NCBI GenBank assembly: GCA_963575745.1
Contig: CAUYUJ010003403.1
Location: 161,315 to 225,314 of the forward strand
Source: Prorocentrum cordatum
Lineage: Eukaryota; Sar; Dinophyceae; Prorocentrales; Prorocentraceae
DNA: 64,000 bases
Direction: 5' to 3'
Shown here: one piece after another, positions 1 to 64,000 of the stretch
Position numbering within the stretch: position 1 is the first letter of the stretch
How the letters are laid out: the number at the start of each line of letters is the position of its first letter
Translations under genes and position numbers: made by a program
The notes under the pieces: generated by a model
Told to the model about the DNA's origin: nothing
The model's input: only the letters and a program-made list of their open reading frames with translations
Database searches by the model: none

Positions 1-856
1 TCTCTCTCAATGTGCCTCGTGACGGAAGCGTCAAGAATTCTACATTTAATGCAGATTGGGGCTACGGCCCACCTTTCATCGCCAATATAGCGGATATCCC
101 ATGGTGGTTGGATGGCCCAGCCGACCACACCACTTTCTCACGAGTAACCCAGGGTCTGCCATCATCACCCAAGTCCGAGATCATGGTTTGAACGTGTTTG
201 GTTGATTGTCCTGGAACATTCCCGAGGCGACGCGTGGGCACGTAGGCACGTAGGAATTGAATGGTCATAGACACGCGTCCATGATAGTTCGAATACTTCC
301 ATTACATGTATGCGGCGCAGTATCGTCAAGCGTGTGTTTCTACCCCTCTGTATGTTTATGAATCGAACATATCCTCGCACCCTGCACATGATCCATCAAT
401 GCCATCAAAAACCTCGACAACCCCTTCCTCCTTAAGTCCTCTTCCCTCTCAGACCCGTTCAGGCCCTCAAGGGCCCTTGGCCGTAGAAGGGAACGGAGAA
501 GGCCGTGACATGATGACACCTGCACAACATGACAAACATGGGTTGCACGACAAAGCAAGCAAACATGATTGCCTAGAACAGACAACATGCATCACAGACA
601 AAACAACAACACCACTAGCAAACCGAACAAACATCAGATGGCAACGGCGTGGCCACAACAATGATACTGTTTTAAGCTCCGAGAAAGGCCCACGCAGGAT
701 TCAGGAGAGCCCTTGAAATAGCCCCGCAAAGAGCATCGCAAGGAGCCCGCGTCTGGCACAACGGGCCCGACAGACCCCTCTGCCCCCCGCAAAAAAACAG
801 ACGAACCCCGAAAGCAAACCGAAACGAAGGTTTCCGCAGCAGTTTGGTCCGCCAGG
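1..856. other. Upstream sequence without a supported gene
   Basis: No convincing gene is seen here. The longest open frame (306-716, plus) is of mixed Thr/Ser/His/Gln composition with no recognisable domain. The stretch probably holds the 5' flank and leader of the ORF that begins at 857. Confidence 0.5.
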
Positions 857-3800
857 ATGGAAGATGATGAGACACTCATCTGCTACATTTCTTCTGCAAA
901 CGACACTATCAAGTTCGGGTCGACACAACACCGGACTCATGTCAGTCAGCTCTCGTGCACGCCTGTTGTAAGATCAGCTTTGGACCAGTGCAATGGCAGT
1001 GCGTACGCCAGTCATTCTGTACACGCGGCGGCAGTCATCAAATACATCGGCGAGGTCACGCATATGACAATAATGGATGGGCCAATGCGGGAGCAATTCG
1101 ATCTGTGGAAAGGCATTCACCCAACTGTGCGGCTGTATAGATTTAGTGTTGTCTCTGCAAATTGTTTGGACAGTTTTCAGCCGCTTCAGCAATTCAGCAA
1201 CAGGAAGTATCGCGGAATGGTAACAGAGATGGAGATGGGGCAGCCAGAGAGATTGCTTGAACATATTGTCGGTGATTGGCCGCATGGAGTTCCGAACATC
1301 ACTCTGCGACTGCCCGCTCCATATGCAGTGCTAGTTTCAAAACGAGTGTGGAGGGACATTCTTTTGCCGCATGATGGACATGGAGCAAGATGGTTGCGGA
1401 TACGGCATGATTTCTTGGGGTTGCGACCGCCAGGGCCTCCACTGCGGCTGCCGCTGCGACAACATCAGCATGCCATCGATGGACGCTTCCAGTTTTCATC
1501 TGGGGCGCTGCGAAAGATTGCTGATCAGCTCAGGGCCGCTGCACAACAATATGATCCGACCAATGACATGGACGCAGAAGAGTACAGTGCTCTCGAGAAT
1601 TCGATCCTTCTCCTGGACGCCGTAGCAGTGCAGCTCAGCCCGGCACAGCTTCACAGGCAGATGGTCGACTGGAAGCGTGGAGACATCAATCTTGCTGGAG
1701 GAGATCCAATGTTGAGCAAAATGATGTTCGTCGTGAAGGCGTTCATGCTGGCCAACTTGCTTCGAGACGTTGGCTCCATGAAGGAAGCAATCATGTATGC
1801 GATCAATCTTGCACTACCGCCGGCATTGGCCTCATGCGTCAGGGAGCACGTGAATAATAATACAAAGATCAACGTTAAGAAGTACACGATTTCAAAATGG
1901 AGGATGTTGTTGGATGGTATGCTGATGCTGTATGGCAGGAATCTTGATGATGACCTTTCGGTCGGTGAAGGTTGTATTCGTTTTTTCATGGCGGACTCGT
2001 CAATGCAACGTGGGAGGGACTTTCAGTTGGTCCAAGTCATGTCCCTTCCCAAGTTCAAGGCGGCCGAAATTCTAACAGTCGCTCAGGTCATGATATTGTA
2101 CCGGCGCCAACCGATCGACTTGCTGGACATCAATGGAGATGACGACGGCAACAGTACCGAGGCAAAATGGATGCAGGACTTGACTGACGCGTTCGTGCAC
2201 GACCATTGTCCACCAATCACCTTGGGCTCAGGTGGGACAACGCTGTCTCACAAATTTTTCGCCGTCACATATGCAATGTGGTTGATCTCAGGCAAGACAA
2301 TGCGCATTTTCAAGCGCTTCCTGGATGATCTTTCTGTTGGGACTTCAGACTTCGGAGTCGAGTTTAGTTTATCGAAGGTCATGCCGAAAAGAGCTGTGGA
2401 GCTATTCCCTTGGATGTTTCCAGATGACGCGTTCGAGGTCCCAGACGAACATGATGATCAACAGCAGCTACGTCAAAATGGAGATGCTCTTCTCAGCATG
2501 CAGAGGTCCATCAGCGCGCCAGGGCTACTTCATATCACGCATAATATTGGGAATGATCTTGCATCTTGCTGCCCTGAGCTCGACGAGGCTGTCAGTGGTC
2601 TCGCCGCGGTCGCCAGGTGTCTGCAGCAAGAGTACACGCAATCGAGAATCGTAGAGAGCTGTTTCTCTGGCATCGCATCTTCAGTCTTCAAGCAGAACAT
2701 CCAATCCTTTCAGGGTAAAGTCTACAAAGAACGCTGGGGTACAGTTGCGTTCTGTTGTAAGCAGGTCTTGGAGATAGAACATGCCCTTCGGTCGTGTTGG
2801 AATCTTCGGCGGTACATGGAGATAGCTGAGCGTGGAGGTCGAAAGGACAAGCCGAAGGAGAGCAAAGATATCGCGGAGCTGGACAAGTGCGTCAACTCAG
2901 CAGAGTGGTGGGGCAAAATCATTGTTCTCGATCACCTCTACGAGCTGATCCGCGACTCACTGATATGGGCGGAGGGCTGCCCGTGTCACAGCCACTTGTT
3001 GCGAGCGCTTGCGAAGACAGAGGACCTGGTGGACAATCGCATTTTGAATCGTTGGAAGACGTGCCCTCTGAGAGGCATGCGCCTTTGTGAGTTGGCAGCT
3101 GGCGACTTCTTCACCAATCTTCGAGACCTCAGCCATTTGTCGTCCACTACTCTACTTCGAGAGCTACCGCGAGACTTACACTCAAGTGTCAAGGGGATGT
3201 TGCTTCGGTGTTTTGAGAGAGGCAGGGCTTTCTTAGCATTTCAATTTTCTCTCAAGCTGTGTTCATACACGGAGCCGCCGTGCCTATTGTTTGCTTGCGC
3301 CCACCATGACGCTGCTGTTCAGCGCAGGGCTTTGAAGCAATGCTTGGCTTCATCATGTACTCATCCACGCATCCGTGAGCTGAAATCCGAGCCTCTGCGC
3401 AGCGAAGCTGACCAGTTCATTGCCGGCGCTGACGTGACGCAGCTCGTGAACCTTCAGACGGCCCTGGCGGCGTTGAAGTTCGGGTCCTGCTCCGAGCGAA
3501 AGATTGAAGGTGGGCACGCGCAGGTCAACATCAAGACAGCAGGGAAGCGAAACCGCACTGAAGCTTATGACAGCTTATCTCTTCGATGGAACAAGTATGC
3601 GGCTATGCTGAACAGCTCTGACGGGGATGCAGTTTTGAAGAATATGGCTCAGTGCCTTCAGATGGGCAGCAATCCGAAGATGATGCTGGAAGCACTTGGC
3701 TTGCACTTGCATCCTGGGACGAGGGCTGCTAAGCAGAACTGGGATCCGATCTACCGCAAGATTCTATATCGTTCTGATCCTTGGTCAAAGTATCGGCAAT

Positions 3801-4006
3801 GCGTGCATGTACGAACCCAAGATGACGGCCGAGACGACTCTGGAGGCGATGGAGCTGGGAGCCCCGGCGATGATCCGCTTGCAGTAGGCGATGGCTCTGG
3901 CGGAGCTGAAGTCGGAGGCGGAGATGCTCACGGACATCCAGGACCTCCTGGAGGCGGCGACGGCGATGGCGGAGGACGGACTCGAACTCACACCCATCAA
4001 TGCTGA
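857..4006 (+). CDS. Transposase-like protein, RNase-H-fold (hAT-like) pattern, N-terminal part of a broken gene
   Basis: A 1049-codon intronless ORF. I see a D-S-S-x-Q block near residue 380, an H-I-T-H-N block near residue 559, and an R-W-G-T block near residue 625 followed by a helical Leu/Trp-rich stretch. This order resembles the RNase-H-like core of hAT-type transposases (first acidic residue, C/H block, then RW..), so a role in cut-and-paste DNA transposition is inferred, not shown. A C-x-C-H-S-H cluster lies near residue 711 and an E-G-G-H-A-Q-V-N block near 883. I recall related proteins only from dinoflagellates. From about nucleotide 3800 the frame turns into Gly/Asp-rich low complexity, while the +1 frame becomes protein-like and runs into the next ORF. 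True coding in this frame therefore probably ends near 3800 and the final ~65 residues are out-of-frame readthrough. The start at 857 is the first ATG and begins M-E-D-D-E. Alternative: a host nuclear gene of unknown function. Confidence 0.6.
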   Translation: MEDDETLICYISSANDTIKFGSTQHRTHVSQLSCTPVVRSALDQCNGSAYASHSVHAAAVIKYIGEVTHMTIMDGPMREQFDLWKGIHPTVRLYRFSVVSANCLDSFQPLQQFSNRKYRGMVTEMEMGQPERLLEHIVGDWPHGVPNITLRLPAPYAVLVSKRVWRDILLPHDGHGARWLRIRHDFLGLRPPGPPLRLPLRQHQHAIDGRFQFSSGALRKIADQLRAAAQQYDPTNDMDAEEYSALENSILLLDAVAVQLSPAQLHRQMVDWKRGDINLAGGDPMLSKMMFVVKAFMLANLLRDVGSMKEAIMYAINLALPPALASCVREHVNNNTKINVKKYTISKWRMLLDGMLMLYGRNLDDDLSVGEGCIRFFMADSSMQRGRDFQLVQVMSLPKFKAAEILTVAQVMILYRRQPIDLLDINGDDDGNSTEAKWMQDLTDAFVHDHCPPITLGSGGTTLSHKFFAVTYAMWLISGKTMRIFKRFLDDLSVGTSDFGVEFSLSKVMPKRAVELFPWMFPDDAFEVPDEHDDQQQLRQNGDALLSMQRSISAPGLLHITHNIGNDLASCCPELDEAVSGLAAVARCLQQEYTQSRIVESCFSGIASSVFKQNIQSFQGKVYKERWGTVAFCCKQVLEIEHALRSCWNLRRYMEIAERGGRKDKPKESKDIAELDKCVNSAEWWGKIIVLDHLYELIRDSLIWAEGCPCHSHLLRALAKTEDLVDNRILNRWKTCPLRGMRLCELAAGDFFTNLRDLSHLSSTTLLRELPRDLHSSVKGMLLRCFERGRAFLAFQFSLKLCSYTEPPCLLFACAHHDAAVQRRALKQCLASSCTHPRIRELKSEPLRSEADQFIAGADVTQLVNLQTALAALKFGSCSERKIEGGHAQVNIKTAGKRNRTEAYDSLSLRWNKYAAMLNSSDGDAVLKNMAQCLQMGSNPKMMLEALGLHLHPGTRAAKQNWDPIYRKILYRSDPWSKYRQCVHVRTQDDGRDDSGGDGAGSPGDDPLAVGDGSGGAEVGGGDAHGHPGPPGGGDGDGGGRTRTHTHQC
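3800..3890 (+). other. Frame break: +1 shift plus TAG between two ORF halves
   Basis: Coding character moves from the 857 frame to the 3891 frame near 3800. The codon pair at 3882-3887 is CAG TAG, as if from CAG CAG by one C-to-T change. Both sides of the stop encode matching Glu/Ala/Met/Leu-rich helix. Confidence 0.6.
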
Positions 4007-6623
4007 CCCTCATCATCCAAATCAGCTCGAGAAGGGTTCCGATGCCCTTGCATCGTGTGTGAACTCTTCTGGGTCCGATCTGGTTGATGGGGGTTGTTGC
4101 GTTGATGGGTCTCTGGTTGAGTCCATTCAGGAGGCGGCGGCGGTGGGGGAGACGCGCTGGCAGTCGCTCCTGGCCATGCTCTGCTGCCTCACATGGACTC
4201 TACGTTTCAGGTTCGGAGACTCTCAGTATGGGCTTCAGATCGGGCTGGGGATGGAATTGAACCTGCCATATGCATTCGCATCCATCTTTGAATTGGATGT
4301 GTCGGAAAAAGCTTCTTGGGAGTCCTGGGAGTGGCACGGTTCGACACCGATCCCCAAAACTCGATCAGGCCGATGCCAAAGTCTCCACAAGGGCATCAGA
4401 CATGCAGCTGCAGTGTCACATTTTCTCATGTATCTTCGTGGGATGTCTGACTTGGATCTATCACGGACGTTCTTTTCGATCAGTGCTCCAGTGGGATGCG
4501 TCTCGACGTTGATGGGCATCCTCGCTCCCACGCACGTCATGAAGGAGCCTGTGCCTGAAGTTTGGGACACGGATGTTGTAGAGGCTACAGTCAACTGCGA
4601 CGAGGGCATCCAGAGATTTCTACATGGTGACGACACCAGCTATTTCGTTTTCGGCGTCATCTCGAAATACCCTGTTTGTGCGAAGAGAGCTATCCCAGGG
4701 GAGCTTACTCGATCTGATGTGGGCATTGCGGTGCATCGATTGGTCAGCGGTACCACCCAACCCGAAGATGAAGACGCTACTTTGATGATATCGCCTGCAC
4801 CAGCAAACATCATGACCTCCACAATGACGGAGTCAGACTTCACAATTCCATCTCAACCGCTGGTGTTGCAACCTGACTTGCTGCCTCTCGCATCTGGCCC
4901 GGAAGCATTGGCTTGGAGTCCGCATGATGCGAAAATATGCTACCGCTGGGACTGCAGATCTTTTCCAGTTGGCCACCGTATGCGAACCCACAAGTTCTCT
5001 GACTGCATGTGGTCCCATCTTGAACAACTTGTTGGCGGGGATGAAGAGCAAGATAGTTCAGTGTCTGGCGAACTCGAGGCGGACGACGACGAGCTGAAGA
5101 TCTGCCATGATGAGGGCCTCCTTGTACGACGCGTCGCAGGGGATCGAGTATTCTACAAGTTGACTGATGCTGGGAGCAAAGCTGTGATGCCGTGTACGCA
5201 TCTATGCAAGCCGACTCGTTTCATGTCTAACGTCAATGAGGAGTTGATGCTCCGCGACCTCTGGGAGCTGTTGGTCACAAAGGAGAACGAAGGATGGCAA
5301 TGTCATGTTGTTGCGACAAAGGGAGCCGCCCAGCGTGCGAAAGAGAATCCTTACAGAGTTGGTGGGGAGAAGAAGTGGTACCTGATCAAGGGGGACACTG
5401 CAGCTGACGTGAAAAAGTCGTACTTGCAATCCCTTCTCTTGGCAGTGCCGGGCACGTGCGTTCCACATTTGGCTTCGCTCAATACATACAAGCAGTTGTT
5501 GGATCCAGAGTGGCAGCCTCGAAAGCAAAAGCGGAAGGCTATTACAATGGAGGAGGGAGTTGATGATTGGGGGATGATTGAAGATCCGCACGTGGCCAAG
5601 AAACCAAAGGGCCCGCGGCGCAAGCGCGCTCTCCATGATGGCCTCCCGTGGAGCGATGATGAGTCAGTCGACCTGGTGGCTCTTGAGGACCCGGGCGGGG
5701 ATGCAGCAGATCAACCAGAGTCCGACGCTGGATCGAAGGGCCACGACGAGCATAGCGGTTTCGATCTACCTGAGTCGGACCCACCACAGAGCTCTTCGAG
5801 CAGCAGTTCATCCAGCAGTAGCAGCAGTAGTAGCAGCAGTAGCAGCAGTAGCAGCAGCGACAATGACGACCAAGGTGGCTCTGCAGTCCCAGCCGCTGCA
5901 GTGCCAGAGCCAGCTGCACATGCCGATGGGGCACCCGCATTCCTGCCATTCCCAAAAGACATGGCTGGACAAATTCGTTGGGGTGCTGGCTTTCTTACTC
6001 CGCGCAAGCGCGACGGTGAAGTCATTGGTTGGCAATGCACGTGTCGCAATCCTAACCATGGAGCGGCACGGCCTTGCACCAAAGAGATCAGGAACACTGT
6101 CTCAGGCAGCAATGATGCGACTCAGCATATGCTGAAGTACTGGGCGATGCTATCCACTGAAGCGGCTGGCAAAAATGATCATCGCGCACTGTGGGATTCG
6201 CATGTTGTCCCTGCTTGGCGAGGCGACGCACTGCCACCTCTACCACTACTCGAAACAATGATGCATGCCAGTCTCCCTGCAGGTCCCGCTCCGCCGCTGG
6301 AGGCGCCTGCGGCGCCGCGTGCCGTTATTGACTTGTTGGATGAGCCTGATGACGTATTGGGCGGGGTGGTTCTTGGCTCTGGTGTTCCAGCTGAAGTCCA
6401 CGCCGCTATGATTGATCTCGCTAGGAATGGCGTGATGCCAATAACAACGCAGGAGCAGAGGAAGCGAAACAGCATGTCGGAGCACAGTCAGTATATCACC
6501 CCGCACTTCCTCACACCGGCTTTGAGGTGGGGCTATATCCATCCGAATCTCAAGGCGCCCGAGGGCTACAAGTGGAAGAACAAGGGAGGAGGCACGTGGC
6601 TGCTCTCAGTCAAGGGCGGCTAG
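3891..6623 (+). CDS. C-terminal part of the same transposase-like gene; Ser-rich, with Cys/His cluster
   Basis: A 910-codon ORF that opens just after an in-frame TAG (3885-3887) and overlaps the previous ORF by 116 bases in another frame. The same frame upstream of the stop (about 3809-3884) encodes a similar acidic, helical Glu/Ala/Met/Leu-rich stretch, so ATG 3891 is unlikely to be the original start. Visible features: a helical N-terminus, an acidic region, a basic patch (K-x-K-x-K near residue 545), a run of about 25 serines (residues 634-656), a C-x-C..H..C cluster near residues 715-730 that could bind zinc, and a Trp/Gly-rich C-terminus ending in K-G-G. I recall that C-terminal pattern in other dinoflagellate multicopy proteins. 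No catalytic domain is recognised. The most economical reading is one ancestral ORF of about 1,900 codons covering 857-6623, damaged by one frameshift and one nonsense change. A short spliced intron is the main alternative. Confidence 0.6.
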   Translation: MALAELKSEAEMLTDIQDLLEAATAMAEDGLELTPINADPHHPNQLEKGSDALASCVNSSGSDLVDGGCCVDGSLVESIQEAAAVGETRWQSLLAMLCCLTWTLRFRFGDSQYGLQIGLGMELNLPYAFASIFELDVSEKASWESWEWHGSTPIPKTRSGRCQSLHKGIRHAAAVSHFLMYLRGMSDLDLSRTFFSISAPVGCVSTLMGILAPTHVMKEPVPEVWDTDVVEATVNCDEGIQRFLHGDDTSYFVFGVISKYPVCAKRAIPGELTRSDVGIAVHRLVSGTTQPEDEDATLMISPAPANIMTSTMTESDFTIPSQPLVLQPDLLPLASGPEALAWSPHDAKICYRWDCRSFPVGHRMRTHKFSDCMWSHLEQLVGGDEEQDSSVSGELEADDDELKICHDEGLLVRRVAGDRVFYKLTDAGSKAVMPCTHLCKPTRFMSNVNEELMLRDLWELLVTKENEGWQCHVVATKGAAQRAKENPYRVGGEKKWYLIKGDTAADVKKSYLQSLLLAVPGTCVPHLASLNTYKQLLDPEWQPRKQKRKAITMEEGVDDWGMIEDPHVAKKPKGPRRKRALHDGLPWSDDESVDLVALEDPGGDAADQPESDAGSKGHDEHSGFDLPESDPPQSSSSSSSSSSSSSSSSSSSSSSSDNDDQGGSAVPAAAVPEPAAHADGAPAFLPFPKDMAGQIRWGAGFLTPRKRDGEVIGWQCTCRNPNHGAARPCTKEIRNTVSGSNDATQHMLKYWAMLSTEAAGKNDHRALWDSHVVPAWRGDALPPLPLLETMMHASLPAGPAPPLEAPAAPRAVIDLLDEPDDVLGGVVLGSGVPAEVHAAMIDLARNGVMPITTQEQRKRNSMSEHSQYITPHFLTPALRWGYIHPNLKAPEGYKWKNKGGGTWLLSVKGG
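5790..5858 (+). repeat. AGC/AGT codon repeat encoding poly-serine
   Basis: In-frame run of AGC, AGT and TCC codons inside the ORF at 3891-6623, likely replication slippage in a disordered linker. Confidence 0.9.
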
Positions 6624-7211
6624 CCCGCGCAGTGGAGAAAGCTGGCACAGTAAAGCCAGAGATGTTGTCTGGACGTCTACTTCTTCACGGTTGTTTCGTG
6701 TTGATGGTTGTGTCATGCTGCGAGTTCAATGTAACGTCGGATGCAAAGCCAGCCGAAAAGCAGACAACAACATCATAACATCATCATCTTGACAAGCAGC
6801 AGTCGCTCGAAACAACAACGTTGCCAACACACATCCACCACAATAAGATCAGCATCACCACAACACCATCATCATCCCCACAATGTCATCATCACGCTCT
6901 CGCCGCTATGGTCCGCAATGCAACGTCAAACTTCAAATCGTCATCATTCGCATCCCCATCGCTTTTAGCAGATACACAATGTCAACGCTCTGACGCCATG
7001 GGGTGCAACACATGTCGCCCGCCAGTGCAGCCCGCAAGGCACATTCGATATTGCCCGTCCGTACGGGTGATGCCAAACACTTCGGGCCGCGCATTGTATG
7101 GCATTCTCTTCAACTAGTGCAATCAAATGGTATCATCACCATGCTTGCGAATGGCATCGCATGAGTCGCATCGTGCCTGGGGTGTTAATTATGCAACGCT
7201 TCGCGGACTGC

Positions 7212-7420
7212 AGCGTCCAGACCTTGAGCCCCAAGAGTTCCCCAGGAGGCTCCTAGCAGGCTCCCAAGAAGAAGGCCCAGTAGGCCCTCAAGCTGCCCTT
7301 CAGACGCGTCAAGAGGCCCCTGGGAGGCCCCAAAGAAGGCCCACAGGGCCACCGACTACGCTCGCAAGAATCCCAAAGAAGCCGCCGAGAAGCCTGAAGA
7401 CCGACCCCAAGGGTATCCAA
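7212..7420 (+). repeat. Degenerate CCAAGAGGC-type minisatellite
   Basis: Imperfect 12-25-bp units with AAGA(G/A)GCCC and AGGCCC cores. The same family appears at 12895-13250, 16830-16985 and 47865-48225, and in the opposite orientation at 44815-45045, 49585-49925, 50495-50835 and 53205-53760. Confidence 0.75.
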
Positions 7421-7496
7421 CGATACCTTGACATGCATCAGCGCAGCTTATGGACGCAACCATGGCGCCGCTGCAACTTGTGGAAACAACAACAAC

Positions 7497-7528
<32 letters not shown>

Positions 7529-7661
7529 CGACAAACACACACACACATCACCTGTTATATCGAGCGTACCGTGTGATACGTCTAGGCATTCATTCCAAGC
7601 ACTGCACTATGCACTCCTACAAATATCTTAGTCACCAGAGTATGTAGTACGGTATGATGCT

Positions 7662-7687
7662 CTATATATATATATATATATATATAT
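7662..7687. repeat. (TA)n microsatellite
   Basis: About 13 uninterrupted TA dinucleotides. Confidence 0.95.
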
Positions 7688-9681
7688 GCTGCACACGCAT
7701 GTCTTGCCCTACATTGGCGTGATGCCAATAGGGCCATCGCAAGAGCTAGTGCGCACGTGCATGTGTAAGTGTGCGTGTGTCTTGTCTGTCTCTCATTGGC
7801 AGTAGACGAGTCGATCTGGCAACATGTTGTCTTACTTGTTATCTTTGCAGTGCGATGATGTACGTCTCCTGCTGATATCATGCTGATCTCCTCCCCCGCT
7901 GCGCGCGGCAGGTCCTGGTCGTCAGGGGCTGGGATGTCATGCAGGCGCTGTGCCGCGAGTCCAAGACGACAGGCGGCGATTACTACGACTACCGCACTAC
8001 CGAGACAGAGGGCAGACTGAAGGGGGTGGGGAGGCGATCACATGAGGGGGTGAACATGGCGCCGCTAGGCGTGCGAAGTTGATGGGTAGTGAGGATCAGC
8101 GCACATGCATGTTCCTCAGTGCCCCAGGGGAATGAAAAAGCTTCATTGGATCGCGCCGGGGCCAAAACCTCCCCCCCTTGGTCTCTTTGCGCATCGGTGA
8201 CTCATAGGCCTCCCCCCCAGAGAATGGCTGCTGAAGCCACTTTCTAGTGCTGACCTAGGCGATCGCCCGGGGTTCCGGGCGATCCCCGGCGATGACCAGG
8301 ATTCCATTGGATTTTTGTTTTTTTTTTTTTTAAAATGATTTTGATTAGTTTTTGGTGATTTTGTATGATTATATGACATTTTCATGATTTTTGTTGCAAA
8401 ATTGTATATTTTCGTATATTTTGCAGGTTTTGAGTTGGATCTCCTTGGTTCCAGCGTGGTTTGGAGGAGGCCGAAAATGCGCCCTGGGAGGTGATTCCCC
8501 CCCGGGGAAAATTGTCTCACATCGAAAGGAATTCTAGCCCAACGTGGTCATTTTCGGGCTGAAATCTGCAGTTTGAGGAAGCGAATTTGGTGTTTTTATA
8601 GCCCCAGCGTCAGATTCGGGCTCATTCGGGCTTCATTTTCCCCGGGGGAAAGGGTCCCCACCGAAGTCCACCGAAGTTCACCGAAGTTCGCCCCGCGCTG
8701 AAACCTTGCAAACTTGGATTCTGGGTATATGTCGAATTTCAGATGAGATTTTCGCCAAAATTCATAAAATTCTGCGCAGCGCGCTCAAAATCATCAATTT
8801 TGATGATATTTTGTCAATTTTCATCAAAATTGTAGCAAAATCGCTTATTTCAGTCACTTTCGTCAATTTTCATGAAAAATTTATCATTTCTGGCGAAATA
8901 GGGCTGGCATGAGGCATTCGCGCAATTTGGGTCTCCGGGCGCGCCGGAGGCCCCCAGGATCAGCTGAGCACTCTAAGTGCCTAAGTGCAGGAAGCTGGAT
9001 CGCTGAGTCGCTGAGTCCCATGTAGCTTAGGGGTCACGCACTAGCGTTGCTAGCATCCCTCGCGCTTGGACAGCATGGCAGCTGCTTGACCAGCTTGGAT
9101 AGCACGGGCAGGATGCCCTCATGCTGCGCGCCTCTTGCATCTGGCAGCCACGCGCGCAGTGACTCATGTGTCACCCCCAACAGCGCGGGGTTTGTGGCTG
9201 GGGCTGGATGCCTGTGCTAGGAGAATCTTAGGCTAGAGCTTACACCCTGAAGCCAACTGTTGGCCTAGAGCCCGCGCGTGGAGCTTGGGGCCCAGCGCTA
9301 AGGCTAGTGGCTGAGGCCATGGGCCAGAGCCATGGGCCACGACCTAAGGCGCACAGCTAAGTCTCCAGAGCGCAGATGAATGCCTGTGGGCCCAGGGTCA
9401 GGCTGCGTGTCAAGACATAGGCTTGGTCTCTCGGGACTGCGCGTCAGGGCTTTGTTTGGGCCCTGAGCAGTCGAGAGTGATGCATGGCCAGCTAGCGGTT
9501 AGTGTTAGGGCCCATGGGGCTGCGGGCCATGGGGGGCGGTGTGGCAAGCTTTTTGAGGTAGAGGGCTTGTAACCCATCCCTGCCGCCGCGGCATACGGGC
9601 TCGGGCGTATTTAATGCCCGTGGCTCATCTTCTGGGGCCTCAGGCGCCTAGTTGAAGCGCCCAGCTGAAGGCCAGACACAG

Positions 9682-9682
<1 letters not shown>

Positions 9683-9744
<62 letters not shown>

Positions 9745-9757
9745 GGGGGGGGGGGGC
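9683..9757. repeat. (TG)n followed by poly-G
   Basis: About 29 TG units directly followed by a G run of about 16. Confidence 0.95.
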
Positions 9758-10069
9758 AGAGCTTGAAAGCTGGGATGCCTAAGGCAACCATGGCAAAGAC
9801 GTGGGCAGCTGGGGCCATGGCGCGTGGCTGGTTTGCAGTAGGGTTGGGCTGCAGCCTGAAGCTCGCAATATGCGGAGGAACTGCGCCAACGCTCGGGCTG
9901 ACGAGGGCCTGGGGCGTCCGCCTTCGAGTTGGTGCATGAGGCCCTAAGGTCCTAAGGTCAATAGATTAACTGATCAGGGCCTGGCAAGCAAGTGGCTACT
10001 GGCTCGCGCGATTAGCAGTTGGTGTCCGCCGCAATGCGGGTTCGGTTGGTACCCTGACTGTGCGCGTGC

Positions 10070-10081
10070 GTTTGTGTGTGT

Positions 10082-10112
<31 letters not shown>

Positions 10113-10435
10113 GACGCACGCGCGCGCGCGCGCGCGCACGTGCGCGCGCGCACTTACGCGCGCACGCGCACGCGATGCGCACGCAAATATGCACGAGCGC
10201 ACTCGCGCGTCAAGCGCCCGCGCGTACGCACGTGCGCACGGACGTACACCCACGCGCACGCGCACACGCGAGCACGCACGCACACACACGCACACACACA
10301 CACACACACACACACTTACACACACACACACGCGCGCGCGCGCACCCACGCAAACATTAGCATACCCGTACACGTGTTCGTTTCCCACATCCGCACATGC
10401 AACCCCCACACACGCACACACACACATACACACAA
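10070..10435. repeat. TG / poly-G / CG / CA alternating purine-pyrimidine tract
   Basis: (TG)n, then about 17 G, then (CG)n and (CA)n mixed tracts over roughly 365 bp. Such alternating sequence can form left-handed Z-DNA. It ends about 340 bp upstream of the methyltransferase start. Confidence 0.9.
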
Positions 10436-10776
10436 TAGGCGTTCACTCACAATCGCAGTGGCCCTCACATTCACTCCCGTTCTGCCTTGTCACGCATATA
10501 ATCGCCAGTGCGTAAACGCATACAACGCATATTCCACGTGTGCTCATATAGGCTATATCACATCACAGAGCCACACAGCGCATGACCAAAATATGAAGCA
10601 CACCGGGGGCCACTTGCATCATCATCACCATCGCCACCACCAGTTGCAATGCCAGTCTGCAGTTTTGGTCGAGCTTGCGTTCTCAGAGGGGGCGGTCGGT
10701 CCGAGCAGTAAGCTCCACCATCCTACGTATAGACGTTCTCGTTTGCGTTACCCTTTCGCTATCAGTGATTTTGCGG

Positions 10777-12465
10777 ATGATGGAATCCCACGTGATCCAG
10801 GTGGCATCGCCAATTGATGTGTTGGATTGGCCAAACTTCATTCTGCCAGCTCTCTCGGATGACATGAAGGACCGTCTCTTTTGGAACCTGTCTCAATGCG
10901 GCGTGTCATTTACAACAGACTTTTCAGGAATCGACGCACCCCATGAAGCAATGGACCAGATGATTGTTGCCATTCGGAAGTATTTCCATGATCATAAGCC
11001 GGGCAAGACCTTCTCGCCGAATATCGATTGGCCCAGATCTTGCGATTATGGGGCAACTCAAAATCAGGTCCTGACGCGTGCTGCCTGCCGTGAGGGCAGC
11101 AAATGTTGCCACTTCGCAGATATATTGGATCGTATTCCGCCCTGGGCTAAGAAGATCGTGGAGGAGGGGTCCGCGTTCGAAGAGACTGACACTGCTGACG
11201 ACAAGGCGAAGAAGTTGCACGACGTGAAAACATTCATTGAGCAGAACCGCAAGCTGCTGTTTAGTGTTACGAATACGTGCCAGTGCACAGTGCATGGATG
11301 CGAGTGCCCTGCATACCCTCCTGTCCCCGGCCCGCGGGCGATGGATTCGGATTCAGAGGAGCTGAGAGCCAAGCTTCGCGAGAAGATCCACGAGCACGCG
11401 GCCAAGCGGCAGAAGAGATCGTCCGAGGAGTCTGATGGCGATGAGCTGGACATCGATCCGATCCGTGCTAACATCGCTGGAGTGCCATGCATCGCGTATA
11501 CGCCAATTGGAAGCAATGATAAAGACCTCGATCCCAGCGAAGTGTATCACCACATATGGTTACAAGAACGGCGGGCTTTGGCAGAGCAGAACCGAGAGGA
11601 CCTCTGGATGGGCGAGTGCGTGACCCAATACCCTGTTGAGGAGAGGATCAAGCCGCACCTCGACCACGTCCAGACCATTGTCTACATTCATGATGGCCCC
11701 ACCGAGCGCGGGCTCGGCGTTCGCCGGTGCCGCATGATGGACGCTGGCATCAACAATACTACTATGCGTTGGATGGGTCCTTCTCCTGATGATGTGCATC
11801 AAGACTACATGGATCGGTTCATGGCAGCAAAATCTAAGAAAGTCTTCACGGGTAGATGCTACTTTGTCTGCTCTGATGAAGATCGTTTGGAAGAGTACCA
11901 GCGTCGAGCCCGCAAGCGAGGCTTCCACCTGACCTTGAAGGATTTGGCTGAGATGAGCTCTGACGACCTCCTCAAGGTTGTCTTCGCGCCTGGCCTGATC
12001 GACCGATTTGCAGCTTGGAAGAAGAAACATCGCAATAGCGACTACGTCATTGCAGACATCGACCATTGGCCTGGTCATGGCCCTCGAGCTGGCGAAGATT
12101 TCCCCTGCCTGCTTACGCATGGCACCGTGGTCCTCATCGAGGGCGACAAGTGGAAGCTCGCCTTGGGCAAGGAGCATTTGTTCGCCCAGGGTTTCAACAT
12201 ATGGCCAAGAATGCATCCGACGTTCCCGACGGCTAGGCTCCTGCCAGAGATGATGGAGCTGAAGGAGTACCAGGCCAGAACCGTTGGAGGCAATTGTATG
12301 AACTTGGCCATCCAAGCGTCTTGGATGATCTACGTGTTGGCGAACATCAGGAAGGTCAAATCATTCATCCCCGCACCGATCTTACCGACCAATGCCGAGA
12401 GCTCAGATGATCAAGGGGGCTCTGATGGCGAGCAAGTTCCAGCCTCAGCCAACAGCCAAGGCTGA
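10777..12465 (+). CDS. DNA (cytosine-5)-methyltransferase-like protein
   Basis: Predicted to transfer a methyl group from S-adenosylmethionine to C5 of cytosine in DNA, in the nucleus. In a 562-residue product: motif I (T-D-F-S-G-I-D-A-P) near residue 48; motif IV with the catalytic Pro-Cys (G-V-P-C-I-A-Y) near residue 234; a G-E-C-V block near 278 in the motif VI position, keeping Glu but not the usual E-N-V; a motif VIII-like L-G-V-R-R-C-R near 315; and a motif X-like G-G-N-C-M-N-L-A near 503. A Cys cluster (C-x-C-x4-C-x-C-P, residues 168-176) could bind zinc. A basic/acidic insert with K-R-Q-K-R (about 210) may be a nuclear signal. The frame is open from 10675, but the first 34 residues look like translated leader; tandem ATGs at 10777/10780 start the conserved part. 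It is intronless and on the same strand as the flanking long ORFs, which suggests a mobile-element passenger. C5 methyltransferases carried by dinoflagellate retrotransposons are known, but no reverse transcriptase lies beside this one. Confidence 0.8.
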   Translation: MMESHVIQVASPIDVLDWPNFILPALSDDMKDRLFWNLSQCGVSFTTDFSGIDAPHEAMDQMIVAIRKYFHDHKPGKTFSPNIDWPRSCDYGATQNQVLTRAACREGSKCCHFADILDRIPPWAKKIVEEGSAFEETDTADDKAKKLHDVKTFIEQNRKLLFSVTNTCQCTVHGCECPAYPPVPGPRAMDSDSEELRAKLREKIHEHAAKRQKRSSEESDGDELDIDPIRANIAGVPCIAYTPIGSNDKDLDPSEVYHHIWLQERRALAEQNREDLWMGECVTQYPVEERIKPHLDHVQTIVYIHDGPTERGLGVRRCRMMDAGINNTTMRWMGPSPDDVHQDYMDRFMAAKSKKVFTGRCYFVCSDEDRLEEYQRRARKRGFHLTLKDLAEMSSDDLLKVVFAPGLIDRFAAWKKKHRNSDYVIADIDHWPGHGPRAGEDFPCLLTHGTVVLIEGDKWKLALGKEHLFAQGFNIWPRMHPTFPTARLLPEMMELKEYQARTVGGNCMNLAIQASWMIYVLANIRKVKSFIPAPILPTNAESSDDQGGSDGEQVPASANSQG

Positions 12466-13518
12466 GCCCTCTCAAGGCACGTTGTCAGTCAGTTGCTACC
12501 GGCCCTTGACTTTGGGACCTCAGCACCAGAGAGCTGCGCAAAGACGCCATCATAAGATTGCCATCAGATGACCCATCGACTCTGAGACATCCAGTTCAAG
12601 CGAAATGGGCCGAACAACTTCCATTGAGTTCTATGCAATTGAATTTCCTGTATCCTCCATTGCTCAGTCTCCTATTCCCCCATGCTCCTCATGTGTCCTC
12701 CACCCTCCTAGCCACGTTCATTTGCCAGGCGCTGCTTTCACTGCTCTGACTTTCGGGCTCCAGTGCACACAATAATTCTCTCCGTGCGAGTTGAGATTGA
12801 TCGACAGCTGGAGGTGCGAGCCCGCTCGAACGCAAATGTTGGTCGTTTCTCTTCTCGCGCACTTGTGTTCACACGCGTGCGATCGTTGAGAGGGCGGAGT
12901 CAGGAAGGCGGCGAAACGCTCCAAGGACCGCCCGAGAAGCTCCCAAGGGTGGCGCAATACGGCCCAAGAGGCCCCCAGTGCTCCCAGACAGGCCAAGATG
13001 CGCCCAAAACATTGCAAGAGGGTCCGCAAACAGCATCAAGAGGTGTGCAAGAGGGGAGGAACGCAAACTTAAAGTCCAAGTATCCCGATCAAAGAGGCTC
13101 CTGGGCTAGGCTGGGAGCACCCAAGAGGCGCCTAAGGCCCGAAGAGGCTTTCAAGCAGTCCCTAGAAGTCTTGAAGATGTCTCATGAGAACCCTAAGCGG
13201 CCGCCAAGAGGCCTCATGCTGTCATCAAATAGGCCCCGAAAGGCTCCCAACGAGATCCTAACGAATACGCAAAAGGCCACGTAACACACAACCCCAGTAT
13301 CACACACAGAAGACACAAGAGGTCACATAACATACAAAAGGTGAGTCACATGACACATGCCATACACATCACAGAACAGAACAGCATCACGGAAGATATC
13401 ATCACCCTTCATCACTGCCATCATTTTGGATCACAGGGCTCGTTGTGAACGTGCGACTCTTCAGCGACAATTGTCCTTGTGAGTGTCGGTTCACTGACTT
13501 GAGCCTAGGCCGCAGACC
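12466..13518. other. Intergenic spacer with minisatellite
   Basis: No gene supported. Contains the CCAAGAGGC-type minisatellite (about 12895-13250) and a CACA-rich tract (13280-13390). CACAG at about 13433-13437 could be a splice or trans-splice acceptor for the next ORF, which is speculative. Confidence 0.5.
12895..13250 (+). repeat. CCAAGAGGC-type minisatellite
   Basis: Imperfect repeats with cores such as CCAAGAGGC, AAGAGGCCC and CCAAGAGGCGCC, in the same orientation as 7212-7420 and 16830-16985. Confidence 0.75.
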
Positions 13519-16230
13519 ATGGAGTGGGAAGATGATCTTATGGGGGAGGCTCAGGGCGCCGGCGTGGGGGAAGAAGTCCAGCCGCCTCCACATCCGCACG
13601 CCTCTGGCCGTGGTCGAGGGGGCACCAGAGGCCGCGGCAGCGGCAGAGGCCGCGGCGGCCGCGGGCGATCCAGCTCTGCACCTGCCACCACCACCAAGTG
13701 TTTTGCGCAGCAGTGCAACGAGAAGAAGAAGGCCAACAGCAAGTTCTGCCCCAAGCACCACAGGAGCGCTGAGAACATCAAGAATCAGGCAGAGAGGGAT
13801 GGCGAGTTGCAGACCTACGAGCAGATCTTCAATGACCCAGTGAAGGCTGATCAGGCTTTGGAACAATTTGATAGGGACAATTGCGATGGGCGCTTCCGCA
13901 AGAAGCTCATCGAGTGGGGCCAGTGGAAGAGGCAATTCGGCGTCAAGGTCAGCACGAAGACACAGGGCATTGAGGAGTGGCTCGACGTGGCGGAGTATGT
14001 CGATCTGAGAACGAGGAACATGCCAGAGGGCCCCGATAAGGAGCAGCTCAAGATTGCGAAGACTAAGGAGTTCGAGGAGATGTGCAATGCGCCTGGCATC
14101 GAGAAGGAGGGAGAGTGGCCCAACACTCGCATCTGGGTCTTTGTGAAGAAACAACGAATTGGAGAAGTTGAGAGGTTCATCAACACTGGGTTCGAGGAAG
14201 CGTCGAAGCAGATGAAAGACATGGCCAAGGATGAGAAAGACCAGCTCAAGCAGTACACCCTCGCCTCAGCTCCTTCCAGCAGCAACGCTTTCCTGGCGGG
14301 GACGCTCGGGAAGGGCACCGGCGGGTGGGGTGACGACGGCGACCTAGAGGGCGTGGCGAAGCAGGCGAAGCCGAGTGATGATTCCAAAGATGGCCCGCCT
14401 CATAAGAAGCTGAAGCACGTTGACATTGCCACCGTGGCGCCCAAGCTTACAGAAAAGCTGACGGCCAAGCTCGACAAAGTGGAAAAGAGTGCTACTTCCC
14501 AGATGAAGGCGATGCAGGCGGCTCTTGCAGAGGCTGATCCTTCATTCGACGACGACCATGCCATGGTGAACTACAAGAAGATCGTGCGCGCTCGCATGGA
14601 AGCGCTGCGCCTTTGGCTTGGCTCTGCTGGTCAGGCTCGAGCTGTGGACGAGTATCCGTCGTCGTCGCCGATGTTGGCAACCCCCGTGAAGCGGCAATCG
14701 ACGTCCGAACAGCTCGACGAGCAGCAGATAGTGGCATCGGAAGAACCAGCCAAGGGTGGTGGGAAGGCCAGGGATGGAAAGGACGACGAGAAGAAACATG
14801 ATGGTAACAACAAAGGCAGCGACAGCCAAGACAACTCGAAGGACACTCCTGATGTCGCAGCTGATGCAAAGGCCGTGGCCCTGGCAGCAACAGAGGGCAG
14901 TGGGTCAGCACCTTCAGCAGGCCCAGCGACGCCCACGATCGAACAGAAGAAGAAGGAAGGCTCCTCTGTCAAGTCAGGCACCAGCACGAGCGTAGCGGAG
15001 AAGCAGAGCAGGATCTTGAGAACATATTTAGCTGAGCAAGGGGTTCGTGGCCAAGTGACCAATGACAACTCAAGGTTGATCTCGCTGCCTGAATTGCGGA
15101 ATAACGTTGAAAAAATCCCCAACGCGACAACAGTAAAAGAACTCAATGATATCGAGACGACCGTGAATGTGGGTTGCGAGTTCTTCTGTCAATTCAACTT
15201 GTCACTGAAGCAATCTACATCGGCTCTGACAGGGCACCTCAAGAACCAGAAGAACCGGGCCGACAGGGATCAGCGGAAGAAGGACATGGAGGAGGCCAAC
15301 CAAGCTATCAAAGCTTCGAAGGAGAAGACGAAGCGCTTGCAGGAGAAGTTGAAGGCAACAGCTAAGTCGGCGCCACCTCTTTTCAAGCTTCAGCCCGATG
15401 AGCTGTCGACGAAGGACCTGATCAAGGCTGTCATGACTGCTGATGCGGGCAAGGGGCTGGACGATGACAACATCTTAGCACCTCTCGTCATCAAATCACC
15501 GCCTGAGTGGAAGCAAGCATCTGAGCAGCCCGTGCTCGCAGTCCAGCTTGGGAAATTCGGCGCGAGCTACAAGAACTCGCAGGAGTGCAAATCATCAGGC
15601 CGCGTCCAAGAGCCTCTCTTCACTGGTGAGGGGAAGGAGATCGCTGACCAGTTCTTGGAGAAGCTCTTGAAGGACGTGAGCCAGAATATCCAGGTCAACG
15701 CGGCTACGGCTACGGACAACGTGAATGTTTTCAAGAGCGTCTTGGAGAGTACGTGGATGTGGGGCTACAGGATTCCAAATTACAATGTTGGTCAGACCCC
15801 GAACGGCCTTGGGATGATCAAAACAGTGGTGTACGGTTCAGTGACCATGTTGCTATTCGATGTTGCGCAGTTGGTCCCAGCGCTGCGACAGATACACGGG
15901 AAGGACAGCGTCACGCTCCAAGAGCTGGTGAAGTCTATCGAGGCGCTGGGCTCCAACGAAATGAAGGAGTTAAAAGAGAAGGGCACGATCATTCAATATA
16001 CAACGCTCAACGCCGGTGACTCTATCTATGTTCCCTCAGGCTGGATTCTCGCAGAGAGCGTGTTGAGTGGTGCGATGGTTTACGGTCTTCGGAGGACGAT
16101 TCTGTTCAGAGGTGCTGGCTCGGCTTCCTACGACGAGTTGTTAGGCCTGACGGCCAGCAAGAAGCATCCCAAGCAGGAGGCGGTCGCGAAGTTTCTGAAG
16201 AATGCGGATGATGACGATGAGGACTCTTGA
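13519..16230 (+). CDS. RGG-rich zinc-binding protein with degenerate cupin/JmjC-like C-terminus
   Basis: A 903-residue intronless ORF. Residues 29-50 are an Arg/Gly-rich (RGG) tract typical of nucleic-acid binding. C61-x4-C66-x10-C77-x2-H80 is a plausible zinc site. The centre (about 90-400) is charged and helical, followed by a disordered Ser/Lys/Asp/Glu-rich linker (about 390-500) and a Lys/Glu coiled-coil stretch (about 570-620). Residues about 740-880 resemble the last strands of a double-stranded beta-helix: Y-G-S-V-T-M-L-L-F-D then, near 828, L-N-A-G-D-S-I-Y-V-P-S-G-W. The latter matches the closing strand of JmjC/cupin proteins, but the expected iron-binding H-x-D is absent before it, so dioxygenase activity is unlikely. 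I recall similar G-D-x-x-x-x-P-x-G-W ends in many dinoflagellate multicopy proteins. Its position downstream of the methyltransferase on the same strand suggests a shared element; the function is unknown. Confidence 0.65.
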   Translation: MEWEDDLMGEAQGAGVGEEVQPPPHPHASGRGRGGTRGRGSGRGRGGRGRSSSAPATTTKCFAQQCNEKKKANSKFCPKHHRSAENIKNQAERDGELQTYEQIFNDPVKADQALEQFDRDNCDGRFRKKLIEWGQWKRQFGVKVSTKTQGIEEWLDVAEYVDLRTRNMPEGPDKEQLKIAKTKEFEEMCNAPGIEKEGEWPNTRIWVFVKKQRIGEVERFINTGFEEASKQMKDMAKDEKDQLKQYTLASAPSSSNAFLAGTLGKGTGGWGDDGDLEGVAKQAKPSDDSKDGPPHKKLKHVDIATVAPKLTEKLTAKLDKVEKSATSQMKAMQAALAEADPSFDDDHAMVNYKKIVRARMEALRLWLGSAGQARAVDEYPSSSPMLATPVKRQSTSEQLDEQQIVASEEPAKGGGKARDGKDDEKKHDGNNKGSDSQDNSKDTPDVAADAKAVALAATEGSGSAPSAGPATPTIEQKKKEGSSVKSGTSTSVAEKQSRILRTYLAEQGVRGQVTNDNSRLISLPELRNNVEKIPNATTVKELNDIETTVNVGCEFFCQFNLSLKQSTSALTGHLKNQKNRADRDQRKKDMEEANQAIKASKEKTKRLQEKLKATAKSAPPLFKLQPDELSTKDLIKAVMTADAGKGLDDDNILAPLVIKSPPEWKQASEQPVLAVQLGKFGASYKNSQECKSSGRVQEPLFTGEGKEIADQFLEKLLKDVSQNIQVNAATATDNVNVFKSVLESTWMWGYRIPNYNVGQTPNGLGMIKTVVYGSVTMLLFDVAQLVPALRQIHGKDSVTLQELVKSIEALGSNEMKELKEKGTIIQYTTLNAGDSIYVPSGWILAESVLSGAMVYGLRRTILFRGAGSASYDELLGLTASKKHPKQEAVAKFLKNADDDDEDS

Positions 16231-17530
16231 AAGGTTTGCTGCGGGCTGCGATCTGGCAGTGCAGGCGCCTCAGCTCCCTTCTCCACGAAACGAGTTTATC
16301 TACACCTTGCACGCACTTCATCTGCAATCGCAAATCAACCGTGCACTAACAACCCACCAACACATTCATACATCACACCGCACCTCTCCTTCCCTCACAC
16401 CACGCACCACACGCATGGATCCAACATCCACGTCCCGACTCCTTTCGTTAACCTTTCCTTCTCACTGTGCGTATCTCGTTACCTCCCACCCCCCTCCGAA
16501 AAGACAATCAGGTCCAACCTCGCCCATCCATGTCTGTCATGCGTGCTTTTTTGGTTCTGGGTGATTGGCGGTGCGGCCAGCGCCCCTCTGCCACATGCGA
16601 GCTCACTGGACGGCAGTGGCTGCAACAATGACGGGGTTCTTGAGAAATAAGGAAAATGTCCTGCTATCCCAAAAGCTTTCGCCGCTCCATGCCCTCCCAG
16701 CCCACGTCCGAGAGAGCCGACATGAGGTCTCCAGAGGGTCCCAAATGAGGGAGGAGAGGGAGAAGGAGAGGAGAGGAAGGATGAGGAAGAGGAGGAGGAG
16801 GAGGAGGAGGAGAAGGAGGAAGATGAGGGGGAGGGGGGAGGCTCCCCCAAGAGGCCCAACAGAGGATCCCAAGATGCCTAAAAGAGGGGCCCAAGATGCT
16901 CCGATGCCTCCCAACAGGCTTCAATTCTGCCTTTCAGAGGCCCTCCGATCAGCTTATGTCCAAGCGATCTTCCAAGAGACCTCGCAACCCAGGCACGGTG
17001 CCTGGATGGGCTGATCGCCGTTAGATGCCTTAGTCTGGGGGGACTTGCGCGCGTGATAGTATAGGTTTGCATTATAACAATGAATTAGAAGCTGACCTCA
17101 CCTGAAGCTGGAAACAACATGCAAAACTTCACTTATGTATGAGTTCCTAGACACTTTTTAGTGAAAGGTGTAAAAACACATTTAATCAACCTCTTCCAGC
17201 TAGGCCGCTGGATTTCCACGCACGAGCCCCGAATACGCCCTGGGAAGAGGGCTCTGTGCAACTAAGCAGCTGTCATCCAGAACATGTGAAGTGCGTGGAG
17301 AGAGAGATTCGCTACATAGACATGCGTCGCACACAAAGATGGTGCGCGATTTGCTTTATACGTACCGTGCCAGCTGCGCGAGCCGTGCGCCGACCGCTCT
17401 GTGTCATCAGCCGCACACTGGGTACTCAGCTGTCCGGCAGGGCAGAGAGCCGAAAAAAAAACAAAACAAGTAGTACAAAACAGAAGAAGTGCCAACGCAA
17501 ACATAACCCAAAACATATGATAACATAAGT
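16231..17530. other. Intergenic sequence with GGA-rich and GAGGC repeats
   Basis: No gene recognised. Holds an AGG/GAG-rich tract (16740-16850), a CCAAGAGGC-type minisatellite (16830-16985), and a relatively AT-rich stretch at 17060-17210 without a recognised signal. Confidence 0.5.
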
Positions 17531-17539
17531 GCCTGGGTT

Positions 17540-17795
17540 GTGGGTCAGGGGCCAGGAGGGGCCAGGAGGGACCAGGACCCCTGAGCCCAGGAGGGACCAG
17601 GAGGGACCAGGAGGGACCAGGAGGGACCAGAAGGAACCAGGAGAGACCAGGAGGGACCAGGAGGGACCAGGAGGGACTAGGAGGGACCAGGAGGGACCAG
17701 GAGGGACCAGGAGGGACCAGGAGGGACCAGGAAGCACCAGGACCCCTGAGCCCAGGAGGGACCAGGAAACACCAGGACCCCTGAGGAGGAGGCGG
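17540..17795. repeat. 12-bp minisatellite GGGACCAGGAGG
   Basis: About 20 near-perfect 12-bp units (GACCAGGAGG core) with two inserts reading CCTGAGCCC. The period is a multiple of three, which keeps spurious frames open on both strands. Confidence 0.9.
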
Positions 17796-18039
17796 AGGGG
17801 GAGGAGGACGAGGAGGCGGAGAAGGACGAGGAGATGGCGACAGGCGCGCGCTTCGTGCCAGCACTGGTCCGGCGGGGCGCCATCGCCGCTGCAGTTGCGG
17901 CCGCCGTTGTTCGACAGCAGGAGCAGGAGGAGGTTTTGCAGGCAAGTTTCTCCGTGTTTGGGTTTCTCTTGTCCCGCACCCGCGCTTCTCCCTCCTCCTC
18001 CTCCGCCTCCTTCCCCTCCTCCTCCTCTCCTCCCCCTCC

Positions 18040-18077
18040 CTCGTCGCCATCTTGGCTCGTTGCCATTTTGGCTCCAG
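18040..18077 (+). other. Possible degenerate tandem spliced-leader remnant
   Basis: 18063-18077 matches the truncated leader form (CCATTTTGGCTCAAG) with one mismatch. It is directly preceded by a leader-like GCCATCTTGGCTC block (18046-18058). The order, leader then truncated leader, is the same as at 23173-23209, but more decayed. Confidence 0.4.
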
Positions 18078-18329
18078 GCTCAATTCTTCGTTGCAGCGTG
18101 GGCGAGGGCCCCGTGGGCGAGGGCCGCTTGGGCGAGAATCCTTGCGTTGGTAGCGGCGCTGGCGGCGACTGCCCCGATAGGCACGCGCGGCGGTCGCGGG
18201 GTCCAGGGCGACATCTTACGAAGCTCTTGGGCCTGTGGTGTTTGTTCGGGGCGCGGGGGCGGCGGGGCGCGTGGGCAGCGGGTCTGCGCGGAGCGGGCTG
18301 CCAGTCGAGCTCAACGCCACGCCGTCGAG

Positions 18330-18580
18330 TCGCGTCATTGCGGCCCCCGTTCATTTGGAAAAGAATCCTGCCCGCGCACGCGCTTTGCGTTTGAGTGGAG
18401 CGGCACGGGCGCGCTGCGCTGGCCCCCGTCATTTGGAGAAAAAACGGTCCCTGTCCGCGCGCGCGATTTGCGATTGAGTCAAGGGGTAAGGGCGCGCTGC
18501 GCTGGCCCCCGTCGTTTGAAAAGAATACGGTTCCTGTCCGCGCCAGCGCTTTGCGTTTGAGTCAAGGGGCAGCGGCTGTC
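18330..18580. repeat. ~80-bp tandem repeat, three units
   Basis: GGCCCCCGT(T/C) anchors at 18342, 18421 and 18504 (spacing 79 and 83). Each is followed by TTTGGAAAA-like and TTTGCG(A/T)TTGAGT blocks. Confidence 0.8.
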
Positions 18581-18604
18581 AGGACTACGGGAGTTGTGAG
18601 AGTT

Positions 18605-19130
18605 CCGGGGGCTGCCATGGCGAGTTCCCGCATGGGCAATCCCCATTTGGAAACCCAACATAGGGAATCGCCATATGGGGAATACCCATACGGGAAATCG
18701 CCATGTACGGAATCCCAATGTTGGAAACCCCTTTCATATAGAGAGTCCCCATGCAAGGAATCCCCATACAAGGAACCCCATGTATGGGGGCCTTAATATA
18801 CGGAGTTCTAATATAGGAAATCCTCAAATAAGCGATTCCCTACATGGGGATTCCTCACATGGAGGTTCTTGAAATGGTGATTCCTAACATGGTGATCCCC
18901 CAACATGAGGAGACCCCATATAGGGATTCCTTATATGGGGTTTTCCCACACGAAGATTCCGTATATGCGACGCACCGTACGGGGTATTCCCATACGAGGA
19001 CCCCCCTTATGAGGGATCCCCATCTGGGGATTTCCCATATTAGGGTTCCTTACGCGGGGAATCCCCATAGGGGTTTCCCCATATGGGCATTCCCTATGTG
19101 GGGCTTCTCTACATTGGATTCCTTATATGG
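18605..19130. repeat. Degenerate CCCATATGGGG-type palindromic minisatellite
   Basis: Short units built on (C)CCATATGGGG and GGAATCCCCATA variants, many carrying CATATG- or ATAT-centred palindromes. Confidence 0.75.
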
Positions 19131-19640
19131 GGTTTCTCAAGCTTGGGAACCAGAGGTTTCCCAAGCTTGGGAACCAGAGGTTTCCAAGGATGTCCCAGTC
19201 AAGCTTGCGGAAGCTTGGGTTCCCCAAGCTTGGGGAACCAGAGGTTTCCCAAGCTTGGCGCAGTCAAGCTGGTGGAAGCTTGGGTTTCCCAAGCTTGGGG
19301 AACCTAGTGCGTCCCAAGCTTGGCTCAGTCAAGCTTGGGGAAGCTTGGGTTTCCCAAGCTTGGGGAACCTTGGGTTTCCCAAGCTTGGCTCAGTCAAACT
19401 GGGGGAACCTTGGGTTTCCCAAGCTTGGGGGACCTGAGTTTCCCAAGCTTGGGGGGTCAGGGGTTTCCCAAGCTTGGCTCAGTGAAGCTGGGGGAAGCTT
19501 GGGTTTGCCACGCTTGGGGAACCTGTGGTGTACAAGCTTGGCTCAGTCAAGCTGGGGGGAGCTTGGGTTCCCAAGCTTGGGGAATCAGAGGTTTCCCAAG
19601 CTCGGCGCAGTCAAGCTTGGGAAAGCTTGCCTGGGCCCGG
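19130..19640. repeat. CCCAAGCTTGGG palindromic minisatellite
   Basis: Many copies of the 12-bp palindrome CCCAAGCTTGGG, separated by GGAACC, GGCTCAGTCAAGCT and similar linkers. Period is about 30-60 bp. Confidence 0.9.
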
Positions 19641-19829
19641 GTTATATACTTTCCAGCGGGTGGGCAAGCGGGTGTTCACATCGTTTTATATAGTTTTTAG
19701 CGGCTGTTTCCCGGAATTCGGGTCGAAATTGAGGAATTTTTCGGAATCATTTCAGGGGTTTTGGGAACAATTCGGAAGATTTCTGTGGCAATTAGGGCGC
19801 TTTCGGAACGATTCGGGTGCGTCGCCTCT

Positions 19830-20135
19830 CTTGCGCGCGCCGCCGTGCGCAAAACATTTCGCCTTGCGCGCAACCGTTGCGCAAGGCGTTCCGTCTTGCA
19901 TGCAAAATGCGCGGCCGCGGCGCCCAGCGCAGCTTCGCAGTCTCCGCGAGGCGTCGCCCGGGGCCGCGGGCTCGCGCACAAGGTTTCGTCGACCTGTCTT
20001 GCACGTGCCGCCGTGTGCAAGACATTCCGCCTTGCACGCGACTGTTGCGGCAAGGCGTTCCGCCTTGCATGCGAAGTGCGCCAGCCGCGGTAACCTACAC
20101 GCCTCCCAGAGTCCTGCGAGGCGTCGCCGTGCCAG
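19830..20135. repeat. ~170-bp tandem duplication
   Basis: Two diverged units, both carrying CGCCGTG(C/T)GCAA, GGCGTTCCG(T/C)CTTGCATGC and GCGAGGCGTCGCC in order, offset by about 170 bp. The unit contains a self-complementary TTGCGC...GCGCAA segment. Confidence 0.75.
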
Positions 20136-20567
20136 ACTCTCCGAAAGCGCTTGGGACGCCTTTTCAGACGGTGTGATTCAGACGTAATTTATTTAAAATT
20201 GAGTAATTTAGGCGCGCAATGAATTTAATATTGAATGATTTTGCTCGAGTCATTTACCTTGCGCCGAGTCGTCACGACACAAACCCACCGTAAAAAGTTT
20301 TGGCGTTGCCGCCCAGACTGGAATACAGATGGCCTGGCTCAGGCGCGGTCCCTGCTCGCTCGATTGGTACAGTAGCTTCCCGTCTCTTTCACGTTGTGGT
20401 GTAGCCGATGCCTCATCTATTTTGCGCACTCGTGTCTGGTCTCATGTTTCGATCTCCTCGGACATGGCATTGTTTACCAACCGCCCCTGGTACTCTCAGT
20501 CAAGTGGGACTCCGAGAAATGCGGAACGAGACATGCCTCCTCATTTCCAACCCTTCTGTATGTCGGG

Positions 20568-20710
20568 TCCTCGTTTTGAGTTCGCAGCGCTGCGCCCCAC
20601 CTCCTGTTCACCTCCGTCTCCAATTTTCCCTCGTCCTCCTTCTGCTCCCAAAGCTCGTCTGTGTGTGGGGTTCTCGTTTCGAATCCGCAGCGCCGCGCTC
20701 CACCTCCTCA
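20568..20710 (+). repeat. Two copies of a microsatellite leader module
   Basis: GGGTCCTCGTTTTGAGTTCG (from about 20571) and GGGGTTCTCGTTTCGAATCC (from about 20667), each followed by GCAGCGC.GCGC and C/T-rich DNA, then the CAT array. Related leaders precede the arrays at 54763, 56463 and 59036. TTTCGAATCC resembles a pol III B box. Confidence 0.6.
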
Positions 20711-20754
20711 CCTTCTCCTCCGCTTCTCCTCTTCCTCCTCATCCTTGTCATTCG

Positions 20755-21221
20755 CATCGTCCTTGCCGTCGTCGTCGTCGTCGTCGTCGTCATCGTCGGC
20801 ATCATCATCATCATCGTCCTCCTCCTCATCATCATCGTCATCGTCATCGTCATTGCCAACAGCAACATCATCATCACCACCATCATCATCACACTCATCG
20901 TCAGCATCGTCATCATCATTATTATCATCATCATCATCATCGTCGTCGTCATCGTCATCGTCATAATCATCATCACCATCATCACCATACTCATCAACAT
21001 CATGATCATGATCATGATGATTATGATGATGATGATTATGACGATGACGACGATGATGATGATGATGATAATAATGATGATGACGATGCTGACGATGAGT
21101 GTGATGATGATGGTGGTGATGATAATGTTGCTGTTGTAAATGACGATGACGATGATGATGATAATGATGATGATGATCATCATCATCATAATAATCATCA
21201 TCAACGTCATCATCATCATCG

Positions 21222-21255
<34 letters not shown>

Positions 21256-21335
21256 TATTAGCATCATCATCAGCGTCGTCATTATCATCGTCATCATTCT
21301 CATCATCATTGTCATCAGCATCATCATCGTTATTC
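20755..21335. repeat. (CAT)n/(CGT)n compound microsatellite
   Basis: About 580 bp of ATC/ATG trinucleotides with a switch in orientation near 21000. Poly-Ile/Met/His/Ser/Asp frames here are not genes. Confidence 0.95.
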
Positions 21336-21389
21336 CCCAATCAGAGCTTGCCTCTGTAGGGGTCCTAGCGGATTCATGTGGTTAGGTGA

Positions 21390-21600
21390 GGTGCGTCGCC
21401 GAGCCGGCCCGGGTGTCCGGGTGCTCGGGTGCCCAGGTGCCCGGGTGCCCAGGGTTGCCCGGGTGCCCGGGTGCCGGGGGCCTTATAGCTCATATAGCCC
21501 ATATAGCCCTATAGCCCTATAGCCCTATAGCCCTATAGCCCTATTGCCCTATTGCCCGATAGCCCTACAGCCCTGTAACCCTATAGCAACAGGGGGGCAC
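21390..21600. repeat. GCCCGGGT and ATAGCCCT minisatellites
   Basis: 21400-21478 repeats (G)TGCCCGGG; 21483-21590 repeats ATAGCCCT (8 bp). A further short ATAGCCC stretch lies at 21780-21830. Confidence 0.85.
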
Positions 21601-22127
21601 GGCGACTGCTTCCCCGGCCCCGGCGACCAGCCACTTGGTCCCCGTGAGCAGCGCCCTGCCGGCGGGGCCCTCAGGACGCGGGAGGGGACTGGCGGGGGGG
21701 GGGGGCCGAGCAGCGGCAGCGGCATTCAGCGTCTGTCGCCGCGCCGTGTGCTCTCTTCGCGCCCAGGGGGGCGACGCCGATAGCCCTATAGCCCCATAGT
21801 CCTCATGGCCTTCATAGCCCTCGCAGACTTCATAAATCCAAAGAGCAAGTACAAAGGGATCTCACGTAAGATCAAGAGATACTCTGATTGTTTTTTTCCT
21901 CCGATATCGCTATTTTCTTCTATATTATCCTTGCCACCTCTAGCGCGAAGTTTTCAGCGGGCCACTCAGCATGCTACTCGCGCGCGGGCGTGTCAGGCTG
22001 CTGGCCCGAATTGCAGGTGCCCTCAGCCTGCCGACAACAACGCCTGTGCTGATCAACATCGTGCTGCTCATCATTATTATCCGGCCCCTGCGGCGGCATA
22101 ATTTTCCCAAACTCCCCCCGGTACCCA

Positions 22128-23170
22128 CGAGGTGGGGGGTCCCGAAAATTGCAATCCCCATGGAGCCTCTCAGGCGGTGGGGCGTCAAACGGGGGAGCTA
22201 GATGGGGGTTGGGGCCGGGGCGAGAATTGCGAGGTGGTGGGTCTCAAGAACAATAGTCCCGGTGGGTGCCTCTCAGGCGGTGGGTGTCAGACGGGGTTGC
22301 TACAAGGGGGGGGGGTGGGAGGTGCGAAGAACAGTTGTCCCGATGGGAGCCTCTCAGGCGGCGGCCTGTCAGACAGGGGGGGTAGAACGGGGGGGGGCCG
22401 GGGCGAAGATTGCGAGGTGGGGGTTTCCAAGACCAGTAGTCCCGATGGGGGCTTCTGAGGCGGTGGGGTGTCAGACGGGGGGGCTAGCATGGGGGGGAGC
22501 CCGCGCGAAAAGTGGGAGGGGGGGGGTCCCCAGAACAGTAATCCCCATGGGGGTTTCTCAGGCGGTGGGGTGTTATTTTGGGGGCCTAGAGGGGGGGGGC
22601 TGGGGCGAGCGATCGCGATGGGGGGTCTCGAGAACAGTAGTCCCGATGGGGGCTCTCAGGCGGTTGGGCGTCGGTCGGGGGGGGTCTCGAAATTGCGAGA
22701 TGGGGGGCTCGAAGAACAATGGACCCGATGCGGGCTTCTGCGGCAGTGGGGCGTCGGACGGGGGGGCTAGAAAGGAGGGGGCCTGGGCGAAAACTGCGAG
22801 GTGAGGGGTCCCAGTCCCGGTGGGGGCCTCTCAGGCGGTGGGGCGTCAGACGGGGGGGCGAGAGCCAGGCCGAAAACTGCGAGGTGGTGGGTCTCAAGAA
22901 GAGTAGTCCCGATATGGGGCCTTGGGGGGCGATGGGGTGTCAGACGGGGGGGCCAGAACGGGGGGGTCTCGGCGCGAGGGGGTTTGGCCCTGAGGACATT
23001 CTCAGGCGGCGGGGTTTCAGACGGGGCCAAACTTGCGAGGTGGGGGATCCCAATATCAATAGTCCCGTCGGGGGCCTCTCAGGCGGCGGGGCGTCAGACG
23101 GGGGGACTAGAACGGGGGGCGGCCGGGGCGAAAATTGCGAGGTGGGGGCTCCCAAGAACAGTATACTCTA
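22128..23170. repeat. ~93-bp satellite A, left part of a split array
   Basis: About 11 units sharing AAGAACAGTAGTCCCGATGG, CTCTCAGGCGGTGGGG(T/C)GTC, AGACGGGGGG and GCGAAAATTGCGAGGTGG. The array stops in the middle of a unit and resumes in phase and in the same orientation at 30892. Confidence 0.9.
23154..23170 (+). repeat. Left copy of 17-bp target-site duplication
   Basis: AAGAACAGTATACTCTA, identical to 30875-30891. It directly precedes the spliced-leader-bearing insertion, with two extra bases CA between. Confidence 0.85.
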
Positions 23171-23172
23171 CA

Positions 23173-23194
23173 TCCGTAGCCATTTTGGCTCAAG
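23173..23194 (+). other. Genomic dinoflagellate spliced leader (DinoSL), complete
   Basis: Exact 22-nt match to the conserved leader (D-CCGTAGCC...GGCTCAAG, with D = T). Leaders are added post-transcriptionally, so a copy at the head of a gene in the genome marks a retroposed mRNA. No splice donor GT follows it, so this is not an SL RNA gene. Confidence 0.9.
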
Positions 23195-23209
23195 CCATTT
23201 TGGCTCATG
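23195..23209 (+). other. Truncated relic spliced leader
   Basis: CCATTTTGGCTCATG, the 15-nt 3' part of the leader with one change, placed directly after the full leader. This form arises when the AG inside an older genomic leader (CCGTAG) is used as acceptor in a new round of trans-splicing. Confidence 0.85.
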
Positions 23210-23239
23210 ACCTTGACTCCCAAGGTTGAATTGATTTAG

Positions 23240-24253
23240 ATGTTACTCATGCCTGAACGCAGGCGTTTCTTTTCGAAAGATCAGCCCTACTCGTTCCGCG
23301 CTGTCCACCCCAACCGTGCTCTACGTTGTTTCGGAGAAGTGTTCCGTAGATCGGCGTTCGAGAAGGTTGCGGACAAACCTGCTGTTCTCTTCGATATAAA
23401 GACCGATGCGCATGAAGCAGTTGACCAAGTAGAAGAAGGTGGCATGCCTGAACGCAGGCGCTTCTTTCTGAAAGATCAGCCCGACTTGTTCCGCGCTGTC
23501 CACCCCAAGCGTGTTCTACGTTGCTTCGGGGAAGTGTTTAGTAGATCAGCGTTCGAAACGGCTGCTGCCAAAACGACTTCGCAATTATCGCCCGCTGGTC
23601 TCCTCGATGCAAACAACGATGCGCATGAAGCAGCTGACCAGGTATATTACGCATGTCAGCAAGTAGAACGAGTTGGAGCGTTTCTGAGCCACGTTTGGGC
23701 AGCGGATCGTGGACTCAAGGTTCTGGCATTGTATTATTACTTGAACATTGAGTCGGCTGTCATTGCTAGCGTCGGTGCTTGGATTGTGACAATTTGCATA
23801 ATGGTGATCATCAACGGCCCATTTGGAATGACAGCGCAACCAGGTATGCTCATGGTATTCTTGGGCGTCCCAATATTGGTATTTGTTGTCGTGTTGTTTT
23901 GTGGCCATATGGTTCGAGTTCCCATTCAAACCATGTGGCTGGATAAGCTGAGCATCCATCAGACTCGCAAGGACCTACAGATTAAGGGTGTCACTGCCAT
24001 TCCAGAATTCGTTGCAAAGTCGGATCGGATGATTGTCCTGTGGAGCGATACATATTTCGAACGCTTGTGGTGCAATGCCGAGGTCGCATCCTTTGCAGCG
24101 ATTAACGGAGCTGCCAGGCTTGACATGCTTCCTCTTTGGTTTGCGCCATGGATCAGTGTAACAATGACTCTAAACGTTGTCAGCATCATTGTATCCAGCA
24201 AGCTTTTCGTTTGGATCCCCCGTGCAGCAGAACATAATACATTGCTTCAGCAG
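23240..24253 (+). CDS. Multi-pass membrane protein with TIR/HET-like domain, exon 1
   Basis: First exon (338 codons) of a family I recognise from dinoflagellates; its function is not established. Residues 4-68 and 69-133 are a tandem duplication (both begin M-P-E-R-R-R-F-F, offset 195 nt). F-L-S-H-V-W near 148 starts the TIR/HET-like part. Two hydrophobic helices follow (about 171-197 and 205-228). Then W-L-D-K-L-S-I-H-Q (about 234-242), a V-L-W-S-D-T-Y-F-E-R-L-W-C block (about 265-278) and another hydrophobic segment (about 296-322). The continuous frame runs on to a stop at 24280, but CAG|GTATTG at 24251-24259 is a good splice donor, and joining to 28704 keeps frame and reading sense. Start 23240 lies 30 nt after the relic leader; M at 23249 is an alternative. 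The intracellular localisation and any signalling role are inference. Confidence 0.7.
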
Positions 24254-24329
24254 GTATTGTTGAACAACCCTCTTTGTTGACGTTTTCGTTGTCTTCGTTG
24301 GCGTAGGCTGCACCTTCACTGTCGCGTAT

Positions 24330-27300
24330 TTGCTGGAACGTGTTTCACTACCTCAAGTTTCACATGAGCCTCCACACTCCGACTCCCACTCCCGCCTCGA
24401 CGCCCCAGGCCTCCAACTCGTAGATTCCCACTGCGGCCCGAAAGACTCAGGCAACGAAGGTCATCATGTTGCCCAGCCTCACGCCCCGCCTCACCGTGGG
24501 AGAGAAGGAGGAGGACTACGAGCCTACCGCGTCGTCTCCGGCGACGTCCCGCTGTGCATCCTAAGGCAGCGGCGCAATCCACCCGACTCCAGCCTGGCTG
24601 GCTCCGACACGCAGAATGTTTCACTACAGGCGGAAATAGCGACATCACAACATACTCCCGACCTCACCCACGACCTCCAACCTTCCACCTCCAATTTTCG
24701 ACCTCCACCTATCGACCTCCAACCTCCACCCACCGACATCAAGAGTACGGATTTTGCCCCTCAGCATCCGCCACCAGTTCTTGACCTTCAGTCCTGCATC
24801 TCCAGCGTTCGACCTCCACCTAAAGACATTCAACCTCACCTGACAGACCTCCAACTGTCAGCTTCCGACTCCCAGCATCCACCTCCAGCTATCGACCTCC
24901 AATTTTCCACCTCCAGCTGTCGACCTCCACCCATCGACCTCCAACCCCAATTAACCGACCTCCAGCGTCCAGAGTCCGGCACCCACCATCCGCCACCAGC
25001 TGTAGACTGCACCTCCAGCGTGCGACCTCCACCTATGGACCTCCAACCTCACCAGACCGACCTCCAGCTGCCAGCTCCCGACCCCGAGCATACACCGACA
25101 GCTATTGACCTCCAATCTTCCACACCCAACTTTCGACCTCCACGTAACGACTTCCAACCTCAACCAATCGAGCTTCAGCATCCAGATTCCGACTCCCAGA
25201 ATCCACCAGCAGCTGTCGACCTCCAAGCTTCCACCTCCAGCTTGCGACCTCCACCGAACGACCTCCACCTACCGAATTCCACGCCGGATACGACATTTAC
25301 ATTATACCACAAAAACGTGCGTGGACTTATTTCGGAAGATCGCGTTGAGGAGCTTTTCGAAGAATTGCGAGGTACACGATGGGATTTTATAACACTGAAC
25401 GAGACATGGCGGCAAGAGAAGCATGAACATTGGTCATCCAAAGATGGGCATATATTCATGGGATCCGGATTCGACGAACAACGTTGTGGAGTTGCTATTC
25501 TGGTACACAACAAGTTTGCGAATGCTATCCGGTGCTTCCAACCAGTCAACGAAAGAATCTGCTATGCCGACATTGTGGTGAGTGGTCTGAGATTGCGCAT
25601 CGTTTCAGCTTATTTCCCACATAGCGGATACAGTGACAAGAGCATTCAGTCAATGTACAGCATCCTTGCAGAGACCCACCAGCATGCCCCCACACAGAAG
25701 CTCGCCTTCATCATTGGAGCGGATTGCAACGCACGTGTTGGACAGCGACAATCCGAGGACGACCGGCGCACCGTCGGGCCATGTGGTTATTGCGACGTCA
25801 ACGTGCGAGGCCAGTGGTTGAAGAATTGGGCGTCCACGGAAAGACTACGCATTATGAACACCTACTTCTACAAGCACGCATGCAACGTGACCACTTACAC
25901 ATCGCCCGAACAATTGCAACACCAAATTGATTTCATCTTGGCCAGCAAGCCCATATGGCGAGCAGCTGCCGATTGCGAGGCAACGACTGACATCGACCTC
26001 GGCTCCGACCACAAAGCGGTACGATTCACATTCCGAGCACCCGGACGACAACGACACAGCAGCCAGCAGGACACACCAATCCGACAAGGGAAACAACGTC
26101 GACCACGACGGAGCCGTCCAGCTTGGCCCCCGGACGACATCCCTGCATACCGCCATGCTCTCACAGACAAGTTAGACGAACTATTACTCGAGACCCGGCT
26201 CCAACTCAAATGCGAGAACATCGAGGCCGCCATCGCCGAGACACTACTGGGCCAACAACAGCCAGAGCCATCCGGCGCACTCAGCATCCAGCAAGCGACA
26301 ACGACCAGCACTGTTGTGCGACTACTCCGGGACAGACGGGACACACCAACAACCGACACGACAGCACGAGCACACATCAACAAGACGATCCGCAAGGAGC
26401 TCAGGGCTATCAAACGAGCCACTCGCACAGCCGCCATCGATCGAATTCTCACCCAATACCGAGATTTAAAACGAATCAGCGGGATCAAGAGTTACAAGAA
26501 GAAGGATTTGATACCAGGCATGGTGGATGCCAGTGGCCAAACCCAGCACGACAGGGGGGCCATAGCAGACGTGTTTGCAGATTTCTATGCGAAGTTGTAC
26601 GGCGACGCGCAGAAAGATGCCGAAGAATGCCAGTACCACTGTCAAAACGAAGCAGTTTCGATCCCACCATTCACTGACAGTGAACTGTCAGATGCTCTAC
26701 GTCAGTTGAAAACAAAGCGGGCTCCAGACACGCATGGGATCGCAGCAGAGATGTTGAAAGAAGGCGGAAGTACACTCAAGAGAGTCTTGTTGGACACGTT
26801 CAACAACATTTTACGTCCTGACTCACCCACTCCCTCCAGCTGGAAACACACAGTGGTAAAGGTACTGCATGAGAGTGGTGACCCAATGCGTCCGGAGAAT
26901 TACCGACCAATCGCAAGCATCCCAATGTTGTATAAGCTGTTCTCCAAATTGTTATGCAACCGCTTGGGAGATACATTAGACGAGCAGCAAAGCCCAGACC
27001 AGGCGGGTTTCAGACCCAAGAGAGGAACAACCTACCATTTGTTCACAGCGACGAGCTTGCACGATATCACAGACGAGTGGCAGGTCCCGCTCTGGATCGC
27101 AGCCATTGATTTCAAGAAGGCTTTTGACACCGTGACGCACGCGAGCATATGGGAATCTCTTACAGAACAGCAAGTTCCGACTCCGTACATCACTTTGCTC
27201 CAGAAGCTGTACAGCCAACAAACAGGAGCCATCCACACCGACCGTCGCAGCACAAACTTCGACATCGAGAGGGGCACGAAACAGGGCGACCCACTCAGCT

Positions 27301-28442
27301 CACTGCTTTTTAATTCTGTTTCCGAACATGTGATGCGGGTGGTGAAGAAGAAGTGGGCAGCACGGGGATTTGGAGTCAAATTGCATGCCCATGGTGGCGA
27401 GCTCTTGAATAACTTACGTTTCGCCGACGACATCCTCCTAATCGCGCACTCCAGCAGCGACGTTGCAACTATGCTCTCCGACCTCAGCACAGAAGCGGCG
27501 AAGACAGGCCTCCACCTTCATCCAGACAAGACCAAAATTCTGCACAATGGACACCGGCGCAAACGAACGATACAAACACCGAGCCACGTATTAGTGCACG
27601 ACATGAAGATCGAAGTGTTGCCGCCATGCCGCTCCACCAAGTACCTCGGCCGAAAGCTGCAATTCAGCGAGTGCCACGAGACCGAAGTGGAAAACCGAAT
27701 TTCTGGAGCGTGGAGAAAGTTCCATTTACTCAAACAGGAGCTTACGGGAAGAAGCTATTCTATAAATAACCGAATTCGGCTTTTCCAGGGAACAATTACG
27801 CCGACAATGCTGTGTGGATGTGAGACATGGACGGTCACTCAGGAGTTGGAAAACAGAATTCGCAGAACGCAGAGACAGATGCTTCGCATGATCATCAGAA
27901 CGCCTCGAAGAAAGAAGCTGGAGTCATCAGAAGCAGATCCCCGACGCAATCCCGATGGCGACAACGACGGCGACTACCAGGAAAACGACGGTTCTTCAAT
28001 TACCACAGGCAGCGGAGGGGATGTTCACAGCGGACAACCACTTCCAGCCGCGGATGCTGACCAATTCCAGGAAGAAGATGCCCTTGAGCCTTGGCCGGAT
28101 TGGATCCGTCGTGCAACGCAACACGCCGAACATAGTATTTCAAATTTGGGGGTCGCAGATTGGGTTGCCACAATCAAAAATCGTAAATGGACATGGTTGC
28201 AAGAAATGTGTACTAACAGTACGAAAGAATGGGCACAGCGAGTGTTACAATGGGAGCCACGAAATGATGCACACATACATGCACAACGCCGTGTTGGACG
28301 GCAAAAGACCAGGTGGTGGGACGACATACTATCCTACATTAAACGGCGTGTCGAAGACGCGCCACAACATGTTGCAGGGTTACTACGACTAGCGGGGGCG
28401 GACACATGGGGCAATTTGGAGTCTGGGTACACACAACGGTGA
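24330..28442 (+). CDS. LINE polyprotein: AP-like endonuclease and reverse transcriptase
   Basis: A 1370-codon ORF. Residues about 110-318 are a Pro-rich tandem repeat (D-L-Q-P / R-P-P-P-x-D-L-Q). About 320-565 is an apurinic-like endonuclease: N-V-R-G, L-N-E-T-W (catalytic Glu), G-A-D-C-N-A-R and a final S-D-H-K-A-V. About 800-1080 is the reverse transcriptase: Y-R-P-I-A-S-I-P, Q-A-G-F-R-P-K-R-G, A-I-D-F-K-K-A-F-D, G-T-K-Q-G-D-P-L-S and the catalytic F-A-D-D (about 1031). The C-terminus has a Trp-rich region with R-W-W-D-D-I, often seen in dinoflagellate LINE ends. No RNase H or Cys/His knuckle is evident. All key residues I can check are present, so the protein could be active. The enzyme would nick target DNA and prime cDNA synthesis. 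ATG 24330 is simply the first in frame; the true start may be later. Confidence 0.85.
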   Translation: MLERVSLPQVSHEPPHSDSHSRLDAPGLQLVDSHCGPKDSGNEGHHVAQPHAPPHRGREGGGLRAYRVVSGDVPLCILRQRRNPPDSSLAGSDTQNVSLQAEIATSQHTPDLTHDLQPSTSNFRPPPIDLQPPPTDIKSTDFAPQHPPPVLDLQSCISSVRPPPKDIQPHLTDLQLSASDSQHPPPAIDLQFSTSSCRPPPIDLQPQLTDLQRPESGTHHPPPAVDCTSSVRPPPMDLQPHQTDLQLPAPDPEHTPTAIDLQSSTPNFRPPRNDFQPQPIELQHPDSDSQNPPAAVDLQASTSSLRPPPNDLHLPNSTPDTTFTLYHKNVRGLISEDRVEELFEELRGTRWDFITLNETWRQEKHEHWSSKDGHIFMGSGFDEQRCGVAILVHNKFANAIRCFQPVNERICYADIVVSGLRLRIVSAYFPHSGYSDKSIQSMYSILAETHQHAPTQKLAFIIGADCNARVGQRQSEDDRRTVGPCGYCDVNVRGQWLKNWASTERLRIMNTYFYKHACNVTTYTSPEQLQHQIDFILASKPIWRAAADCEATTDIDLGSDHKAVRFTFRAPGRQRHSSQQDTPIRQGKQRRPRRSRPAWPPDDIPAYRHALTDKLDELLLETRLQLKCENIEAAIAETLLGQQQPEPSGALSIQQATTTSTVVRLLRDRRDTPTTDTTARAHINKTIRKELRAIKRATRTAAIDRILTQYRDLKRISGIKSYKKKDLIPGMVDASGQTQHDRGAIADVFADFYAKLYGDAQKDAEECQYHCQNEAVSIPPFTDSELSDALRQLKTKRAPDTHGIAAEMLKEGGSTLKRVLLDTFNNILRPDSPTPSSWKHTVVKVLHESGDPMRPENYRPIASIPMLYKLFSKLLCNRLGDTLDEQQSPDQAGFRPKRGTTYHLFTATSLHDITDEWQVPLWIAAIDFKKAFDTVTHASIWESLTEQQVPTPYITLLQKLYSQQTGAIHTDRRSTNFDIERGTKQGDPLSSLLFNSVSEHVMRVVKKKWAARGFGVKLHAHGGELLNNLRFADDILLIAHSSSDVATMLSDLSTEAAKTGLHLHPDKTKILHNGHRRKRTIQTPSHVLVHDMKIEVLPPCRSTKYLGRKLQFSECHETEVENRISGAWRKFHLLKQELTGRSYSINNRIRLFQGTITPTMLCGCETWTVTQELENRIRRTQRQMLRMIIRTPRRKKLESSEADPRRNPDGDNDGDYQENDGSSITTGSGGDVHSGQPLPAADADQFQEEDALEPWPDWIRRATQHAEHSISNLGVADWVATIKNRKWTWLQEMCTNSTKEWAQRVLQWEPRNDAHIHAQRRVGRQKTRWWDDILSYIKRRVEDAPQHVAGLLRLAGADTWGNLESGYTQR
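24650..25285 (+). repeat. CGACCTCCACC-type minisatellite in LINE 5' coding region
   Basis: Degenerate ~30-75-bp units with GACCTCCA(A/C)CC and TTTCGACCTCCACCTA cores, read in frame as D-L-Q-P and R-P-P-P repeats. Confidence 0.8.
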
Positions 28443-28703
28443 GTGTCCATGGTTACGCGGCTAATATTCTAGTGCCGTCATCGCCGTCTGCTTCCTCCTC
28501 CCCCTCTTTGTCCTCCTTCCAGACAATGTGATGTATCGAATATTGTTGTTGTCGCATTGTTTCACCAATAGCGGCGCCCCGGCGCCGCCCTGCAGTGCCC
28601 CCGCGGCACCTTGACTGCAGGCCGCTTGTCCGCTTGTCCGCTTGTACCCACTTGGTATGCTACTCGCACCAAGTTAGACATACAGTCAAACATGTTGTCT
28701 CAG
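28443..28703 (+). other. LINE 3' end and intron tail
   Basis: C/T-rich stretch with CTTCCAG (28514-28522) and a CGCTTGTC triplication (28621-28645). No gene. Confidence 0.4.
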
Positions 28704-29510
28704 TGTAGAGAGTTCGCGTTCGGAAGAGCGAAGTGTAGATTCGAGAGCGATCGTGAGGTCGTTGCGGATATGATCAAGTATCTGTGGAAGGACTACGAAT
28801 ACCCCATTGTAGCATTTGACGAATTCGTCAATGAGAAGCTCAGCGACCACATAGAACATTCTACAGGGTCAGCCACACTTATCCCATACCGTTGTTGCCT
28901 GTTGTTGATGTTGCCGTGGTTGTTTTCTTCGGCTTTTAATGTATTCGGGTGTGATGGAATGCCGCGCGAAATGGCTGCAGAGATTGAGCTTGGAGCAGGA
29001 AGTCAACTTGCCCAACAGATGCTACCTAAAGCAGCAACCTGCGCCATAAGTTTTTTCGGTATATATCCTACGGTTTACCCCGTGAGGCTCTATCTCATGA
29101 GCGTCGCGCGATCTAAATTCGAATTGTACCCTTTCGCCCGTGTTGTCACCGAGCTCTGCGCAGTCATTGCTTCGTTCGCGTGTATGGGATTTCACGAAGG
29201 GTTCGCGGCAGGGCTCATCACTGCAGCGAGTTCCGAATTCTTCAACGGCAACACGAGAGACATTTGTCTTTGGATGGCCGGTCTCGTGCTCTACCTCGTT
29301 CTCCTCATCTTGTGGAATTTGCATCTGTTCCCAACGAGACTGGATCCCGACGATGATCTATTTGAGCCAGGAGAGTTCCTTCGAATGCCAACTGGGTTTG
29401 TTCGCCAAGGGAGTATGACTTCGTTATACGGTCAATTCGAAGAACTTGTGGATTACCGACCGCGTCATCACGCATCAGGCTCATCAGGCGATGCTGAATC
29501 CCAGTCGTAA
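28704..29510 (+). CDS. TIR/HET-like membrane protein, exon 2 (C-terminal part)
   Basis: Continuation of the gene at 23240-24253. TCTCAG|TGT at 28698-28706 is an acceptor in matching phase (0). The spliced reading gives L-L-Q-Q|C-R-E-F followed by A-K-C-R-F-E-S-D-R and F-D-E-F-V-N-E-K-L, the block that normally follows the TIR-like part in this family. Several hydrophobic segments follow (about 28896-28950, 29035-29090, 29148-29220, 29270-29325), then an acidic cytosolic-type tail ending at TAA 29508-29510. The open frame begins at 28611, but the residues before 28704 look like intron translation. No domain beyond the family pattern is recognised. Confidence 0.65.
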   Translation, partial: CREFAFGRAKCRFESDREVVADMIKYLWKDYEYPIVAFDEFVNEKLSDHIEHSTGSATLIPYRCCLLLMLPWLFSSAFNVFGCDGMPREMAAEIELGAGSQLAQQMLPKAATCAISFFGIYPTVYPVRLYLMSVARSKFELYPFARVVTELCAVIASFACMGFHEGFAAGLITAASSEFFNGNTRDICLWMAGLVLYLVLLILWNLHLFPTRLDPDDDLFEPGEFLRMPTGFVRQGSMTSLYGQFEELVDYRPRHHASGSSGDAESQS

Positions 29511-30874
29511 AACGAGAAACCTACATGACGCATGGTTACTGCAATACGTGCCCGGGCGCAGACAGCTGCGGCCTCCTGCCGCGCCACGTGCGCCAGTTTG
29601 CAAGCGGCGCGAGTGATGGAGGAGTGGTTTCAAGGAGTTACGCTTGGGGGGACATTCTGGGGAGGGTGGTGCAGTAAGTGAAATCACGGCTCGCTCCACC
29701 GGCCACGTTCTCTCCGCCGCCACGCAGCGTACATCGTTCTAAGTTTAACTAGTAGCCAGACTGTTGTGACGATTGGAGTCAGGCATGATTAATCGGGAGC
29801 TCGTCCATGTCCTGCCATGATTGCTACAACTGCAGTTTACTACTTCGTTTATGGATACTTATGGCCGTTACCAGTGCTCCTACTGTCATTAGTTTTGCTA
29901 TTTCCGTCACTACTGTCAGTGCCATGTCCGAGCCCGCCACACGGCGGCCAGACCCTACCACGCGCCTCCCGTTGTCACGGATGTTTACGGGGGGTCATAC
30001 AACATGTTGCTTTTCACAATTTCACATGGAAGCAAGGGTTCCCGGAGCTGTGGGTGAGATCCCCGTGGCCTGGAGGACTCAGTGCCACCCGCGGACGTCT
30101 CGGTATGCCGTTGATCGGTGGACGCCCCTGGCACATTCGCCGACCTTCCTAGGCCTCCAAGAGGCCGCCCAGCCATATTTCACGTCGTTGCCGCGGTCTG
30201 GCAGCGTGAACTGCTTTTATTTTGGGTCGAGCTCCCAAGCTCCCCCCAGTTTGTTTGTATTGGTCTAGCCAAGCAGGCACCATTTCGCGTGGATCTGAGC
30301 GACAGACGACATGGGGTGCCGCCCCTCCAATTTTGCGGCAATCGCGGGCGCGTTGGCGTTGATTGTTCTTCGATCCCGCCACATCTTTCAGTGCCTGCCA
30401 GGCGCTCGCCCGTCCCCCTCAGAGCCTTAGAGGAAGACAAAGAAGTCCTGACATGGGTGCGCTGCAGGAGTTTCTGGCTTAGGTGATTTTCTGCGGAGGC
30501 TCCGCAGACGAGAGCCGCTAATTAGGTGCTCCATTTCTTCATCCTGATCGAAGACAGATTGACCCTGCTAGAACTCGTCGATCCCCAAACGATCGAAGGG
30601 ACTGCGCCGATAGGGCGCGAAATTGTTCCGGATTGCGCCCGGTATTGCCTTTCATTTTGGGTCGAGCTCCCGAGCTCCCCCCCCAGTTGTGGGTTATAGT
30701 TTCCTATGTGTCGGCAGTTGCGGACAGAAGAATGCAGAGACTTCGCTACTTCGCGGCAGTTGCGCACACTTTCACACCGAAGTTGCGCGATGTATCATAA
30801 CCGGATTCCGCTTGCAAGGGGCAGCTGATCATCCGCTTTCTTGCCATGCTTTGCTGCGTCTGGGGGGAACAAAA
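29511..30874 (+). other. Downstream region of the retrogene (3' UTR or later inserts)
   Basis: About 1.36 kb between the stop codon and the A-rich 3' end. It contains two copies of a TTTTGGGTCGAGCTCCC-AGCTCCCCCC block (about 30218 and 30655). A small frame at 29817-30152 is Leu-rich then Trp/Gly-rich, without recognised homology. This is long for a dinoflagellate 3' UTR, so later insertions are likely. Confidence 0.4.
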
Positions 30875-30891
30875 AAGAACAGTATACTCTA
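30875..30891 (+). repeat. Right copy of 17-bp target-site duplication
   Basis: Identical to 23154-23170. Preceded by ACAAAA and followed directly by TAGTCCCGATGGGGGC of satellite A. Confidence 0.85.
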
Positions 30892-31768
30892 TAGTCCCGA
30901 TGGGGGCTTTGCAGGGGGTGGTGCGCCAGACAGGGAGGCTAGAACGGGGGGGGGGCGGGGCGAAGATTGCGAGTTGGGGTCCCAAGAACAGTAGTCTCGA
31001 TGGGGGCCATTCAGGGGGTGGGGTGTCAGACGGGGGAGTGAGAACGGGCGGGGGGCTGGGTCGAAATTTGCGAGGTGAGGGCGCGGGGTCCCGAGACCAG
31101 TGGTCCCGATGGGGGCTCTCAGGCGGCGGGGCGTTCTCAGGCGGTGTGGTGTCAGACGGGGGGGCTAGAACGGGGGGGGGGGCGGGGCGAAATTCCACGG
31201 TGGGGGGTCTCGAGAACAGTAGTCCCGATGGGGGCTCTCAGGCGGTTGGGCGTCAATCGGGGGGGCTAGAACGGGGGGGGGGGGGGCCAGTGCGACAATT
31301 GCGAGATGGGGGGCTCGAAGAACACTGGGCCCGATGTGGGCTTCTGAGGCAGTGGGATGTCGGGCGGGGGGGCTTGAGCGAGGGGGGTGTGCGGGCCGAA
31401 AATTGCGAGGTGGGGGGTCCCAAGAACAGCAGTCCCGGTGGGGGCCTTTCAGGCGGCGTGGCGTCAGACGGGGGGCTAGAACGGGGGAGAGCCAGGCCGA
31501 ACATTGCGAGGTGGTGGGTCTTAAGAAGAGTAGTCCCGATCGGGGTCTCTGAGGCGGTGGGGCGTCAGACGGGGAGGCCAGAACGGGGTGGAGTCGATGC
31601 GAAAATTGCGACGTGGGCAGCCCCGAGAACATTCTCAGGCGGTGGGGTGTCTGCGGGGGGCTAGGACGGGGGGGGGCCGGGCCGCCGAAAATTGCGAGGT
31701 GGGGTGTCCCAAGAGCAGTGGTCCCGTTGGGGGCCTGTTAGGCGGTGGGGTGTCAGACGGGGGGGCTC
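30892..31768. repeat. ~93-bp satellite A, right part of the split array
   Basis: About 9-10 units of the satellite seen at 22128-23170, same orientation, resuming in the phase where the left part stops. Confidence 0.9.
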
Positions 31769-31847
31769 TGGCCGCCGCATCCATGGCGCTTCTTGCAATG
31801 AGCTAGCGAGAGAGGCTACGCGGCAGGCAGCATCGCTTTCTGGTGCG

Positions 31848-32405
31848 CAGCGATGTCTCGTTTGGGTGCGCGTGGCCCCCGACTCCGCTGGACCTCCCAG
31901 AAACCCACAAAAGTAGCTTCTGGGCCCGTTTACTCCGCTACTCCGCCGTGCCTCCCAGGAGCCAGCGAAAGTGGCGTCAGTTGCACAGTTCGTAGCCGCC
32001 CAGGGAGCAGCGAGGTCTCGTCTGGGTCTGTTCATTCCGCTGCTCCGCCGTGCCTCCCAGGAGCCCACGACGAAGGTGTCGACAGTTGCGCAATTCGTGG
32101 CCACACACGGAGCAGCGAGGTCTCGGCTGGGTTCGTTTATTCTGCTACTCCACCGTGCCTCCCAGGAGCCCATGAAAGTGGCGACACTTGCGCAATTCGC
32201 ACCCCCCCAGGGAGCTGCGAAGTCTCGGGTACTCCCCGACTCCGCCGTGCCTCCAAGGAGCCCGTGGAGGTGGCAACGGTTGCACAGTTCGCAGCCTCCC
32301 AAGGAGCTGCCAGGTCTCGGGTACTCCCCGACCCCGCCCAGGAGCTCGCGAAAGTGTCGACAGTTGCGCAGGTCACTGCCCCCAGGGAGCTGCGAGGTCT
32401 TTTCC
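31848..32405 (+). repeat. ~100-bp satellite B, plus orientation
   Basis: About 5-6 units sharing AGCGAGGTCTCG, CCGTGCCTCCCAGGAGCC and GAAAGTGGCGACA-TTGCGCA. The reverse complement of the array at 59030-60675 has the same blocks in the same order. Confidence 0.85.
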
Positions 32406-32849
32406 GGCCTCTTAAAGAAGCTGTTGGCGCCATGCCCAGCGGAGGCCTCTGCTGAAGCTGTTGCGCGCTTCCTCTTCCTCCCTTCTCCTCCTCCTCTCCG
32501 TTCACAATCTTTCAATCCTCCCCGGCTTCCTCATCAGCCTCCTTTCAATGACTTGCCCTCGGTGTGAATGTCCGAAGCGCAGTGTGTTTGGCCATTGTAT
32601 CACGTGGTGCACCCATCGCTCATGCAGCGGCATCGGACAATGTGGCAGCGTTCGGGGAAAACTTGCCCAGCCTGTAGTAGGCGCCTACTGGCACGACCGG
32701 GGGGTCGTACTGGTGCGTTGAAGCAGTCCTCGTAGTGCGGCCCGCGGGTGGCGGGAAGTCCTACTGGTAGGGCGTCAGTCACAGTGCGGGGGCCGAACGG
32801 TGATTCATTGTCCCTGGGCGCGTGGCCGAAATGAGGTTCCGCGATGCGG

Positions 32850-32926
32850 ATTGTTGTTGTTGTTGATGATGATGTTGTTGCTGTTGTGGTTACTGTTGTT
32901 GGTGGTGGTGTTGGTGTTGGTGTTGG

Positions 32927-32972
<46 letters not shown>

Positions 32973-33021
32973 ATTGTTGTTGTTGTTGCTGCTGCTGTTG
33001 CTGCTGCTGTTGTTATTGTGG

Positions 33022-33053
<32 letters not shown>
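32850..33053. repeat. (TTG)n microsatellite
   Basis: About 200 bp of GTT repeats with GGT and GCT interruptions. Confidence 0.95.
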
Positions 33054-33477
33054 GAATTCTCATTTCTGAAGAATAATTATTGTTGATCCTTCCTCACTGG
33101 CGCATACTTACTTTTTTTTCTCAATCAAAGTATGCCCCTCGACGCTCGCACCCTGTTTTTTTTGACATGGAAAATTTTCCTGCTCAAACTGGCCCCCTGG
33201 CCCCTGGGTTACAACAACAACGGCTCCCGCTTGAGACTTCCTTACAATTTAGGCAGGACCCCCGCTCCCGCCCGAGACTTCCTCGCATTTCATTCAGGAA
33301 TCGCGCTCTCGCTTGGGACTTCCTTACAATTTATGCAGGGATCGCTCTCCCGGAGCTCTGGAGTCGCGCTCTCGCTGAAGATTTGCTTGCAACTTACTGA
33401 AGAATAGCCTTGCGTTGGAATTTCCTGCAGTTTGCCCAAGCGCCGCGCTCCCGACACCCAGGCACCCAGGAGTCGCG

Positions 33478-33722
33478 CCCGTTGTGGCCCCATGTGCATG
33501 CCCTTCGTGGCCCCGCTGTCGCCAATTGTGCCCCCCTCATTGTCCTACGTGGCCCAGGTGCTACCCTCAGTGGCCCCATCGTTGCCTTCTGTGGCCCCGC
33601 ATTATCTGCCCTTCGTGGCCCACGCTCGTTCGCGCTCTTCGTGGCCCCATACGCATTCCCTTCGTGTCCCCGCTGTCGCCCTTCGTGGCCTACTTCGTGC
33701 CCTTCGTGGCCCTGCTGTCGTT
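33478..33722. repeat. CCCTTCGTGGCCCC minisatellite
   Basis: Irregular repeats of TTCGTGGCCCC spaced about 15-40 bp. Confidence 0.8.
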
Positions 33723-33744
33723 CTCTCTCGCTCTCGATTTCGCT

Positions 33745-33774
33745 CGTCGTCGCCGTCGTCGCCGTCGTCTTCGA

Positions 33775-33809
<35 letters not shown>

Positions 33810-33815
33810 TCGTGG
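33745..33815. repeat. (CGT)n microsatellite
   Basis: Run of GTC/CGT trinucleotides. Confidence 0.9.
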
Positions 33816-34079
33816 TCGGTCCCCTGTCCGTCCCCTTTGGGGTCGGGTCGACGGTCCGCGGCCGCCCCGCCGATCAGCGCTGCCGCTGGCCAGGCCGACG
33901 GTCCGCGGCCGCCCCGGCGCTTGCCGGGGCCCGGCCTGCAGGGAAAAAAGGTATACCCCCCAAAAGGGGTTCGATCGAAGACGAAGAGGGCGGGTACCGA
34001 GGGTTTGGGAAATACGCGTTATTGGACACTCGAGCGTATAAAGGGCGAACAGTCTTAAAATGTTTTTTTTGTTTTTTGT

Positions 34080-34203
34080 TTGTTGTTGTTGTTGTTGTTG
34101 TTGTTGAGATTGAGGATGTTGTTGTTGTTGTTGTTGTTGTTGTTGTGGTTGTTGTTGTTGTTGTTGTTGTTGTGGATCTTATTACTATTTTGTGTTGTTT
34201 TTT

Positions 34204-34248
<45 letters not shown>

Positions 34249-34250
34249 GA
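34080..34250. repeat. (TTG)n microsatellite
   Basis: Core of the second higher-order unit, with short interruptions. Confidence 0.95.
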
Positions 34251-34930
34251 AGTCTCATTACTGAACGAATAATCACTGTTGATCTCCACCCTTCGGTGAC
34301 CATTGTGTTTTTTAAACGAAGCGCTTCATCCGGGGCTCGCACCCGTTTTTTTGGGGGGCAGGGAAATTCACTCGGCTCAAGCTGGTCCCTTGGCCCCCGG
34401 CTTACAACAACAGCAACAACGGCTCCCGCCTGATTCTTCCTCACAATGTCTTCCCAAATCGCGCTCTCGAGCGGAACTTCACACTTCATGTGCGCATCGC
34501 GCTCTCGCGTTGGACTTCCTCGCAATTCAGAGGGTGCGCCCTCGGCGCTCATGAATCACTCTCTCGCTTTGGCTTTTCTCAAGATTTACTTGGGAATCGC
34601 GCTATCGCTCGAGACTTCCTCGCGATTCATGCAGGACCCACGCTTCAGCGGCCCGCCTGTTCGACCTGGTCGCCTGGGCCCGCCTTCCCGACCTGCCCGC
34701 TATGGGTCTGCCCACCCGTTCTGCCCGTCTGGTTCTACCACTTGTTTTATGCTCCTTGCGCCCCTTCTGCTAATTTCTCTCGTTCTCCACTCTTCTCCCT
34801 CTCCTTTCCACCCGTCCTCTCTTCCCTTGTTGTAGGGGCTGCGCTAAGTGCACGTGGCAGGTAAGGAAGATATGCCCCCAAGGGGGTACGATCGAAGACG
34901 ACGAGGGCGGGTACCGAGGGTTGGGGTATA

Positions 34931-35155
<225 letters not shown>

Positions 35156-35498
35156 TGTCGAACTTTAATTTTTAAGAAATAAGTATTGTTGATTCTCCCC
35201 TCAGGTAACCGTTGTATTCTTCGTACTGAAGTGCCCCTCCCAGGGCTCTCACCCTGTTTTTTAGCAGGGAGAGTCTTGAGCCTCAAACTGGGCGGCGGGC
35301 CCCCGAGTTACACAACATCAATGGCTCCCGCCTGATACGTCCTCACAATTAATTTCCCAATCGCGCTCTCGCGCAAACTGCCTTTCAACTTATGCAGGAA
35401 TCGCGCTCTCGCGAGGGACTTCCTTGCAATTTATTCAGACGCCGCGCCTTCGACACTCAGGAATCACGCTCTCGCTGTGGATTCCCTACCGATTTATC

Positions 35499-36392
35499 CG
35501 TAAGGGCTTCGCCCCCTGCCGCCGGCCCCCTCTCTCGGATAATGGGCAATGCAAGAGCGAAATCATGAGGCCTTGGCGCCGCCGTGAAGCAGCGTCGGGA
35601 CTTCAGGCGAAGACGATGAGTAACCGGCAAGACAAATTGAGACTCTGATGATGATGTTGAATTCGGTGTTGCATTTCCAGGGTTTATGGCTTCGTGCACT
35701 CGAATAGCGCGTAATTTACGCGGGTTTATGGCTTCGGGCTCGCAGCTATAGCGTAATTTACGCAGGTTTATGGCTTCGGAGACGCGAGCATGCGTAATTT
35801 ACGAGGGTTTATGGCTTCGGACACGCGAAGGAGGGTTTATGGCTTCGGGGTCGCAAATCTTGCGTCATTTACGCAAGTTTATGGTTTGGGAGACGCGAGT
35901 ACCGCGTAATTTATAAGGATTGATGATTTCGGGGACGCGAGGATTGTGTGATTTACAAGCGTTTGTAGCCTCGGGGATGCAATTATTGCATAATCTACCA
36001 GGGTTTCTGGCTTCGGGGATACGAATACGGTGTATTTTGCAAGGGTTTTGAGTTTCGGGGACGCGAATATTGCGTAATTCACAAATGTTTGTGGCCTCGG
36101 GGACGCGAATCTGGTGTAATTTACGAGGGTTTATTGGTTCCGGGGCGCGAATCTCATGCATTTTGTCGTGTCCCACGCCCCCCCACCCAGGATCCCAGAG
36201 CACCCGATTCGGGCGTGGCAGCTTGGTTCCTTCTCGGCTCTCCCCCCCCCCCCGCGCGGTCCATCAACAGGGAACAGTAAGCAGCAAGAAGCAGATTTGT
36301 AACAGTGGAAACTGGAAACTGGAACTGGTGCAGGGAACAGCAAACCTTGGGCCTACAGCCTGGTGGCCCCGCAAGGGGGCCGGCGGACTTGG
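35499..36392 (+). mobile_element. Possible composite insertion carrying the 40-bp satellite D
   Basis: Interrupts the 42-bp D units of the higher-order repeat. Left edge TCCGTAAGGGCTTCGCC; right edge CGCAAGGGGGCCGGCGGA. The CCGCCGGCCCCCT block near the left edge (about 35519) is inverted at the right edge. The same two edges recur at 49988 and at about 52970-52985 around the same satellite. Confidence 0.5.
35690..36165. repeat. ~40-bp satellite D (GGCTTCGGGGACGCGAA)
   Basis: About 10-12 degenerate units: GGCTTCGGGGACGCGAAT, then TGCGTAATTTACGAGGGTTTAT. Other clusters at 48225-49330, 50105-50255 and 52395-52800. Confidence 0.85.
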
Positions 36393-37024
36393 GAATCGCG
36401 CTATCGCTCGAGACTTCCTCGGGATTCGTGCAGGACGCACGCTTCAGAAACCCGCCTGCTCGATCTGGTCGCCTGGGCCCGCCTTACGACCTGCCCGCTG
36501 GGGTCTGTCCGCTCGATGGCTTATCTGGTTCTGTCACCTGCTTTCTGCTCCTAGCCCCCTCCTGCTACAGGCCTCGGAACAAATTAGCGAACACTCTTGC
36601 CACATTCATCTGTCAACGGCTCCCCCTCCCCCCAATGTTCAAAGTGGGCGGTGGGTCTGATGAGATGCACTTCGACCGCAGTCTCCCCCGCGCGTGCCAA
36701 CATGGAGGTTGGGGGCGAGGGGGGGTGTTCAGTAATTGTTTCCCTCTACCGTACCTCGTGCTCCATCCTTCTCCCTCCCCCTCGTCCCTTCCTTCCATCC
36801 GTCCTCTCTTCCGTTGCCTCAGGGGCTGGATGAAGCACGCGTTGTAGGCCAGACAAATACATATACCCCCAAGGGGGCACGATCGAAGACGAAGAGGGCG
36901 GGCATCGGGTGCTTGGGAGACACGTGCTGAATCACGCGCGAGCAGGTAAGAGCGAACAGTCTTACAGTGCTTGCTGCTTTTGTTTTTTGTTGTTGTTGTT
37001 GTGGTTGTTGCTCTTGTTATTGTT

Positions 37025-37047
37025 GTTGTTGTTGTTGTTGTTGTTGA
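37025..37047. repeat. (TTG)n microsatellite
   Basis: Short TTG core of the fourth higher-order unit, with further scattered TTG from 36985. Confidence 0.85.
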
Positions 37048-37359
37048 ATTCTCGCTCTTGACGAATAATTCTATCTGATCCCCCACAGTGCAAATTGTGT
37101 TTTCAATCGAAGTGCCCCCCTCGGGACGCGCACCTTGTTTTTATCAGGGGAAGTCTTCCTGGCTTTCTGGCTACAGCATCAATGGCTCCCGCCTGACACG
37201 TCTTTACAATTCATTCCAAAGTCGCGCTCTCGCGCGGGACGTCCTCACAATCTATGCAGGAATCGCGGTGTCGCGTGGGGCTTCCTCGCAATTTGCTCAG
37301 ACGCCGCGCCCTCGAGACTCAGGAATCACGCTCTCGCGTTGGATTTCCTAGCCGTTTAC

Positions 37360-37533
37360 CAAGGGCTCCCACGAGGGCGCGAAGTTATTCGCGCTTCGTG
37401 CTTCGCGGTCCTCGTTCCTTCTCCCCCTCCTCCTCGTCCTCCTTTTCTCCCTTTGGGGGGGCGGCGCGAGAGCGCGAGGTTATTCGCGCTTCGCGCTTCG
37501 CGGAGCGCGAGAGCGCGAAGTTGGGAGCCCTAG
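37360..37533. mobile_element. MITE family 1, copy 1 (174 bp)
   Basis: Left end CAAGGGCTCCCA; reverse complement of the right end CTAGGGCTCCCA. Flanked by 5-bp duplications TTTAC (37355-37359 and 37534-37538). The homologous unoccupied unit at 34585 reads ..GATTTACTTGGGAATCGC, as expected for an empty site. The interior has TTCGCGCTTCGCGCTTCGCG repeats and a C/T-rich centre. No coding capacity. Confidence 0.85.
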
Positions 37534-37684
37534 TTTACTTAGGAATCGCCTTATCGCTCGAGGCTTCCTCGCGATCCATGCAGGACTCGAGCTTCAGCAA
37601 CCCGCCTGCTCGACCTGGTGGCCGCCTCGGCCCGCTTGCCCGACCCGCCCGTTGGGTTCTGCCGTCTGTTTTCTGCTCCTGGCC

Positions 37685-37839
37685 TTAATCGGGCCTGTCC
37701 CGCTACAGGGGGAATATTCAAGAATAGTCAAAAAATAGTCAGGGGGCCATTTTTTGACTACTTTTGGGCATCTTTTGATTATTTTTTGAATATGTTTTGT
37801 TTTTCGTTCAAAATCCCCTGGGGGACAGGCCCGACCTAC
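37685..37839. mobile_element. MITE family 2 (155 bp, AT-rich interior)
   Basis: Terminal inverted repeats share TCGGGCCTGTCCC exactly (left 37689-37701, right complement 37823-37835), extended by TTAA / CCTA outside. Interior AT-rich with subterminal inverted ATATTCAA / TTGAATAT. Flanks CTCCTGGCC (37676-37684) and CTCCTAGCC (37840-37848) form a 9-bp duplication with one mismatch. Related units read CTCCTAGCCCCCT uninterrupted near 36548. Confidence 0.8.
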
Positions 37840-37879
37840 TCCTAGCCCCCTCTTGCTAGTTTCTCTCGTGCTCCATCCT

Positions 37880-38165
37880 CCTCCCGGGGGGGTCCAGACC
37901 GGGGAGGGTCCGGACTGGGGCGGTCCGGACCAGGGGGGTGCCGGTCAGGGGGGGGTACCGGTCCGGTTCGGTTCCGGTTCGGTTCTCGTCAGTTCGGTTC
38001 GGGGGCCGCCCCAGTCCGGTTCGGTTCCGGTTCTGGTTCGGTTCGGTTCCCCCTGGTTCGGTTCTGAATGAATTCGGTTCGGTCCGGTTCGGTTTTTGAT
38101 TTTCTTTGTTTATGGCTGGTTCGGTCCGGTTCGGTCACGGTTATCGGTTCTCGGTTCGGTTTGGT
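37880..38165. repeat. GGTCCGG / GGTTCGGTTCC minisatellite
   Basis: Irregular repeats of TCCGG, GGTTCGGTT and GGTTCCGGTT. Confidence 0.8.
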
Positions 38166-38351
38166 CTTTTCATGTTTTCCCTTCCATCCGTCCTCGCTTC
38201 CTCTGTTTCAGGGGCTGCACTAAATCCACGTGGCAGGTGAGGAAGATATACCCCCAAGGGAGTAGGATAGAAGGCGAAGAGGGCGGGCACCGAGGGTTTG
38301 GAACATAAGCGTTGATTGGCACGTGAGCAGATGGTAGCGATCAGTCTTAAA

Positions 38352-38361
38352 TTATTGTTAC

Positions 38362-38434
<73 letters not shown>

Positions 38435-38480
38435 CTTGTTGTTGTTGGTGTTGTTGTTGTTGTTGTTGTTGTTGTTGTCG
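38352..38480. repeat. (TTG)n microsatellite
   Basis: Core of the last higher-order unit, ending in GTCGTCC, followed by CGACCCGCCCGCGACCCACC minisatellite to about 38585. Confidence 0.95.
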
Positions 38481-38734
38481 TCGTCCTCGCCCGCGACCCG
38501 CCCGCGACCCACCCTGCGACCCGCCCCAAGACCCACCCCGTGACCCACCCGGCGACTCACCCGCGACCCAGCCGCGACCCACCCACTTTGCTTTAGCGGG
38601 AAAATGAGCACCTGTGTCGGGATCTTTGTATAATTTGAAAATATGGCGCCTACGGCGGACTTCTTTATAGCCTCGCAGACTGCCGACGTTCCCGCCGCCC
38701 CATCACTCTTATCCGCAATTGCGGGGTGCTACGT

Positions 38735-39240
38735 GCGCCTACTAGTACGACCGGGGGTGTCGTCCTAGTACGCCAAAGTAGGCCTACTAGTACGACCCGC
38801 GGGCGGAGGGAAGTCCTAGCCGTGATGCTTGAGTGCGCCAGCTAGTACGACCCGCGGGGTCCTACTAGTACGCCAAAATGAGCATACTAGTACGCCCCGC
38901 GGATGGAGGAGGGCCCTATTCGTAGGCCAGCACGACTGGGAGGTCTTATGAGTGCGCCAAAGTAAGGCTTCTGATCTAGCGCGACTTCCGGGGCGACATT
39001 TCGAGGATGTCTCGAGCGGGCTCCCCTTCCGCCAGTCGTGCAAGTAGCTCTAAGTAGCCCTACCACTTCGCCCCCGTCAGCCCCGCCGTGCAAGAACCGT
39101 GAGATTGTCTCGATCTTGGGCCTAGGCTGGAGTAGCCCTACTGCTACGCCCGCCCCCCCCTTCCTCAGCATCCAGGGGTCGTACTAGTACGCCAAAGTAG
39201 GCATACTAGTAGCCACCTTTGGATCGGAATTGTGAGGATG
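38735..39240. repeat. Dispersed GTACTAGTAC palindrome repeats, cluster 1
   Basis: Units such as CTACTAGTACGACC and TAGTACGCCAAAGTAGGC, many with an ACTAGT palindrome, mixed with GAGGATGTCTCGAGCGGG blocks. Confidence 0.8.
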
Positions 39241-39339
39241 TCTCGAGCGGGGGCCCTCGCCGCCGATCGTACGGCTTGGCCTAAGTGAGAGGGTGCGCCG
39301 CTGGATCTCCCCAAGGCGGGAGGGGTTGGGACCCCCCCG

Positions 39340-39545
39340 CCCCCCATTTCCCCGATCCGTCGTCGGGGACCCCCCCCCTTTCCCGATCCGTCGTCGGGGA
39401 ACCCCCTCCCTCCCCCCCTTTCCCGATCCGTCGTCGGGGAACCTCTCCCCTCCCCCCCTTTCAACGGGGGGGGGGTGCCGAAACCCCCCACCCTCCCCCC
39501 CCTTTGTCCGCCAAATTCGACCCCCCCCCCCCCCTCCCCGCCGTT
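39340..39545. repeat. CCCGATCCGTCGTCGGGGA repeats with C-rich runs
   Basis: Three to four units of CGATCCGTCGTCGGGGA separated by C runs and CCCTTTC. Confidence 0.8.
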
Positions 39546-39569
39546 CGGCACGGCGCCCCTGGGCTCCAG

Positions 39570-39656
39570 AACCCGACCCCTACCACCCCTAACGCTAATC
39601 CTCACCCTTACCCTGACCCCCAACCCTAACCCCGAACCCTACCCCTAGCCCTAAAC
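39570..39656. repeat. Degenerate telomere-like CCCTAA tract (interstitial)
   Basis: Repeats such as CCCTAAC, CCCTTAC, CCCTGAC, ACCCTAA and CCCTAAA, resembling a decayed (CCCTAAA)n array. Confidence 0.6.
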
Positions 39657-41135
39657 AGTGCTCACTACTCATTACGCACTACTCATTACCCACTACTCAC
39701 TACTCGCTACTCACTACTCACTTCTCACTAATCACTACTCACTTCTGACGACTCACTACTCACTACCCACTACTCACTACCTACTACCCACTACTCACTA
39801 CTCCCTACTCACTACTCACTACTCACTACTCACTGCTCACTATCCACTACTCAATACTCACTACTCACTACTCTCTAAACACAACTCACTACCCACGACG
39901 CACAAATCACGCATCATTACTCACTACCCACTAACCATTATCCACTGCTCACTAATCACTACTCACACTTCACTATTTACTACCCACTGCCCACAACTCA
40001 CTACTCACTATCCACTACTTGCTACTCCCTGCTCGCTGCACAGTACTCACAACTCACTACCCACTACTCGCTACTCCCTACACCGTAGTCGCTACCCAAT
40101 GCGCACCACTCACTACTACTCACTACGCACTAGCTCCCACTACTCACTACTCACTACTCCTTACTCACTACTCCCAACTCACTACTCTCTACTCACTACT
40201 CACTACCCAGTACTCAATTCTCCCTACTCACTGAACACGACTCAGTGCCCACGACTCGCTACTCACTAAGCACTGTTCATTACCCACTATCCACTACCCA
40301 GTACTCAGTACTGAGTATTACAGTTCACTACTCACTACTCACTGCCCACAACTCACTACTCACTATCGGCTGCTCGGTACTCGCTACTCCCTACTCCCTA
40401 CACTGTACTCACTGCAACTCGCAACTCTTTACTCCCTACTCGCTACCCACTAATCACTAGTCACAAGTCGCTACGCTACTCACTTCTCACTATTCAGTAC
40501 TCACTATTCACTACTCACGACCCACTACCCACTACGCACGACTCACTGCTCACTACGCAATATTTGCTACACACTACGCGCTACTCACTACTCACTACCC
40601 ACTACTCCCTACCCCCTACTCGCTAGTCACTAGTTACACGTCGCTACTCACTACTCACTGTTCAGTACCCACTACTCACAACCCACGACTCACTACTCAC
40701 TACCCATTACTCACTACTCGCTACTCCTTACGCACTACCCACTGCCCAATACTCAATACCGTTTTCGCACTTCTCCTTACACACTACTCACTACTCAGTA
40801 TTCAGTACTCATTACTCACTACTCACTGCTCACTACTCGCTATTCCATATTCGCTACTCACTACTGACTACTCCCTCCTCACCACTCACTATTCACAGTG
40901 CCCTATTCGCGACTCCTTATTCACTACTCGCTACTCCCTACTCGCTACTCACTACTCACTGCCCGCACCCCACTACCCACTAAGCACTACTCACTATTCA
41001 CTACTCACTACTCATTGCGCACTACTCACCACTCCTGACTCCTCTTCACTGCTCGCTACTATCTACTCACTACTCACTATTCACTATTCACTACTCACTA
41101 CACAGAACTATCTAGTCACTACTTAGTAATCACTA
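39657..41135. repeat. CTCACTA heptamer array, ~1.48 kb
   Basis: Long degenerate 7-bp array (CTCACTA) directly following the telomere-like tract. All minus-to-plus frames read as Thr/His/Tyr/Ser/Leu repeats and are not genes. Confidence 0.95.
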
Positions 41136-41139
41136 TCCC

Positions 41140-41330
41140 GAGGCCAGACCACCCCCCTTGCGGGAGAGGTCCTCTCCCGGGCCCCCTGTTCGGCGCACAG
41201 GGGGGGGAGGGGGGGTCGGACCCCCCCCCTTAAGGGGTGGAGGGGGGGGGGGTCGAAAATCTCACCCCCCCTTTCGAAGGAGGGGAGGGTGGGGGGGTTC
41301 AGACCCCCCCCCTCTTCAATTACAGGGTGA
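41140..41330. other. Poly-G/poly-C rich stretch
   Basis: Several G or C runs of 8-12 bp; no gene. Confidence 0.8.
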
Positions 41331-41394
41331 TCCAGTGGCGCGCTTTCCCTAAGTGACCCTACTGGGATGGCTCCCCCTATTCCCAGCCTCCTGG

Positions 41395-42090
41395 GGTTGT
41401 ACTAGTACAGCCACTCTGGCCCTAAAAATACGTCCGCTGGGGCAGAAATGTGAGGGTGTCTTGAGCGGGAGCGCTTTTCCGCCGGTCGTGCCAGTAGGCC
41501 TGCGTAGCCCTACAAGTGTGCCCCGGCCAGCACCACCCCAGCATCCTGGGGTCGTGCCAGGAAGGCTACGCCCTAGCAGCGCGCCCGTCGGGGTGGAATC
41601 GTGAGGATGTCTCGAGCGGGGGCCCTCTCCGCCAGTCGAACTGGCCAGGCCCCCCCTCCCCAGCCGGGCCGTACTACAACGCCAATGTAGTGCTACCAGC
41701 CCCCGTCAGGGCGGAATTTTAAAGATGTCTCGAACGGGGCCCTCTCCGCGGGTCTTAGTGGAAGGCTGCAGACGTACTAGTACGACCGCGTGGCGTATTA
41801 GTATGGCGAATTAGGCGTGTCGGTGCGATCTTGGAGGTCAAGGCGGTAGGGCTCTGTATGCGTACTAGTACGACTGCGGCGAGCAAGGTGTACGGCTACG
41901 TATGCGTACTAGTACGACCGCGCGGCTGACAAGTAGGGCAAAGTAGGCGTACGAATGCGATCTCGCAGGGCGTACTAGTTGGGCTATGTAGGCGTACTAG
42001 TACGACAGCGGCGTCCAAGGCCTATCGTACTAGTGCGGGTACGTAGGCGTACCAGTACGGCGAAGTGGGTGTACTAGTAGGATCTCTGGG
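41395..42090. repeat. GTACTAGTAC palindrome repeats, cluster 2
   Basis: Same family as 38735-39240: CGTACTAGTACGACCGCG units and GTGAGGATGTCTCGAGCGGG blocks. Confidence 0.8.
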
Positions 42091-43180
42091 CAAAACCAAT
42101 TGAATCTGCCGCTATGACCTGTCCAAGGCAGTACAATATCACACCAGACACCTACAGAACGGCCCACTACGCTCCATCGGCTCCAGGTCGACCCTCATGA
42201 CAGCCTGCAAAGACAACAGCTACAGTTTGTTTTGGGGCTCAACACAGTACAAGTGAGATGTTCGCGTTCTCGCTGCTTCGAGCGACTGAAGCCAAAGGTG
42301 GCCCAAGAAACCCCCCAGGCTTGTTCGAAACAACCCAAGAGCCGAACTGCTTCGAGACAGCCCAAGCGCCAGACTGACCCGAGACGGCCCAAGATTTCAA
42401 GACTGCGAGGTATGCCCGCTTGTTAGACAGCCAGGGTTGTCAGGCGTGTCACCCAGGTGGACCAGTGCAGGGCCTGGGTTGTGCTGTCGATGTGCCGCCT
42501 TAAGATTGAAAAGGAAGGGTTGTGCTGGCGTGGTGGGGATGGGCGGGGGCATGGGGGGAGGAACTGTATCCACCGGTCGTTGAAAGCAGGTATTCTTCGA
42601 CTCCCAGACTCCAGTCTACTTTAAGCGCCTTCCTACTTCAAGAGTCAAGTGGTTTTCACCCTTCCCTCCTCTTCAGGAGGCGGGCGGAAGCCCAATCTAC
42701 TTCCAACGCCTTCCTACTTCATGTTTCTATCTACTTCTTCCGACCGATGGGTAGTGCACCTTGACGGTGCTGCTGGTGCCATCGGGCACACCAGCAGGGC
42801 TCTTGTTTCACCTTTTCCCTGTGGATCGGCGTCACCTCGTGCTGAAACGCACGCTGGCGCCCGACGCCGACGACCAAGAAGCGAGAGCATTTTCAGACTG
42901 CGCTATCTTCAGACCAGAACCATCACGGGCGTTGTCGTCGCCGCAATACCATTAGCACTGCCATTCTGACTGCCATCATCATCGCCCTTATCATATCCAT
43001 CGCCATCGTCATTATCATTGCCATCACCGACCTCGCCGCAGCGCCACTGCCATCACCAACAATACAGTCAGGGCCGCTTCCACATCCTGCTTCTTTGTAC
43101 TACCGTTGCCCGCTCCTCCTGTCAAGTCGTACTCATGCCCGTGGTGCTGATCATGGGGATGGCGGCAATGGCTGATGATG
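42091..43180. other. Low-repeat stretch without a supported gene
   Basis: Short AACCCAAGA..-type repeats (42290-42420) and a two-copy block with CTACTT..GCGCCTTCCTACTTCA (42610-42730). No recognisable coding region. Confidence 0.5.
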
Positions 43181-43224
43181 GCGATGACGACCATTGATGT
43201 TGATGACGGTTGTCATGCTGTCAG

Positions 43225-43228
43225 TTGA

Positions 43229-43313
<85 letters not shown>

Positions 43314-43400
43314 GTGATGTTGATGATGATGATGCTGACGATGATGCTGATGCTGATGCTGATGATGATGATGCTGATAGCAATGATGATGGTGGTGGAA
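43225..43400. repeat. (GAC)n-(GAT)n microsatellite
   Basis: GAC/CGA then GAT trinucleotides with TGC interruptions. Confidence 0.95.
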
Positions 43401-43424
43401 ACAGGGAGGGACGGGAACATGACA

Positions 43425-43855
43425 CAAACACACACACATTCACGCACGCACGCACGCACACACAACACACAGCACACCCAACACGCACAACAAACAACAC
43501 ACACAACACGCGCAACACAATACACACACCGCACACAACACACAACACACAGCACACAACACACACAACACACAACACGCACAACACACACAGCACGCAA
43601 CAAACAGCACGCACAACATACAACGCACACACAACACACGCAACACACTCAACACACAACACACAACACACAACACGCAACACATAACACAACACATCAC
43701 ACAGGAAACCACACAACACGCAACACACAACACGCTCAACGCACAACACACAACACAACACACATACCACAACACACAAGCACACAGCACACACAACACA
43801 CAACACGCACTACACAACATACACAATACACACAACACACAACACACACAGGAGT
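43425..43855. repeat. ACACAACAC-type microsatellite
   Basis: About 430 bp of CA-rich repeats with ACACAAC and CACGCA variants. Confidence 0.95.
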
Positions 43856-43859
43856 ACAT

Positions 43860-44090
43860 GTTTTTCGTCCAGGTTGGCTTTCGCCCGGTTCGTTTCGCTC
43901 CGTTCGTTTCGCCGGGTTCGTTTCGCCCGGGTTTGCTTTCGCATGGCTTTCTTTCGCCCAAGTTGGTTTTCGCCCAGGTTGGCTTTCGCCCGGGTTGGCT
44001 TTCGCCCGGGTTGGCTTTTGGGGTTTTGCTTGGGTTGGTCTTCCGCCCAGGATGGCTTTCGCCTGGGTTCGTTTTCGCTCTCCTCTTCCT
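43860..44090 (+). repeat. 16-bp minisatellite TTTCGCCCGGGTTGGC
   Basis: About 12 units of TTGGCTTTCGCCCGGG. The reverse complement occurs as an array at 47272-47665. Confidence 0.9.
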
Positions 44091-44404
44091 TCCTCCTCTC
44101 GCAATTGTCCTTCTATGCTGCTGATGCTCCTTTTCCTCTTTTGGCTCCTCTTGCCCGCGGCCGGTTGGCTGGAGCTCCATTGCGTTCCCGCAGCAGCACT
44201 GGAATTCTTTACGCTTCGCGTATCCCCACCAGCCCATCTCACAACAGCTTCATGCGAAGCATGCCGACAGTCGTGTTTTTCAGGCGTGTGTCCGTTTGGC
44301 CCCGCATATCTCCCCTGTTCTTCCTTCCTCCCGCCTCCTTGTACATCCTCCTTGTGGGGGGAGCGGGAGAAGGACGAGGCGGAGGAGGAGGGAGAGAAAG
44401 CGCT

Positions 44405-44815
44405 CCTCGTGATTTGAGTCGTTTGGGGTTTCTCGTCCTGGTGTGAGTCGTTCGGGCCCTTCTTCCTGGTGTGAGTCGTTCGGGCTCTTCGTGGTGTGAG
44501 TCGTTCGGGCTCTTCGTCCTGGTGTGAGTCGTTCGGGCTTCTCGTGGTGTGAGTTGTTCGGGCCCCTCATCCTGGTGTGAGTCGTTCGGGCCCCTCCTCC
44601 TGGTGTGACTCGTTCGGGCTCCTCGTGGTGTGAGTCGTTCGAGGCGCGCGTCGTGGTGTGAGTCGCTCGGGCTCCTCGTGGTGTGAATGGGTCGGGCGCC
44701 TCGTCCTGGTAGGAGTCGTTCGGGGTCCTCCTTCTGGCGTGAGTCGTTCGGGTTCTTCGTGGTATGAGTCGTTCGGGCCCCTCGTCCTGGTGTGAGTCGT
44801 TCGGGCTCCTCGTGG
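44405..44815. repeat. GTGTGAGTCGTTCGGGC minisatellite
   Basis: About 12 units of 28-40 bp: GTGTGAGTCGTTCGGGC then CCTCGTCCTG variants. Confidence 0.9.
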
Positions 44816-45045
44816 GGCCTCTTGGCGGCCTCTTGGAGCCTCTTGGGGCCTCTTGGGGGCCTCTTGGGGGCCTCTTGGGGGCCTCTTGGGGGCCTCTTGG
44901 GGGCCTCTTGGGGGCCTCTTGGGGGCCTCTTGGGGGCCTCTTGGGGCCTCTTGGGGGCCTCTTGGGGGCCTCTTGGAGGCCTCTTGGGAGGCTCCTGGGG
45001 GCCTCTTGGGGCCATCCTGGGGCCTCTTGCGACCTCCTCAGAAGC
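44815..45045 (-). repeat. 15-bp GGGGGCCTCTTGGGG array
   Basis: Nearly perfect GCCTCTTGGGG units, the most regular copy of the CCAAGAGGC family in the window, in the reverse orientation. The 15-bp period keeps all frames open. Confidence 0.9.
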
Positions 45046-45074
45046 GCAAAGAAGCGCTGCCCCCTGAGAAGGAC

Positions 45075-45220
45075 AAAATGAGCCCAAAACCCTAGTAAAA
45101 TCAATGATTTTGCTATGAAGGAAGATGAGCGCGGCCCCCTCGGGAGGCCAAAATGGGGCCAAAACCTTTGTAAAAACAATGATTTTGGCTTCACAGAAGA
45201 GGAGGGGGCTACAAGAGCGT
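45075..45220. repeat. Two-copy ~80-bp repeat
   Basis: AAAATGAGCCCAAAACC / AAAATGGGGCCAAAACC, each followed by AAAA(T/A)CAATGATTTTG. A similar AAAATCAATGATTT occurs at 61650. Confidence 0.7.
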
Positions 45221-45589
45221 CCCCCCGTCGGGGCCAGAATCCTCGTGAGGGTCGTCGTTTTTTGGCCCTCCCAGGCGTCGAAAAAGACCCTCCTGACGAC
45301 CCGCGGGGTGCCCTCTCCAGGCCCAGGGGGAGGGGGTAGGGGGAGGGGTAAACCCCTCCCCGAAGGGGAAGAAGGGGGGTTGAGGACAGAGGGGGCTCGC
45401 TAAACCACTCACGCCCTAAAGGGCTGGTGGGAGTACAACCCCCCGCCTTCTTCCCGGACGGCCTGATCTTGCTCAGGCTCCCTGAGGCCTGACCATGCAC
45501 TTTGCCCTTGCTCAGGCTCCCCTGAGGCCCAGGGCCAGTCAGTGCTATGTGCCGCCCTGGCATAGCTAGACGCGTGTTTACTCGAGCGT

Positions 45590-47260
45590 GCCCAACACTT
45601 TCGTGTTCCGCCCGCCCGACCCGACCCGACCCGCGCGTCAGGGTCTGCCTGGCCCGACCAGACCCGTCCCGCCCGTTAGGGTCTGCCCGCCCGACACGAC
45701 CCGCCCGTTCGGGTTCTCGCGTGCTTGTTCGAGCGCGCCCCACACTTTAGTGTCCCGCCCGCCTGTCCCGACCCGCCCGTTAGGGTCCGCCCGACCCGAC
45801 CAGACCCGTCCCGCCTGTTAGGGTCCGTCCGCCCGACCCGACCCACCCGTTAGGGTTCACGCGTGCTCGCTCCGGCATGCTTCACATTTTAGTGTCTAGC
45901 CCGCCCGACCCGACCCGCCCGTTAGGGTCCGCCCGACCCGACCCGACCCGTCTCGCTTAGGGTCCGCCCGCCCGACCCGACCCGTCCGTTAGGGTTCACG
46001 CCTGCTCGCTCCGGCGCGCCCCACACTTTACGTGTCCCGCCTGCCCGACCCGACCCGCCCGTTAGGGTCCGCCCGACCCGACCCGACCCGACCCGCCTGT
46101 TGGGCTCCACCCACCCGACCCAACCCGCCTGTTAGGGTTCCCGCGTGCTCACTCGAGCGCGCCCCACACTTTAGTGCCCCGCCCGCCCGACCCGACCCGC
46201 CCGTTAGGGTCCGCCCGGCCCGGCCCGATTCGACCCGCCCGTTAGGGTCCACCCGCCCGACCCAAACCAGCTGTCAGGGTTCACGCGTGTTCATTAGCCC
46301 GCCCGACACGACCCGCCCGCGCCGTAGGCCTACCCTAGGCATACCCCTAGGCCTTCCTCCTAGGCTAGCCTAGGTCTGCTCCTAGGCCGTTCCCTTAGAA
46401 ACACCCTAGGCTTACACCTAGGCCGCCCGCCCGACACGACCCGACACGACCCGCTGCGTCATATTTTAGTGCCCCGCCCGCTCGACACGACCCGCCCGTT
46501 AGGGTCCGCCCGGCCCGACCCGACCCGTCCCGCCCGTTAGGGTCCGCCCGCCCGACCCGACCTGCCCGTTCGGGTTCACGTGTGTTCATTCGAGGGTGCG
46601 TCACATGTTAGTGCCCCGCCTGCCCGACCCGATCCGCCCGTCAGGGTCCGCCCGGCCCGACCCGACCCGTCCCGCCTGTTAGGGTCCGCCCGCCCGACCC
46701 GACCCGCCCGTTCGGGTTCACGCGTGCTCGCTCTGGCGTGTCCCACAATTTAGTGTCCCGCCCGCCCGACCCGACCCGCCCATTAGGATCCGCCCGGCCC
46801 GACCCGACCCCTCCCGCCCGTTAGGGTCCGCCCGCCCGACCGACCCGCCCTTTTAGGGTTCAGAGCGACCCCCACTTTAGTGTCCTGCCTGACCCGTTCC
46901 GCCCGTAAGGGTCCGCCTGCCCGACCCGACCCGCCCGTTAGGGTTCACGCCTGCTCGCTCGGGCGTGCCCCCGACCCGCCCGTTAGGGTTCACGCGTGTT
47001 CACTCGAGCGCGCCCCGCACTTTTCGTTCTCCGCCCGTCGACCCGACCCGCTCGTTAGGTTTCACGCGTGCTCGTTCCAGCGCGCCTTACATTTTAGTGC
47101 TCCGCCTGCCCGACCCGACCCGCCCGTTAGGGTTCACGTGTTCTCACTCGAGCGTGCCTCACACTTAAGTGCCCCACCCGCCCGACCCGACCCGCCCGTT
47201 ACGGTCCGCCCGACCCGACCCGAGCCGTTCCGCCTGCCCGACCCGACCCGCCCGTGGGAG
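45590..47260. repeat. ~145-bp GC-rich satellite E (CCCGACCCGCCCGTTAGGGT)
   Basis: About 12 higher-order units. Each has several CCCGACCCG and CCCGTTAGGGT(C/T) pieces and one TTCACGCGTGCTCGCTC..CACACTTTAGTGTCC block. Confidence 0.9.
46315..46430. repeat. CCTAGG palindrome cluster
   Basis: About nine CCTAGG (or near) sites in 115 bp inside satellite E. Confidence 0.85.
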
Positions 47261-47271
47261 CCTGCGCCCAA

Positions 47272-47665
47272 CCCCGGCGAAAGCCAACCCCGGCGAAACG
47301 AAACGCGGCGAAAGCCAACCCTGGCGAAAGCAAGCTCGGCGAAACGAACCCCGGCGAAAGCCAACCCCGGCGAAACGAAACCCGGCGAAAGCCAACCCCG
47401 GCGAAAGCCAACCCCGGCGAAAGCTATCCCCGGCGAAAGGCAACCCTGTCGAAAGCCAACCCTGGCGAAACGAAGCCCGGCGAAAGCCAACCTCGGCGAA
47501 AGCCAACCCCGGCCAAAGCAAGCCCGGCGAAAGCCAAGCCCGGCGAAAGCCAAGCCCGGCGAAACGATGTCTGGCGAAAGCCAACCCTGGCGAAAGCCAT
47601 TCTGGCGAAACGAAACCCGGAGTAACGAAACCCGGCGAAAGCCAATTCTGGCGAAAAGCATTTGT
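47272..47665 (-). repeat. 16-bp minisatellite, inverted relative to 43860-44090
   Basis: About 24 units of GGCGAAAGCCAACCCC and shorter GGCGAAACGAA variants. Confidence 0.9.
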
Positions 47666-48225
47666 GCCCACACGCTCATTTGACAAAATCTCTCGATGCG
47701 GCTGACCGTGACCCGTGTCCGCCGCGGGGACGACCGCGACCGAGATGCCCTCAACCACGTCCGAGCGGCGCTCCGCCGCGACCGACCGCGGCTGATATCG
47801 ACGAACTGGTCGCGGCCGTTGTGCTCCCGCTTCCGATGAGTTTCCCACATCTTTTTTTTTTAGGCGCTGAGAGGCGTCCAAAATGTCCAAGAGGCGTTTA
47901 ACATGGTCCAGGAGGGCGCCCAGACGGCCCAAGATGATGGTTCCAGGAGGCCATCACCTCAGGATTGCGCTTTTCCATGATTCCCTGTGCACTGCACACG
48001 TAGTTGGGGACGGGGCCCACTGCAACAAATGGAGCGACAGGGGGGCCCGCTCTTGCGAGGCCGCATGCTGTTCCCCAGCTCGTTCGGACAGCCGTCAAGG
48101 TGACTCAATAGGAATCTCCGGCGGTTCACGAGGCGTTTCAAACGGCCCAAGAGGCTTCCGAAATGCTTCGAGAGCGCTCCAAAAGAATTTCCAAGGGGGC
48201 CCAAGAGGCAGTCATCTCTAGGCTT
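47666..48225. other. Mixed non-coding stretch
   Basis: GC-rich unique sequence, then CCAAGAGGC-type minisatellite pieces (47865-47960, 48110-48225). No gene. Confidence 0.5.
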
Positions 48226-49330
48226 CGGGGCTTCGGGAGCGCGCACCCATAGCTATTTGCGAATATTTGTGGCGTCGGGTCCCCGAACACATATCCCAAG
48301 TCAGAAAATGACGAATTTCTGCTCTGGAAAGGGCGTGGCGCTTAAAGGCACCCTCCGTGGGGTGGTTTCGCGGCTTCGAGAGCGCAGGTCCGTAGTGATT
48401 TGCAAGAGGGTGTGGCTTCGGCGACGAAACCTGGTGGTACTTTTGGCAGGACTGGACCTCGGGAGCGCGAGTCTGGTGTAATTTATGAGGGGATTGTGGC
48501 TGGGGAAACACGAAGCTGGTGCACTTTACATAGGATTGTGGCTTCGGGGGCACCCCTGCGTAGTCGTTTTCTTGGACCTGTGGTTTCGGAGACCCCGACT
48601 GGTTGTACTACTCAAGGCAGGGTTGTGACGTCGGGAGCGCGATCCCGGTGTGATTTACGAAATGACTGGCATCGGGCGCGCGGGTCTTGTGTAATTTACA
48701 ATGCACTGTACGTCGGAGAGTGTGCGTCTGGTGTACTTTACGTGGGATTCTGATTTCGTGAACGCCCAAGCGTTGCACTTTTTAATGGATTTTGTCTTCA
48801 ACGACGCAAGCTGGTTGTCGTTTTGAAGGGGTTCTGGATTCTGGAGCGCGAGCATGGTGAAATTTACCAGGGGTTGCGGCTTCGGGGACACGAATCTGAT
48901 TTGATTTACGGCGCCAGTGTGTAGTAAATGCACAACGGGTTCTGACATCGGGGGTGTAAGCTTGTCGTAGTTCCAACAGGGGTTGCGGCCTCGGGTGCGC
49001 GAGTCAGGTGTAATTTACCAGGGATGTGGCTTGGGGAGAGCGAACCAGGTTTAATTTGCATGGGGAGTGTGGCCTCGGTGGTCCAAGCGCGACGTAACTG
49101 ACAGTGCTTTGTGGCTTCGTGAGCGCAGGTCAGGCGTAATTCTGTAGGAACTGTGGCCTATGGGGAGCGAGTAGGTTGAAATCTTCAAGGGTGTGTGGCC
49201 TCAGGAGCTCGAAGTGGGTGTAACGTGCATGAACAGCGAATCCGTTGTAATTCAGATGGAATTGCGGCCTCGGGAGTGCGAGCCTATAGTAACTTAGTAG
49301 GGGTTATAGGTTGTGGGGAGCGAGTCCAGT
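48225..49330. repeat. ~40-bp satellite D, diverged cluster
   Basis: About 25 degenerate units with GTGGCTTCGGGAGCGCGA and TGGTGTAATTTAC blocks; more decayed than 35690-36165. Confidence 0.8.
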
Positions 49331-49475
49331 GATATCCAGCTGCCTCAGCAAACCCAGCCACCGTGCTTGTGCAACAGCGCGGCAGGAAGGATGCCGAGCG
49401 TAGGAACGACGCAATTTCGACGAGAAGTCTGCATTGGGGCGGGTCGTGATTCCGACCTCGTCTTCGTCCGAACGG

Positions 49476-49560
49476 CAGGGAGGGGGAGGAGGAGGAGGAG
49501 GAGGAGGAGGAGGAGGAGGAGGAGGAGGAGGAGGAGGAGGAGGAGGAGGAGGAGGAGAAC
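49476..49560. repeat. (GGA)n microsatellite
   Basis: About 27 GGA units. Confidence 0.95.
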
Positions 49561-49584
49561 ATGAGGATGAGGAGGAAAATGCTT

Positions 49585-49925
49585 CCTGGGTCCTTCTTAG
49601 GGCCTTCTTGGGGCCTTCTGGGGGCATCTTGGGAGCTTCCTGAAAGCTTCTTGGGGGCTCTTGGGGCCTCTTGGGAGCCTCTCGGGGTGGCCTCTTGGGG
49701 CCTCTTGGGCTGTCTTACGGACGCCTATGGAGGCCGCCTTGGGGGCCTCACGAGGCCGCGTTGGTGCCCTCTTGGGGCGGTTCGCGGTCGTCTTAGGGTC
49801 CTCTTGGGAGTGCCTTGGGCGATTTTTGGGCCCTCTTGGGCCAGCTTCGGGCCCTTTTTTGGGGGCCTCTCGGGCTGTCGTCGAGCTCTCTTGGAGGTTT
49901 CTTGGGCCGCCTTGGGCAGTCGGAA
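49585..49925 (-). repeat. GCCTCTTGGGG minisatellite
   Basis: Degenerate reverse-orientation member of the CCAAGAGGC family. Confidence 0.8.
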
Positions 49926-49987
49926 ACCCGAACAGGTGAGAAACTGATCATCTTTTAAACACTCACGGAACGGTGAGCGTTTTTTAT

Positions 49988-50255
49988 CCGTAAGGGCTTC
50001 GCCCCAATGCCGCCGGCTCCCCTCTCTTAGAGTGGGACTTGCTAGAGCTGTGTTGGGATTTCTGGACGCTGACGTGAAGCAATGTCGGGACTTCACGCGA
50101 GGGCCAATCTGAATTTACGAGGGTTTGTGAATTCAGTGGCGCGAAATATGAGGTAATTTACGATGGTTTATGGTTTCGGGGACGCGAATTTGGTAACTGA
50201 CAAGGGTTTGCGGCCTCGGGGCCTCGGGGACGCAACGATTGCATAATTTACCATG
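49988..50255 (+). repeat. Left edge module plus satellite D units
   Basis: TCCGTAAGGGCTTCGCCCC (as at 35499), then GTGAAGCAATGTCGGGACTTC and about three satellite D units. It breaks off at about 50258; satellite D resumes at 52395. Confidence 0.65.
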
Positions 50256-50329
50256 TAACGCCCCTCACGGGGGTAGAAACCAATTGGACCAAGTGTACTT
50301 GCTGGGGCGTCACGCTGTCACCCTGCTCA

Positions 50330-50470
50330 TCCTTTCCTCATCATGCTCGTCCTCCTCCTCATCCTTCTCCTCGTCCTCCTCCTCCTTTTCCTTGTCCTCC
50401 TCCTCCTCCTCCTCCTCCTCCTCCTCCTCCTCCACGTCCTCCTCCTCCTCCTCCTCCGCCTCCCCCTCCC
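50330..50470. repeat. (TCC)n microsatellite
   Basis: TCC/CCT repeats with GTC interruptions. Confidence 0.95.
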
Positions 50471-50494
50471 TGCCTCGGGCGTGATGGACCATGG

Positions 50495-50835
50495 GACCTC
50501 ATGGAGCCTCCTGGTAATCCCGGGGGCCTCCTGGGATAGCAACCTCTGGGGACTTCCTGCGGCCTCTTGAAACCTCCTGGGCTCTCCTAGGGTATCCTCA
50601 GCCCTCCAGGGGCGTCCGCAGCGTTCTGGAACTTGTGGGTCGTTCAGGATACGCCCGGAGCGTGACGGGACCTCCTGGGGCCTTGTGGGACCTCGCGGGG
50701 CATCCTGGGACCTCCTGGAGCGTCCTGGAGCCTCCTTAGGATTCCCACGGCCTCCGGGGACGTCCTGAAGCCTCCTGGAGCTTCCTGATGCCTCCTGAGA
50801 CCTCCTGGGGCCTCTTGGCGGCTCTCTAAGAAGCC
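50495..50835 (-). repeat. CCTCCTGGGG-type minisatellite
   Basis: Degenerate CCTCCTGG and CCTCTTGG units, reverse orientation. Confidence 0.8.
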
Positions 50836-50919
50836 ACGCACGGGGCCTCAAAATTGGCGACAGTTTCAAGGATGGGAGCCTTCGAAAGAGCGTGTTCTAC
50901 CGCTGCTGGCGGAAAACCG

Positions 50920-51126
50920 GGGGGGGTCACTACCGGTTCGAACCCCTCCCCCCCCCCTCAGAAAACGGGGGGGGGGTCACTACCGGTTCGAACCCCTCCC
51001 CCCCCCCTCATCATGAAAAGGGGGGGGGGTCACTACCGGTTCGAACCCCCCCCCCCCTCGAACTCGAAAACCGGGGGGGGTCACTACCGGTTCGAGCCCC
51101 CCCCCCCTCGAAAACCGAGGGGGGGT
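50920..51126 (+). repeat. ~60-bp repeat GGGTCACTACCGGTTCGAAC, four units
   Basis: Each unit is a G run, TCACTACCGGTTCGA(A/G)CCCC, a C run, then a short linker with GAAAAC. G and C runs can pair as a hairpin. Confidence 0.9.
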
Positions 51127-51735
51127 GCGGACAGTGGTGGGGACGGTGGTGGTGGGGACAGTGGTGAGGGGACAGCGGGACAGTGGTGGGGACAGTGGGA
51201 CAGTGGTGGGGACGGTAGTGGTGGGGACAATGGTGAGGACAATGGTGGGAACAGTGGGGACAGTGGGACAGTGGTGGGGACGGTGGTCGTGGGGACAGTG
51301 GTGTGGGGACAGTGGGAATGTGGTGGAAACAGTAGGACAGTGGATGCTACAGTGGTGGTGGGAACAGTGGTGAAGGCGGTGGCGAGGACGGCGGTGGGAC
51401 AATGGGACAGAGGTACAGTGGGGACAGTGATGGGGACAGTGGGGGCAGTGGTGGGAACAGTGGGACAGCTCAGTGGGACAGTGGAGGAGTCAGTGGGACA
51501 GTGGGGACAGTGGGGATAGTCGGGCAGTGGTTGGGGCCGTGGAGAAAGTTGGGAGAGTGGAGCCGTGGCGGGAACAGTTTTGGGGACAGTGGGGACAGTG
51601 CGACAGTGGTGGTGGCACTGGTGGGGACAGTAGGGGCGGTGGTGGAACCAGTGGGGACACTGGTGGTGAGGACAGCGGTGCTGGGAACAACAGTGGGGGA
51701 TGTGGTGAGGATGGTGGTAGGGACCGGGAGTCGTT
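51126..51735. repeat. GGGGACAGTGGTG minisatellite
   Basis: About 600 bp of GGGACAGTGG and GTGGTGGGGACAGT units, ending near 51735. Confidence 0.9.
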
Positions 51736-51754
51736 TGCTGGCGGTGAGAGGGGG

Positions 51755-51860
51755 GGGGGGGAGGGGTTCGAACCGGTAACCGGTAGTGACCCCCCCTCCG
51801 GTTTCGAGGGGGGGGGGCTCGAACCGGTAGTGACCCTTCCGGTTTTCGAGGGGAGGGGGG
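51755..51860 (-). repeat. Inverted copies of the GGTTCGAACCGG module
   Basis: Two to three units reading GGTTCGAACCGGTAGTGACCC, the reverse complement of the units at 50920-51126, so that the two sets bracket the GGGGACAGTGG array. Confidence 0.85.
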
Positions 51861-52199
51861 GTGGGGGGGGTTAGGGGAGGGGGGGTTTTGCCGGGGGAGG
51901 GGGGGGGGGACCCCCGGGTTCCGGAGGAAAAGGGCGGCAATTTTCCACAGTAAAGCGGCGGTGGATCACGCTCTCTCGAGCCTTCCCATTGAGAAAGAGG
52001 GCGCGGTGGACGTTGAAAAATGACGACAGTTACACTTGAGGCCCAAAACCGTGCCGGGCCCCCCCCCCCGCCATTCCTGGTCCTGCATAGTACGGTGCGA
52101 TTTGCCCCCTCCATGCTGTCCCGCCGGTCCCCAGGAGGGCTGTTTTCTGGTTTTCGCTGGTGAGAAACACTTCCCCCCCCTTCTCGGCGGTGACGGAGG

Positions 52200-52390
52200 G
52201 CAGGCGGCGGGGGAGAGCGCGTTGGCAGGGTGGCTGGTTGGGCACGGAGAGCAGGCGGAGGGGATCGGCTGGTTGGCAGGATGACGGGGTGGGCGGCTGG
52301 GCTGGTTGGCTGACGGGTTGGCTAGGTGGCGGGGTGGCTGGGTGGGCTGGCTGGCTGGTTGGACGGGTTGGCAGGTTGAGCTGGCTAGGG
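52200..52390. repeat. GGCTGGTTGGC minisatellite
   Basis: Irregular GGTTGGC, GGCTGGTT and GGGTGG units. Confidence 0.8.
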
Positions 52391-52394
52391 CAAT

Positions 52395-52990
52395 TGGTTT
52401 CGACGAGGGTTATGGCCTCGGGAACGCAAATTTGTATGATTTACGATGGTGAATGGCCTCGGGGACGCGACTATTATCAATTTGACAGGGCTTGTGGCCT
52501 TTGGGACGCAAGTGTGGTGTACTTTACGTACGTGGGTTTATTGCCTTTGGAACGCCAAGCTCGTATATTTTTCAAGGGGTTATGGCTTCGGCGGCGCGAA
52601 CATTTCGTGATTTACCAGGGTTTATGGCTTCGGGGGCGCGAACATTGTTTAATATACTAGGGTGCATGGCTCCGGGGATGCGAATATTATATAATCTACG
52701 AGGGATTATGGCTTCGGGGACGCGAACCATGTATAATTTACAACGGTTTATGGCGTCTGGGACGCGAGCATGGCGTAATTTACCTCGGGGGCGCGAATAT
52801 TATAATTTTTTATGTGTCCCACGACCCCCGGGAATTCAGACAACGCGGTTCGCGGACGCTGACAAGGCCGATTTTGGGCTCCCCTCCCTCGCGCGTTCAC
52901 AGTGGAAGCTGGAAGCTGCAATTGGTACAGGGAGCTGCAAGCCTACTCTTCGCAGCCTGATGGTCCCGCAAGGGGGCCGGCGGATTCATT
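52395..52990 (+). repeat. Satellite D units plus right edge module
   Basis: About ten satellite D units to 52800, then GTGTCCCACGACCCCC, a GGAAGCTGGAAGCTGCAATT block, and CCCGCAAGGGGGCCGGCGGA (about 52966-52985), the same order as 36165-36392. Confidence 0.7.
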
Positions 52991-53204
52991 ATCTTGTCAA
53001 TCGGCGCGGGCCCTTGCACCCCCCCCATGGAGTAGGTCTTGGCTGTTTTTGGCGCCTGCTTCGAGCAGGTGGAGTCTCCCACATAGGACGCACGGTCCCA
53101 AACAGTCGCACTAAGCAGAGGTCCAGAGCCAGACCCCCCCCCTCCCCCCCCTTCCGCCCAATGTCGAAACGCCGAATAATAATAGCTCACACACTGGTTT
53201 GGGC

Positions 53205-53760
53205 CTCCTCGGGATCTCCAGGAGGGCGTGTTGGAGACCTCTTGGGCCGTCTTGTGGGCCTCTTGATCTGTCTTGAGGCTCTTGGGAGCCTCTTGAACCG
53301 TCCTGGGCCATCTTGGGCCATCTCGGCGTCATTTTGGTTTCCTTGAAACCCGTCCTGGAGGCCATGAGGCTCCCAAGAAGGCCTCAATGCAGATCAAGAT
53401 TTTGAAAGATTTTGAGGTTCTGGCATGCTTGGGGTTTCGGACCGCCCCAGACAGTCCAAGAGGCCTCTCTGGACCGTTTTGGTGCACTTTTGAAGCGCTT
53501 TAGGGCCACCTTGGGCCCTCTTTGGGAGCCCCTTGGGCGATCTTGGGGTCCTCTTGGGCCGACTTGGCCCTCTTGGGGGGCCCTCTTGGGGGGCCATCTT
53601 GGGGGGCCCTCTTGGGTTGTCTTGGGGCCGTCTCGAGAGCCTCCTGAGCCTTCCTGGGCCACCTTGAGTAGTTTTGGTGTCGTCGTCGTGGTTGTCCTGG
53701 AAGCCGTCCTGGAGGCCATCCTGGCCGTCTGGAGGCCGAAAAGAGCGCCGGGAAGCCACT
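53205..53760 (-). repeat. GCCTCTTGGGCC-type minisatellite
   Basis: Degenerate units such as CCTCTTGGGCCGTCTTG and GGGGGGCCCTCTTGGG. Confidence 0.8.
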
Positions 53761-53764
53761 TCAG

Positions 53765-53939
53765 CAAGGGCTCCCACGAGGGCGCGAAAATTATTCGCGC
53801 TTCGCGCTTCGCGGTCCTCATTCCTCCTCCCCCTCCTCCTCGTCCTCCTTTTCTCCCTTGGGGGGGCCGGCGCAGGAGCGCGAAGTTGTTCGCGCTTCGC
53901 GCTTCGCGCAGCGCATGAGCGCGAAGTTAGGAGCCCTTG
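53765..53939. mobile_element. MITE family 1, copy 2 (175 bp)
   Basis: Same sequence layout as 37360-37533. Left end CAAGGGCTCCCA, reverse complement of right end CAAGGGCTCCTA. Flanked by 5-bp duplications TTCAG (53760-53764 and 53940-53944), different from those of copy 1, as expected for independent insertions. Confidence 0.85.
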
Positions 53940-54175
53940 TTCAGGGGGGGCGATTTTGTAACCCCGCGCGCCATGGCAAGGGGGGGGGGGGTCGGCCCCA
54001 GAAGAACACACGCACTCCCAGCGGGACTGCAGGAGCACGCTGCCACGCCCACCTCCGGCCAGGCACGGGGGCGGATCTGCAGGGGATGTGGCCTGTGGGG
54101 GGCAAGCTTGGCGTACTTTTTGTTCTGGATGGGGAAATCTTCGCCACCCCCCCTGGATCCGCTGGAGGGGGGGTT

Positions 54176-54345
54176 GGAGGAGGAGGAGGAGGAGGAGGAG
54201 GAGGAGGAGGAGGAGGAGGAGGAGGAGGAGGAGGAGGAGGAGGAGGAGGAGGAGGAGGAGGAGGAGGAGGAGGAGGAGGAGGAGGAGGAGGAGGAGGAGG
54301 AGGAGGAGGAGGAGGAGGAGGAGGAGGAGGAGGAGGAGGAGGAGG
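54176..54345. repeat. (GGA)n microsatellite
   Basis: About 56 uninterrupted GGA units, giving poly-Gly, poly-Glu and poly-Arg frames. Confidence 0.97.
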
Positions 54346-54762
54346 GAGGGGGGGGGGGGATGGGCAACCTCCGTCGGAAGGTTAGTCGCCCACCCCTCGA
54401 TTGATATTCCACCCATGGTAGGGGTTGTGGCCTCGGGAGCGCGAGTCTGGTGTATTTTAAATGCCGCTGGTCCTACCCCAGGAAGTCGGAACACGTGATT
54501 CTGGCGTGGTCAGCGGTGCCTTTCCAGGCTCCCCCTTCGTGCGGTCTTCAATCATTATATCAATGGAATGAAAAAGACAGTATCGATAAGCATCATTTGG
54601 CAATTTTGAGTCTGGCATGTCCTTCTACAAAAGGAATGTTCAAACATAGTTTAAAGTAGTAAGTGTTTTGTTCCCAACCATCCTGTGGTGTTGGGTCCTC
54701 GTTTTGAAGAGACAGCGCCCCGCGTCCCTTCCTCCCACTGCCCCTCCCCTCTTCCTCCTACT

Positions 54763-54763
54763 C

Positions 54764-54840
<77 letters not shown>

Positions 54841-54900
54841 GTCAGCATCAGCATCAGCATCAGCATCAGCATCAGCATCAGCATCAGCATCAGCATCCAG
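54763..54900. repeat. (CAT)n-(CAGCAT)n microsatellite
   Basis: About 26 CAT units then about nine CAGCAT hexamers. A short TCG run follows at 54945-54978. Confidence 0.95.
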
Positions 54901-54945
54901 CATCAGCCAGCATCATCTTCATCTTCCTCTTCATCTTCATCTTCA

Positions 54946-54977
<32 letters not shown>

Positions 54978-54981
<4 letters not shown>

Positions 54982-56158
54982 TCACCCATTTCGGCACACC
55001 CCTCACACGTTTCGTGGCCCCATAGGGAGCTCCACCGAAGGTCTCAGTGGGTGTGCCCGCATGCGTCCCGCACACCCATTTCAGCCCACCCCTCACACGC
55101 TTCGTGGCCCCATAGGGAGCTCCACCGAAGGTCCCAGTGGGTGTGCCCGCATGCGTCCCGCACACCCATTTCGGCCCACCCCTCACACGTTTCGTGGCCC
55201 CATAGGAGCTCCGCCGAAGGTCCCAGTGGCACAGTCCGCATGCGCCCCTGCAACTCATGTCGGCCCACCCCTCACACGTTTCGTGGCCCCACAGGGGCTC
55301 CGCCGAAGGTCCCAGTGGCACAGTCGGCACGCGTCCCCGCCACTCATGTCGGCACACCCCTCACACGTTTCGTGGCCCCACATGAGCTCCGCCGAAGGTC
55401 CCAGTGGCACAGTCCGCATGCGTCTCCGCCATTCATGTCGGCCCACCCCTCACACGTTTCGTGGCCCCATAGGAGCTCCGCCGAAGGTCACAGTGGCACA
55501 GTCCGCATGCGTCTCCGCCATTCATGTCGGCCCACCCCTCACACGCTTCGTGGCCCCATAGGAGCTCCGCCGAAGGTCCCGGTGGCACAGTCCGCATGCG
55601 TCCCCGCCACTCATTTCAGCACACCCCCCACACGTTTCGTGGCCCCATAGGAGCTCCGCCGAAGGTCCCCGTGGCACAGTCCGCATGCGTCCCCGCCGTT
55701 CATGTCGGCACACCCCTCACACGTCTCGTGGCCCCATAGGAGCTCCGCCGAAGGTCCCATTGGCAAAGTCCGCATGCGTTCCCGCCACTCATGTCGGTAC
55801 ACCCCTCCCACGTTTCGTGGCCCATAGGGACTCCACCGAAGGTCCCCGTGGCGCAGTCCGCACGTGTCCCCGCCATTCATTTCGGTACACCCCTCACACG
55901 TTTCGTGGCCCCATAGGAGCTCCGCCGAAGGTCCCAGTGGCACAGTTCGCATGCGTCCCCGCCATTCATTTCGGCCCACCCCTCACACGTTTCGTGGCCC
56001 CATAGGAGCTCCGCCGAAGGTCCCCGTGGCACAGTCCGCATGCGTCCCCGCCACTCATGCCGGCACACCCCTCACACGTTTCGTGGCCCCATGGGGAACT
56101 CCACCGAAGGTCCACGTGGCGCAGTCCGCATGCGTCTCCCTTACCCAGTACAGCCTTA
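54978..56158 (+). repeat. ~89/90-bp satellite C, first array (about 13 units)
   Basis: Units: CACCCCTCACACGTTTCGTG, GCCCCATAGG(G)AGCTCC(A/G)CCG, AAGGTCCCAGTGG. Two subtypes differ in the next part: GTGTGCCCGCATGCGTCCCG or CACAGTCCGCATGCGTCCCC. Confidence 0.95.
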
Positions 56159-56376
56159 CGTGGCCCCATATGGAGCCCCACCGCAGGTCCCAGCCAGCCA
56201 GCTAGCTAGCTCTCTTTGCTCCGCGCAGCGGACGACCCGCGCGCGTCGCTGGGACCCCTCCAGGGCGACCTGCGCGCGTCGCGGGGGCTCCGTGCTGCGT
56301 TCTGCCCAGCGCCTCGCTCGCCCGTCGTCGCTCTGCCCAGCGGCAAGAGCCTTGCCCGCTATCAGCCAGCCAGCTA

Positions 56377-56463
56377 ACCATCCTGTGGTGTTGGGTCCTC
56401 GTTTTGAAGAGACAGCGCCCCGCGTCCCTTCCTCCCGCTGCCGCCCCCTCTTCCGCCTACTCC

Positions 56464-56520
<57 letters not shown>

Positions 56521-56545
56521 CATCACCATCGTCATCACCATCATC

Positions 56546-56577
<32 letters not shown>

Positions 56578-58296
56578 CGTCGTCGTCGTCGTCGTCGTCG
56601 TCATCACCCATTTCGGCACACCCCTCACACGTTTCGTGGCCCCATAGGGAGCTCCACCGAAGGTCCCAGTGGGTGTGCCCGCATGCGGCCCGCACACCAA
56701 TTTCGGCACACCCCTCACACGTTTCGTGGCTCCATAGGGAGCTCCACCGAAGGTCCCAGTGGGTGTGCCCGCATGCGTCCCGCGCATTCATGTCGGCACA
56801 CCCCTCACACGTTTCGTGGCCCCATCGGGAGCTCCACCGAAGGTCCCAGTGGGTGTGCCCGCATGCGGCCCGCACACCCATGTCGGCCCACCCCTCACAC
56901 GTTTCGTGCCCCCATAGGGAGCTCCACCGAAGGTCCCACTGGGTGTGCCCGCATGCGTCCCGCACGCGTTTCGTGGCCCCATAGGGAGCTCCACCGAAGG
57001 TCCCAGTGGGTGTGCCCGCATGCGCCCCGCACGCCCATTTCGGCCCACACCTCACACGTTTCGTGCCACTGAAGGTCCCAGTGGGTGTGCCCGCATGCGT
57101 CCCTCACACCCATTTCGGCACACCCCTCACACGTTTCGTGGCCCCATAGGAAGCTCCACCGAAGGTCCCAGTGGGTGTGCCCGCGTGCGTCTCGCACAAC
57201 CATTTCGGCACACCCCTCACACATTTCGTGGCCCCATAGGGTGCCCAACCGAAGGTCCCACTGGGTGTGCCCGCATGCGTTCCGCACACCCATTTTGGCC
57301 CACCCCTCACACGTTTCGTGGCCCCATAAGGAGCTCCACCGAAGGTCCCAGTGGGTGTGCCCGCATGCGCCCCGCACGCCCATTTCGGCCCACACCTCAC
57401 ACGTTTCGTGGCCCCATAGGGAGGTCCACCGAAGGTCCCCGTGGATGTGCCCGATGCGTCCCGCACACCAATTTCGGCACACCCATCACACGTTTCGTGG
57501 CCCAATAGGGAGCTGCACCGAAGGTCCCCGTGGATGTGCCCGATGCGTCCCGCACGCCCATTTTGGCACACCCCTCACACGTTTCGTGGCCCCATCGGGA
57601 GCTCCACCGAAGGTCCCAGTGGGCGTGGCACAGTCCGCATGCGCCACCGCCACCCATTTCGGCCCACCCCTCACACGTTTCGTGGCCCCACAGGGGCTCC
57701 GCCGAAGGTTCCAGAGGCACAGTCCGCATGTGTCCCCGCCACTCATGTCGGCACACCCCTCCCACGTTTCGTGGCCCCATTGGAGCTGCGCCGAAGGTCC
57801 CAGTGGCACAGTCCGCATGCGTCTCCGCCATTCATGTCGGCCCACCCCTCACACGTTTCGTTGCCCCACTGGAGCTCCGCCGAAGGTACCAGTGGCACAG
57901 TCCGCATTCGTCTCCGCCATTCATGCACGTTTCGTGGCCCCATAGGAGCTCCGCTGAAGGTCCCGGTGGCGCAGTCCGCATGCGTCCCCGCCACTGATTT
58001 CAGGACACCCCTCACACGTTTCGTGGCCCCATAGTAGCTCCGCCGAAGGTCCCCGTGGCACAGTCCGCATGCGTTCCCGCCAGTCATGTCGGCCCACCTC
58101 TCACACGTTTTGTGGCCCCATCGGAGCTCCGCCGAAGGTCCCAGTGGCACAGTCCGCATGCGGCCCCGCCACTCATTTCGGCACACCCCTCGCGTGCGCG
58201 CGTCGCGGGGGCTCCGTGCTGCGTTCTGCCCAGCGCCTCGCTGGCCCGTCGTCGCTCTGCCCAGCGGCAAGAGCCTTGCCCGCTATCAGCCAGCCA
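56377..58296 (+). repeat. ~1.92-kb higher-order unit, copy 2
   Basis: Leader at 56377, (CAT)n 56463-56600, satellite C 56601-58192, module H from about 58195. It matches copy 1 in order and orientation. A third partial module H follows to 58400. Confidence 0.8.
56601..58192 (+). repeat. ~89/90-bp satellite C, second array (about 18 units)
   Basis: The GTGTGCCCGCATGCG subtype dominates to about 57600, then the CACAGTCCGCATGCG subtype. One stray decayed unit lies at 58755-58810. Confidence 0.95.
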
Positions 58297-58399
58297 GCTA
58301 GCTCTCTTTGCTCCGCGCAGTGGACGACCCGCGCGCGTCGCTGGGACCCCTCCGGGGCGACCTGCGCGCGTCGCGGGGACTCCGCGCTGCGCTGCGCCC

Positions 58400-59030
58400 G
58401 CAGCCTTGGACTTTTGAGTGCGCGGGCGAAAAGGGAGTAAAGGAAGGGGAGGAAGCGGGCGCGATCCTCGCGGGGGGGCGCGCCGTCGCGGCGCGCGGGC
58501 GATGCCGTCGGGGGGTCCCAGGGAAGCTCCTTGCGGCGGCCACGCCCAGCGTCACGAGTACTCAGAGGCAGTCATTGTCAAACTATTGACATTCATATAC
58601 AAGTGCACCATACTTTGTCATACTCGCATTCATGCACGTAGATTCGCTCGCGCGCAGATTCATTCACAGTCAGACGCACGCGCGCGCATATTCACCCGCG
58701 CTCAGTCTCCCTACGTACCCAGAGCAATCGTCTGCGTTCGCGTTGTGTGCCAGGTCACTCATGTCGGCACACCCCTAGCACGGTTCGTTGCGTTATAGGG
58801 ATCGCCACCGATATTGTGAATCATTTTTGCGGTACTCGCACCTGCATATGGTTGGGTCCCTCGTCAGGCTAATTTTGCTTGCTTTCTCCTTCTTTATAAG
58901 TATATGTGTATATATAACTGTAGATATATAATTATTCCCAACCCTTTTTGGTTGAATATTCGTTTTGACTAGAGCACTGCGGTCGCGTCCTTCTTCTCCT
59001 GCCTCCCGCCCCCTCCTGCACTCTCTTCGC
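58400..59030. other. Spacer between satellites C and B
   Basis: GC-rich then AT-richer sequence; TATA/TGTATATATA stretch near 58900-58930; a diverged leader module (TTCGTTTTGACTAGAGCACT) at about 58960. No gene. Confidence 0.5.
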
Positions 59031-60675
59031 CGTCCTTGGGGGGCTGCGATCTGTGACACTGTCGCCACTTTCGAGGGCTGCTGGTGTGTCCTGCGGGGTG
59101 AGGCACCGCGCGGACCTGAGCGAGACCTCGCCGTCCCTGGGTGGGCTGCGATCTGCGACATTGTCGCCACTTTCGAGGGCTGCTGGTGGGTTCAGCGGAG
59201 TGAGGCACCGCGGGGACCTGAGCGAGACCTCGCCGTCCCTGGGTGGGCTGCGATGTGCGACATTGTCGCCACTTTCGAGGGCTGCTGGTGGGCCCAGCGG
59301 ATGAGGCACCGCGGGGACTTGAGCGAGACCTTGCCGTCCCTGGGGGGCTGCGATCTGTGACACTGTCGGCACTTTCGAGGGCTGCTGGTGGGTCCAGCGG
59401 GGTGAGGCACTGCCGGGACCTGAGCGAAACCTCGCCGTCCCTGGGGGGACTGCGATCTGCGACATTGTCGCCATTTTCGAGGGCTGCTGGTGGTTCCAGC
59501 GGAGTGAGGCACCGCGGGGACCTGAGCGAGACCTCGCCGTCCCTGGGTGGGCTGCGATCTGCGACATTGTCGCCACTTTCGAGGGCTGGTGGTGGGTCCT
59601 GCAGAACGAGGCGCCGCGGGGACCCGAACGAGACATCGCCGTCCCTGGGGGGGCTGCGATCTGCGACGGTGTCGCCACTTTCGAGGGCTGCTGGTGGGTC
59701 CAGCGGGGCGAGGCACCGCGGGGACCTGAGCGAGACCTCGCCGTCCCTGTGGGGGCTGCGATCCGTGACACTGTCGGCATTTTCGAGGGCTGCTGGTGGG
59801 TCCAACGGAGCGAGGCACCGCGGGGACCTGAGCGAGACCTCGCCGTCCTCGGGGGGGGGGGGGCGATCTCACTTTCGAGGGCTGCTGCTGGGTCCAGCAG
59901 GGTGAGGCACCGCGGGGACCTGAACAAACCTCGCCGTCCCTGGGGGGCTGCGATCTGTGACGCTGTCGGCTCTTTCGCGGGCTGCTGGTGGTGGGTCCAG
60001 CGGAGTGAGGCACCGCGGGGACCTCAGCGAGACCTCGCCGTCCCTGGGGGCTGCGATCTGCGTGTCGCCATTTTCGAGGGCTGCTGGTGGGTCCTGCAGA
60101 GTGAGGCACCGCGGGGACCTGAGCGAAACCTCGCCGTCCCTAGGGAGGGGGGGGGGGGCGGGGGGGCGATCTGCGACACTGTCGCTACATTCGAGGGCTG
60201 CTGGTGGGTCCAGCGGGGTGAGGCACCGCGGGGACCTGAGCGAGACCTCGCCGTTCCGGGGGGGCTGCGATCTGCGACACTGTCGCCACTTTCGAGGGCT
60301 GCTGGTGGGTCCTGCGGAGTGAGGCACCGCGGGGACCTGAAGGAGACCTCGCCGTCCCTGGGTGGGCTGCGATCTGCGACACTGTCGCCATTTTCGAGGG
60401 CTGCTGTTGGGTCCAGCGGAGTGAGGCACCGCGGAGACCCGAGCGAGACCTCGCCGTCCCTGGGGGGGGGTGCGATGTGCGACACTGTTGTCACTTTCGA
60501 GGGGTGCTGGTGGGTCCAGCGGAGTGAGGCACCGCGGGGACCTGAGCGAGACCTCGCCGTTCCCGGGGGGACTGCGATCTGCGACATTGTCGCCATTTTC
60601 GAGGGCTGCTGGTGGTTCCAGCGGAGTGAGGCACCGCGGGGACCTGAGCGAGACCTCGCCGTCCCTGGGGGGCTC
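59030..60675 (-). repeat. ~102-bp satellite B, inverted array (about 16 units)
   Basis: Plus-strand unit: GGGCTGCGATCTGCGACA, TGTCGCCACTTTCGAGGGCT, GCTGGTGGGTCCAGCGGAGT, GAGGCACCGCGGGGACCTGA, GCGAGACCTCGCCGTCCCTG. The reverse complement matches 31848-32405. Confidence 0.95.
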
Positions 60676-60855
60676 TGGAGAGCTGCTGTGGGATACGTTA
60701 GGCGCAACGGGCGCATGGCATCGGAGGTGAGGGGGTGAGATCGAAGTGGAACGGAGAGCCCCCCTACCGGGAAATCGATTTCGGTTTCGTGTTCGTGCGT
60801 GCCGTGCGTGCGGGCGAGGCGAAGCTGCGTGGGCGGGCGAGAAGAAAGTCTCCTG

Positions 60856-61071
60856 TGGCTGAGGCGCGGCCGGACCAAATGTCTCCTTTCCGGGCGGCCG
60901 GTGGCCCGCGGTGTCCCGCCGGTGTCCCGCTGGTGTCCCGTGTGGCTGAGGCGCGGCCGGACCAAATGTCTCCCTTCCGGGCGGCCGGTGGCCCGCGGTG
61001 TCCCGCCGGTGTCCCGCGGTGTCGTCCCGCGGTGCCCCGCGGTGTCCCGCCGGTGTCCCGCGGTGTCCCGC

Positions 61072-61075
<4 letters not shown>
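60856..61075. repeat. ~90-bp duplication and GGTGTCCCGC repeats
   Basis: Two copies of GTGGCTGAGGCGCGGCCGGA..CGGGCGGCCGGTGGCCCGC, then GGTGTCCCGC units. Confidence 0.85.
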
Positions 61076-61125
<50 letters not shown>

Positions 61126-61183
61126 GGTGGTGGTGGTGGTGGTGGTGGTGATGATGATGGTGGTGGTTGTGGTGGTGATGATG

Positions 61184-61249
<66 letters not shown>

Positions 61250-61259
61250 TTGATGATGA

Positions 61260-61304
<45 letters not shown>

Positions 61305-61400
61305 AATGATGCTGATGATGATGATGATGATGAAGATGGTGATGCTGATGATGATGCTGTTGATGATGCTGATGCTGATGTTGATGCTGATGATGATGAT
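61073..61400. repeat. (ATG)n/(GGT)n microsatellite at gap edge
   Basis: ATG trinucleotides with a GGT block at 61110-61150, broken by the N gap. Confidence 0.95.
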
Positions 61401-61500
61401 NNNNNNNNNNNNNNNNNNNNNNNNNNNNNNNNNNNNNNNNNNNNNNNNNNNNNNNNNNNNNNNNNNNNNNNNNNNNNNNNNNNNNNNNNNNNNNNNNNNN
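61401..61500. other. Assembly gap (100 N)
   Basis: Exactly 100 N, probably a placeholder for unknown length within or beside the ATG microsatellite. Confidence 1.
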
Positions 61501-62190
61501 GGGGGAGCCTCTTGGGGCCTTCCAGGTGTCTCTTGGGAGCCTCTTGGGTTCGGGAACCTCGGGCACCATCGTGGGGCCATCTTGGAGGAGGTTGATCAAA
61601 ATAAGGGGGCCCCCCCCCCAAAGGAGTCCAACATTTACCGACAACCCTCGGAAAATCAATGATTTGTGCCTTCGCGCTGAGGTCCTCTTCGACGCTCTGA
61701 CACCTCGCGGCCCCTCCCTCCCTCCCTTCCTCCTCCCTCTTCCCGCAGGCGGTCGACATTTTATCCATGCCCCGCTCACGCGCCATCTGCACTAATCGCA
61801 AACACGGGGGCGCGGACAAAGCAACTGGCCTCTGGGGCAGGGTTCGTCCCGTGCCCCACCCGCTTGACGTCCAGAGTTGGCGGCAGCAGCAGGTGCATGG
61901 ATAACATGTCGATCGCAGACGAATATCTGTCCCTGCCGAGGAGGCGGAACGCGAGGATGTCGCCCTGGGTGCGCGCATGTACGTCGAGGCGGCGGGGGCG
62001 ATGGTCGCATCTGGGGCCCGGGAGTCTGACGCACAGGCAAGGAGGTCGGCCTTGACGGGGGTCAGCCAATCCCCCTCTGATCCCCGACCGTTGACCGGGG
62101 CGTGGGAGCCACGTGGAGCCGCCCTCCCCCCCCTCCCTCCGTTGACCTGGGTTTGGGGGCTTCTCGGTCGGCGGCACGGTTGGGTAACCC
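61501..62190. other. Non-coding sequence after the gap
   Basis: Short CCTCTTGGG repeats (61505-61550), poly-C and GC-rich sequence. No supported gene. Confidence 0.5.
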
Positions 62191-62690
62191 AAGGCTTTTT
62201 TGGTGGCCGCCCCGTGGCCGCCCCGTGGCCGCCCGTGGCCATCCCGTGGCCGCCCGTGGCCGTCCAACGTACCCTGCATCACATGTCATGGACCATATCG
62301 CTTGCACCGCATAGCGTGCACCACGTAGACTGTACCACGGAACTTGCACCACGTAGCTTGCACCATACAGCTTGCACCTCTGAGCTCGCACCACGCCCCG
62401 TGCACCACGTGGCCGCCCCGTGGCCGCCTGGTGCGCCGCGTGTGTCCGGCGAGGGTTCGCCATGCTGCCGCCCGTGGCCACGTCGTGGCCGCCTCGTCCG
62501 CCCGCGGCTGCTTCGTAGCCGCGTTGCCTGGTGGGCGGCCCGGTATTTTTGGTGGGTCCGGCGAGGTTTCGCCACGCTGCCGCCAGTGGGCGCGTCTCAT
62601 GGGCGGGTCAGTGCGCTGGGTGGGTCCAGCGATGCTTCGCCACGTTGCCGCCCGTGGGCGCCTCGTGGGCGGTCCGTGCACCATATATAT
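62190..62690. repeat. GTGGCCGCCC and TTGCACCACGTAGC repeats
   Basis: GTGGCCGCCC units (62200-62270), CACCACGTAGCTTGCACCA units (62295-62410), then ~90-bp units with GGTGGGTCCGGCGA and TTCGCCA(C/T)GCTGCCGCC. The first two types recur at 63826-64000. Confidence 0.8.
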
Positions 62691-63825
62691 ATATACATTC
62701 TTTACAAGAGAATGTTAGACCCCTGAGGCTCAACCCGCTCTTTTTTGGTACTGTAATGTGCCCATCGCTCTTCTGCATCCTTCATTTTTCAGAATGAGTT
62801 CATACCATCTCAGTCCGACGTTGAACTTTTCAAGAGTCCTTTGCAACAGATGGCACAAAGTCCACACGCGCGCGCACATGTCCGACTCTTACTAACACAC
62901 TTCAGTTTGGCAAGCGCTTCATCATACAATATGTAAAACGCCCGCAAGTTTTATCACGCATCCTGCAGAGTGTCTGCCCGCATGAGAACCATATGATTTC
63001 AGCAATCTCGTCCAGAACCCGCATTATCATCTCACCATGCGTTGCATCTGCGCTGCTGACGTGGCGTGTGCCCGGTGCACGAATCTCCGTGTCAAATATG
63101 CCATGGCGGGCCACGCGTGCGCTGCCGGGCGCGCGTGTCCAACTTCTTCAAAGCCATTCGTTTTCGAAGCTTTCCAAGGTAGCTTTTCAACCACACATGA
63201 ACACATCATTTGTTTTTCCACAGGCACTTTGCCTGAGTTCTTGAATTTTCAGTGCGCGCGTAATCCTCACCACCGCAGCAGCGCCATCGAAGTACCGCCG
63301 CTACCGTCGTCGCCAATCACCCGCATTGCTGCCATCATCAGTCAACCACCTTGATCACCGACACATGGACATCATGATTATCACCGTCGTCACCAGCATC
63401 GGCGTCGTCCGTGGCCTTGTCGCCGTCATCTCATCGTCACCATCATCACCATCATCACCATCATCACCATCATCGCTACTATCATCATCGTTGTCGCCAT
63501 TATCGACGTCACCATGATATCGCGCCTGCACGACTCACCGACCCGCACTGAAGTGCCCGCGCGCCAGCGCGTCCTCTGAGACACGCTGGGATGGCGCCAT
63601 CGGCAAGCGCCATCACGGCCGCATCAGCTGTGCCGAACCAGTTGGTCGCTCTGCGCGGGAGCTTGCGCGAGCCAGCGCGGGCGCAGAGATGCACCAGCCA
63701 TCGCCAGGCAGTCACTGCTATCGCGGCCGCATGGTTTTCATAAGCAAGATGCGGGTGGTAGGGTGGGATGATTGCGCGAGCACTGGACTTGGACATGTCA
63801 TGACTTGATAAAACTTCATGTCACA
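62691..63825. other. Low-repeat stretch, gene content unclear
   Basis: Base composition is balanced and pieces such as TTTTCCACAG (63213-63222) and TTTTCAG could be splice acceptors, but no exon chain or domain is recognised. A (CACCAT)n tract lies at 63435-63480. Confidence 0.4.
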
Positions 63826-64000
63826 GCGTAACATAAACCACATAGCTTGCGCCACATAGCTCGCACATCCACATTGCAATCAACTTACGGTTTGGAGTTT
63901 TCTCTGGGAGACATACTAGCGAATTTGGTGGGTGAGGGCAGTTTTTTTTGGTGGCCGCCTCGTTGCCGCGCCTTGGCCGCCCCCGTGGCCGTTCCGCGAC
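63826..64000. repeat. CACATAGCTTGC and GTGGCCGCC repeats at window end
   Basis: Same motifs and order as 62190-62420 in reverse arrangement (CACATAGCTTGCGCCAC, then TTTTTTGGTGGCCGCCTCG). The repeat runs off the window. Confidence 0.75.

Follow-up and report, generated by a model that had tools for sequence, protein, structure and literature searches.

A probable retroposed, trans-spliced mRNA in a dinoflagellate satellite array, with a 17-bp target-site duplication and a nested LINE

How did a 7.7-kb segment headed by a spliced leader come to lie inside a satellite array, and did it arrive there in one piece? The segment occupies positions 23171-30874 of the window, i.e. of the whole stretch of 64,000 nucleotides that was analysed. 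In the original prediction it was regarded as a single mature mRNA that had been retroposed. Our analysis lends good support to retroposition of a trans-spliced mRNA with duplication of a 17-bp target site, but the insert is most likely not one 7.7-kb mRNA, since 4.3 kb of it belong to a nested LINE in the coding sequence and about 3.4 kb to the gene of a TIR-like protein. Very probably the segment is a retrocopy of a dinoflagellate mRNA which was itself derived from a retrogene, was inserted by LINE-type priming and was later hit by a younger LINE.

The surroundings of the insert comprise the following features:

22128-23170, + strand: left part of a degenerate G-rich satellite array with units of about 101 bp (self-alignment, cyclic alignment to the unit consensus)
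30892-31767, + strand: right part of the array, whose phase agrees with that of the left part if the insert is omitted (self-alignment, cyclic alignment)
23154-23170, + strand: left copy of the 17-bp target-site duplication (exact match to 30875-30891)
30875-30891, + strand: right copy of the 17-bp target-site duplication (exact match to 23154-23170)
23171-23172, + strand: two extra bases, CA, between the left duplication copy and the leader (sequence)

As predicted, the 17-mer AAGAACAGTATACTCTA is present at both edges of the insert, and these are its only exact copies in the window. The next-best match, at 30984, contains 3 mismatches and is the sole further match within 3 mismatches in the window; 100 shuffles yielded a mean of 0.04 such matches and 1 at most. 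Satellite units have long words in common irrespective of the insert, and 121 of 855,985 cut-point pairs across the two satellite flanks exhibit a direct repeat of at least 17 bp. Most of the evidential weight is therefore borne by the last 9 bases of the repeat, TATACTCTA, which both copies contain and which neither strand of the window shows at any other place.

Furthermore, the flanks were joined and aligned cyclically to a 102-bp consensus made by eye. At the join, consensus base 8 was followed directly by base 9, indicating that the satellite phase is restored and that the array, as had been proposed, is broken at 23170 and resumes in phase at 30892. The unit is longer than the originally suggested 93 bp or so, with a median of about 101 bp (mean 97, range 61-119; 19 whole units including the joined one). 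The expectation that joining the flanks restores one unit was borne out by the alignment run. This unit comprises 109 bp, which is inside the spread of its neighbours, yet it contains the 9 extra bases as a private feature. As no other unit has them, the unit must be assumed to have held TATACTCTA already before the insertion, which is a point against the preferred reading.

At its left end the insert carries two leader sequences:

23173-23194, + strand: complete 22-nt dinoflagellate spliced leader (DinoSL), TCCGTAGCCATTTTGGCTCAAG (21 nt searched, 0 mismatches)
23195-23209, + strand: 15-nt relict spliced leader with one mismatch, directly behind the leader (sequence match)

The insert was expected to begin with an exact spliced leader, and the search with 21 of the 22 nt of DinoSL (consensus as quoted in PMC6050394) indeed gave an exact match within 23173-23194 and no match in 100 shuffles. 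The leader starts 2 nt beyond the left duplication copy, and these two bases count against the preferred reading. A sequence at 18057 that resembles the leader with 3 mismatches coincides partly with a GCCATCTTGG tandem repeat and was not counted as a leader. Together, leader and relict match the 37-nt DinoSL-DinoRL tandem described in PMC12014239. Because the relict directly follows the complete leader, the parent of the copy would already have been a retrogene; from the tandem leader, two or more rounds of mRNA recycling are evident. Leader and relict are followed by a start codon at 23240, and thus the locus has the DNA-encoded leader or relict upstream of coding sequence that characterizes DinoSL retrogenes. 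Absence of introns is not required for this assignment, intron-bearing DinoSL retrogenes being reported in PMC6050394.

Alternatively it might be that a gene copy entered the satellite by duplication at DNA level, or by an assembly join, and that the edge repeats are just shared satellite sequence. The flanks are repetitive with long words in common among the units, and the window contains one scaffold gap (100 N at 61401-61500), though far from the insert. However, 9 of the 17 duplicated bases are private to the repeat, the satellite register is restored and one edge falls within 2 bases of the point where the mature leader begins, a sequence that meets the 5' end of a gene only in RNA or in RNA copies. 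We consider such an origin very unlikely.

Behind the leaders, the retroposed sequence is divided as follows:

23240-24333, + strand: 5' part of the host coding sequence, encoding a TIR-like protein (tblastn, piecewise comparison with P0001)
24334-28637, + strand: nested non-LTR retrotransposon (LINE) of about 4.3 kb, edges placed to within a few bases (domains, homologues, break in homology to P0001)
24330-28442, + strand: LINE open reading frame of 1370 aa with endonuclease and reverse transcriptase (mechanical ORF list)
28638-29510, + strand: 3' part of the host coding sequence, with a single frame up to the stop codon (P0001 homology)
29511-30874, + strand: 3' untranslated region presumed to belong to the retroposed mRNA, with ACAAAA at its end (position between the host stop codon and the right repeat)

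Neither the relict leader nor the host gene nor the nested LINE figured in the original prediction.

P0001, a continuous environmental protein of 654 aa from JGI contigs of at most 2957 bp, is closely related to the parent gene product. The host sequence is identical to P0001 in 626 of 651 compared residues (four pieces compared apart, without joining); in a separate tblastn comparison the 5' part had 322 of 332 and the 3' part 273 of 289 identical residues. P0001, known as a protein only, may stem from the parent locus, from another paralogue or from another species. The 25 differences are distributed over the window side (7), the P0001 side (7) and an undecided group (11); there is no window-side excess, and the host copy shows little decay. 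Its TIR_2 match (E 1.5e-4, 22.6 bits) is below the curated cut-off of 28, and the protein is thus called TIR-like only. Among P0001 and its relatives (P0001-P0012), domain matches with E up to 0.01 were found for TIR_2 in 9 of 12, for HET in 2 of 12 and for TIR in 1 of 12 proteins. None of six peptide patterns for relatives of P0001 was matched in viral_contigs.

The host frame opens with the start codon at 23240 and is lost between about 24234 and 24293. As the copy is frame-shifted as well as interrupted, its sequence makes it most likely a pseudogene, and it would have no present function.

Past the LINE, homology to P0001 is taken up again at the corresponding point of the host coding sequence, and comparison with this protein revealed no intron-like break besides the LINE. 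A GT...AG pair with matching phase (24254/28703, by eye) had first suggested that the LINE is located within an intron. This reading was dropped because P0001 has coding sequence across part of the stretch, placing the LINE inside the coding sequence.

The LINE protein contains the domains Exo_endo_phos (4.2e-8), RVT_1 (4.1e-35) and Exo_endo_phos_2, all above the curated cut-offs, and thereby combines endonuclease and reverse transcriptase in one frame, as is expected of a non-LTR retrotransposon. The first codon of the listed open reading frame is still within host sequence. At its 3' end the element exhibits CCGCTTGT repeats without an A tail. The highest identity to any of the 113 homologues listed was 52%, and the long proline-rich N-terminal part was unmatched. 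In a quick tree of 46 rows the LINE groups with the environmental elements P0013-P0020 (support 100). Its edges, read by eye at the homology break, exhibit no clear duplication of their own beyond 1-2 bases, a further point against the preferred reading, and it is possible that the LINE entered by blunt insertion or with a small loss. This element, which ends without A, was the sole LINE seen inside the insert; the scan for reverse transcriptases covered 8 frames of the window.

The LINE might also have been present in the parent gene already, the whole LINE-bearing transcript of 7.7 kb being trans-spliced and retroposed at once. The outer duplication encloses everything and fits a single 7.7-kb event too, and the reading frame of the LINE happens to be the same as that of the host codons just ahead of it. 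However, a LINE is missing at that point in the closest relative, P0001, and reverse transcription over the full 7.7 kb is less probable than over 3.4 kb. In addition, the LINE frame is open across endonuclease and reverse transcriptase, whereas that of the host is broken; this agrees, if weakly, with a younger LINE. We therefore consider it unlikely that a LINE in the host gene was carried within a trans-spliced host mRNA and re-inserted as a 7.7-kb unit. If this were true, recycling of leader-bearing host mRNAs would provide a second route of LINE spread, via a leader-headed composite transcript of host and LINE.

Before the right repeat, the insert reads GGGGGGAACAAAA and ends with the ACAAAA that had been described there. 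The putative A tail comprises 4-6 A merging with the duplication, and its shortness counts against the preferred reading. The region behind the host stop codon is presumably mRNA-derived; no unusual fold was detected at the 3' end of the insert (z 0.14), which likewise speaks against this reading, and the window had no Rfam hit that reached the gathering score. Elsewhere in the window, a homology search with the open reading frame at 857-4003 yielded one distant protein. In a blastn comparison of the insert with the window only insert-internal repeats appeared, with none at its two ends and no LTR pair in it. LINE-type target-primed reverse transcription, for which target-site duplications of variable and fairly long size are characteristic (here 17 bp, exact), is favoured because of this duplication, the A-rich end and the lack of a visible LTR pair.

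Insertion of the mRNA by an LTR-retrotransposon pathway, i.e. by template switching and integrase, is very unlikely. LTR integrases typically leave duplications of 4-6 bp, a size exceeded here; the A-rich 3' edge combined with a complete 5' leader fits target-primed reverse transcription, and a repeat pair at the insert ends was not found by blastn against the window. In favour of this pathway, section 7 of PMC6050394 prefers LTR elements of the Ty1/copia type in dinoflagellates, on the basis of expression.

According to the preferred reading, an earlier retrogene would have borne a genomic spliced leader, and trans-splicing of its transcript at an AG inside this old leader would have generated the tandem of leader and relict. 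A LINE-type enzyme would then have reverse-transcribed the polyadenylated mRNA of about 3.4 kb where one satellite unit had a staggered nick; the 17-bp duplication on both sides and the A-rich 3' end would be the result. Later, a different LINE with CCGCTTGT repeats at its end would have entered the coding sequence, with the frame being lost nearby. The sequence itself displays the tandem leader, the duplication, the satellite register once the flanks are joined, homology to the host protein on either side of the LINE, and the LINE domains. Both target-primed reverse transcription as the mechanism and the order of the two insertions, with the retrocopy first and the LINE second, are what we infer from these features.

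The dinoflagellate TIR-like proteins P0001-P0012 match both host halves along their length, whereas the host copy is interrupted and frame-shifted. Like the nested LINE, the environmental elements P0013-P0020 have endonuclease, reverse transcriptase and a similar C-terminal part in one frame, and insect elements are more distant relatives. The CCGCTTGT 3' end, the unmatched proline-rich N-terminal part and the identity of at most 52% set the nested LINE apart from P0013-P0020, and the lack of an A tail distinguishes it from the L1 type. LINE-mediated processed pseudogenes of the mammalian L1 type resemble the retrocopy in their complete 5' end, A-rich 3' end and target duplication, which is 7-20 bp in length in these pseudogenes. 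Unlike them, the present copy has a trans-spliced leader and a very short A tail.

DinoSL retrogenes, or recycled cDNAs, are well known as a kind (Haro et al. 2025, PMC12014239; Slamovits and Keeling 2008 and Song et al. 2017, via PMC6050394), and the value of the present copy is mechanistic. They share with it the genomic leader with a 15-nt relict (37-nt tandem) upstream of the coding sequence as well as repeated rounds of recycling. Recycled mRNAs account for 22.3% and 23.2% of the genes in two Symbiodinium genomes (PMC6050394). The same paper calls the responsible retroelement class unknown and favours LTR elements, and in PMC12014239 LTR as well as non-LTR elements are candidate agents. 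In contrast to these retrogenes, the present copy is broken, contains a nested LINE and has readable integration scars, namely the 17-bp duplication, the A-rich end and the register of the satellite. Scars of this kind are not reported in the sections consulted of PMC6050394 and PMC12014239. The phrase "target site" is absent from PMC6050394, PMC10235124, PMC11453091, PMC7245778, PMC3229502 and PMC12014239, and none of the titles found in a literature search on target duplications concerned dinoflagellate retrogenes. When a copy has entered a satellite, its target stays readable; here the 17-bp duplication and the A-rich edge are a pointer to LINE-type priming, and a genome-wide survey of such scars in satellite arrays could settle the class of the agent.

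A genuine retrocopy with clear boundaries lies at 23171-30874; it belongs to a known kind and carries a nested LINE. The original prediction had described it as a single retroposed, trans-spliced mRNA of 7.7 kb within a satellite array. Its 17-bp direct repeat, spliced leader, satellite flanks and A-rich right edge were each confirmed at the coordinates predicted, but a single mRNA is unlikely, the nested LINE having been overlooked. Without the LINE the retroposed mRNA would amount to about 3.4 kb.

Main features of the insert
23173-23194: dinoflagellate spliced leader (DinoSL), perfect over 22 nt, beginning two bases past the left repeat
23195-23209: relict leader (DinoRL), 15 nt with one mismatch, directly behind the DinoSL
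about 24334-28637: LINE with endonuclease and reverse transcriptase, both above the curated cut-offs

The 17-mer is identical at both edges (23154-23170 and 30875-30891) and has no further exact copy in the whole window. With the insert removed, the flanks (22128-23170 and 30892-31767) form a degenerate G-rich array, for which the predicted unit of 93 bp was too low: 19 whole units measure 61-119 bp (median 101), and the joined unit 109. The joined flanks were aligned to a cyclic 102-bp consensus drawn by eye (80% identity along the path). Across the join, consensus base 8 is followed by base 9, indicating that the satellite register is restored, as had been expected, with nine extra bases (TATACTCTA) at the join. 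Long words are common to the satellite units; a direct repeat of at least 17 bp occurs in 121 of 855,985 cut-point pairs from the two flanks. A true duplication is supported mainly by the nine extra bases, which are private to the two edge copies and otherwise absent from both strands of the window. On the simplest view they were already part of the target unit when the insertion took place, since the right copy continues straight into the satellite, and the left copy is the duplicate of the target.

Other repeats were observed in the window, namely a long degenerate array of the 7-bp unit CTCACTA (39604-41135, about 210 units), directly preceded by a short telomere-like run of ACCCTAACCCC units, and a satellite of about 142 bp made of CCCGACCCG and CCCGTTAGGGTCC blocks (45570-47234). 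A scaffold gap of 100 N lies at 61401-61500. Two overlapping long frames of 1049 and 910 aa at 857-6623 gave no Pfam match at E 0.01; the 1049-aa frame has a single distant homologue (29% identity over 41%) among 7992 scored candidates.

A single host protein is encoded in two halves: one frame begins with the start codon at 23240, behind a 5' UTR of 67 nt including the leader, and the other ends at 29510. Queried with both halves, a protein search (8000 scored candidates) revealed 12 relatives, among them one Prorocentrum cordatum protein and one labelled Gymnodinium catenatum (taxid 39447), both dinoflagellates. The best relative is P0001, a JGI protein of 654 aa from contigs no longer than 2957 bp. 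It agrees with the 5' half at 322 of 332 residues and with the 3' half at 273 of 289 (626 of 651 in a piecewise comparison). One stretch of the host protein is weakly TIR-like (TIR_2 scores 22.6 bits against a cut-off of 28) and is also seen in 9 of the 12 relatives; a HET match occurs in 2 of the 12. By eye, the proteins appear rich in hydrophobic segments. Patterns from P0001 had no match in viral_contigs. The N-terminal part is duplicated in tandem (23248-23431 and 23443-23644, 78% at DNA level); both copies are found in P0001, and a single one in the relatives P0002 and P0003. A 34-bp motif (TTTTGGGTCGAGCTCCC...) occurs at 30214-30247 and 30649-30682 (435 bp apart, 94% identity), presumably within the retrocopy 3' UTR.

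P0001 is unbroken across the point where the window switches from host to LINE. The endonuclease and reverse transcriptase share a single open frame with a listed length of 1370 aa. Its relatives (113 proteins at E ≤0.001, 8000 scored) are mostly environmental LINE proteins with at most 52% identity. A quick 46-row tree, with several long branches and an arbitrary root, clusters it with the environmental proteins P0013-P0020 (support 100); other environmental elements adjoin, insect ones being more distant. The 3' end holds three CCGCTTGT units, the last probably host sequence, without an A tail, and hairpins predicted there are marginal (z -2.01; 8 of 200 shuffles fold equally well). No clear target duplication was found at the LINE edges.

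Because the LINE frame is open, the host frame broken and P0001 free of the LINE, indirect evidence suggests that the LINE is younger than the retrocopy insertion. The host frame is also shifted immediately upstream of the LINE. At 24300-24340 the LINE frame is in line with the last host codons, leaving a short read-through open, probably a one-in-three coincidence.

Judged by P0002-P0004, the 25 residue differences between the window copy and P0001 fall 7 on the window side and 7 on the P0001 side, with 11 unplaced (8, 8 and 10 in an alternative count). The window side lacks the excess of changes a long-dead copy should show. On these small numbers, most of the divergence probably arose in a still-functional lineage, and insertion and decay are probably recent.

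The template would have been a trans-spliced, polyadenylated retrogene mRNA taken up by a LINE-type enzyme. One strand would be nicked at a T-rich point of a satellite unit (bottom strand TTCTT/GGG), priming on the A tail would be followed by copying up to the extreme 5' end, and cleavage of the second strand 17 bp off would yield the duplication. A LINE-type enzyme is the most likely agent, although a single locus is not enough to establish the mechanism. The nested LINE, which does not itself end in poly(A), is an unlikely source of the enzyme. Both the 17-bp length of the duplication and the A-rich edge are better matched by LINE priming than by an LTR integrase.

Both features bear on an open question. 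The retroelement class behind dinoflagellate mRNA recycling is described as unknown in section 7 of PMC6050394, which leans to LTR Ty1/copia; LTR and non-LTR elements are both named as candidates in passages of PMC12014239, and for leader-carrying endogenous viral elements passages of PMC10235124 favour LINEs. With a clean integration site, the mechanism becomes testable.

The DinoSL at the left edge had 0 matches in 100 shuffles. Relic DinoSLs also feature in parts of PMC7245778, and in passages of PMC12014239 a DinoSL-DinoRL tandem of 37 nt serves to mark retrogene-derived transcripts. The source gene of the inserted mRNA was thus already a retrocopy, as the insert carries exactly the tandem described there for DinoSL retrogenes.
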